A stretch of DNA of 36,657 bases from Bacteroidales bacterium (GTDB lineage: Bacteria; Bacteroidota; Bacteroidia; Bacteroidales; VadinHA17), in contig PLML01000194.1 in assembly GCA_003141525.1 (NCBI GenBank), positions 1 to 36,657 on the forward strand, in the 5' to 3' direction. This document shows positions 1-36,657 of the stretch, piece by piece. The notes under the pieces were generated by a model, which ran no database searches, was not told where the DNA came from, and saw nothing but the letters and a program-made list of their open reading frames with translations. The translations under genes were made by a program, and so were the position numbers. The stretch's first letter is position 1; every line of letters begins with the position of its first letter.

Positions 1-491
1 CTTGCTACACTCCCGTATCCGGGTGTGTGATCTATTAGTTTGAATTCATTATCCCCTAGGTCATTGTCAATGGTTTTAGGCACTCCTACAGAAATTAGTG
101 CAAGATCTTCGGCTTCAGCCATTTGACTTACTTTGAAAGCAGTATGTTGCGAATCATTTCCACCTATATAAAAGAAGTATCCGATATTATGAGCCTTAAA
201 TACATCAATTATCCTCGCGAAATCTCTATGCTGGTTATCTTTTAACTTATAGCGACAGGTACCTATACTTCCGGCAGCAGGAGTGTTCCTTAAAAGTCCA
301 ATCTCCTCTTCACTTTGAGCTGAAAGATCAAGAAGCTCCTCATTCAGAACTCCCTCAATCCCATGCCATCCTCCATATACTTTTCCAAATTTATCCGGGA
401 ACATCCTGCATGTCTCGATAATCCCCCGAAGTGAATTATTGATAACCGGCGAGGGTCCGCCCGACTGGGCCACTATCACATTCTTTGCCAT
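1..491 (-). CDS. pfp: 6-phosphofructokinase, PPi-type, C-terminally truncated by the window edge
   Basis: Reading from an ATG at 491 towards position 1 gives 163 open codons that run off the window. The N-terminus holds the phosphate-binding loop (AQSGGPSPVINNS, residues 8-20). Further on are IGGNDSQHTA and PKTIDND. In this family GG(D/N)DS, with Asp where ATP enzymes have Gly, together with PKTIDND rather than PGTIDND, marks pyrophosphate-dependent or mixed-donor enzymes. The predicted role is reversible phosphorylation of fructose 6-phosphate in cytoplasmic glycolysis. It is in the same orientation as the uronate genes but 117 bases downstream of them, so operon membership is uncertain. Family assignment is strong; donor specificity is inferred from the two motifs only. 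Confidence 0.88.
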   Translation of the reverse strand, partial: MAKNVIVAQSGGPSPVINNSLRGIIETCRMFPDKFGKVYGGWHGIEGVLNEELLDLSAQSEEEIGLLRNTPAAGSIGTCRYKLKDNQHRDFARIIDVFKAHNIGYFFYIGGNDSQHTAFKVSQMAEAEDLALISVGVPKTIDNDLGDNEFKLIDHTPGYGSVA

Positions 492-608
492 TGTTGTACT
501 TTATATATTTTTTCGAGTTCCGGGTTCCGAGTCTCTTTTTACTCGTAATTATTTTTAAAGATTAACTTTTGTCTTTTATCTTAATATTCTGCTCTATGCC
601 ATGAGCTT

Positions 609-1451
609 TCACACCCCCGAGTATGCACTAAAACCCCCGTCAACCGGAATAACTACACCTGTTACAAACTTTGACAGGTCAGAAGCAAGATAGATAAGCG
701 TACCTGTCAATTCTTCAGGTACACAGTAGCGTTCCATTGGTGTCCCGTCGATTATTTTCTTCCCCCTGGACGTAAAGCCTCCGGTTTTTTCATCAATTAG
801 GAGGAACCTGTTTTGTTTTGTAAGAAGAAATCCGGGAGCTATTGCATTCACCCTGACACCTGTTTTTGAAAAATGGACAGCAAGCCATTGAGTGAAATTA
901 TTCACAGCTGCTTTTGCCGCAGAATAAGCGGGAATCCTGGTCAGGGGCCTGTACGAGTTCATTGAAGAAATGTTAATTATTACTCCTGATTTTTTCCTTA
1001 CCATGTCAATGGCAAAAACCATTGACGGGATTAGTGTGCCCTTAAAGTTAAGGTCAAATACCTTATCAATACCTTGGATCTGAAGTCCGAAAAATGTCTC
1101 TTCAGGGTTTTCGTCTTCAGTACCCTGCATTTTTTCGATCTTCGTGGTAGCGGCAGGAGAGTTTCCACCAGCCCCGTTTACCAGTATGTCTACAGGTCCG
1201 AATTTCTTATGAATATCTTTCTTTGCTGCCTCAAGTGAGGTCTTGTCAAGAACATTGGCTGTAACACATAGAGATGGTGTGCTAAACTCTTTTTCAATCC
1301 GGCTAGAAACTTCCGTAGCAGCATCTTTGTTGAGGTCGAGGATAACTGTTCTGACACCATGAGCGGCAAGTGATCTGGCCAGGATTGAGCAAATAATGCC
1401 TCCACCCCCTGTTATAACTGCAACTTTATTTTTTAAATTTAATTCGTTCAT
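609..1451 (-). CDS. uxuB: SDR-family D-mannonate oxidoreductase (fructuronate reductase)
   Basis: A 280-residue classical short-chain dehydrogenase. I start it at the ATG at 1451 (MNELNLKNKV), because the frame upstream runs only to a TTG and crosses a repeat. The nucleotide-binding loop TGGGGIIC (residues 14-21) is the atypical TGGxGxxC form typical of the mannonate-oxidoreductase SDR branch (YjmF type). The catalytic YSAAK and the NGAG motif are present, and the protein ends in the usual DGGF-type tail. Known role of the family: interconversion of D-fructuronate and D-mannonate with NAD(P)H. It lies 65 bases downstream of uronate isomerase on the same strand, the usual pairing in Bacteroidota. 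A different sugar-acid substrate cannot be excluded. Confidence 0.85.
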   Translation of the reverse strand: MNELNLKNKVAVITGGGGIICSILARSLAAHGVRTVILDLNKDAATEVSSRIEKEFSTPSLCVTANVLDKTSLEAAKKDIHKKFGPVDILVNGAGGNSPAATTKIEKMQGTEDENPEETFFGLQIQGIDKVFDLNFKGTLIPSMVFAIDMVRKKSGVIINISSMNSYRPLTRIPAYSAAKAAVNNFTQWLAVHFSKTGVRVNAIAPGFLLTKQNRFLLIDEKTGGFTSRGKKIIDGTPMERYCVPEELTGTLIYLASDLSKFVTGVVIPVDGGFSAYSGV

Positions 1452-1479
1452 ATATAAGGTGTTAATTATAAAATTTGAT

Positions 1480-1518
1480 GCCCCTTCCCCCAAATGGTGG
1501 GAGGTTGGGATAGGGGTC
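1480..1518. repeat. C/G-rich imperfect palindrome in the uxaC-uxuB spacer
   Basis: CCCC-TCCC (from 1481) pairs imperfectly with GGGA-GGGG (to about 1516) around a central hairpin. It resembles the C/G-run palindromes at 4480, 19784 and 34389. The stop codon of the uronate isomerase gene lies at its edge. It may be an mRNA hairpin between the two genes; no function is shown by the sequence. Confidence 0.5.
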
Positions 1519-2914
1519 AAAATGAGAAATACTCCTTAGCGTTTCCATATGATATTCCTTCAATTAAAGGTTTCAGAAGTTCTTCTTCATCAGGAATTAG
1601 CCCCTTTTCAACTTCGTTTCCCACAAAATTGCAAACAATGCGTCTGAAGTATTCGTGCCGCGGGTAAGATAGGAAACTTCGCGAGTCAGTGACCATTCCT
1701 ATAAACCTTCTTAATAATCCGAAAGCTTCGAGATCATTCAGATGCTTTTCTATACCACTTTTCTGATCGAGGAACCACCAGGCTGGTCCATATTGTACTT
1801 TTGCAGGTGTTGAACCGTCATTAAAATTCCCTGCCATGGTTATCATCATCTCATTATCTGCGGGATTCAAATTATATAGTATTGTTTTAGTAAGCTGGTC
1901 ATTATTATCAAGCTCACTGAGAAATCTCGATATTTTCAGAGGATCTTGTGCAATTCCGATTGAATCCCAGCCTGTATCCGGTCCCATCTCTCTGAACAAC
2001 CTTGCATTGTTATTTCGCATTGCGCCAACATGAAACTGCTGACTCCAACCTCTTTTATGATTCATTCTGCAGAGTTCCAGCATCACAGCTGTTTTATACT
2101 TTTCAGCTTCTTCATCCGAAACGATCTCCCCTTTAATAAGATTCTTAAAAATTCTGTCAACTTCGCGGGAAGTAAATTTGGCAAAATAAAAGCGATAAAT
2201 TCCGTGATCAGATAACCTGCATCCCGTCTCATGAAAGAACTTGTGTCTTTTATCCAATGCCTCCACAAGTCCATCAAAATTATTGATCTCAGCTCCATTC
2301 ACCATTTCCAGTTTCCGGATGTATGACTTGAATTTTTCAGGATCTTCTGTTTTAATTACATTATCGGGCCGGAAAGTTGGCAGAACTTTAATCTCGAAGG
2401 AGTCTTTCAGTTTCTGATGATGTTCAAGATTATCGGCAGGGTCATCAGTCGTACAGACGATCTCCACATTCATTTTCCGCATTATAGATCTGGTACTTAA
2501 CTCTTTTGTCTGAAGCAGAGCAGAAGCTTTTTCATAAATCCAGGCAGATGTAAGTGGCGAAAGAGGTTCATTTATATTGAAATATCTGGCAAGTTCGAGA
2601 TGCGTCCAGTGATAAAGCGGATTTCCTAAGGTCGCAGGAACCGTTTCTGCCCATTTTTTAAATTTTTCGATATCTGAAGCACTCCCGGTGCAATATATTT
2701 CGTTGACGCCATTTGTTCTCATGGCCCGCCATTTATAATGATCGCCTTCCAGCCAGGCCCGGGTAAGATTGGTGAATTGATGGTCCCCGTCTATCATAGC
2801 TGGTGATAGATGGCAGTGAAAATCTACAATAGGCTGATATTCAGAATATTTATGATATAGTTTTTCGGCTGTTTTATTACTCAAAAGAAAATTCTCATGA
2901 ATAAATGGTTTCAT
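1517..2914 (-). CDS. uxaC: Uronate (glucuronate/galacturonate) isomerase
   Basis: A 465-residue protein of the usual UxaC length, starting at ATG 2914. The amidohydrolase-fold metal motif HxH is at residues 33-35 (VDFHCHLSP). Other family landmarks are GCRLSDHG, the MGPDTGWDSIG segment and the C-terminal TDSRSFLSYPRHEYFRR motif. It isomerises D-glucuronate to D-fructuronate and D-galacturonate to D-tagaturonate in the cytoplasm. The mannonate oxidoreductase gene follows on the same strand, and an exported GH105 gene diverges from it 307 bases away. Together these suggest dedicated uronate catabolism. UxuA, KdgK and KdgA, which would complete the route, are not in the window. Confidence 0.96.
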   Translation of the reverse strand: MKPFIHENFLLSNKTAEKLYHKYSEYQPIVDFHCHLSPAMIDGDHQFTNLTRAWLEGDHYKWRAMRTNGVNEIYCTGSASDIEKFKKWAETVPATLGNPLYHWTHLELARYFNINEPLSPLTSAWIYEKASALLQTKELSTRSIMRKMNVEIVCTTDDPADNLEHHQKLKDSFEIKVLPTFRPDNVIKTEDPEKFKSYIRKLEMVNGAEINNFDGLVEALDKRHKFFHETGCRLSDHGIYRFYFAKFTSREVDRIFKNLIKGEIVSDEEAEKYKTAVMLELCRMNHKRGWSQQFHVGAMRNNNARLFREMGPDTGWDSIGIAQDPLKISRFLSELDNNDQLTKTILYNLNPADNEMMITMAGNFNDGSTPAKVQYGPAWWFLDQKSGIEKHLNDLEAFGLLRRFIGMVTDSRSFLSYPRHEYFRRIVCNFVGNEVEKGLIPDEEELLKPLIEGISYGNAKEYFSF

Positions 2915-3221
2915 ATTTTTAAAAGAGATTATAAAATTATTTAAATTTGAACATTAATGTTTCGTTAACGATCACGAAATTATGAATTACAAATCAATTA
3001 ATCAAGAAATATAGAAAGATAAAAGTCAAAAGTACAAAGTCAAACGTAACAAAAGTTGCTGGTTGCTGGTTGCTGGTTAGCTGCTTCTCATCAGATAAAA
3101 ATTACCACCATTCAATAGACAACAAGCAACAAGCAACAAGCAACAAGCAACAAGCACCTGGTCGGTCCTAAGTCAAAAGTAATAGTGAATTTATTTTATT
3201 AATCTGATAAAATCACGATAT
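2915..3221. promoter_or_regulatory. Divergent intergenic region between uxaC and the GH105 gene, filled with word repeats
   Basis: This 307-base region must hold the starts of both the leftward uronate operon and the rightward GH105 gene. Two CAAAnnTA strings (3027-3034 and 3041-3048), read on the minus strand, match the Bacteroidota -7 box TAnnTTTG. A CAAA at 3050-3053 could be a -33 element, but its 15-base spacing to the nearer box is short. Most of the rest consists of tandem heptamers, described separately. I see no small gene or tRNA here. Assigning promoters inside repeats is tentative. Confidence 0.4.
3055..3155. repeat. Inverted pair of heptamer tandem repeats
   Basis: Three perfect copies of GTTGCTG (3055-3075) are followed, after about 45 bases, by five perfect copies of AACAAGC (3121-3155). 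The reverse complement of the second array matches the first at six of seven positions per unit, so the transcript could fold into a long imperfect hairpin. No spacer structure is present, so it is not a CRISPR. It is one of several word-repeat elements in this window. Confidence 0.85.
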
Positions 3222-4370
3222 ATGAGAACCAATAAACGAATTTTGACAACTATCCTATTACTATGCTCTTTTTCAGTTTTTTCACAGGATCAATCAACAT
3301 CTTCTTTCAGATCTGATTTAAATAGAACCGATATTAAAACTGTTCTGAAAGCTGTTGCAGACTGGCAGATCAGAACTCCTCTCACGCATGAACTTGCTGA
3401 CTGGACAAACGGAGCACTTTATGCCGGGATGGTTGAATGGGCAGGTATTGCAGGTGATAATTCGTACTATGAATGGCTGAAAGGAATTTCTGAGAAAACA
3501 GGCTGGTCATATATGGCCAGAGAGAATCCTCTCGGAAGATATCATGCCGATGATTATTGTGTGGGTCAGATTTATATTGAACTATATCGTAAATATAAGG
3601 AAAAGCGGATGATTGAACCGATGAAGGCTTATCTGGATCAGATAATTAAGAATCCTGCAACTGGCGATCTTAAATTTGAAAATACAGATAATTACTGGTC
3701 GACTCAGCGATGGTCGTGGTGTGACGCTCTCTTCATGGGTCCTACAGTATGGGCAAAAATGGCCAATGTAACAGGCAGGAAGAAGTACCTTGATTTTATG
3801 TATAAGGAATATAAAGCAACCACAGATTACCTTTATGATAAAGATGAGGACCTCTATTTCAGGGATTCGAATTATTTCACAAGAAAAGAGGAAAATGGGA
3901 CAAAAGTTTTCTGGGGACGCGGTAATGGATGGGTATTTGCCGGTCTGCCAATTATTATCAGAGAGCTTCCTGCAAAATATGAGCACAAGGATTATTTTGT
4001 GACTATTTTTAAGCAAATGGCTGAAAAACTTCTTGCGCTACAATCAGCCGACGGATTCTGGCATGCAAGTCTTCTCGATCCTGCAAGCTATCCAAATCCG
4101 GAAATGAGCGCAACAGCCTTTTTTGTTTATGGTATGGCCTGGGGTGTAAATAATGGTTATCTTGACAGAACAACTTATCTTCCGGCAATAGTAAAGGGAT
4201 GGAAATCAATGGTTGGGTCAGTATGGCCCGACGGGAAGGTAGGATTTATTCAGCCTATCGGAGCTGATCCCAAAAATGTCACCAGGGAAATGACTGAAGT
4301 TTATGGTGTTGGCGGATTCCTGATGGCAGGATCGGAGATAGCCAGATTGATTGATAAAGGAATTCTATAA
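3222..4370 (+). CDS. Exported GH105 family unsaturated uronyl hydrolase
   Basis: A 382-residue protein starting at ATG 3222, with a signal peptide of about 21 residues (hydrophobic TTILLLCSFSVF, cut before QDQ). The (alpha/alpha)6 GH88/GH105 fold is indicated by WTNGALYAGM (61-70), YHADDY (107-112), RWSWCDALFM (163-172, whose Asp matches the catalytic acid of YteR-type enzymes) and FWGRGNGW (230-237). The family hydrates the 4,5-double bond of unsaturated glucuronyl or galacturonyl ends left by polysaccharide lyases, releasing 5-keto-4-deoxyuronate. That product is the KduI substrate, and kduI lies two genes downstream. The polymer could be rhamnogalacturonan, ulvan or another polyuronide; the sequence does not decide. 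Confidence 0.9.
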   Translation: MRTNKRILTTILLLCSFSVFSQDQSTSSFRSDLNRTDIKTVLKAVADWQIRTPLTHELADWTNGALYAGMVEWAGIAGDNSYYEWLKGISEKTGWSYMARENPLGRYHADDYCVGQIYIELYRKYKEKRMIEPMKAYLDQIIKNPATGDLKFENTDNYWSTQRWSWCDALFMGPTVWAKMANVTGRKKYLDFMYKEYKATTDYLYDKDEDLYFRDSNYFTRKEENGTKVFWGRGNGWVFAGLPIIIRELPAKYEHKDYFVTIFKQMAEKLLALQSADGFWHASLLDPASYPNPEMSATAFFVYGMAWGVNNGYLDRTTYLPAIVKGWKSMVGSVWPDGKVGFIQPIGADPKNVTREMTEVYGVGGFLMAGSEIARLIDKGIL

Positions 4371-4457
4371 AAAAGTTGAAAGGCGAAAGTTGAAGACAAA
4401 ATACAAAAGTAAAAAGATAAAAGTTGATTAAATAAATTCAATTGGAGACATCCACTT

Positions 4458-4524
4458 TCTCTAATATTTAGAGAATTAGCTCCCCCTGCCTACCGGCAGG
4501 CAGGCTTTAGGGGAGTAGGGGGGC
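4458..4524. repeat. Palindromes between the GH105 and GH5 genes
   Basis: Two inverted repeats. The first is TCTCTAA (4458-4464) against TTAGAGA (4468-4474) with a 3-base loop. The second is nested: outer CTCCCC (4480-4485) against GGGGAG (4510-4515), inner CTGCC (4486-4490) against GGCAG (4495-4499), followed by a G run. They could terminate or attenuate transcription after the GH105 gene. The G/C-run element belongs to a repeat type seen elsewhere in this window. Confidence 0.65.
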
Positions 4525-4565
4525 AAAGAGGGCAGAAAATTGATCGTTAATTTTAAATAAATGGT

Positions 4566-5780
4566 ATGAAAAAATGTATTATTGCTTTTGTTGTCACATT
4601 CTATTTTGTTTTAATCGGGGATGCGGTTTTTTGTCAGGGATTTCTCAGGGCTGAAGGAAAACAGATCGTAAATGAAAAAGGCGAAAACGTTCTGCTCAGG
4701 GGTATAGGTCTTGGCGGCTGGATGCTGCAGGAACCTTATATGCTTCAGCTTTCAGAAGTTGCTGGAAGACAGGCTGAAATTAAATCAAAGATAAGCGAAT
4801 TAATCGGCCAGAAAAATTGTGAGGAATTCTACACCCGGTATCTGAATAATATGATAACTGAAAAAGATATTGATGCCCTCAAAAAATGGGGATTTAATTC
4901 AGTGCGGTTGCCAATGCACTTCAATCTGTTTACTTTACCAATTGATACAGAACCTGCTAAAGGACAAAACACCTGGCTGGAGACAGGATTCAAATTAACC
5001 GATAACCTGCTTTCATGGTGTAAGAAAAACAAAATATTCTTGATTCTTGACCTCCACGCCACTCCGGGCGGACAGGGAAATGACCGGCCAATCGCAGACA
5101 TAGATACGCTTAAACCCAGACTATGGGAGAGCGAGGCAAATCAGCAAAAAACCATTGAGTTATGGAAAAAGCTTGCTGAACGATATAAGGATGAAGAGTG
5201 GATCGGCGGATATGACCTTATTAACGAAACCAATTATAAACTTGAGGGAAATGAAGCTTTGAAAAAGCTCTTTTCTGCAATTACAAAGGAGATTCGCACA
5301 GTCGACAAGAAGCATATTATATTCATTGAGGGCAACCAGTTTGCAAATGATTATACCGGACTGACGCCACCCTGGGATAATAATATGGTCTATAGTTTTC
5401 ATAAATACTGGAATCCCACCACTGTCGAAACAATTCAGAAGTATCTCAATATGAGAGAGAAATATAATGTACCTCTCTGGATGGGCGAATCTGGTGAAAA
5501 TACAAACCAATGGTTCCGGGCTGCCGTTAACTTGTTTGAAACAAATAATATAGGATGGTCGTGGTGGACAATTAAAAAAATAGGTTCCGAGAGCAGTTTA
5601 ATGACTATTTCAAAGCCTGCGGGTTACCAGAAAATTGTTGATTACTGGGCTGGCAAAGGGTCTAAACCCACCGCTGAAGAGGCTATGGCCACATTTATGG
5701 AATTAGCTGATAATGTGAAGTTTGAAAATTGCAAAATAAATAATGAAGTGATTGAGGCATTGTTTGGAAAACAGAAATAA
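4566..5780 (+). CDS. Exported GH5-family glycoside hydrolase
   Basis: A 404-residue protein starting at ATG 4566, with a signal peptide ending near residue 23. The GH5 TIM-barrel signatures are all visible: LRGIGLGGWM (44-53), SVRLPMHF (112-119), LDLHATPGGQG (161-171), the acid/base Glu221 in DLINETN, the His279-Tyr281 motif (SFHKYW) and the nucleophile Glu308 in LWMGESGEN. The family cleaves beta-glucosidic or beta-mannosidic bonds with retention; the exo-glucanase-like branch is plausible from GIGLGGW. It probably acts outside the cytoplasm alongside the GH105 enzyme. Substrate specificity is not determinable here. No carbohydrate-binding module is present. Confidence 0.9.
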   Translation: MKKCIIAFVVTFYFVLIGDAVFCQGFLRAEGKQIVNEKGENVLLRGIGLGGWMLQEPYMLQLSEVAGRQAEIKSKISELIGQKNCEEFYTRYLNNMITEKDIDALKKWGFNSVRLPMHFNLFTLPIDTEPAKGQNTWLETGFKLTDNLLSWCKKNKIFLILDLHATPGGQGNDRPIADIDTLKPRLWESEANQQKTIELWKKLAERYKDEEWIGGYDLINETNYKLEGNEALKKLFSAITKEIRTVDKKHIIFIEGNQFANDYTGLTPPWDNNMVYSFHKYWNPTTVETIQKYLNMREKYNVPLWMGESGENTNQWFRAAVNLFETNNIGWSWWTIKKIGSESSLMTISKPAGYQKIVDYWAGKGSKPTAEEAMATFMELADNVKFENCKINNEVIEALFGKQK

Positions 5781-5865
5781 AGGTTACAGGCACGAGGCTA
5801 TGGGCTACAGGAAAACAATTAAGCCTTAAGCGAGTTCATGATCCTGATGCCTGATGCAAGACATC

Positions 5866-5898
5866 TTTTAATTAAGAAGAGAATTATTTTAATTAAGA
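5866..5898. promoter_or_regulatory. Tandem TTTTAATTAAGA direct repeat upstream of kduI
   Basis: The 12-base string TTTTAATTAAGA occurs at 5866-5877 and again at 5887-5898. The start-to-start distance is 21 bases, about two helical turns, and the second copy ends 4 bases before the kduI ATG. Each copy contains the palindrome TTAATTAA. Such an arrangement fits a regulator operator that could block the start of kduI. It could also be chance in AT-rich DNA. Confidence 0.4.
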
Positions 5899-5902
5899 TA
5901 TT

Positions 5903-6739
5903 ATGAAAATAGAACTTAGATATGCGGCTCATCCTGAAGATGTAAAGTATTGGGATACAGCCAGACTTCGTAAAGAATTTCTTATTGAAAACGTATTTGT
6001 TAACGATGAGATTTCTCTGGTCTATTCTATGTATGATCGTTTCATTGTTGGAGGTGCAATGCCCGTTAAAAAGCAGTTAGAGCTTGAACCACCTGATGAA
6101 CTGAAATCAGAACAGTTTCTCGACAGGAGGGAGATGGGAATAATAAATATTGGCGGAGACGCAGTAATTCATGCAAGTGGTAAGATGTTTAAAATCGTAT
6201 TCAAGGAGGCTTTATATCTTGCAAAAGGGTCTCATGATGTTACATTTAAATCAGTTGATCCGGATAAACCGGCAAAGCTGTATATCAATTCAGCACCTGC
6301 TCATCATGCATATCCTTCCACGAAGGTTACACTCGCTGATGCTGAAATAGTTGTTATGGGAACTATGGAATCTTCTAATCACAGGACAGTCAATAAGTTA
6401 CTTGTAAACAGTGTCGTGGAGACTTGTCAGCTTCAGATGGGAATGACTGAACTTAAAACAGGCAGTGTCTGGAACACTATGCCGGTACATACGCATAACC
6501 GGAGAATGGAAGCGTATTTCTACTTTAGGCTAGCTGAAAAACAATCTATCTGTCATTTTATGGGTGATCCGGATGAAACAAGGCATATCTGGATGAAGAA
6601 TGAGCAGGCTGTTCTTTCACCAGCATGGAGTATTCACAGCGCTGCAGGAACATCTAATTATACTTTTATCTGGGGTATGGCAGGGGAGAATCTTGATTAT
6701 GGCGACATGGATATCCGTCAACCTGATACTTTGAAATAA
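5903..6739 (+). CDS. kduI: 5-dehydro-4-deoxy-D-glucuronate isomerase
   Basis: A 278-residue cupin-type enzyme of exactly the usual length, starting at ATG 5903. The zinc ligands known for KduI fall at the expected residues: His196 and His198 (in MPVHTHNRR), Glu203 and His245 (in WSIHSAAGT). The N-terminal segment containing LRKEFLIENVF and the YDRFIVGGAMP motif are also characteristic. It converts 5-keto-4-deoxyuronate (4-deoxy-L-threo-5-hexosulose uronate) to 2,5-diketo-3-deoxygluconate in the cytoplasm. It lies between the exported GH105/GH5 pair and the KduD-like dehydrogenase, in pathway order. Assignment is secure. Confidence 0.97.
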   Translation: MKIELRYAAHPEDVKYWDTARLRKEFLIENVFVNDEISLVYSMYDRFIVGGAMPVKKQLELEPPDELKSEQFLDRREMGIINIGGDAVIHASGKMFKIVFKEALYLAKGSHDVTFKSVDPDKPAKLYINSAPAHHAYPSTKVTLADAEIVVMGTMESSNHRTVNKLLVNSVVETCQLQMGMTELKTGSVWNTMPVHTHNRRMEAYFYFRLAEKQSICHFMGDPDETRHIWMKNEQAVLSPAWSIHSAAGTSNYTFIWGMAGENLDYGDMDIRQPDTLK

Positions 6740-6759
6740 AACGTTTAGCGAAAAATGAA

Positions 6760-6800
6760 ATCCAAAACCGCAAAGGGCGCTAAGAGTTGCAAAGGTAAAA
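6760..6800. repeat. Short word repeat between kduI and kduD
   Basis: The spacer contains the phrases CCGCAAAGGGCGC and TTGCAAAGGTAAA, related to the phrase around 19750. The string CAAAGGTA at 6790-6797 also occurs in the larger repeats near 15626 and 23593. No hairpin is obvious. It looks like a decayed copy of the genome's intergenic repeat family. Confidence 0.45.
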
Positions 6801-6846
6801 ACCGAAAATGATTTCTTTGAGGTTAAAAAAATTATGAAAAATCAAT

Positions 6847-7641
6847 ATGAAAGATTTATTTGACTTAACAGGCAAAGTTGCACTTGTAACAGGCGGTACA
6901 CAAGGGATCGGACTCGCAGTCGGGTTGTTATTGGCAAAAGCCGGAGCCACAGTATGTGTAAATGGTCGGAATGATGAAAAGCTTCAGCACTGTAAGGATG
7001 CATTCAGGAAACAGGATCTTGATGTTTTCACCCTGAAATTCGATGTAATGAATGAGCATGAGGTTGACAAAGGCATAACACAGATCGAAAAAAGCATAGG
7101 GCCAGTTGATATTCTCATTAATAATGCAGGTATTATTAAAAGGATTCCGATTCTTGACATGTCTGTAACTGAGTATAAACAGGTTATTGATATAGATCTT
7201 GTTGCCCCGCTGATTCTTTCAAAACGAGTGGTACCAAAAATGATAGAAAAGCGAAGCGGAAAGATTATTAATATGTGTTCAATGATGAGTGTATATGGCC
7301 GGAATACTGTCTCTGCATACGCCTCAGCAAAAGGTGGACTTAAGCTACTGACACAAAGCATGACCTGCGAATGGGCAAAGTATAATATCCAGATTAATGG
7401 GATTGGTCCGGGTTATATTGCAACTTCTCTGACAGCGCCTTTGCGTGAAAAAGGACATCCTTTCAACGATCTTGTTATGTCCCGCACTCCGGCTGGCCGC
7501 TGGGGTGAATCGGAAGAAGTGGCTAATGCTGCTCTTTTCCTCGCTTCAAAAGCGAGTAATTTCGTTAACGGGCATATTTTGTATGTTGATGGCGGGATTC
7601 TTGCTAACTTTGGGTACGTAAAAGGGGAGAATGATCTCTAA
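6847..7641 (+). CDS. kduD: KduD-like SDR dehydrogenase (2-keto-3-deoxygluconate / gluconate 5-dehydrogenase family)
   Basis: A 264-residue classical SDR starting at ATG 6847. The Rossmann motif TGGTQGIG is at residues 15-22. NNAG, the catalytic YASAKGG and the C-terminal PAGRWGESEEVANAALFLASKASNF-type tail are present. In the pectin/polyuronide route it would reduce 2,5-diketo-3-deoxygluconate to 2-keto-3-deoxygluconate with NAD(P)H. It follows kduI by 107 bases on the same strand, which is the best argument for the KduD role. The sequence is equally close to gluconate 5-dehydrogenases, which share the fold and are often confused with KduD in Bacteroidota. Confidence 0.82.
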   Translation: MKDLFDLTGKVALVTGGTQGIGLAVGLLLAKAGATVCVNGRNDEKLQHCKDAFRKQDLDVFTLKFDVMNEHEVDKGITQIEKSIGPVDILINNAGIIKRIPILDMSVTEYKQVIDIDLVAPLILSKRVVPKMIEKRSGKIINMCSMMSVYGRNTVSAYASAKGGLKLLTQSMTCEWAKYNIQINGIGPGYIATSLTAPLREKGHPFNDLVMSRTPAGRWGESEEVANAALFLASKASNFVNGHILYVDGGILANFGYVKGENDL

Positions 7642-7689
7642 CCGTCTGAAAGTCTAAATTGGAGGGGAGACACCAAGAAACCAAGACAA

Positions 7690-8616
7690 TCAGACTTGCT
7701 TTTCCGGATTATCCGGATGATCATCTGAATATGGCTTGGCATAAAGGTCCTCAACTTTAACCCTGCTATCTTCAGGATCTAAAATTGTGATCAGCTGAAT
7801 CTGCGCTTCTCCTGCCTTCCCGTTGAAATAGAGAATGCATGCAAATATTGGCATCAATGGAAGTGTAAGGGCACTTACTATTGCAGAAAGGATAATGAAC
7901 AACGGTTTATTAGTAATATCAACCAGTTTTGAAGCATCTTCGGGATTTACAATTGTCTTTATAAAATTTCCTGTAAAGGGGATAAGTATAATTCCCGAGA
8001 AGATTAATGATATAACTAACATAATAATTATAAAAACTGCAACCCAGCCTATATTCGACCAGAAATTTTTATGAACCAGCTTTATGGTTCTGCTGATTGT
8101 ATTGCCAATATCTGTCCCTTCGACCATCATAACCGGTAAGATGAAAAGGTAAATTGTAACTACATATAACATAGCAAAAAAAGCACCTACAATAAGTACA
8201 AAAATTCCGAGAATAACAGCTATGGATCCTGCGAAAGCAAGAAGAACAATAATAATAAGATATGGCATAAAATACTTCAGAGATTTTAATATTGAATTAA
8301 AAACAGTATTCTCCTTGTCTATCGGGTTAAATATTACATAATATTGGATTATAGTAGAAAACAGGAGATTTATCAGAGAGATTACCAGGATTGGAAGGAG
8401 AAAGCCCTTGACCTTTTCAAGCAAAACCATCGGATCAGTGATTGAAGACAATTCCTTTATATTTACCAGAGTTGAGGTATACTGAATTACCAGAGACATA
8501 ACAAATGACATTATAAATAATGTCAGGAATTTTTTTTTATAGAACTCCCATAAAGAGCTCATTGCACTGTCGATATTATGTTTGCGGTAAAGAGGGTGGT
8601 TGCAGAATTGATCCAT
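7690..8616 (-). CDS. Polytopic inner-membrane protein of unknown function
   Basis: A 308-residue protein starting at ATG 8616. After a polar N-terminus of about 30 residues (MDQFCNHPLYRKH...), about six hydrophobic segments follow (roughly 31-50, 72-95, 113-140, 147-172, 192-215 and 238-268). A charged C-terminal tail of about 40 residues, rich in Asp, Pro and Lys, ends it. I recognise no enzymatic or transport motif. The alternation of TM pairs with short polar loops resembles unassigned Bacteroidota membrane families. It follows the alpha/beta-hydrolase gene by 35 bases on the same strand and may be co-transcribed. It converges with kduD, leaving only 48 bases between the stops. Confidence 0.8.
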   Translation of the reverse strand: MDQFCNHPLYRKHNIDSAMSSLWEFYKKKFLTLFIMSFVMSLVIQYTSTLVNIKELSSITDPMVLLEKVKGFLLPILVISLINLLFSTIIQYYVIFNPIDKENTVFNSILKSLKYFMPYLIIIVLLAFAGSIAVILGIFVLIVGAFFAMLYVVTIYLFILPVMMVEGTDIGNTISRTIKLVHKNFWSNIGWVAVFIIIMLVISLIFSGIILIPFTGNFIKTIVNPEDASKLVDITNKPLFIILSAIVSALTLPLMPIFACILYFNGKAGEAQIQLITILDPEDSRVKVEDLYAKPYSDDHPDNPEKQV

Positions 8617-8651
8617 GAAGTAATGATTTTAGATGTTTGCAAATTTAGACA

Positions 8652-9755
8652 TTATTGGTTTCCATCCTTTAGTTGTTCCAAAAGAATTTCCTGTAGTATC
8701 CTGTCAAATTTCTCAGGTTCCTCAAAAATCGGCGAATGAGCTGAATTCTCAAAAGAGTAAAACTTCTTTACTGGCGCCTGCAGACTGTCAAAATATTCTT
8801 TCGCAATTACGTAGCTTGTCTCATAATCAGATGTGCCTTGCATGATATAAACAGGAATCTGCTGCGATGGAATAGCTTTAAAGAGATTTGTTTTCATTAT
8901 TGCATCCCATAAATAGTTTCTGGTAAACTTCATCCCTTTTAAATAATTTATCTTTTCAATTAAATTGTATTCCTTACAAAAAAGGATCGACTCAACTGCT
9001 GCCGGGTAAAAATTCCCTTTTTTAACAGCGCCTCCATACCTTATGACATACTTTCTCTCAGTCAACATTTTATCGATGGCCTCTCTGGGATCAGAGTATG
9101 GAGGCGGACCTGTTTTTTCAAGTGTACGGATGGCTTTTTTGTCCTTTAATTCCCTGGCTCTGGACAAAACAAAATTGTATGAAATTTTTTCGGAACGTAC
9201 CTGATCACCCACCTGTCCCACTGAAATGAAAGCATAATAATACTCAGGGAATGTATTCGCAGTAAATGCTCCCAGCATAGATCCCCAGGAATGTCCAAGC
9301 AGGTATATTTTCTTGCGTTTAAATTTATGGATCAAATATTCTGAAACCTTCCCTGCATCATCAACAAACTGCGAGAGAGTCATCGTCTCGGGAGGAATGT
9401 TTTTTGAATATGAGAGACCTGCGCCACGCTGATCCCAGTAACAGACAACAAACAGATCTTCAATACGCGGATTAAATTTAAGTACAAACGGGAACTCCGG
9501 ATCTCCCGGTCCGCCATGAAGATATAACAATACTGGTTTTGTGGAATCTCTGCCACGGATTATCATTCTCTGATTGAGGCCATTAATATTCACAGTTTCA
9601 ATTACGGCAATACTCCCCGAAACCTTTTTCCCATCCTGAGTGAAAAATGGCTTTGAGTAACCAGTACTCTCAATAAGAACAAAAATGAGGAGGATAAAGA
9701 ACAGGAGAACTAAAGATTTGACAACAAACAGACTGGTAATCAGGAACTTCTTCAT
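8652..9755 (-). CDS. Membrane-anchored alpha/beta hydrolase, proline-iminopeptidase-like
   Basis: A 367-residue protein starting at ATG 9755. An N-terminal hydrophobic stretch (about 4-28) is a signal anchor or uncleaved signal. Motifs in order are the oxyanion-hole LHGGPG (79-84), YWDQRGAGLS (106-115), the nucleophile elbow GHSWGS with Ser156, an acidic Asp in QGTSDY and the catalytic His in ENSAHSP. The HGGPG plus DQRGxG pair is characteristic of the prolyl iminopeptidase (S33) branch. The N-terminal anchor suggests activity at the periplasmic face rather than cytosolic peptide turnover. The substrate is unknown and could be a peptide, ester or amide. Confidence 0.85.
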   Translation of the reverse strand: MKKFLITSLFVVKSLVLLFFILLIFVLIESTGYSKPFFTQDGKKVSGSIAVIETVNINGLNQRMIIRGRDSTKPVLLYLHGGPGDPEFPFVLKFNPRIEDLFVVCYWDQRGAGLSYSKNIPPETMTLSQFVDDAGKVSEYLIHKFKRKKIYLLGHSWGSMLGAFTANTFPEYYYAFISVGQVGDQVRSEKISYNFVLSRARELKDKKAIRTLEKTGPPPYSDPREAIDKMLTERKYVIRYGGAVKKGNFYPAAVESILFCKEYNLIEKINYLKGMKFTRNYLWDAIMKTNLFKAIPSQQIPVYIMQGTSDYETSYVIAKEYFDSLQAPVKKFYSFENSAHSPIFEEPEKFDRILQEILLEQLKDGNQ

Positions 9756-10062
9756 AATCTTATTTTTTTTTGTAAAAGGAAGGATTTACACTAAACGTAC
9801 CAGCCAGCCAGTTAAGAATTTTCTGTTATAAAGATAGGCATACTTAATTGTATTTCAATACTTTATTTTCCTTTTCTCCATTGTCTTGGCACGTAACTGA
9901 AAGGGAAGATACTATTCGGTTTTCTCGGAGTGAAGATCCCTTCATTAAGTCGTTCATTTGAACATTTCCGCATTCTATATGTTTATTTGTAGTTTCGAGA
10001 TATGTCCGGAATAAAATAATCAATACTTTTGATAATTAATTTAAACCAAAACAGTTAAGAAT
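9756..10062. promoter_or_regulatory. Divergent intergenic region between the hydrolase and the YD-repeat lipoprotein
   Basis: This 307-base spacer separates two divergent genes and must hold promoters for both. On the plus strand TACTTTTG (10024-10031) matches the Bacteroidota -7 box TAnnTTTG, 31 bases before the ATG at 10063. No good -33 TTTG lies at the right spacing; the nearest is at 9986-9989, which is too far. I see no convincing box for the minus strand, and no RNA gene or small coding frame. Confidence 0.4.
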
Positions 10063-11127
10063 ATGAAATTGAGCAAACTGATTTTTCCGTTAATCCTGAC
10101 TATAGTACTCGGGATTGGTATTGTTTCCTGTACCGGCAAGACAACGAATAAAAACATGCACACAGGTGTGGAGTATTATAGGAACCTTCAATTTAGTGAA
10201 ACACCTTATGATATTGAAAAGGGAACTCATCCATTAACGGCCGAACAGGCAAAAACAATAAACAATTATAAATTTACTTATGACAAAACGGGGCGTCTTC
10301 TATCAGTGGAATTCGTCAGAAATAATGTTCTTCTTGGATATTCATCAATGCAGGGAGCTGCAAAAATTACCTATGATTATGTCAACGGCAAGCAAATAAA
10401 ACATTTTTTTAACAAGGATAACGAGCCGATAGAATCCTCAGGAGTATTCGCTGTAGAATATGCTCTCGATGCAAATGGTACCCGTGCAGGTCTGATGTTT
10501 TTAGGAAAAGACGGATCAATGGTCGAAAACAGGAATAAGATACACGCATATACCTGGAATATCCTTCCGGATGGTATGTTAAGGGAACTCCGTTACAATC
10601 TAAAAGGTGAAGAAACTGTTATGAATCCTTTCTGTCCGTTTTATGAACTCAGGTTTACTTATAATGACAAAGGGTTTACCACCAGAATGGCAAATTATAA
10701 AGCCGATACACTTTATAACTGCACAGCTGAGAACTGTGGTGATATAGGAGTCTCTTATTTCGCTTTTACTACTAATCAGAATAGCGATCTTGAAACATTC
10801 TCAGTTTTTAACGTGAGAGGACAGATGTCAAATCTTTACTGGGGTTGGTCAAAGCGTGTCAATAAATACGATGAAAATGGGTATGTTTTAGAGACTGTTT
10901 TATATGACCAGGATAACGAGTTTGTGAAGGGTAAACTGGTTCCTGTAAATCAGAATAACTATGATAGTCATGGCGCTCTTATTGAGGTAAAAAATATGGA
11001 TAAGGACAGAAATTTAATAAATAGCCCCGAAAACGGTGTTGCTATTACTCAGTACAAATATGATGAAGTTGGTAACCGCATTGAAACGCTCACATTGGAT
11101 AAGGACAAAGTTCCGGTAAAAGTTTAA
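10063..11127 (+). CDS. Lipoprotein with YD/RHS-like repeat segments, unknown function
   Basis: A 354-residue protein starting at ATG 10063. The N-terminus is a lipoprotein signal ending in the lipobox IVSC (Cys23). Several segments have the YD-repeat look (YDKTGRLLSVEF, YDENGYVLETVLYDQDN, YDEVGNRIETLTLDKD), as found in wall-associated or RHS-type beta-structures, but no toxin or RHS core domain is present. The next gene, encoding a rhodanese lipoprotein, starts 22 bases downstream, so the two are probably co-transcribed and both cell-envelope located. I cannot assign a biochemical role. Confidence 0.8.
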   Translation: MKLSKLIFPLILTIVLGIGIVSCTGKTTNKNMHTGVEYYRNLQFSETPYDIEKGTHPLTAEQAKTINNYKFTYDKTGRLLSVEFVRNNVLLGYSSMQGAAKITYDYVNGKQIKHFFNKDNEPIESSGVFAVEYALDANGTRAGLMFLGKDGSMVENRNKIHAYTWNILPDGMLRELRYNLKGEETVMNPFCPFYELRFTYNDKGFTTRMANYKADTLYNCTAENCGDIGVSYFAFTTNQNSDLETFSVFNVRGQMSNLYWGWSKRVNKYDENGYVLETVLYDQDNEFVKGKLVPVNQNNYDSHGALIEVKNMDKDRNLINSPENGVAITQYKYDEVGNRIETLTLDKDKVPVKV

Positions 11128-11149
11128 CCGGTTTTGAAATAGCATTGAT

Positions 11150-12187
11150 ATGAAGAGACAATATTTTCCATTACTCTTTTTTATACTTCTTTGTAGCTTC
11201 TGTTTTGCAGGATGCAAAGGAAAAAAAACGGAGAATAAACAACAGGAAGTTGTTAAGCAGGTCAATAACCCAGTCGTAATCGGAAATGAGACTACGCTCT
11301 TGCTAAAAGATCTTAAGGAGACTGGCGATTACGTCAATAGTAAAGTATTCCCTTCACTTATAAAAGCCTCCATAGTGAATGAAAGCCTGGGCAAAAATAT
11401 TCTCCTTGTCGATTTGAGGTCATCTAAACAATTTGCTGAGGGTCATATTAAAAGTGCAGTGAATAAGAAATTTGAGGAACTTCCTTCATATTTTGAAACC
11501 GGAATCAAACCTTTTGAATATGACAAGATAATTATAGTAAGTGAAGATGGTCAGATATCAAGTTATACTACATGTCTGCTGAGGTTGATGGGATATGGTA
11601 ATGTCTATTCAATGAGATGGGGAATGAGCGCATGGAATAACATATATGCCCGGGAGGGATGGCTTAAAGGAGTATCCGGAAAATATGAGAGCAATCTTGA
11701 AAATGCTGTAAATGAAAGACCTGCTGCAATTTCAATGCCTGATCTCAAAACAGGCGTCTTAACCGGACCTGAAATTGGAACAGCAAGATTCCGGAAGTTG
11801 TTTGAAGAAGGAACAGGAAATATCTTTATAACTGCTGATGAGGTATTCAGCAATCCGCGAAAGTATTACATAATAAATCTGGACAGGAAAGATAAATATG
11901 AGGACGGGCATATCCCGGGATCTGTAAGGTATAAACCTGAAGGTACTTTGGGATATACTGATGAGATGGCCTCTATTCCCGTCGACAAACCTGTTGTTGT
12001 TTATTGCGGGACCGGGCACAATTCGGGATTTGCAACGGCTTATCTGCGTCTTTTTGGTTATGACGCACATACATTGAAGTATGGGAATAACGGTTTTATG
12101 TATAACAAGATGGTTAAAGAGAGAACCGCTTTATCGTGGCTGCCATTTACATCCGAAGATGTTAATGATTTTGAAGTAGTGAAATAG
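11150..12187 (+). CDS. Tandem-rhodanese lipoprotein (sulfurtransferase)
   Basis: A 345-residue protein starting at ATG 11150, with a lipoprotein signal and lipobox FAGC (Cys22). Two rhodanese domains follow. The first (about 70-165) has VDLRSSKQFAEGHI, but its active loop reads SEDGQIS with no cysteine. The second (about 225-325) has NLDRKDKYEDGHIPGS and a complete loop CGTGHNSG with the catalytic Cys. This matches the common plan of thiosulfate/mercaptopyruvate sulfurtransferases, where only the second domain is active. It would act outside the cytoplasm, consistent with the facing YeeE/YedE and rhodanese genes on the other strand. The physiological sulfur donor is unknown. Confidence 0.9.
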   Translation: MKRQYFPLLFFILLCSFCFAGCKGKKTENKQQEVVKQVNNPVVIGNETTLLLKDLKETGDYVNSKVFPSLIKASIVNESLGKNILLVDLRSSKQFAEGHIKSAVNKKFEELPSYFETGIKPFEYDKIIIVSEDGQISSYTTCLLRLMGYGNVYSMRWGMSAWNNIYAREGWLKGVSGKYESNLENAVNERPAAISMPDLKTGVLTGPEIGTARFRKLFEEGTGNIFITADEVFSNPRKYYIINLDRKDKYEDGHIPGSVRYKPEGTLGYTDEMASIPVDKPVVVYCGTGHNSGFATAYLRLFGYDAHTLKYGNNGFMYNKMVKERTALSWLPFTSEDVNDFEVVK

Positions 12188-12210
12188 CTTTTCTGACTTA
12201 TTTAATACTA

Positions 12211-12245
12211 ATTCCGGTCAGTTTGATAAAGTATCTGGCCGGAAT
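12211..12245. terminator. Candidate bidirectional terminator at a convergent junction
   Basis: ATTCCGGTCAG (12211-12221) pairs with CTGGCCGGAAT (12235-12245): an 11-base stem with one mismatch (a wobble in RNA) and a 13-base loop. It lies 23 bases past the stop of the plus-strand rhodanese gene and overlaps the last codons of the facing minus-strand gene. The flanks carry only modest T/A tracts, so termination efficiency is uncertain. Confidence 0.5.
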
Positions 12246-12676
12246 TTGTATTTAAAGACTTCATTGTCAGAAGAATTAGTAAGAATATAAATATTCCTGC
12301 ATCCCATCTGACTTAGTATCATCCATATTCTTGCTGACAAACCGGGATCTGAAGAAAAAAGCATTACCGGACCATCATGTTTCAGAATCATAGAAACATG
12401 GTTTTTCCTCAGTACCGAATCTGCAGGGATGTTTTGCACATCACCGGTCAGCTCCCTGATCCGGACGACATCTTTATCAAGATTGATTGTCAGGCTTTTC
12501 TTTTTAAGGGATCCAGCCTGTTCTATTGTAATTCTATTTGATTGTTTTATAGATGGTTCCGCCCATTTTTTTGCATCATTTTTAAAATGGTTCAATCCAG
12601 CGGATCTGATAAGCACCAGAATCAATATCGGAAGTACGACAACAATTACTAACTTGTATTTCTTTATAAACTCCAT
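12218..12676 (-). CDS. Membrane-anchored degenerate rhodanese-like protein
   Basis: A 152-residue protein. I start it at the ATG at 12676 (MEFIKKYK), because the frame upstream only translates a word repeat. A single N-terminal TM segment (about 8-25) anchors a small domain whose C-terminal half resembles the rhodanese end: PVMLFSSDPGLSARIWMILSQMG, then NIYIL. The position of the catalytic cysteine reads Ser (FSSDPG), so sulfurtransferase activity is unlikely. It is the last gene of a minus-strand unit with two YeeE/YedE proteins and another rhodanese-like protein. It may be a binding or scaffolding relative of that protein. The rhodanese assignment is moderate because the N-terminal motif is eroded. 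Confidence 0.7.
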   Translation of the reverse strand: MEFIKKYKLVIVVVLPILILVLIRSAGLNHFKNDAKKWAEPSIKQSNRITIEQAGSLKKKSLTINLDKDVVRIRELTGDVQNIPADSVLRKNHVSMILKHDGPVMLFSSDPGLSARIWMILSQMGCRNIYILTNSSDNEVFKYKFRPDTLSN

Positions 12677-12685
12677 CTTTTTTAT

Positions 12686-12758
12686 GGCGGATTGCGGATT
12701 GTAGATTGCGGATTCGAAAAAACTTAAATCCGAAATCCGAAATCTCAAATCCGAAATT
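12686..12758. repeat. Inverted word repeat (GCGGATT / AATCCGAA phrases)
   Basis: GCGGATT-type heptamers (GGATTGCGGATT, GATTGCGGATT) at 12688-12714 are followed by AATCCGAAATC-type phrases at 12727-12757. The second set is roughly the reverse complement of the first, so a long imperfect hairpin is possible. It lies in the 111-base gap between two minus-strand rhodanese-like genes and has added a spurious extension to the reading frame of the downstream gene. Confidence 0.75.
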
Positions 12759-12787
12759 CTATTTAATTCATAATTTCTGCCGCTTTT

Positions 12788-13399
12788 CTACTCACAGCCC
12801 CCGTCAAGCTTTTTCGCAGCTATATGTTTTGACCGGATGAATTTTAATTTCATGCTGTCAGGTAAACTATTCATTTCGGTAAATATTTTTTTTGCCCTTG
12901 TTCTGGTTTCAAACAGTGCATTTTCCCTCGCTGATATCCTGTCTCCGATAAAATTGCTGTTCATCACGGTGTTGAACCATTCATTCAGCCCGCCTTTCAT
13001 AACATAAGTGTTTTTAAAGTTCAAACCTCTTGCAATTGCAAGAGCATAATTGGAATCAATATCCCCGTTTGAATAAAATATGTTTTTGGTTTTTCCATTA
13101 TTAAGAATACTTCCCGGATCATTATCAAGAAGTCTACTATATGGGACATTAATTGAACCGGGGATATTCACAACTCTAAATTCTTCGGGTGATCTGAGAT
13201 CAATAATCTGAACAGAACTGTCTTCTGATACAATAAACCTTGCAACCTGGTCAACAGTAAAATATGTATAGTCGTCAAGAATTTCAGAGAGCAATTTCTG
13301 AGGCTTGACAATAAAAGTACGGCTTCCTGAAAGTGGTAATAAGGCAAGGATAAATCCAAGGCAGATAAGTCCTACTGAAAATTTAATCCGGGTATTCAT
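12788..13399 (-). CDS. Membrane-anchored rhodanese-like protein lacking the catalytic cysteine
   Basis: A 203-residue protein starting at ATG 13399, with an N-terminal signal anchor (about 8-28). The rhodanese domain (about 45-150) is well preserved: IIDLRSPEEFRVVNIPGSINVPY, then the active loop and YVMKGGLNEWF. The loop reads YSNGDIDS where an active enzyme has CxxGxR-type residues, so the nucleophilic Cys is replaced by Ser. A C-terminal extension of about 50 residues ends in GGCE, providing a lone cysteine near the terminus. It starts 11 bases after a YeeE/YedE gene, pointing to a shared role in sulfur-compound uptake or trafficking. I infer a binding function rather than sulfur transfer. 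Confidence 0.85.
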   Translation of the reverse strand: MNTRIKFSVGLICLGFILALLPLSGSRTFIVKPQKLLSEILDDYTYFTVDQVARFIVSEDSSVQIIDLRSPEEFRVVNIPGSINVPYSRLLDNDPGSILNNGKTKNIFYSNGDIDSNYALAIARGLNFKNTYVMKGGLNEWFNTVMNSNFIGDRISARENALFETRTRAKKIFTEMNSLPDSMKLKFIRSKHIAAKKLDGGCE

Positions 13400-13410
13400 T
13401 TTTTAAATAT

Positions 13411-14013
13411 TTAAATTTCGTTGGTTATATCGGGTCTCGCAAATCTCTTTTCTGCAATTTCTGCGAGCCAGAACATGGCAGCTGCGGCAATTATGAGAAG
13501 AAAAGTAAAAAGTCCCGGAGATATACCCATAACCTCGTTAATTTTAACCGGACCTTTATATGAACCGTTAGCCAGTTTCTGTATAAACGGATATGTTTCA
13601 GCAAACAGGAATGCACCGGTAAGTCCGCCAAGGAAAAAGATCATTGCGTCAATCTTCCCTATAGAAAGCGCGCATAAGCCAGTGCCGGGACAAAATCCAC
13701 CCATTATGAAACCTGCCCCCATAATAATACCTCCAACGATTGAAGCAGCAACGTAGAATTCGTTCACGAAGACCAGGTTAAGATTAAGCAATCCGAAATA
13801 ACTTAAAAATTGAGATCCGACAAGTGCGACAATTGCAGCTGTGAAAAAAACCTTGATTACAGTGGTATCATAGCCATAAAACATTCCTGCAAGCTTGCGG
13901 CTCGAAGAGAATCCTGCCTGTTCAAGTGAAAATCCGAAGCCGATGCCAATCAGCAGGGCGATAAGTAAATCGAGCCATTCCGGCATTGGTATAAGTGATG
14001 ATATTGGTCCCAT
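13411..14013 (-). CDS. YeeE/YedE (TsuA-type) transporter, half-size protein B
   Basis: A 200-residue membrane protein starting at ATG 14013, with about five hydrophobic segments. The family signature is GGFCPGTGLCALSIG (about residues 104-118), carrying the cysteine motif used by thiosulfate-type YeeE/YedE channels to pass the sulfur compound. Full-length YeeE-type proteins are about 350 residues with two related halves. Here the halves are separate genes, and the companion half is encoded 68 bases upstream. A rhodanese-like gene follows after 11 bases. Thiosulfate is the likely cargo by family knowledge; this is not shown directly. Confidence 0.88.
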   Translation of the reverse strand: MGPISSLIPMPEWLDLLIALLIGIGFGFSLEQAGFSSSRKLAGMFYGYDTTVIKVFFTAAIVALVGSQFLSYFGLLNLNLVFVNEFYVAASIVGGIIMGAGFIMGGFCPGTGLCALSIGKIDAMIFFLGGLTGAFLFAETYPFIQKLANGSYKGPVKINEVMGISPGLFTFLLIIAAAAMFWLAEIAEKRFARPDITNEI

Positions 14014-14081
14014 AAGATCTAATGTTTAGTATTTCGCATTTTATAGTTAGCGTTGTCTCCGGCCCTGTGCCCTGTGCCTTT

Positions 14082-14591
14082 TCATACCCAGTTTTTCCTG
14101 AAGAACCACGCAAATAAATAGGCAGAACCGAATATTGCAACCATTGTAACAAATCCGGCAACTGAAAGAACGGCCATTCCTGAGAGAGCGGCGCCACTTG
14201 TGCATCCACGTGCAAGCTGGGCACCATAAACAAAAAATACCCCCCCCAGAAAAGCAAAGATCAATCGTCTTGTGTTCGAAATACTTGGAGATTTTTCGAT
14301 TTTAAACTTTAGTCTCTTTGAAATTGCCCCCGATAAAAATCCCCCAGCAATTACTCCTAGTATCTCAATTGTGAGCCAGTTTTTCAAAGGTTTTTTCCCC
14401 CCTTCAAAATACTTGCTGTAATATATTGATTTGTCTGCATGAGAATGATCTACAGCCCCGACGATTGATACAACGCAATATTTGAAGCCACCGCTAGCAC
14501 CCAGGCCGCGACCTGCAAGGAACATAGCCAGCAGCAGAACTATCCCCAACATAGTACCTGCCACGTAAGGATTCATGTATTTGTTTTTCAT
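14082..14591 (-). CDS. YeeE/YedE (TsuA-type) transporter, half-size protein A
   Basis: A 169-residue membrane protein, started at ATG 14591 (MKNKYMNPY) rather than at the TTG three codons upstream. It has about four hydrophobic segments. The conserved motif ARGCTSGAALSGM (about residues 126-138) is the GCTSG cysteine signature of the family; another Cys lies in GFKYCVVS. It is the first gene of a four-gene minus-strand unit (half A, half B, two rhodanese-like proteins). A strong promoter lies just upstream. It probably forms a heteromeric sulfur-compound channel with half B. Confidence 0.87.
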   Translation of the reverse strand: MKNKYMNPYVAGTMLGIVLLLAMFLAGRGLGASGGFKYCVVSIVGAVDHSHADKSIYYSKYFEGGKKPLKNWLTIEILGVIAGGFLSGAISKRLKFKIEKSPSISNTRRLIFAFLGGVFFVYGAQLARGCTSGAALSGMAVLSVAGFVTMVAIFGSAYLFAWFFRKNWV

Positions 14592-14628
14592 ATAAAACAA
14601 ATTCAGTTTTTATTCTCCTACTCAACTA

Positions 14629-14659
14629 CAAAATTAATAAATCTGTGGCAGCAGTCAAA
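14629..14659 (-). promoter_or_regulatory. Bacteroidota-type promoter for the YeeE/YedE-rhodanese operon
   Basis: On the minus strand the -33 element TTTG (14659-14656) is followed by a 19-base spacer and the -7 element TAATTTTG (14636-14629), a full match to TAnnTTTG. The -7 element ends 37 bases before the half-A ATG. It is the best promoter match in the window. Confidence 0.65.
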
Positions 14660-14725
14660 CAGTCAGGGTTTAATAAAGTTCATAACGACCACAGGACTCC
14701 CAGACTCCCAGACTATTTTTCGTAC
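14655..14725. repeat. Short word repeat (GACTCCCA units) upstream of truA
   Basis: CAGTCAAACAGTCAGG near 14653-14668 and GACTCCCA repeated twice near 14695-14711 form a loose inverted pair (AGTC/GACT phrases). It lies in the divergent spacer between the YeeE/YedE operon and truA. It partly overlaps the -33 element of the YeeE/YedE promoter. Confidence 0.45.
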
Positions 14726-14750
14726 ATTTACACAGCGTAATATAGATATC

Positions 14751-15527
14751 ATGAGCAGATTCAAATTGACAATAGAATACGACGGAACGCGGTATTCAGG
14801 ATGGCAGATGCAGAAAGGTGGCAAAACAATCCAGGGTGAGATACTGGATGCCTGCAGGGAATTATTCAAAAATGCAGAAATAGATATTTTCGGAGCAGGA
14901 AGGACTGATGGGGGTGTTCATGCTTCCGGACAGGTTGCCCACCTTGATGTGGAAACAGAGCTGGCGCCATTAAAAATAAAATACGGTATTAATGACCGTC
15001 TGCCGCCTGATATTTGCATTATCAAGGTTGAGGAGGCCCATCCGAAATTTCATGCGCGGCATGATGCAAATGCCCGCAGTTATATTTACCAGATTAGCAG
15101 AAGACGTACCGCTTTCGGGAAAAAATTCGTGTGGTGGATAAAAGATCCGCTTGATATTAATCTTATGAATGAAGCAGCAAAACATTTTCCGGGACTGAAG
15201 GACTACAGGTACTTTACAGACGAGGATGCTGAACAATCATCCACCAAAGTAGAGATATTGCACGCAAAAGTTAATGACTTTGGTGATATGCTTGTTTTTC
15301 ATGTTGTTGGCTCACATTTTTTATGGAAGCAGGTAAGGAGAATGACAGGTGTCCTGGTTGAAGCAGGAAGAGGAAAAATCTCATCTGCCGATGTTGCATC
15401 ATTTTTCAGACTGAAATCAGATATACCTGCAAAGCTTACGGCTCCGCCGAGCGGGCTATTTCTCGAAAGAGTATATTATAAAAAAGAAGAGATCAGTTAC
15501 GAAACAAGGCCCATAATAACTCTTTAA
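14751..15527 (+). CDS. truA: tRNA pseudouridine(38-40) synthase
   Basis: A 258-residue protein of standard TruA length, starting at ATG 14751. The catalytic motif GAGRTDGGVHASGQ contains the nucleophilic Asp53. Further landmarks are YDGTRYSGWQ (10-19), the RSYIYQI segment and the C-terminal SHFLWKQVRRMTGVL. It isomerises uridines 38-40 in the anticodon arm of several tRNAs. It is a housekeeping gene, transcribed towards the large minus-strand cluster, from which a word-repeat hairpin separates it. Confidence 0.97.
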   Translation: MSRFKLTIEYDGTRYSGWQMQKGGKTIQGEILDACRELFKNAEIDIFGAGRTDGGVHASGQVAHLDVETELAPLKIKYGINDRLPPDICIIKVEEAHPKFHARHDANARSYIYQISRRRTAFGKKFVWWIKDPLDINLMNEAAKHFPGLKDYRYFTDEDAEQSSTKVEILHAKVNDFGDMLVFHVVGSHFLWKQVRRMTGVLVEAGRGKISSADVASFFRLKSDIPAKLTAPPSGLFLERVYYKKEEISYETRPIITL

Positions 15528-15561
15528 ATTTGGCTGTTAAAAAAGTAGATTTTTTCTCTTT

Positions 15562-15666
15562 CCCTTTGCGTTCCTTCGTGTGGTACTTCGTGATCCTTTG
15601 TGTTTCAATCCATTGTTTTTTACCACAAAGGTACACGAAGGTCGACATTAAGATACGCCAAGAACT
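15562..15666. repeat. Inverted CCTTTGTG / CACAAAGG word-repeat element
   Basis: Phrases CCTTCGTG, ACTTCGTG and CCTTTGTG (15573-15602) face the complementary phrases CACAAAGG, ACACGAAGG and ACGCCAAG (15624-15662) around a short T-rich centre. The 22 bases at 15621-15642 match those at 23588-23609 at 21 positions. The element fills the spacer between convergent truA and the radical SAM gene, where a hairpin could serve as a bidirectional terminator. Read on the minus strand it contains TACCTTTG, a match to the -7 box. Confidence 0.85.
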
Positions 15667-15685
15667 TTTTCAGCACCCCAATTTA

Positions 15686-16633
15686 CTAATGATTGCAGGT
15701 ATATTCAACAGGTTTTAAAATTATCTGGTTCAGGTTCATGGAGACTAAACGATCGGTCCTTTTATCTATGCATTTTTTACAGCTTGAAAACTGTGCAAGA
15801 TCCCAAACGTCAGCAAATACCCGGCCTGCTTTTAACCCTATTCCATATTCCAGAACCGTTTCAAGAGACTGAATATCAGGTAAACTAAAGTAACCTTTTT
15901 CCATTAGTTCATCCATTGCCCCGTTTCCTGCCCTTACGGGAATAATAATGCAACATTCAATCCCGGCACTGAAGGCGAAGTCGATTGACCTCTCAGCCCA
16001 AAATATACCCTCTGATTCTGATAGAAGGGGAGGTCTGAGCAGAATAAATGCCCTTGAACTTATGCCATTTTTTGTAAGATAGCTGACCGAATTGCTGAAA
16101 TCATCAAGAGTCATTTGCTTATTCAGTTTAAGGAGAATCCATGGATGTACAGTTTCCAGCCCGATAGCAACATGCAAATCAGGCTTCAGCATATTCCTGA
16201 AATTCAGACATTTTTCATTGATCAGCCTCGGATGACTTTCAACGATAACTGTTTCGAAATCTTTAACAAGTGATGCAATTGATTTATAATCTTCTTCAGG
16301 TACTGCCCTTCCGTCAAAGAAGCTTCCGTTGTTATAAAGCTTCAGATGTTTAACGGCAGGCATTTGTTCCAAAGCCCATTCGATCTGGTTTGGAATCGAA
16401 CCAATTGCAACAGATTCATCAGTAGTGTTTTTCCAAAGATCGCACATCAGGCAATGAAAGGGACATTCGCGGTTAGTCAGAAAAATAATTCCTGTATCTT
16501 CAATCTTCCCTGAAATGGTCCGTTCTTTTTCTACCAGCCATCCATAGGGCCTTTGAAGGTCAACAGGATTTTTGTTTCCCCTCCTGGAGACAATCCATTG
16601 GTCATTTATCAGTAATTCAGGATCCTCATTCAT
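15686..16633 (-). CDS. Radical SAM protein of unknown substrate
   Basis: A 315-residue protein started at ATG 16633, which overlaps the stop of the upstream gene by 8 bases; a longer frame exists but would overlap it by about 90. The iron-sulfur motif CxxxCxxC is Cys57, Cys61, Cys64 in RECPFHCLMCDLW. The following NNGSFFDGRAVPEEDY and AIGLETVHPWILLKLNKQMTLDDF match the Elp3/MiaB-like radical SAM barrel with its internal repeat-like glutamate motif. A C-terminal CKKC pair (about 288-291) may bind metal. Expected chemistry is SAM cleavage to a 5'-deoxyadenosyl radical. The tight coupling to an asparagine-synthase-like ligase suggests that they act on one substrate; its identity is unknown. Confidence 0.85.
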   Translation of the reverse strand: MNEDPELLINDQWIVSRRGNKNPVDLQRPYGWLVEKERTISGKIEDTGIIFLTNRECPFHCLMCDLWKNTTDESVAIGSIPNQIEWALEQMPAVKHLKLYNNGSFFDGRAVPEEDYKSIASLVKDFETVIVESHPRLINEKCLNFRNMLKPDLHVAIGLETVHPWILLKLNKQMTLDDFSNSVSYLTKNGISSRAFILLRPPLLSESEGIFWAERSIDFAFSAGIECCIIIPVRAGNGAMDELMEKGYFSLPDIQSLETVLEYGIGLKAGRVFADVWDLAQFSSCKKCIDKRTDRLVSMNLNQIILKPVEYTCNH

Positions 16634-17954
16634 AATTTGAAAGAAACTCTTTCCTGTAGACAATCTCTTTTCCTGGGAAATGCCTGCCAAAGTCCTTATC
16701 AGATGCTGCGCCATGCTGAAATCGTCTTTTCTGAAATACCGGCATTTCTATCCCGGTAACGGTCTTAACTCCCGCAGAAACTATTTGTCCCTTAAGATCA
16801 TACAGTTTCTGATGATCCCAGTTGGTCATGTCGATATATGGTATACCTTCGGAAATTTCTATCACATTTGGCAAAGTGTAAGGACTGAATCCTTCGAAAC
16901 CCATCAGATCACCCGTTGCAAAGGTTCGCATATATCCTCTGCTCAGTCCCCCGGAATATGTTAAAGAATGTTTGATTGATTCCACTCCCCAGCCCTCATG
17001 ATAAAGCATCAGGTTATTCAGCACGCTGCGAATAGTCAATTCAGGATTTTCCTCAATAGGATAGTCTTTCAGATTTTCATCACCGCCATCTCCGTCAATA
17101 ATATATTTCCATTGCGGGTACCGTGAACGGATTCCCTGCAAAAGAGCCAAACTCATTGTTGCGGACTGGATATCAAGAGGTTTATAATCTTCGACCACTT
17201 TTATAGCTTTCTTCCAATCCAATGATGAATAATTCACATCAACGGGTTCGAGGAACAATCCGAGATCCAGTGCATCCAGGAATTTTCTGGCCTGAAGCAA
17301 ATCAGCGCCATCACCGTCAATTGAAAGCGTAAAAGCTTTAAGCCTTGACGGGCTCTCTCCAAGTTGCTTAAGCGCATGGTAGGTAAGCAAGAGGACTGAA
17401 CCACTGTCTATGCCTGCAGAAAAGGTAACTCCTATCGGACCCGATTTGGCACGGAACTGAAGCCACTTTTTTATTTCATTGTACAAAGTTCCTATATATT
17501 TTTCACCAATCCATGCCGGATCCTTGCTTGCCAATTTATTGCGTTCGGGCCTGAAGAATCGTTCATAAACCGGATTTGGATCAGGACAACCCAGAAGTTC
17601 GATTTTTGTTATGTAGTGTGCCGGAGCCATTCTTGTATAGGAGGGATGGAACTGATGATCAAGGCCTTCCTTTTTAAGATAATTATAAATTACATCTATA
17701 CGCTCAGCGATAACAAGCTCGGGACCTCCTGGTCGCTTGGCAATGAAATAACGTACCGGTCTGCCGATTGATCTTGCCATTCTGATTGTTTTACCCTCGA
17801 CTGAGACCAGGCAAAACTGTCCGTCGATTTTTCGCACGGCTTCAACATCACCTGCCCTGACAGTATTAACTGCTTCTTCGTGTGTCATATTATAAATGAC
17901 ATTCTTCTCCGGATTTGTGAGGTCCGTAACATTACTCACGTATTGATTATTCAT
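16626..17954 (-). CDS. Asparagine-synthase-like ATP-dependent amide ligase without the glutaminase Cys
   Basis: A 442-residue protein started at ATG 17954 (MNNQYVSNV); the frame upstream reaches only a TTG. The N-terminal third (about 30-115) looks like a reduced Ntn-type glutaminase domain (KIDGQFCLVSVEG, ARSIGRPVRYF) but there is no Cys at position 2. The synthetase domain has the PP-loop FSAGIDSGS (178-186), FTLSIDG and DGDGGDEN (287-294), all expected for adenylating Asn-synthase-fold enzymes. Without the cysteine it should not use glutamine, so it may use free ammonia or an intramolecular amine, as beta-lactam synthetases and lasso-peptide cyclases do. It overlaps the radical SAM gene by 8 bases. 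The exact product is unknown. Confidence 0.85.
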   Translation of the reverse strand: MNNQYVSNVTDLTNPEKNVIYNMTHEEAVNTVRAGDVEAVRKIDGQFCLVSVEGKTIRMARSIGRPVRYFIAKRPGGPELVIAERIDVIYNYLKKEGLDHQFHPSYTRMAPAHYITKIELLGCPDPNPVYERFFRPERNKLASKDPAWIGEKYIGTLYNEIKKWLQFRAKSGPIGVTFSAGIDSGSVLLLTYHALKQLGESPSRLKAFTLSIDGDGADLLQARKFLDALDLGLFLEPVDVNYSSLDWKKAIKVVEDYKPLDIQSATMSLALLQGIRSRYPQWKYIIDGDGGDENLKDYPIEENPELTIRSVLNNLMLYHEGWGVESIKHSLTYSGGLSRGYMRTFATGDLMGFEGFSPYTLPNVIEISEGIPYIDMTNWDHQKLYDLKGQIVSAGVKTVTGIEMPVFQKRRFQHGAASDKDFGRHFPGKEIVYRKEFLSNYE

Positions 17955-17996
17955 ATCATTGATTTTTAATTGTTTTATTAGTTTCAATTGCAAGGT

Positions 17997-18025
17997 GTAG
18001 AGACGCCCAAATTGGGCATCTCTAC
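17997..18025. repeat. Near-perfect hairpin between the FG-GAP/ASPIC and ligase genes
   Basis: GTAGAGA-C-GCCCAA pairs with TTGGGC-A-TCTCTAC across one mismatch, a 14-base stem with almost no loop. It begins directly after the stop codon of the FG-GAP/ASPIC gene and lies 42 bases before the ligase ATG. Palindromes of this GTAGAGACGC type recur in many bacterial genomes. Here it may protect or partially terminate the mRNA. Confidence 0.75.
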
Positions 18026-19693
18026 CTATTTCATTATAATTCCTTCGCCTTCCAGTATTGTAATATAACGATCTGGTTCAATTTTATTATATGCCTCCTT
18101 TTTACCATCAGACCAGCTGATCTCAAGAAGGTCGATCTTTTTTTGCTGACCCAGTCCGAAATGTACCCTGGGATCGTTGTTTGAGAGATAGCTGGTTGCC
18201 CATTGATTAACCATAACCTGCTTTTTCCCGCCTGCTGTAAGAGTCACTTTTGCACCAATTGCAGAAGCCGGCCCGTTTTTTCCTTTAAGAGTCAATCCGA
18301 GCCAATGATTTCTGTTTCCTCCATCATTTCTCAGAAGTGCAGGTGTTCCATTCTTGTCGAGATGAGAAATAATAATATCGAGATCTCCGTCATTATCAAA
18401 ATCCCAGACAGCTAGAGCCCTGCCTGAACGCTTGGTTGAGAAATAGGCACCATGCTCTTTTCCAACATTCTTAAAATGCCCTTTTCCATCATTTTCCAGC
18501 AATAACGGATATTGAGGGATAAGTTCTTCAGCGGTTCCATTTGCAGCCACTATATCCAGGTCACCATCGTTATCGTAATCAAAAAGCTGTGCACCCCAGC
18601 TACCTTTACCCGCCATAGCTGCTGCAACACCACTTTCCTCGGTAATATCAACAAACAATCCATTGCCCATGTTTTTATAAAGGGCTCCATAATCCAGATC
18701 GGATACAAGGATATCAATCAATCCATCTCCATCAATATCACCTATAGATCCATGCATTGAACCGGTACCTATTCCCTGGCTGTTTGCTGCAACACCGCTT
18801 TGCACTCCAACTTCCTTATAAACTCCGTTATCATTTCTGAAAAGGAAATTCAGTTGATGATCATTGGCCTGAAAGATATCAAGGTTACCATCGTCATTAT
18901 AATCGAATACTGTTAAACCCATGCATTTTGAATCGGGATAATAGAGATTGTTTTTCCGGGTGACATCAATAAATTTTCCATCGGGTTGCTGCTCATACAG
19001 TATCGATGCCTGGCCATTGTACTCTGTAGGACTGGGCATCATTCCGGGTGTTGCCGGTGAAACATAGGCAGGGTCGAATGCCAGAAAGTTGCCAACCATA
19101 GCATCCAGTCTTCCATCGAGGTTATAATCCCAGAAAGCGACCCCGATACTCCATTTTGTAAATCCGTTTAACTTGTCAGGTCCGCTCAGCCCCAGTGAAG
19201 CCGTAATGTCAGTGAATGTTCCGTTGCCGTTGTTATGGTAGAAAATATTCGGGCCATAATTCAAAACATAAAGGTCCTGATAACCATCATTGTCGAGATC
19301 AATGGCACCTGCAGCCATGCTCCATTGGTGACCGCCCACTCCGGCGATTTCTGAGACTTCCGTAAAAGTTCCGTCACCGTTGTTTCGGTACAGCTCGTTA
19401 TGTGAATTCTTATATATTTTCCCTTCAGGATCTGATATGCCTTCCAGGTAGGTTCCATTCATAAGATAAAGATCCATGAAACCATCATTGTTGTAATCAA
19501 ACACGGTAATCCCTGAACCACTGCTCTCCAGAATGTTTTTATATGTGTTATCCCCAAAAGTATATTTGAAAGTAATTCCTGCCTTTTTTGTTATATCTGT
19601 GAAAGTCACATTATTTTTCTGAGCTGAAGACTCAAAAGTTACCAATATCAGCGAGAACAAACATAACAAATCAGTAAACTTCATTTTCATCAT
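18026..19693 (-). CDS. Exported FG-GAP/VCBS beta-propeller with ASPIC/UnbV domain (CRTAC1-like)
   Basis: A 555-residue protein from ATG 19693 (further ATGs at 19690 and 19684 are possible). The signal peptide ends near SSAQ (about 25) without a lipobox, so it is probably periplasmic or secreted. Multiple FG-GAP blades carry Ca-binding DxDxDG-type loops (FDYNNDGFMDLYLMNG, IDLDNDGYQDLYVLNYG, FDYDNDGDLDIVAANG, WDFDNDGDLDIIISH). The C-terminus has the ASPIC/UnbV domain (about 475-545: GAKVTLTAGGKKQ, then DPRVHFGLGQ and EISWSDGK). The family resembles cartilage acidic protein 1; its bacterial function is unknown. It is the second FG-GAP gene in a row here. Confidence 0.9.
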   Translation of the reverse strand: MMKMKFTDLLCLFSLILVTFESSAQKNNVTFTDITKKAGITFKYTFGDNTYKNILESSGSGITVFDYNNDGFMDLYLMNGTYLEGISDPEGKIYKNSHNELYRNNGDGTFTEVSEIAGVGGHQWSMAAGAIDLDNDGYQDLYVLNYGPNIFYHNNGNGTFTDITASLGLSGPDKLNGFTKWSIGVAFWDYNLDGRLDAMVGNFLAFDPAYVSPATPGMMPSPTEYNGQASILYEQQPDGKFIDVTRKNNLYYPDSKCMGLTVFDYNDDGNLDIFQANDHQLNFLFRNDNGVYKEVGVQSGVAANSQGIGTGSMHGSIGDIDGDGLIDILVSDLDYGALYKNMGNGLFVDITEESGVAAAMAGKGSWGAQLFDYDNDGDLDIVAANGTAEELIPQYPLLLENDGKGHFKNVGKEHGAYFSTKRSGRALAVWDFDNDGDLDIIISHLDKNGTPALLRNDGGNRNHWLGLTLKGKNGPASAIGAKVTLTAGGKKQVMVNQWATSYLSNNDPRVHFGLGQQKKIDLLEISWSDGKKEAYNKIEPDRYITILEGEGIIMK

Positions 19694-19900
19694 TTATTAG
19701 GTATCTCTTTTATTTGAAATAACGTTTCTGACTTAAGAAAACCATTTAACCGCAAAGGTCGCAAAGATCAATTTGCCCCCCAACCCCCCTAAAGGGGGGC
19801 TAATTTCTGCACTCAAGTTTAATTCTACTTGACTACACAATTTAGTCCCCCTTCAGGGGGAAGTCCCACTTCAGCGGGACAGGGGGCGTAATAATTGGTC
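19694..19900. repeat. Spacer with C/G-run palindromes
   Basis: This 207-base gap separates two codirectional genes. It holds an AAAGGTCGCAAAG word phrase (19753-19766) and three palindromes: CCCCCC (19784-19789) against GGGGGG (19794-19799), TCCCCC (19846-19851) against GGGGGA (19856-19861), and GTCCC (19863-19867) against GGGAC (19876-19880). The same C/G-run type recurs at 34389-34442. They may terminate or attenuate transcription from the upstream 1,185-residue gene. No coding frame is evident. Confidence 0.7.
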
Positions 19901-22900
19901 TTATTTTTTAATTGCATTACGAAAATCATCTGATGTTACAACTCTTGTGTTATATTCCTTAATATACTTCTGAAGTTCAGGATCTTTCGGATAAGAATCA
20001 TTTACAGAAGGAGGATAACTTTTCATTCCGTGGAACGGAAGGGGTAAAACACTGTTCCCAGATGCCGTGTTCAGATCGCCATCCTTTACCCAGCCTACAC
20101 AATGGATAAGGAAATCTCTTTTCCATCCGCTTTTTAATTCCGGTAATACTTTAGAATCAAAGTCAATAGATGTTTCATCACCTGCATTTGAGATAATATA
20201 TTTGTTATCCGATTCTGTAAGGAGAGGCAATACATCACCATAACGTGTATAATTCCCTGACAAGTCGCGCCATTTTTTATTTTTATCTGCGGCGGAATAA
20301 TCAAACCAGTGAGGGCCATACCGGCCGCCTTTTCTGTAGCTGTGTGAAAATCCCCTGTAATGCAAATCTGCGGAAACCGGATTAAGCACAGTCGAAATTA
20401 CCGGACCATTTGAAACATTATCGGAAAAGAATATATAATCCCAGTAAATCTCCATATTTGTCCTGATCCTGATCCTGTGATCCCCTGACAGGAATTTGCC
20501 TGAAAGATCTGCAATTACTGTTTTATCTTTTCCCATTGGAAAACCAAGATTTTCAATTACTGTTTCCCATTCACCCTTTCTATTAATTACCTGCACAAAA
20601 GGCCGTATCACTTTCAGATCGGAGGATTGTGAAAGAGCAACGTTAATACTGGCATCGGTTGGAAATATCCAGCCATTCAGAAACAGGAAAAGGTTTTTGC
20701 TTTTTCCCACATCGCCCGGGTCAAGAATCAGGTCGTGCATTTCCGTAACTCCCTGGTATTTATCAGGATTAAAATCAGAAAGATATTTATCGTCTTTCTC
20801 AGCAATAAATGAGAGAACGTCGTTTCCCTGAGAATCTTTTGCACTTACCGGTATATGCTTTTCCTTAACCTGGAATAGCTTATTACCGGGGAAGGGCGGG
20901 GCAGAAAACTGTTCAGGAACGAAAACGTCAATTGAATCAGGATGATCTACGGCAACCAGTTGCACCTGATCGAAGAACATTGTCTCCCAAAGTTCCGATG
21001 TCAACTGAATGGAATACAATCCATTTTTCGGTTTCAATAATTCGCCGGGGATCTTTAAATAATCATCAGATGCATCGGGGAATGCGTACGCTGTATTGCC
21101 TCCCATAATCCCAAGCGGCATCCCGAGGGCGCTTCTCCACATAACATCCTTTACAAATACAAATCCATTGCCATCCCAGGTGAAGAGAAACGGACATGAT
21201 CCCTTCAGTGTCTGTGCCTCAATCAGTGCCTGATCGGTACCAGGTGAAAATATATTCTGTGGTACCCCATTTGTCCATGTGATTCTTATCACATCAGCTT
21301 TTGCCCGGTTTCCCAGCCCGAAATGAACGGCAGGATCAGTCACTACCATTGACTGGTAAAGATCACCTGACCGGATTTCCACTTTTGCTCCGATCCCAAA
21401 ATGATTATTTTTAGCGCTTCCTGCTCTTAACCCTACAAGCTTCATTGTTACATAATGGTTCAAATTTCCACCATCATTCCGTAAAAGAGTAACGCCACCA
21501 TTTAATCCTGCAATCACTATATCAATATCGCCGTCATTATTATAATCAAATAAAGCTATCTGGTTTCCTGATTTGGGTTCTTCCGGCAAAAGTCTGGAGA
21601 CATCTTCAAAATTTCCTTTCCCGTCATTATGATAAAGGAGCACTCCGCGACCGCCTTTCTCTTCTGATTCACCTGCAATAATAAGATCCTGATATCCATC
21701 ATTGTCAAAATCAAAAAACCTGGCATCATAAGCTTTCACGTGCTGCATTGCAGAGAACATCTCTTTTGAATTTTTTACGAGTTCAAAACTGCCATTGCCC
21801 TTATTCCGGAACAGTTCATAGTTACCTCCATTAACTGATGTAATGAAAAGGTCAGGAAATCCGTCATTATTATAATCTCCAACGGCCACTGCTACGGACC
21901 CTCCATTACTTTTCAGACCGCTTTCTTCGGTAATATCCTTAAAGAAACCCTGTCGCTGATTTGAAAATAAGGTATTGCTTGCACTCTCATTTACTACAAA
22001 CAGGTCAATGTCCCCATCGTCATCAAAATCTGCAAAAGCTGCTTCACGGCTATTTGCATTCTTACACGACATTCCCATTTTTTCTGCCTGTTCCTGAAAA
22101 GTGCCATCGCCATTATTCCTGAACATCAGATTTGAATTAGATCTTGTTTCATATAAGTCAAGATCTCCATCATGGTCCATATCGAAGAATAAGGCTCTGT
22201 TTCCCCCGGTTTTGCTGCCAACCTGTACTTTGTCAGTGACATTTTCAAAAACTCCTTTTCCGGCATTTCTGTATAATATATCACCGCCTTCTCTTACAAT
22301 AAAAAGGTCGAGAAATCCATCGTTGTCGTAATCAGCAAATGCAGCCGATGATTCCTTACCCGAATGCTTTATTCCGGCTTCTTCTGAAACATCTTTAAAC
22401 CTGCCCATATCATTGTTAAGGAGGTAGTGCTTATAAGTGGAAGATGCCTGATCGTAGCTTCCCACATAGAGATCCACATCTCCGTCACCATCATAATCAG
22501 CTGCTTCAACATGAGTGGAATAGCGGAATTCTGTATTTTTATCATCAATATTAGCCGGGATAATGTTCAAACCGGCAGATGCAGTTGCGTCGGTAAATTT
22601 AATTGCATCCAGAATTGATTTATTCTCTCCCGAAGAAGAAGTTGGTTGCTGATCATAAGTAATCAGCGGGAAACCGATCAACGATCCGCCAGGCCCTTTC
22701 AGGTCCATAATACCTGCCTGATATGGTGAGGTGACCTTAAGATAATTATGGAAAATTGTGAATTGTACAATCGCATTTTCTTTATCAGGTTTTTTCAGTA
22801 ATGCGAGGGTTTTATTGTAATAATCAATGGCTTCCTTAGGAAATTCCGGAAATTGCTTATGAATAATTTCTAATTGTTCAGTCGCTTTATCAGTCTCTCC

Positions 22901-23458
22901 GTTATGTATGTATATCTCGGTAAGACTAAGTCGTGGCACAAGATTCTCCGGAGCTTTTTCAACCAGCTGAAGCAGGAAATTCTTCCGTTGTTGCTGGGAT
23001 TCAGCATCGCTTGCTGCAGAATATAATTCAGTAAGATCATATAGTATTTTAATATGGTCAGGGGCAAATTTAAGAGCATCTTTAAGTTCTGAAATAGCTT
23101 TTTCACGTTCATCATTCATCTGATAAACCGTAGCCAGCAATAATCTGATATCAGGATCTTTCGGATCAATTTTTATTGCTTCAAAGAGCTGTTTTTTTGC
23201 TTCAGGATATTTACCCATTCTTAAGTAGGCCAATCCAAGGTTTGCATATCCAAGTTTTTCATGTGGTGCAAGTTTGATGAACTTTAGAAATTCTTTTTCA
23301 GCTTCGTCAAGTTTAAACTCTTCAAGATATGCAAGACCCATGGTTTGGGTCGTCATCAATTCAACTGATTTTTGTTTGCTGTCTTTTGCACTTTCCCTGC
23401 AGCTGAATAGAAAAGAGGAGCAAAGTGCAATTAGTAATAAAATGTTATATTTCTTCAT
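19901..23458 (-). CDS. Giant TPR-FG-GAP-ASPIC lipoprotein with a large unassigned C-terminal domain
   Basis: A 1,185-residue protein started at ATG 23458 (MKKYNILLL), which gives a clean lipoprotein signal with lipobox LFSC (Cys20). Order of parts: tetratricopeptide repeats (about 30-230; AYLEEFKLDEAEKEFLKFI, ANLGLAYLRMGKYPEAKKQL), then FG-GAP/VCBS blades (about 310-660, with many DGDGDVDLYVG-type Ca loops), then an ASPIC/UnbV module (about 680-745), then about 430 residues starting near CPFLFTWDGNGFVFVKDVMW that match no domain I can name. Expected location is the outer-membrane surface or periplasm. It is preceded by a 238-base repeat-rich gap, so it may have its own transcript. A binding or scaffold role is a guess. 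Confidence 0.9.
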   Translation of the reverse strand: MKKYNILLLIALCSSFLFSCRESAKDSKQKSVELMTTQTMGLAYLEEFKLDEAEKEFLKFIKLAPHEKLGYANLGLAYLRMGKYPEAKKQLFEAIKIDPKDPDIRLLLATVYQMNDEREKAISELKDALKFAPDHIKILYDLTELYSAASDAESQQQRKNFLLQLVEKAPENLVPRLSLTEIYIHNGETDKATEQLEIIHKQFPEFPKEAIDYYNKTLALLKKPDKENAIVQFTIFHNYLKVTSPYQAGIMDLKGPGGSLIGFPLITYDQQPTSSSGENKSILDAIKFTDATASAGLNIIPANIDDKNTEFRYSTHVEAADYDGDGDVDLYVGSYDQASSTYKHYLLNNDMGRFKDVSEEAGIKHSGKESSAAFADYDNDGFLDLFIVREGGDILYRNAGKGVFENVTDKVQVGSKTGGNRALFFDMDHDGDLDLYETRSNSNLMFRNNGDGTFQEQAEKMGMSCKNANSREAAFADFDDDGDIDLFVVNESASNTLFSNQRQGFFKDITEESGLKSNGGSVAVAVGDYNNDGFPDLFITSVNGGNYELFRNKGNGSFELVKNSKEMFSAMQHVKAYDARFFDFDNDGYQDLIIAGESEEKGGRGVLLYHNDGKGNFEDVSRLLPEEPKSGNQIALFDYNNDGDIDIVIAGLNGGVTLLRNDGGNLNHYVTMKLVGLRAGSAKNNHFGIGAKVEIRSGDLYQSMVVTDPAVHFGLGNRAKADVIRITWTNGVPQNIFSPGTDQALIEAQTLKGSCPFLFTWDGNGFVFVKDVMWRSALGMPLGIMGGNTAYAFPDASDDYLKIPGELLKPKNGLYSIQLTSELWETMFFDQVQLVAVDHPDSIDVFVPEQFSAPPFPGNKLFQVKEKHIPVSAKDSQGNDVLSFIAEKDDKYLSDFNPDKYQGVTEMHDLILDPGDVGKSKNLFLFLNGWIFPTDASINVALSQSSDLKVIRPFVQVINRKGEWETVIENLGFPMGKDKTVIADLSGKFLSGDHRIRIRTNMEIYWDYIFFSDNVSNGPVISTVLNPVSADLHYRGFSHSYRKGGRYGPHWFDYSAADKNKKWRDLSGNYTRYGDVLPLLTESDNKYIISNAGDETSIDFDSKVLPELKSGWKRDFLIHCVGWVKDGDLNTASGNSVLPLPFHGMKSYPPSVNDSYPKDPELQKYIKEYNTRVVTSDDFRNAIKK

Positions 23459-23530
23459 TATAATCAAGTTTTTTAAAGACAACATTGTTATTCTATGCTT
23501 TCTGAAATGGCCTTGTTTGTTCGCTTTTTT

Positions 23531-23631
23531 ACTTTGTGTTCCTTTGTGATGTACTTAGTGTTCTTTGTGGTTCAATGAATTACAATTTACCACAAAGGTA
23601 CAAGAAGGTTTTCACTAAGGTACACAAAGGG
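23531..23631. repeat. Second copy of the CCTTTGTG / CACAAAGG word-repeat element
   Basis: CTTTGTG, CCTTTGTG and TTCTTTGTGG phrases (23532-23570) face CCACAAAGG, CACTAAGG and ACACAAAGG (23590-23630). The 22 bases at 23588-23609 match 15621-15642 at all but one position. It lies in the 238-base gap upstream of the TPR-FG-GAP gene. Minus-strand TACCTTTG (23600-23593), with TTTG 24 bases further upstream, could act as a promoter for that gene, although the spacing is slightly long. Confidence 0.8.
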
Positions 23632-23696
23632 CTAATGGGACATACTGTTTGTTCATTGCATCAAAATTAAGAAATAAAAGGAACTTAAACCTGGGT

Positions 23697-24821
23697 TTAC
23701 CTCTCAACCATAACCGGAACACCATTTTTTATCTCTATCAGACCGGGAGTACCCATACGTTTTCCTTTATCATCAAACTGAATTAATCCGGTGACACCTT
23801 CATATTGTATCTTTGTAAGAGCCTTTTGAATGTTTTCGCGATCAAGGCCTGCATTTCTGATGGCTTCAATTAGCAAATTAATGCCATCAAATGAATATGC
23901 TGCAACCGCACCCGGCAATTTACCATAGGTTTTATGAAACTCCTCCCGGAAGGCCAGGCCCTTTGATCCCGAAAAGTTTCCCGGGGAAATCAGTATAACA
24001 TTCTCATAATATTTCATGTCCTGACCTGAAATTTCATTTTCATCAAGAAGAGACAGGGATCCAAATACTGATTGGTTCATTTTCCTTTCCCTCAATTGAT
24101 TAATTAGTCTAATCGAAGCCGAAGGTTTTCCAAACAGAATAATACCTCTGACATCAGCACTTTTAATCTGATCAATTAAACCATTAAAATCCTGAGCTTG
24201 ATTATCATAGAATAGCTGTACCGGATCTGCTTTACCTGAAAGTTTTATTTTTTTCAAATAGTTTTCCAGCGCCATTTTTGAATCATAATCATTATCTGAG
24301 ACGGCTGCTATTTTAGTTAATTGTCTTTTATTATAGATTTCTTCAATAAGAGCATCAGCCTGCTGAAGGTCGGTTGGTACACAGCTGAAATACCACGGTA
24401 CAAAAGCCTGTGCAAGGGTAGGATCACTTGCCCATGCTGATAAAAATACTATCCTTGCCTTGGTAGTAACCTGTTCAACAAGGTGAGCATTTCTCCCGTC
24501 GGGGGAACCCATTAATGCCCGGACATTTTCTTCAAATATAAGGTTAACGGCTTCCCTGGAGCCAGTGCCCCAGGGGCCTTCCATAGAGCGCACAACTAGC
24601 TGAAAAGGTTTACCATTAAACCCTCCTTTTTCGTTGGCTTTGCGTATTGCCAATTCAGCTCCGTGTCTTGCAGCCAGGGAGTTATTATCAGGGATTAACA
24701 GTCCTATTTTTACTGTCTTATCTGACCCATCCGGATTTTGGATGGTTAGTATGTCCGGGATTATAAATCCCGGTAAGGCTGATATCAGGCATGCCGGTAA
24801 TAATAGTTTCAGTAATTTCAT
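23697..24821 (-). CDS. Periplasmic substrate-binding protein, Peripla_BP_6 / LivK-like (second copy)
   Basis: A 374-residue protein starting at ATG 24821 with a signal peptide (about 1-24). The type I periplasmic-binding fold is recognisable: KIGLLIPDNNSLAARHGAELAIRKANEKGG (about 37-66), then GSPDGRNAHLVEQ and VAAYSFDGINLLIEAI near the C-terminus. The family binds branched-chain amino acids, amides/urea or aromatic acids for ABC importers. No permease or ATPase gene is present anywhere in the window. It is the last gene of the tight eight-gene run, starting 20 bases after DAHP synthase, and is a distant paralogue of the protein encoded at 25743-27053. The ligand is unknown; a sensory role is possible. 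Confidence 0.85.
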   Translation of the reverse strand: MKLLKLLLPACLISALPGFIIPDILTIQNPDGSDKTVKIGLLIPDNNSLAARHGAELAIRKANEKGGFNGKPFQLVVRSMEGPWGTGSREAVNLIFEENVRALMGSPDGRNAHLVEQVTTKARIVFLSAWASDPTLAQAFVPWYFSCVPTDLQQADALIEEIYNKRQLTKIAAVSDNDYDSKMALENYLKKIKLSGKADPVQLFYDNQAQDFNGLIDQIKSADVRGIILFGKPSASIRLINQLRERKMNQSVFGSLSLLDENEISGQDMKYYENVILISPGNFSGSKGLAFREEFHKTYGKLPGAVAAYSFDGINLLIEAIRNAGLDRENIQKALTKIQYEGVTGLIQFDDKGKRMGTPGLIEIKNGVPVMVER

Positions 24822-24841
24822 TGAACGACCTCACAATGTCT

Positions 24842-25723
24842 TCAAACATGAGATGGTTTTGTCAGCAAAATTTCTCTCCCGACTGCTAATGCTATTTTAT
24901 TCAGATCGGACATCAGCAGCGCAAATTCATCGATGCTGAGCGACTGGTACCCGTCACATATTGCCTCTTCAGGTTTATAATGCACTTCTATTATCAGTCC
25001 GTCTGCACCTACAGCCACTGCCGCTTTTGCCAATGCAGGCACCATCCAGCGGAGACCTGTTCCGTGACTTGGATCAACAATTACAGGAAGATGACTGAGT
25101 CGTTTTAGCATCGGAACGGCGCTAAGGTCGAGTGTATTTCTGGTGGATGTTTCAAAAGTACGGATACCCCGTTCACAAAGAATCACCTGTTCGTTGCCCT
25201 GATTAAGGATGTATTCGGCTGCCAATAGATACTCTTCAATAGTCGCCATCATACCCCGCTTCAGTAAAACCGGTTTCCGGCACATTCCCGCCTCCTTCAG
25301 AAGAGGATAGTTTTGCATATTGCGTGAACCAATCTGAATCATATCGGCGTATGAAGCCACCAGTTCAATCTGCCTTGTATCCATCACCTCTGTGACAATG
25401 GGTAATCCGGTCTCCTCTCTTATCATTGCCAGCAGTTTCAACCCTTCTTCTCCCAGTCCCTGGAAATTATACGGCGAAGAGCGGGGTTTGAAAGCTCCAC
25501 CTCTTAATAACCTGGCCCCGCCTGCTTTTACCGACCTTGCGGTTTCGAACAGTTGTACCCGGCTCTCAACGGCACATGGTCCTGCTATAACTATAATTTC
25601 AGAACCGCCTACCTGAACGTCATTAATACTGACTATTGTATCATCAGGTTTTGTCTTGCGGCTCACTCTTGACGGGATTGCAGATCCACCGTTTATGCGA
25701 TTGTTGCATGGATTTGTTTCCAT
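24842..25723 (-). CDS. aroF: 3-deoxy-7-phosphoheptulonate (DAHP) synthase, type I-beta
   Basis: A 293-residue protein starting at ATG 25723. Motifs in order: AGPCAVES (47-54), [17 protein letters not shown] (73-89, with the substrate Lys-Pro-Arg), [47 protein letters not shown], and [19 protein letters not shown]. It lacks the N-terminal ACT/ferredoxin-like regulatory domain of many I-beta enzymes, so it is probably not feedback-regulated by that route. It condenses PEP and erythrose 4-phosphate, the entry to chorismate. Its place between two orphan binding proteins and next to a Rid/chorismatase-like gene suggests a dedicated pathway supply rather than housekeeping. Confidence 0.95.
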
Positions 25724-25742
25724 TTTCTGTACCTTTTTCAGA

Positions 25743-27053
25743 TTAGTAATTACCTGTTTTACTGCCTACTTTATTCTTAGGATCAATTGACGGAGCGGGA
25801 GTGAATTCGAACTTGCCATGGCGAACTTTAGCAATCCAGATATCTGCAATATTGTTCCAGCTCTTATCAAATACCTTTTTGCCGGTCACGCCCTGGTACC
25901 CCTGAAAAGTCTTCAGATCGGTGAGAACATCGCGGATTAAAACCCTGTTCAGCCCTACTTTATTTATAGATTCAATGATCATATTCATACCGTCATAAGC
26001 ATGTGCTGCGAATACATCCGGTTCCAGGCCGAATCTGTTGAAATAATTGGTCTGAAATGCTTTTAATTTTGGATTATCGGAGTTTGGGTTATACTGACAT
26101 GTAGTCATTATGCCATCAGCCAGGTTGCCTGCAATTTTAAGAAACTCCGGAGAAACCATCCTGTCTGAGCCATAGATTGGTTGTTCTAATCCCATTGCAC
26201 GCATCTGCTGTAAAATAAGTCCTGATTCTCTGGCGTTGCCCCAGATAAGTATAGCATCGGGGGCAGTTGCCATAATCCTCTCAAGCTGTGTTTTGAAATC
26301 TGTTTCTCCGTCGTTAAACCGCTCTTCAATAACCATTGGATGCCCAACACGGGTGGCTGTTTCCGAAAATATTTTGATCCCCACTCTTCCATACCGGTTG
26401 TTTGCCCTGATCACTGCAACCCTGGAATGACCGTCCTTTTTGTAAATCTCGTTAACCAGCGCATAGCTACTCTGCCGATCATCGCTGATAACACGAATTA
26501 CCCAGGGTATATTCGTCTCAGTGAAAGTAGGATCCGGATCACCGGGACATACCATAGGTATTTCCAGCTTAAGTGTTGCTCGTATTGCAACATGAGACAC
26601 TATATCGTCAATGGAACCCAGCCATGCCCACACTTTTTCATCATCCATTTTGACAACTTCATTTGCAGCTGCACCCCATGCGCCTACATCATTATATATC
26701 ATTAATTTGAAGGGAATTCCATGATACCCTCCTTTTTTATTGGCCTCTTCAATTGCCAGAGAGGCTCCCTGCAACATCTGTTTTCCGAGGGAAACAATTT
26801 CTGAACCTTCCAGTGGCCCTAAAAATCCAATTCTTACCTCTTTAATGTCTTTGGGAGGAGGAATCTCCCTTCCGGCTCCATAGAATTGTATGGGTTCAAG
26901 AAAAAAATACTTATAGGCTTTCTGAAACCTCTGATATGGAAAAATTTCATCAGTAGCCTTACCATAGTTCTGTTTATTATCCTGTCCGGTTAAAATTGAA
27001 ACGGAACAAAGGATAAGCACAACAACTGATAATAATCTACAGTTTAGTTTCAT
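25743..27053 (-). CDS. Periplasmic substrate-binding protein, Peripla_BP_6 / LivK-like (first copy)
   Basis: A 436-residue protein started at ATG 27053 ([11 protein letters not shown]), which gives a proper signal peptide ending near ILTGQ; the frame upstream crosses the preceding gene and is not used. An unusual 60-residue linker ([20 protein letters not shown] and beyond) precedes the binding fold. The fold begins [13 protein letters not shown] and includes [30 protein letters not shown], and [14 protein letters not shown] at the end. It is adjacent to DAHP synthase (19-base gap) and the Rid-like gene (10-base gap). Transporter partners are absent. Amino acid, amide or aromatic-acid ligands are all plausible for this family. 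Confidence 0.87.
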
Positions 27054-27063
27054 GATCTGAGTT

Positions 27064-27639
27064 TTAATTTGATTTACAAATTGCATATACTTCAATTTCC
27101 ACCAGCAGGGTCTCCCAGCATAACCGCGCCTGAATTCCGGTACTGGCAGGCAGAGGATCAAGATTAAGCCATTGATAAAAAGAGGTACGTATTTTATTGA
27201 ATTCGGCATAATCCCTTTCAATATCCCTGAGATAGTTTGTTGTTCTGACCACATCGTGCCAGGTCATCCCTTCAGCTGCCAGGAGATTGGTTATATTGAC
27301 GTAAGTTCTCCATAGCTGGGCTTTGAAATCACCAATATGTTCTGGTTTCCCTTCTTCATTAACACTGGCTGTCCCTGAGATTAGTAAAACCTTGTGACCA
27401 CCAAAATCAAGGCGCAGCGCCCTTGAAAAGGATGAGGGTTTCTGATAGTTATAAGCTTCATTGATTACATGCGGAGCATGCACCACATGTTTTTCAATCG
27501 GAGGCCTCTTCATATGCAGAGAAGGATATACATATCCGTTGATTTTATTTTCATTGGATAAAATCCCGAGTTTTTTCATCTCCACTCTCTCTCCATCAGA
27601 AAGTTTTGACAGATCTATGAATAATTGCTTTTCCTCCAT
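27064..27639 (-). CDS. Rid-fold (YjgF/UK114) protein with chorismatase-like features
   Basis: About 191 residues from ATG 27639 (MEEKQLF). Another ATG at 27657 is possible; the frame further upstream translates a word repeat from a TTG. It is longer than the usual 125-residue RidA. The Rid core runs from LLISGTASV (about 83-91) to the C-terminus, with WHDVVRTTNYLRDIERDYAEFNKIR, PLPASTGIQA and a last strand LCWETLLVEIEVYAI. ISGTAS and C-x-x-x-LLVEIE are reminiscent of FkbO/Hyg5/XanB2 chorismatases, which are built from this fold but are about 330 residues. It is near DAHP synthase. The alternative is an ordinary imine/enamine deaminase. I favour a specialised Rid protein with uncertain chemistry. 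Confidence 0.75.
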   Translation of the reverse strand: MEEKQLFIDLSKLSDGERVEMKKLGILSNENKINGYVYPSLHMKRPPIEKHVVHAPHVINEAYNYQKPSSFSRALRLDFGGHKVLLISGTASVNEEGKPEHIGDFKAQLWRTYVNITNLLAAEGMTWHDVVRTTNYLRDIERDYAEFNKIRTSFYQWLNLDPLPASTGIQARLCWETLLVEIEVYAICKSN

Positions 27640-27709
27640 TATTTCAACTATTTCCATTATTTTAACCCTTTCCACTTTTAAACTTTTCAATTCTTTCAAC
27701 TCTTCAACT

Positions 27710-28870
27710 TTATTTCAGCAGCTCTCCACGACTTACCCCTTTTTCAGTGGCAACCCACAGGAAATCTTTATCGGCATCCACACCAATTATAAAATTATGA
27801 GCAATTGATGGTGATAATGGCATTTCCCTTGTAGTTTTATTGATGGTGCTGTCACTTTCACGGCCATAGTTTTTTATTATAGCCATTCCATTGCTGCTAT
27901 TGTCGTTTTTCTTATATGTCACCCAGCTCTTGCCATTGGTGCTGCTTAATCCTTTATCGGTACAAATAAATACTACCGGACCTTCGGCCCTGAGAAAGTT
28001 GATAAAATTACTTGCCAGACCGCTGTCATGGTCAAAATACCCCTTCCAGTGAGTACCGTCATAACTGCTCATACCGAAGTATGTAGATACCCACAACATG
28101 CCATCTGCCCAGGAAGTTGCTGTTGTTATATCATGAACTACTCCGTCATCTGGGAGCAGATCGATCTCCATTTCACCATCGGGATCGGTGTAATCCTTGA
28201 ATTGTTTTGTTTTTTTTGTGTATTCAATTACCCCACCACCCCAGGCTGCTATAAAGATCTTCCCATCGCCTGCAGAAACTCCATAAGTCCAGGGTTCATG
28301 CATGGGAGCATTCTTTTCCGTGAATATTTCCCATTCTTTCGTGAAAGTATCATAATGACCGGCACCGCCTCCAGTGGCAGTCCATACGTCTTTACCATCG
28401 CAGATAACACAGTAAACCAGATCATTTGGAAGTCCGCTGTCAAACTGAGTGAAGTTTTCAAATTTGCCTCCGGAAAACCTGCTTAGCCCGCCTAGAGTTC
28501 CTATCCAGACATCTCCTGTTTCTTTGCTTACATCGATTGCAAGCACTCCGTTATGAGGCAAACCGTCCTTTGTTGTGTAGGTTTTCCATTTTCCATCTTC
28601 ATAAACTGCAAGGCCATCGTGAGTTCCTGCCCATACACGTTTCCCGTCTATGCGAACGGCATATACATGATCGGAAGGTAAACCATCCTTTGTTGTGAAA
28701 TTCTTCCAATGACCATACACAGGCATCGATTTGGCATCATCTTTAGAATTAACTTTAACCCCGCTTTTTTCGACAGAGGGCTGAGAATTAATAACTGCAA
28801 CATAACAAATACCACAGATAATCATTGCAAATGTCGTTCTCAGGCTATTCTTTTGTAATGTTTTTCTCAT
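27710..28870 (-). CDS. Exported two-component-regulator-type beta-propeller (Reg_prop)
   Basis: A 386-residue protein starting at ATG 28870, with a signal peptide (hydrophobic about 12-28). Repeated blades of the Reg_prop type are clear: WKNFTTKDGLPSDHVYAVRI, VWAGTHDGLAVYEDGKWKTY, then VWIGTLGGLSRFSGGKFENF, VWTATGGGAGHYD and LWVSTYFGMSSYDG. In Bacteroidota such propellers normally form the sensor part of hybrid two-component proteins. Here there is no kinase or membrane-spanning part after it, so it is a free periplasmic or surface propeller. It follows the diheme-propeller gene by 11 bases. It may bind a partner or ligand in the cluster's extracytoplasmic assembly. Confidence 0.88.
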   Translation of the reverse strand: MRKTLQKNSLRTTFAMIICGICYVAVINSQPSVEKSGVKVNSKDDAKSMPVYGHWKNFTTKDGLPSDHVYAVRIDGKRVWAGTHDGLAVYEDGKWKTYTTKDGLPHNGVLAIDVSKETGDVWIGTLGGLSRFSGGKFENFTQFDSGLPNDLVYCVICDGKDVWTATGGGAGHYDTFTKEWEIFTEKNAPMHEPWTYGVSAGDGKIFIAAWGGGVIEYTKKTKQFKDYTDPDGEMEIDLLPDDGVVHDITTATSWADGMLWVSTYFGMSSYDGTHWKGYFDHDSGLASNFINFLRAEGPVVFICTDKGLSSTNGKSWVTYKKNDNSSNGMAIIKNYGRESDSTINKTTREMPLSPSIAHNFIIGVDADKDFLWVATEKGVSRGELLK

Positions 28871-28881
28871 GATTTTCTTTC

Positions 28882-30918
28882 TTAATTTGATTTGTTTTTA
28901 GCATGATTTTTCTTCAAATCATTTATTTCATATTCAGGTGTCCTGAGTGATTTCAGATAATCGATAAGGTCATTCAGCTGATTTTTTGTCATATCATTAA
29001 CCCGTCCGTGCTTGTCTTCCTTCCCGTACTTTGTCCATATCTCCTCAAGTGTAGCTGCACGCCCATCATGTAAATATGGCGGTGAAGCATAAATATTATC
29101 CAGATGAGGAGTATCAAATAGTATAGAATCGTCAGTTTTAGAAAGTGTACTTACATACGCCAGTTTTTTGTTGGTATAATATGGTGGCGGATGACAGGTA
29201 ATGCAACGATTATTTTCAGGTATCTCCTTGCCAAAATTATCCACCGAACGTTCAAAGATGGTTTTACCCCTTAGCTGCGCCTCAGTCAGTTCACCATTCG
29301 GATTGTACATTAAATTGGGAGGAGCATGAATTCCTGTAATGATATATGCAACAAGAGCATCGAGTTCCTTATAGCTAAACGCTTCTGTTCTAGTAAGAAA
29401 AGTAGAAAAACGAATACCATCCTGTTTATAAACAGTCATATTGGTACCTGACCATTTATATGGAGGGGTTTCGCTTATATCTCTCAAAGTCATGGTATTT
29501 GTAACGTTACGTCCCATGTCCTTGCCTGACATATTATAAACAAGACCATCTTCATGCATGTCAGGATGACAGGTATAACAGCAGTACTGATTCTGAAAAG
29601 TGTGCCTCGCATTATTAAAAAGTCTGCGTCCCTGGCGAGCTACGGTAATCTTTCCAGGGCCGCCGAGATCAATGGTATTGATCGTCTCCAGGCTTTCTGT
29701 ATTTATTACTGCGACTCTGTCTTCCAGTTGTTCGGCAACATACAGAAGTTTTCCGTCAGGAGACAGAGCCATTCCTTTAGGATCTGCTCCGGTTTTAATA
29801 TGTTTTATGATATAGCGGCTGCTGATACCAAGATTATCAGAATAGGTTTTCAGCATTTCAGGCGAAGCTTCTGCAATTAAGGCCCTGACGGAGTCTATGT
29901 CTATGACTGAAATACAATTGACACCGGCACTTGATTCGAAAGCTTTTTTGCCGTCAGGTGTAATGACAATACCAAAAGGATCTGAATAGTAGGCATTTGG
30001 TTCATCGAGCAATAACTGAATTATCCTTTCGTTATTCTTCAGATCAATTATCCCGAATCCATGAGTCATCATCCAACCCTGTTCAACCTGGATGGACGGA
30101 ATGAGGTTTTTAGGCCGGATCAATGTCACAAATCCCAGGTCTCCTGTAGGAGTAAAAGCAACATTCTCCATCATATAGGCCGATTCCATGTTTTTATATT
30201 CAAGCACTCTTTGTGTACTGTCAGTTATTACAGTGAGTTCGGTTACGACAGGTTCTCCATAAGGTACAATATTTGCACGCCGGCCCGTTACAAAGAGTAT
30301 TTTTCCGTCAGGAGATAATTTGATTCCTGTCGGATTATTTCCTGCTATCAGCCTTTTTATTTCTTCCCTGGTATTCAGGTCAATTACAGATATATCTGAT
30401 GAGTATGAATTAACAACATACAGGAATTTGCCATCTGCACTTAACGAAAGCCCTGCGGGACCATTACCTGTTTTTAGCGTATCTATAACTATTGAAGTTG
30501 TTAAATCTATAACAGACACATTGTCTGACCATTGATTGCTGACATAAGCCCTTTTCCCATCGCTGTTGAGAATTACTGAATGCGGTTGATTCCCGACACT
30601 AATCTTGTTCAATACTTTTTGTGTTTCATTATCTACCACTAAGAGGGCTTTACCTTCCTGTGCCACCACGTACAGGCGTTTACCATCTGCAGAAACTGCC
30701 AGATTAAGTGGTGAAAGATAATCAGCATTGACCAGTTTTGAAATAATGCCGGTCTTTTGGATATAGAGGTGGCAGGAGGTACATAAAAGAGGATGGTCAG
30801 TTGTGGCTGTTTTGGAATTAACATGTGCTCTGGCCATGTTGCGTCCGGGAAAATAAATCAGCAAACCCAATGCAAGAACAATTCCGGATAACCGTATTAA
30901 TTTATGAGATCTCATCAT
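28882..30918 (-). CDS. YVTN beta-propeller fused to MauG/CcP-like diheme cytochrome c (triheme in total)
   Basis: A 678-residue exported protein starting at ATG 30918. After a signal sequence comes a first heme site CTSCH (46-50). A YVTN/YncE-type propeller spans about 60-430 (AVSADGKRLYVVAQEGKALLVV, GKRAYVSNQWSDNVSVID, GKFLYVVNSYSSDISVID, DGKLLYVAEQLEDRVAVIN). Next is a MauG/cytochrome-c-peroxidase-like domain with CYTCH (447-451, followed by PDMHEDGL) and CITCH (572-576), then DTPHLDNIYASPPYLHDGRAATLEEIW-type ligand motif. This order mirrors a fusion of the hydrazine synthase propeller and diheme subunits. It lies 2 bases after an HzsA-like gene. Peroxidase, oxygenase or radical coupling chemistry are all possible. 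Confidence 0.9.
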   Translation of the reverse strand: MMRSHKLIRLSGIVLALGLLIYFPGRNMARAHVNSKTATTDHPLLCTSCHLYIQKTGIISKLVNADYLSPLNLAVSADGKRLYVVAQEGKALLVVDNETQKVLNKISVGNQPHSVILNSDGKRAYVSNQWSDNVSVIDLTTSIVIDTLKTGNGPAGLSLSADGKFLYVVNSYSSDISVIDLNTREEIKRLIAGNNPTGIKLSPDGKILFVTGRRANIVPYGEPVVTELTVITDSTQRVLEYKNMESAYMMENVAFTPTGDLGFVTLIRPKNLIPSIQVEQGWMMTHGFGIIDLKNNERIIQLLLDEPNAYYSDPFGIVITPDGKKAFESSAGVNCISVIDIDSVRALIAEASPEMLKTYSDNLGISSRYIIKHIKTGADPKGMALSPDGKLLYVAEQLEDRVAVINTESLETINTIDLGGPGKITVARQGRRLFNNARHTFQNQYCCYTCHPDMHEDGLVYNMSGKDMGRNVTNTMTLRDISETPPYKWSGTNMTVYKQDGIRFSTFLTRTEAFSYKELDALVAYIITGIHAPPNLMYNPNGELTEAQLRGKTIFERSVDNFGKEIPENNRCITCHPPPYYTNKKLAYVSTLSKTDDSILFDTPHLDNIYASPPYLHDGRAATLEEIWTKYGKEDKHGRVNDMTKNQLNDLIDYLKSLRTPEYEINDLKKNHAKNKSN

Positions 30919-30920
30919 AA

Positions 30921-32354
30921 TTATTCAGTGTCAATCAATTTCTCTTTAATCTTTTTTATAGGAACCGGAACACTTATCGGAGATTTTTTTACTGCCAGAG
31001 GTATTCTGTTTTCGGGAACAAGCTCCTGATCTTCGTGACAGCCTACGCATCCCCTTCGTTCATTAGGTCGTAACCATATCCAGTCACAACTCTGTATAAC
31101 ATGTCCATCTTTATCCAGAGAACGGATCTGAAAAGGTGTATCAGCTAATATTCTTAAATAAAGTGATCCGTCTTTCGCTGCCTGAACAATCCCGAGTGAG
31201 GAATCTATTCCCATAATTTCAATGTTACTTGTCTTTGGTAATGATATAGATTTGACAGATAATTGAGTGTCGTTCAGATTGACATCCTGGCAGACTATTA
31301 ATCCGGTTTTAATGTCCATATGAACTTCACTTGGCAGTTTTTTCGGCCTGTCATGTTTTTCAACTTCTACAGCTTCAAGTACATCAAAGTCGTTATCATT
31401 ATATATCTTTTTGCCAAAAGTTTTAGTGTCAGGATCAAATTCATAAAGAGAGAACCGGTCCGATTCAGACTTTCGATATGAAACCAATAGTTTTCCTGAA
31501 TGTTCCGGATAAACGGAATGAAAATCTCCTCGAGTATCAGAGATGAGATTAACTTTTGAATGTAAAGGCCGGTTATAGGTTACGGAAATTATCTTCCCGG
31601 TTGCCGGACTGTCTTTATCCGATTCTATGAACACGACCCTCCCATTTGCAATTTCCAAACCCTGGCCCGACAAATTACTGCCTTCAGTACCTTTATAGAA
31701 CAATTCAGTCTTTGTACCGTCAGGTCTTAGAATCATATACTTCGGATCTCCATGTTTGGGATAAACAGGCTGGTCAATTGTCAAAATACGTCCATCGCTC
31801 ATAATATTTGATGCAAAATAGGTATGAGGATCAAAAGTGATACGTTGCAGGTCACTGCCATCTAAATTACAGGTAAAGAGGGAAGTACCACTTTTTACTT
31901 TGCCATACCGGGTAGATTTGCTGAATACAAATCTACCGAGTGGTAAATAACCAGGATCGGTGCAGTTTTCTTTTGAGGCGATTATTTGTCTGGATTTTAG
32001 ATTTTTAAGATTCATCTCCCATATCTGCCACGGGTCATTCTGTTTCAGCTGAGCAGAAAAAAGCAAATATTTTCCATCATATGAAATCTGTGGAGCCCTT
32101 GCAGAATAGTAATCAGAAGTAAGTACCTTTAATGATGCTTCAGGTTTATCAGGGTCCAATTCTACGATCTGTGCCTGGGGAATATACTTCAAGGAATCTC
32201 CTGTTTCGTAATTTATATTCTGCACCTTTTTTGGAAACCTGGTAAAAATTATCATTCCATCTCTGGTTTTTTTTCTGCAGGATGATAAAAAGATGCAGGA
32301 AAAGCCAATGGCCATTATGAAGGATAAGCCTATGGTAGCTCTGAGTTTATTCAT
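30921..32354 (-). CDS. HzsA-related PD40-propeller lipoprotein with one C-terminal heme-c site
   Basis: A 477-residue protein starting at ATG 32354, with lipobox LSSC (Cys26). A WD40/PD40-like propeller follows (APQISYDGKYLLFSAQ, IWEMNLKNLKSRQI). Then come segments typical of the hydrazine synthase alpha-subunit relatives: EAVEVEKHDRPKKLPSEVHMD, TGLIVCQDVN, ADTPFQIRSLDKDGHVI, and DWIWLRPNERRGCVGCHE with CVGCH at 436-440. In the true HzsA a tyrosine four residues after the heme His ligates iron; here that position is Glu. The internal Cys of GLIVCQDV could match its zinc ligand. Function outside anammox is unknown. It is encoded 2 bases before the propeller-diheme gene, so the two products probably form a complex. 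Confidence 0.85.
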   Translation of the reverse strand: MNKLRATIGLSFIMAIGFSCIFLSSCRKKTRDGMIIFTRFPKKVQNINYETGDSLKYIPQAQIVELDPDKPEASLKVLTSDYYSARAPQISYDGKYLLFSAQLKQNDPWQIWEMNLKNLKSRQIIASKENCTDPGYLPLGRFVFSKSTRYGKVKSGTSLFTCNLDGSDLQRITFDPHTYFASNIMSDGRILTIDQPVYPKHGDPKYMILRPDGTKTELFYKGTEGSNLSGQGLEIANGRVVFIESDKDSPATGKIISVTYNRPLHSKVNLISDTRGDFHSVYPEHSGKLLVSYRKSESDRFSLYEFDPDTKTFGKKIYNDNDFDVLEAVEVEKHDRPKKLPSEVHMDIKTGLIVCQDVNLNDTQLSVKSISLPKTSNIEIMGIDSSLGIVQAAKDGSLYLRILADTPFQIRSLDKDGHVIQSCDWIWLRPNERRGCVGCHEDQELVPENRIPLAVKKSPISVPVPIKKIKEKLIDTE

Positions 32355-32361
32355 TAAAAGG

Positions 32362-34062
32362 TTATTTTTGGGGCTCTTTGACAGTAAGAATCTGATTGGC
32401 CTTTATATTCTCAAGTACCTGTAACTTACCTGATGGCCACTTTATCTCAATTCTATCAACAATCTCATTCTTAGCAAGTCCAAAATGCATCCTGGGATCA
32501 TTCTGGGACAGATAACCTGTTGTACTTTTTTTCTGAGCAGTCTGTACTTTGCCTCCTGAAGTTACTTTCACCCTTGCACCTATTCCATCCCTGTTACTTA
32601 TTGTTCCGATCAGATTAAGCATTATCCAGTTATTCTGATTTCCCTTATTGTTTCTGAGGAAAGCTCCACGGTCATTAAGATTAACAATATATGCATCAAT
32701 ATCACCGTCATTGTCATAATCGCCAAAACATGCCCCGCGTCCGACAAGTTTCTTCTTAAAGTAACTGCCCAGATCCCAGGAAACATCCTTGAATTTTCCA
32801 TTTCCCAGATTTTCGAATACCTGATCTTCCTGGCCGTAAAGATGTTTTAGCGCTCCGTTTGTTTTATAAATATCAACTAAACCGTCATTGTTATAATCAA
32901 AGAAAGATGAGGACCATCCGACAAACTGCCCGGCAGGCATTGCAATGCCCGATGGATATGACTGATCAGTGAATATCCCGTTCCCCATGTTTTCAAACAG
33001 TCTGCAATACTTATCATCAGAAATAAACATATCCATCAACCCGTTACCAAGATAATCGGCAAAATCCACTGACATACTTACAGTTGATTCACCTGATTGA
33101 CCAAATGCTGTTCCTGAAGGAGTGCCCATATCGGTGAAACTTTTTCCGCCGTTATTATGCCAGAGATAGTTCATTGAATGGTCATTGGCAACATAAATAT
33201 CAACGAAACCATCATCGTCATAATCAGCAGCTCCGACACCCATAGCTCGTCCATCAAGGTCAACGATTCCCATTTTTTTTGTCACATCTTCAAAAGTGCC
33301 ATCTCCATTGTTGTGATAAAGAACATCGGGCTGGGCGTCGTAGGCTAACGGGCCGGGAAAGCCGTCGGGAGCGTAATAGTATTTATAGTTAGGATCAAAA
33401 TTAAGGTATTTGCCTACATACAGATCGAGGAAACCGTCGTTATCATAATCCAGCCATACTGCTCCCGTGTTGAAATCAGTTTCTTTTCCTCCGACTCCGG
33501 CATGCCTGGTAACATCTGTAAATGTACCGTCACCATTATTTTTATAAAGTACGTTGGTTCCGTAATTGCTTACGTACATATCAGGATAACCATCATTATT
33601 ATAATCACCCACGGTTACTCCCATGCTATACCAGGGTCCGCCAACACCTGCTTTTTTTGTCACATCTTCAAAAGTACCATCTCCGCGATTATGATAAAGA
33701 TGATTCTCAGGCATAACAGCTGGTTTATCACCGCTGCTTATACCTTTAAGCCAGGTCCCGCTGCATATGTATAAATCGATATATCCATCCTGATCATAAT
33801 CGAGAAAAGCAGCTCCGGCGCCGCTTGATTCAACGATATTAGTTAGTTCATTGTCGCCGATGGAGTGAACAAAATCGATGCCGATCTCTTTTCCTATCTC
33901 CTGGAAATAATCACCATTTGAAGCAGGAACAAAATGTTTCTGTGAGCCGGATGAAGCTTTATGATTGGATTGGCAGGCGGAAATTGATAGCAAAAAAACG
34001 AAAAGGAAAGCGAAGCATCTGGATTCATTTGAATTGTTGCAAAACTTCTTTATTACAAACAT
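32362..34062 (-). CDS. FG-GAP/ASPIC-UnbV lipoprotein (CRTAC1-like), first gene of the cluster
   Basis: A 566-residue protein starting at ATG 34062, with a lipoprotein signal and lipobox SISAC (Cys30). FG-GAP blades with Ca loops repeat about every 45-60 residues (LDYDQDGYIDLYICSG, GDYNNDGYPDMYVSNYG, LDYDNDGFLDLYVGKY, ADYDDDGFVDIYVAND, FDYNNDGLVDIYKTNG, GDYDNDGDIDAYIVN). An ASPIC/UnbV domain closes the protein (about 485-562: GARVKVTSGGKVQ, DPRMHFGLAK, EIKWPSGKLQVLE). It leads the operon, 7 bases before the HzsA-related gene. It is a paralogue of the proteins encoded at 18026-19693 and, in its middle part, at 19901-23458. Surface or periplasmic scaffold is the likeliest role. Confidence 0.92.
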   Translation of the reverse strand: MFVIKKFCNNSNESRCFAFLFVFLLSISACQSNHKASSGSQKHFVPASNGDYFQEIGKEIGIDFVHSIGDNELTNIVESSGAGAAFLDYDQDGYIDLYICSGTWLKGISSGDKPAVMPENHLYHNRGDGTFEDVTKKAGVGGPWYSMGVTVGDYNNDGYPDMYVSNYGTNVLYKNNGDGTFTDVTRHAGVGGKETDFNTGAVWLDYDNDGFLDLYVGKYLNFDPNYKYYYAPDGFPGPLAYDAQPDVLYHNNGDGTFEDVTKKMGIVDLDGRAMGVGAADYDDDGFVDIYVANDHSMNYLWHNNGGKSFTDMGTPSGTAFGQSGESTVSMSVDFADYLGNGLMDMFISDDKYCRLFENMGNGIFTDQSYPSGIAMPAGQFVGWSSSFFDYNNDGLVDIYKTNGALKHLYGQEDQVFENLGNGKFKDVSWDLGSYFKKKLVGRGACFGDYDNDGDIDAYIVNLNDRGAFLRNNKGNQNNWIMLNLIGTISNRDGIGARVKVTSGGKVQTAQKKSTTGYLSQNDPRMHFGLAKNEIVDRIEIKWPSGKLQVLENIKANQILTVKEPQK

Positions 34063-34503
34063 CGTCAGGGTTATCTTTTATGTATATATAATATTGTTCC
34101 TCTTTAGGCTTTCACTTAAACTATAAAACAGGCCCAACAAATTAAAAGGCCGTAAATATAATAATTTTCAAATATTCTTAAAATCTGCGACCTGATTTGT
34201 AGAACCTGTTACCTCATTTACCAGCTAAAACTAACCTAAACAATATTAACCTGTTACCTTAAAAACGAATCCTGACTATGCAAATAATTCAGGAGAATTA
34301 CAAACCCTAACTTAAAATAACTAACCCATGCAATGTTAAGCCGCTGTTATTAAACAGGGATTAAAATAAAATTAAAAAAGAATTAAAGTTTTGCCCCCTG
34401 GCCGCAAAGCGGCCATCCCTTTAGGGGGGTTGGGGGGCAAAAAAACAGGAATAGAACAATAAAGGGGGGCAGGGGGCAAATAAGCAGGGTAAATAGAGGG
34501 GCT
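34063..34503. promoter_or_regulatory. 441-base intergenic region upstream of the minus-strand cluster
   Basis: The region lies between the histidine kinase stop and the cluster's first gene. It holds a 12-base direct repeat AACCTGTTACCT at 34203-34214 and 34248-34259 (45 bases apart), 140-200 bases upstream of the first ATG. It also holds C/G-run palindromes at 34389-34442 and a further G-run phrase (34463-34477). No strict TAnnTTTG box for the minus strand was found; AATATTTG (34176-34169) is a near match without a -33 partner. No gene is visible. The direct repeats are candidate regulator sites. Confidence 0.45.
34389..34442. terminator. Large palindrome after the histidine kinase gene
   Basis: Outer arms TTTTGCCCCC (34389-34398) and GGGGGCAAAA (34433-34442) enclose a second stem GGCCGC (34400-34405) against GCGGCC (34409-34414). 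A T tract follows the G/C stem on either strand, so it could terminate transcription coming from the kinase gene. It is the largest example of the C/G-run repeat type in this window. Confidence 0.6.
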
Positions 34504-35871
34504 TCATGCTATCGGCAGCAAAACTGTAACAACAGTACCTTTGTCTATCTGAGATGAGAGCTCGACCGTTCCATTATGATTTTTAATTATCTGACTGACA
34601 AGTGGAAGCCCTATTCCACTGCCTGAGATAGTTATTGTATTGGCGCCACGATAAAATGGTTCAAAAACCTTTTCGAGATCCTTTTCTGAAATACCGATAC
34701 CTCTGTCTTCGAATATTACCTCGATGAACTTTTCAATATGCTTTAGCTTTATATCAACGGTGTGGTCAGGTGAGTATTTACACGCATTATCTATAATATT
34801 TGAAACTGCGACCTTCAGCAAGTATTCATCTCCAACTATAATCATCTGGTCAGAATCGGTTAGTGAATTATCTATAGAAACATTGATGCGATAATCGCTG
34901 TTGAATCTTTTTATCTCCTCCTGGGCCTGCCAGAAAATTTCGTCAATCCTGATTTTTTTGTTAAAATTTACAGGACCCTCAGCGCTGGTACGTGCTATCA
35001 ACAGTAGTTTGTTCGACAGGTCTATCAGAGATTTAATATCATCCAGGACTGATCCAAGTGCGGACTTATATTCTGTTGTTGAACGGTCTTTCATCATCAA
35101 GACCTCCAGCTGGCCATTTATTGAGGTAAGTGGGGTTCTCAGCTCATGTGATGCGTTTGCAATGAAATTCTTCTGCATGGCAAAGGATGTCTCAAGTCGT
35201 TCAAGCATTTTATTAAAAGTTTTTGCAAGTGTGCCGATCTCATCAGTCCCGTTACCCTCATAAACTCTTAAATTAAGGCTGGTTATGGAAATATCTTCCA
35301 CCTTTTTTACCACATCTGACATAGGTTTAAGTGCCCTTCCTGAATAGAACCATCCGGCAATAAAAAACAAAAAGAGACTGACCAGACAAACAATTATTAA
35401 TATAATCTCTAATTTTTTCAGGCGCATAGCCCCCTCATTGTCCGTTGCTGCAGCAAGTACTACAAACCTGTCATAATGTGTAAAAAATAATGATCCGATA
35501 ACTTCATAGGGAGACTGCTTATATGTTACTATGTAACCAGATCTTACTTTTTCGAGGACAATATTCTTTATTTCTATTTCCTTGTTTTCATCTGAACTAT
35601 AAACAATATCATTTTTAAAATTTATAATTATTATCTTTTCATTTTGCAGGTTGACAGGACTGTTCTTTTCGATGCCAAGGACACGATCTGCATCATCTTT
35701 TGATGTATTAAACAGTAAATTAGCTGTGCTCCTGGCTTTATTCCAGAGGAGTTTATAAAAATCGTCCTTCCTCAGACTGGCTGAAGAAAAATATATTGCA
35801 ACTGATGCAATAATCATAATTATTCCTCCTAACAGGAGAAACTGCAAAGCTAATCTGGTCCTGATCTGCAT
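34504..35871 (-). CDS. Membrane sensor histidine kinase with HAMP domain
   Basis: A 455-residue protein started at ATG 35871, one base after the response-regulator stop (TAG-A-ATG); the upstream TTG would overlap that gene. TM1 is at about 9-29 and TM2 at about 155-177, flanking a sensor domain of about 125 residues with no recognised fold. A HAMP segment (about 180-230, LKPMSDVVKKVEDI) leads to HisKA with phospho-acceptor His242 (NASHELRTPLTSINGQ) and HATPase motifs NIIDNACKYS, EDRGIGIS and GSGIGLPLV. It is a classic kinase for the OmpR-type regulator encoded just upstream. It points towards the large cluster and may sense its substrate or redox state; the stimulus is unknown. Confidence 0.93.
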   Translation of the reverse strand: MQIRTRLALQFLLLGGIIMIIASVAIYFSSASLRKDDFYKLLWNKARSTANLLFNTSKDDADRVLGIEKNSPVNLQNEKIIIINFKNDIVYSSDENKEIEIKNIVLEKVRSGYIVTYKQSPYEVIGSLFFTHYDRFVVLAAATDNEGAMRLKKLEIILIIVCLVSLFLFFIAGWFYSGRALKPMSDVVKKVEDISITSLNLRVYEGNGTDEIGTLAKTFNKMLERLETSFAMQKNFIANASHELRTPLTSINGQLEVLMMKDRSTTEYKSALGSVLDDIKSLIDLSNKLLLIARTSAEGPVNFNKKIRIDEIFWQAQEEIKRFNSDYRINVSIDNSLTDSDQMIIVGDEYLLKVAVSNIIDNACKYSPDHTVDIKLKHIEKFIEVIFEDRGIGISEKDLEKVFEPFYRGANTITISGSGIGLPLVSQIIKNHNGTVELSSQIDKGTVVTVLLPIA

Positions 35872-35872
35872 T

Positions 35873-36550
35873 CTAAAAATCTCCAAAAACGTATCCAAAC
35901 CCAACCCTGGTATGGATCATCTTTTTATCATGTCCTTTATCAATTTTCTTTCGTAAGAAGTTTACATAAACATCCACGACATTAGTCCCGAAATCAAACT
36001 TTATATCCCACACCTTTTCAGCAATATCTATCCTTGACAATACCCTGCCGCTATTCCTCATGAAGTATTCAAGCAATGAAAATTCTTTTGCGGTCAGCTC
36101 AATATATGTATTTCCCCTGTGGGCAACTTTCTTTTCAAGGTCGAGTTCCAGGTCGCCGACTACAAGTACATTGACTGTTTCAGCCAGTTGCTCAGGTTTT
36201 CTTACCAATACCTTAACCCTGGCCAGCAGTTCCCTGAACTCAAACGGTTTCACCAGGTAATCGTCCGCCCCGGACTGGAGACCGCGCACACGATCCGCAA
36301 CGGTGTCTTTCGCAGTCAGAATGAGCACGTGAGTGTTCTTGCCCTGGGTGCGCAGACGATGGAGCAACGTCAGACCGTCCATGCCCGGCAACATCAAATC
36401 GAGGATGATCGCATCGTACGGGTTGGATTCCGCATACCAAAGCCCTTCCTTGCCGTCCCCCGTGACGTCCACGGCGTAGCCGGCCTTCTTCAGCGCCGTT
36501 CCGACCGAACGCTGCAATAGTTTGGAATCCTCAATCAGAAGTACTTTCAT
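35873..36550 (-). CDS. OmpR/PhoB-type response regulator, with a composition break inside the gene
   Basis: A 225-residue regulator started at ATG 36550 (MKVLLIEDSK). The receiver has the acidic IED pair (7-8), phospho-acceptor Asp51 (LDLMLPGMDG), Thr79 and Lys101 (DDYLVKPF). The winged-helix DNA-binding domain (about 130-222) ends in HTRVGFGYVFGDF. The reading frame is intact. However, codons for about residues 1-103 lie in DNA of about 59% GC, while the rest lies at about 41%, like the rest of the window. The switch sits at the highly conserved KPFEF motif near 36240, where unrelated genomes share sequence. The protein may therefore be a chimera of two organisms' genes, from misassembly or recombination. 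Confidence 0.88.
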   Translation of the reverse strand: MKVLLIEDSKLLQRSVGTALKKAGYAVDVTGDGKEGLWYAESNPYDAIILDLMLPGMDGLTLLHRLRTQGKNTHVLILTAKDTVADRVRGLQSGADDYLVKPFEFRELLARVKVLVRKPEQLAETVNVLVVGDLELDLEKKVAHRGNTYIELTAKEFSLLEYFMRNSGRVLSRIDIAEKVWDIKFDFGTNVVDVYVNFLRKKIDKGHDKKMIHTRVGFGYVFGDF

Positions 36551-36657
36551 GGCGGCAGCCTGCAGCATAGGGAGGAATCCGGGAACCCGCAAGCGCGCCT
36601 AATACAACCGACTCCCCTGTAGCCGCACCCTTTAAGGGTGCGCCTTTCCCGCGCAGG
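36240..36657. other. GC-rich terminal segment, probably foreign to the rest of the window
   Basis: By direct counting, 36241-36657 is about 59% G+C, while 35881-36240 is about 41%. The segment covers the first half of the response-regulator gene and a 107-base GC-rich leader. The leader has no word repeats of the type found elsewhere and ends in a palindrome of a different style. Codon choice also shifts (many GCC, CGC, CTG and GTC codons). Confidence 0.8.
36624..36642. repeat. Perfect-arm palindrome at the window's right end
   Basis: CGCACCCTT (36624-36632) and AAGGGTGCG (36634-36642) form a 9-base stem with a single-base centre. The style differs from the C/G-run repeats of the rest of the window and fits the foreign origin of this edge. 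It could be part of a terminator or a REP-like element of the other genome. Confidence 0.7.

Follow-up and report, generated by a model that had tools for sequence, protein, structure and literature searches.

A gene pair assigned by sequence to a non-anammox branch of the hydrazine synthase family, within a conserved operon of Bacteroidota

On the reverse strand of the window, the name used here for the whole analysed stretch of 36,657 nucleotides from a Bacteroidales bacterium, two genes lie 2 bases apart, at the positions at which a sequence-only reading of this DNA had placed them. Both are described by their likeness to hydrazine synthase (HZS), the enzyme making hydrazine in anammox bacteria. 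The first (30921–32354, 477 aa) encodes an HZS-alpha-like lipoprotein, predicted from sequence and a model to consist of a propeller and a middle domain that bears a single c-type heme motif; the segments TGLIVCQDVN, ADTPFQIRSLDKDG and RPNERRGCVGCHE, earlier quoted as marks of HZS alpha relatives, were found in it as quoted. The second, downstream (28882–30918, 678 aa), encodes an HZS-beta-gamma-like fusion with a predicted N-terminal hydrophobic helix, propeller and diheme gamma domain. All the neighbours listed below lie on the same strand. Directly upstream of alpha, in 73/73 relatives with room, is a CRTAC1-type FG-GAP/ASPIC-UnbV lipoprotein-like protein (32362–34062). Downstream of the pair, with counts taken over the 48 loci having 9 kb of downstream sequence, follow a Reg_prop (two-component-regulator propeller) protein (27710–28870; 47/48), a RidA-fold (Ribonuc_L-PSP) protein with weak similarity to chorismatase (27064–27699; 39/48), the Peripla_BP_6 substrate-binding protein SBP1 (25743–27254, with its true start probably inside this ORF; 47/48), a DAHP synthase scoring above its NCBIfam cut-off (24842–25723; 36/48), a second Peripla_BP_6 protein, SBP2 (23697–24821; 47/48), and a TPR and FG-GAP/UnbV protein of 1194 aa (19901–23485; 44/48). 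Beyond these lie a second CRTAC1-type protein (18026–19693), an asparagine-synthetase-like (AsnB-like) PP-loop protein (16626–17993) and a radical SAM protein related to the archaeosine-forming RaSEA (15686–16714; 98.4 bits against a cut-off of 212.15). The last two genes co-occurred in the same 36 of the 40 alpha-bearing genomes tested, and the AsnB-like gene was present in 1 of 15 genomes of the genus in which alpha and beta-gamma were not detected. Of 36 genomes within the genus, 19 had alpha, beta-gamma, SBP1 and the AsnB-like gene together, 14 had none of these and 3 had some of them, so that the longer operon mostly occurs either whole or not at all; one genome, with AsnB-like and SBP1 genes and neither alpha nor beta-gamma found, is a counter-case. 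A cytochrome c assembly gene is also present.

The alpha protein matched the Pfam family HZS_alpha (PF18582) at 1.6e-16, with 61 bits against a cut-off of 26.6. The NCBIfam models for HZS alpha, beta, gamma and the beta-gamma fusion gave E-values of 1.5e-26, 1.2e-63, 4.9e-25 and 8.5e-73, with 92.6, 215.4, 88.2 and 245.6 bits against curated cut-offs of 800, 560, 625 and 1250, respectively, and the sequences of PDB entry 5c2v were matched in chains A (4.4e-21), B (7e-52) and C (2.1e-20). Matches so far beyond chance support a remote homology of both proteins to HZS and establish, at the level of sequence, homology to all three of its subunits, and the proposal that the pair is a remote relative is thereby borne out, as are the fused beta-gamma arrangement and the third, N-terminal heme motif. 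Profile searches against the HzsA and HzsB/HzsG families thus recovered both proteins below the equivalog cut-offs; all four NCBIfam cut-offs were missed by far, and the pair is not hydrazine synthase proper. By its sequence the pair can be assigned to a non-anammox branch of the HZS family. The earlier statement that no other anammox gene is nearby held in a Pfam scan of 30 of the 36 ORFs listed for the window, the other 6 being frames of 120–152 aa overlying other ORFs.

HZS alpha was found to be the best solved relative of the lipoprotein. When its single-chain model was superposed on known structures, as the sequence-only reading had advised, 5c2v_A ranked first (TMq 0.76, 2.0e-25), followed among proteins by TolB (5.5e-10), and the propeller and middle domain with the heme alphaI motif, as in Kuenenia stuttgartiensis HZS (5c2v/5c2w), are present. 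The only CXXCH of the protein begins at residue 436 (C436-VG-C439-H440), a count that was constant at one in 74/74 alphas (complete frames from 73 of 80 loci, plus the window); in shuffled sequences one motif arose in 9 of 2000. The C-terminal domain of HZS alpha carries the bis-His heme alphaII. In the window protein the chain ends 37 residues past its only CXXCH and this domain is absent, because of which the quaternary plan, earlier proposed to be the same as in HZS, cannot be identical to it. The zinc ligand Cys303 of Kuenenia HZS (chain position 276, counted from His587) aligns with Thr223 and is likewise missing, a loss also described for Scalinduaceae HZS (PMC12758564). As for the claim that the tyrosine heme ligand is replaced by Glu, no Tyr follows His440 in the window alpha, where Tyr591 of Kuenenia HZS is thus lacking, and Glu444 does stand at His+4, a position held by Glu in 69/74 alphas, but the equivalence of the two residues depends on the alignment, because in the published one clades I–III lack counterparts of Ser590/Tyr591, a gap of two residues (PMC12758564).

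The beta-gamma protein contains three heme motifs, starting at 46, 447 and 572, the first (46–50) accompanied by invariant His32 and His42 and the others (447–451 and 572–576) lying in the gamma domain. Three motifs were found in 64/64 beta-gammas (complete frames from 63 of 80 loci, plus the window) and in 0 of 2000 shuffled sequences. Between them, at about 61–418, lies a seven-bladed propeller, whose model, again by superposition, was fitted best by 5c2v_B (TMt 0.90, 8.0e-34; next match 1.4e-23), and the blade-6 insertion of HZS beta was aligned without gaps in the profile alignment. The predicted folds of alpha and beta are HZS-like in the models. Judged by single sequence alone the propeller would not decide the matter, the surface-layer YVTN propeller 1l0q (2.4e-56) scoring slightly better than 5c2v_B; with the family profile it scored slightly worse. 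The gamma domain alone matched HZS gamma at 1e-21 and the best other (CcP-type) diheme enzyme at 1.2e-4. Its model was of low confidence (pLDDT mostly 30–60), and the assignment of this heme domain is drawn from sequence comparison. A generic YVTN propeller joined to a CcP domain was rejected as a description of the protein, since HZS beta ranks first by fold and HZS gamma ranks first for the gamma domain.

The residues around heme gammaI differ from those of the Kuenenia enzyme. In the profile alignment, with positions counted by hand, Trp489 stands for HZS gamma His144, Asp500 for Cys165 and Phe504 for Asp168, which we take to be a residue with a role at heme gammaI; in single-sequence alignments Cys165 falls within an insertion, with no window residue opposite. 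His144 and Cys165 are described as functional at this heme (PMC12758564). The claim that the pair performs different chemistry from HZS is therefore probably right, the catalytic residues of HZS not being retained. Trp489, Gln499, Arg503, Arg510, Glu512, His617 and His637, the last aligned with one His of HZS gamma, were present in 64/64 beta-gammas. Cys occupies the Cys165 position in 6/64 relatives, which form one group in the beta-gamma tree (support 96/100). That this Cys is the ancestral state was considered, and rooting with Kuenenia HZS was set aside because the outgroup branch, with about 10 changes per column, is too long and leaves the root uninformative.

Alpha and beta-gamma were found to be adjacent in 69/72 relatives with room and in 20/20 of those fetched loci (27 in all) that have an alpha with 45% or more identity to that of the window, so the pairing, for which a survey of genomes had been suggested, is conserved; one locus with alpha and without beta-gamma is a counter-case to strict pairing. 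To the extent covered by the alpha and beta models and by this adjacency, the pair withstood the refuting checks set by the sequence-only reading. The carriers are Bacteroidota, including cultured Maribacter and Lutibacter, together with one Marinimicrobia relative. Evolutionary distances covaried after control (37 loci) between alpha and beta (0.47), alpha and gamma (0.41) and beta and gamma (0.55). Such covariation was discarded as proof of a complex, being non-specific: the value for SBP2 and alpha (0.56) is as high as that for alpha and beta.

HZS homologues of this kind outside anammox are already in print, and two species outside the PVC group were named with co-located homologues (Hagglund et al. 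2025, PMC12758564). The window pair fits clade III of that study feature by feature, the comparison being one of described features (PMC12758564): alpha lies upstream of a fused beta-gamma, an FG-GAP/CRTAC1 gene upstream of alpha and two substrate-binding-protein genes downstream, heme alphaI is kept while alphaII is lost from a shorter alpha, and beta-gamma has an extra heme motif and a Trp at gamma His144. Among the features compared no difference from clade III as described there was found, and the sections of the study at hand make no mention of RidA-fold, DAHP synthase, AsnB-like or radical SAM genes for this clade (PMC12758564). No other report joining hydrazine synthase with CRTAC1 was found in the literature searched (PMC12758564 only). 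The fusion of beta and gamma is shared with Scalindua HZS (PMC12758564), and further departures from Kuenenia HZS are the reversed gene order and the extra N-terminal heme with its hydrophobic helix.

The pair most likely encodes a membrane-anchored periplasmic multiheme enzyme of different chemistry that serves a small-molecule pathway, and the joint explanation, a non-anammox complex of the HZS family acting as an operon-linked small-metabolite enzyme, is given a probability of about one half. In such a scheme alpha and beta-gamma would associate in the periplasm as an alpha-betagamma complex, the N-terminal helix would anchor beta-gamma at the inner membrane, and electrons would be exchanged with the membrane, in either direction, through the adjoining N-terminal heme with its invariant His32 and His42. 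Carrying a CcP/MauG-type Trp for HZS His144, the gamma diheme site may serve to activate a small oxidised compound, peroxide or another one; beyond the loop of the beta propeller, a second site would lie at the alpha heme. SBP1 and SBP2 would deliver or sense the substrate, a small metabolite that the RidA-fold, DAHP-synthase, AsnB-like and RaSEA-like enzymes would make or consume, and the complex would yield no hydrazine as an energy substrate. The small-molecule part is weakened because it is neighbour-based and some neighbours, such as the RidA-fold and DAHP synthase genes, are optional. The fast evolution of alpha (mean distance 0.98 versus 0.54 for beta-gamma, nearly twice as fast) also counts against this explanation, being unusual for a catalytic subunit.

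Conceivable although doubtful is a role as redox relay or sensor: the complex would transfer or detect electrons or small gases (NO, O2, peroxide) and would regulate or power the operon, while turning over no substrate of its own. Such a role would suit a third heme at the membrane-near N-terminus, the lack of any permease among the scanned window neighbours of the substrate-binding proteins, the finding of no other cluster shared by at least 5 of the 80 loci besides SusC/SusD-like ones and one small 5-locus cluster, and the presence, directly upstream in the window as in some of its relatives, of a histidine kinase and a response regulator. The kinase and regulator, however, are not general among relatives, and the better conservation of gamma than of the beta propeller (mean distance 0.44 versus 0.60), together with Trp489, Gln499, Arg503, Arg510 and Glu512 in 64/64, suggests catalysis.

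Rather unlikely is a modifier of the MauG/MbnH type, in which the gamma diheme domain would use peroxide to oxidise a residue in a secreted protein encoded nearby, such as CRTAC1. With diheme CcP, MauG and MbnH the domain shares its two CXXCH and a PYxHDG segment. Its CcP/MauG-type Trp, a weak match to the MbnH family TIGR04039 (8e-8, NCBIfam) and the invariant upstream CRTAC1 gene point this way; yet the sequence match to CcP, MauG and MbnH is much weaker than that to HZS gamma, and alpha would be left without a role. The domain also differs from those enzymes in its fusion with a propeller of HZS-beta type and its pairing with a protein of HZS-alpha type. Against a modifier, too, is His637, kept in 64/64, at whose position the ligand is Tyr in MauG and Met in CcP.

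A long shot is that, in a biosynthetic operon of Bacteroidota and a Marinimicrobia relative, a two-site heme complex of HZS type creates an N-N or N-O bond on a small secreted molecule, for whose preparation the AsnB-like ligase, the RidA-fold protein, the RaSEA-like radical SAM lyase and DAHP synthase would be responsible. The Cys165-position subclade would then be a living intermediate near HZS at heme gammaI. If true, HZS would not have been born for anammox but taken over from, or together with, a natural-product or cofactor enzyme. A true hydrazine synthase or other N-N bond former, in which gamma would reduce NO and the product would couple with ammonia or an amine at the alpha heme, is very improbable: all three HZS modules are retained, AsnB-like and RaSEA-like genes may suggest nitrogen transfer chemistry and six relatives keep the Cys, but the heme alphaII domain, alpha Tyr591 and Cys303 and gamma His144 and Asp168 are not kept, nor in the window is Cys165, the carriers include several cultured Maribacter and Lutibacter, which are aerobes, and the genome gave no match to the hydroxylamine/hydrazine oxidase family (HAO-type, PF13447), a search without a positive control in which the control genomes gave none either. 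An unrecognised anammox organism was rejected on the same residue losses and uncontrolled HAO-type search, and on the finding of no further HZS_alpha gene in the genome.

The paired homologue, fixed in an operon of many Bacteroidota, bears on the origin of hydrazine synthase. The longer operon with RidA-fold, DAHP synthase, AsnB-like and RaSEA-like genes is added here to what Hagglund et al. 2025 (PMC12758564) describe in the sections at hand, as are the cultured Maribacter and Lutibacter hosts and the subclade in which a Cys fills the place of HZS gamma Cys165. The cytoplasmic enzymes of the operon point to a pathway, and the cultured hosts could allow knock-out and purification, which opens the ancestral function of the HZS fold to direct testing. 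Among viral contigs no relative was found, and a comparison of the DAHP synthase with phages gave nothing useful; plasmids gave 4 records of 23–27% identity, 3 annotated as SUMF1-domain proteins and 1 without annotation.

The paired arrangement claimed in the sequence-only reading was recovered: two open reading frames on the minus strand, with 2 bases between them, encode an upstream lipoprotein resembling the alpha subunit of hydrazine synthase (HZS) (alpha; 30921-32354, 477 aa) and a downstream fused beta-gamma-like protein (28882-30918, 678 aa). Alpha has a start of the lipoprotein type at Cys26, where 67/74 aligned sequences carry cysteine, and contains one CXXCH motif; beta-gamma contains three. 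The proposed HZS-type identity was borne out by Pfam and NCBIfam, which assign HZS alpha to the upstream protein and HZS beta, gamma and the beta-gamma fusion to the downstream one; for both proteins the NCBIfam HZS models gave strong E-values, with scores far below the curated cut-offs. The best PDB sequence match of alpha was 5c2v_A, the alpha chain of Kuenenia stuttgartiensis HZS. For beta-gamma, the surface-layer YVTN propeller 1l0q was slightly ahead of the HZS beta chain (5c2v_B) with the single sequence and slightly behind it with the family profile, and the HZS gamma chain (5c2v_C) was the sole diheme protein among the PDB matches at the thresholds used. The expected structural correspondence with HZS held by fold for alpha and beta, as separate chains, and by sequence only for gamma. 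The AlphaFold2 model of alpha, from an alignment of 74 alphas (mean pLDDT 86.3), gave 5c2v_A as the top Foldseek match in the PDB (E = 2.0e-25, TM 0.76 on the query), the next protein being TolB (5.5e-10). The beta-gamma model, from 64 sequences, had a mean pLDDT of 74.7 (propeller mostly >90, diheme domain mostly 30-60), and its top Foldseek match was 5c2v_B (8.0e-34, TM 0.90 on the target). Taken alone, the diheme domain sequence matched HZS gamma at 1e-21, the next diheme enzyme following at 1.2e-4.

A contig scan of genomes with two patterns gave 228 alpha relatives, and the locus statistics rest on the best 80 of these, in which the heme motif is present partly by construction, since one pattern contains it. 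By title, the hosts of these 80 were Bacteroidota except for three: a Marinimicrobia, a Chlorobiota and an FCB-group MAG. Cultured carriers in the set include Maribacter luteus, M. polysiphoniae, M. aquimaris, M. arenosus and Lutibacter citreus. Adjacency of the pair is conserved, as had been predicted: within the best 80 of 228, beta-gamma lies at most 400 bases downstream of alpha in 69/72 loci that have at least 900 bases of downstream sequence. In L123 and L110 the distances are 415 and 460 bases, respectively, and in L115 beta-gamma was not found downstream of alpha. A CRTAC1-type gene (32362-34062(-) in the window) lies at most 400 bases upstream in 73/73 of these loci that extend at least 1200 bases in that direction. 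Among 27 loci from relatives of the window, the order CRTAC1, alpha, beta-gamma was found in 20/20 with an alpha at least 45% identical to that of the window. Queries with the window proteins did not find the operon in the remaining seven (L037, L038 and L057-L061), whose HZS_alpha proteins are more distant and mostly sit on short contigs; L060 has a weak beta-gamma-like neighbour. Five of these matches (L057-L061; open frames of 620-1163 aa) come from a single genome, G046, which is fragmentary and belongs to the same order. With the window's own genome counted, HZS_alpha domains of any kind were present in 24/60 near relatives and in 17/395 genomes drawn from the phylum (13 above the cut-off).

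The pair fits clade III in each feature tested, as that clade is described in the available part of Hagglund et al. 2025 (PMC12758564), where an upstream FG-GAP gene and two downstream genes for substrate-binding proteins are reported for it. The roles of HZS residues were taken from the same part, the window equivalents being placed by counting from the heme motifs. Window alpha retains the heme alphaI motif and lacks the heme alphaII domain, its chain stopping 37 residues past the sole heme motif; Tyr591 is lost, and Cys303 aligns with Thr223. Glu444 stands at His+4 in 69/74 alphas. The earlier claim that glutamate replaces the tyrosine ligand thus stands as to the missing tyrosine and the conserved glutamate; their equivalence is a matter of alignment, because the published alignment, in the part available, shows a gap at Tyr591 (PMC12758564). 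The blade-6 insertion of HZS beta is retained in beta-gamma. Opposite gamma Asp168, which presumably has a functional role in HZS, stands Phe504. The profile alignment pairs gamma Cys165 with Asp500, and the single-sequence alignments place this cysteine in an insertion. Cysteine occupies the Asp500 place, the site given to Cys165 by the profile alignment, in 6/64 aligned beta-gammas (L110, L128, L131, L137, L139 and L143), from Cyclobacteriaceae, Cytophagales and one Marinimicrobia MAG. These six form a single group (support 96/100), and their CGMRFSxF segment resembles CGRDPGF of HZS gamma. In HZS, as given in the available part of PMC12758564, Cys165 forms a third bond to heme and the cysteine is kept in clade I homologues; a Cys-bearing subclade outside clade I was not found there or in the open-access literature searched, nor were cultured hosts by name, the longer operon or its mostly en-bloc presence.

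Downstream of alpha, in 48 loci with 9 kb there, beta-gamma, Reg_prop (27710-28870(-)), SBP1 (25743-27254(-)) and SBP2 (23697-24821(-)) were each found in 47/48, and the less constant members were TPR/CRTAC1 (19901-23485(-), 44/48), a RidA-fold gene (27064-27699(-), 39/48) and DAHP synthase (24842-25723(-), 36/48). None of these seven was found within 9 kb downstream in L115. Beyond the FG-GAP and substrate-binding-protein genes, the available part of PMC12758564 holds no mention of the further operon members. In the window the operon closes with an AsnB-like PP-loop gene (16626-17993) and a radical SAM gene (15686-16714) whose nearest family is RaSEA; in relatives, some copies of these genes lie upstream of CRTAC1 and some elsewhere in the genome. 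Four genes (alpha, beta-gamma, SBP1 and AsnB-like) were followed across 36 genomes, many of them fragmentary, 35 being of the genus and one from a different family within the order: 19 have the full set, 14 have none of it and three have part of it, namely G012 (beta-gamma and SBP1), G021 (SBP1 and AsnB-like) and G029 (all except SBP1). The AsnB-like gene was present in 1/15 genus genomes without alpha and beta-gamma (G021). The 80 loci also supplied 40 hand-picked alpha-bearing genomes, of which 39 hold both genes of the pair at the locus and one (that of L115) has no beta-gamma. Of these 40, 36 carry the AsnB-like gene and the identical 36 the radical SAM gene; the independent AsnB-like figure is 24/28, because in 12/40 that gene was already visible at the locus. 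Neither was found in G457, G464 (the genome of L115), G473 or G481.

Distance covariation after control for the other operon proteins was 0.47 for alpha-beta and 0.41 for alpha-gamma, near the 0.55 of beta and gamma, which share one chain; SBP2-alpha gave 0.56, so not below the values of alpha with beta and gamma, in a sample of 37 loci with all genes whose pairs are not independent. The N-terminal hydrophobic helix of beta-gamma leads into a region that holds the first heme motif along with His32 and His42, both invariant, which led us to propose that the predicted helix would anchor the protein in the membrane, with the adjoining heme as electron entry or exit. The genome encodes a cytochrome c assembly protein. 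Trp489 replaces gamma His144 in 64/64 beta-gammas while the HZS-like His637 is kept, which suggests a hybrid gamma site, an HZS-type scaffold with hole transfer of the CcP/MauG type. Gln499 and Glu512, which we take to be counterparts of the Gln and Glu that cleave peroxide in CcP/MauG, are likewise conserved in 64/64. Such a site would activate peroxide or a nitrogen oxide, and the altered alpha site may be a second one, working on a small molecule. Amination in archaeosine synthesis proceeds by addition and then cleavage, the RaSEA lyase performing the cleavage. The AsnB-like ligase and RaSEA-like lyase neighbours hint that nitrogen may be transferred to a small molecule; the two genes (15686-17993) form an unnamed module worth a study of its own.

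The N-terminal half of the AsnB-like protein resembles, by eye, a degenerate amidotransferase domain. The RidA-fold protein, whose gene lies beside that of DAHP synthase, contains the segment SGTAS...H.GD and matches chorismatase weakly (TIGR04444, 1e-5); what we take to be the arginine that RidA proteins usually have close to the C-terminus seems to be missing. Upstream of the operon, a histidine kinase and response regulator (34504-36592) are nearest to heavy-metal/copper sensor families, with scores below the cut-offs, and only some relatives have them next to the operon. Past the operon end (11150-14600) lie two Sulf_transp (sulphur-transport) genes and two rhodanese proteins. In the upstream flanks of L064-L143, SusC-like genes were named by eye in 17/80 loci and SusD-like genes in 16/80, about 4-10 kb upstream of alpha and mostly on the opposite strand. 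L115, on a MAG chromosome record (CP070687.1), has CRTAC1 and alpha without beta-gamma or the downstream operon, and its alpha is possibly orphan or decaying. A Parabacteroides distasonis plasmid record (L154; NZ_OY725748.1, 80279-97598) has an alpha-like stretch, 25% identical, within a protein annotated as SUMF1/EgtB/PvdO-family, in a cluster that also holds a YncE-family gene and a CcsA cytochrome c biogenesis gene; two Aureibacter plasmids gave matches with similar annotation.
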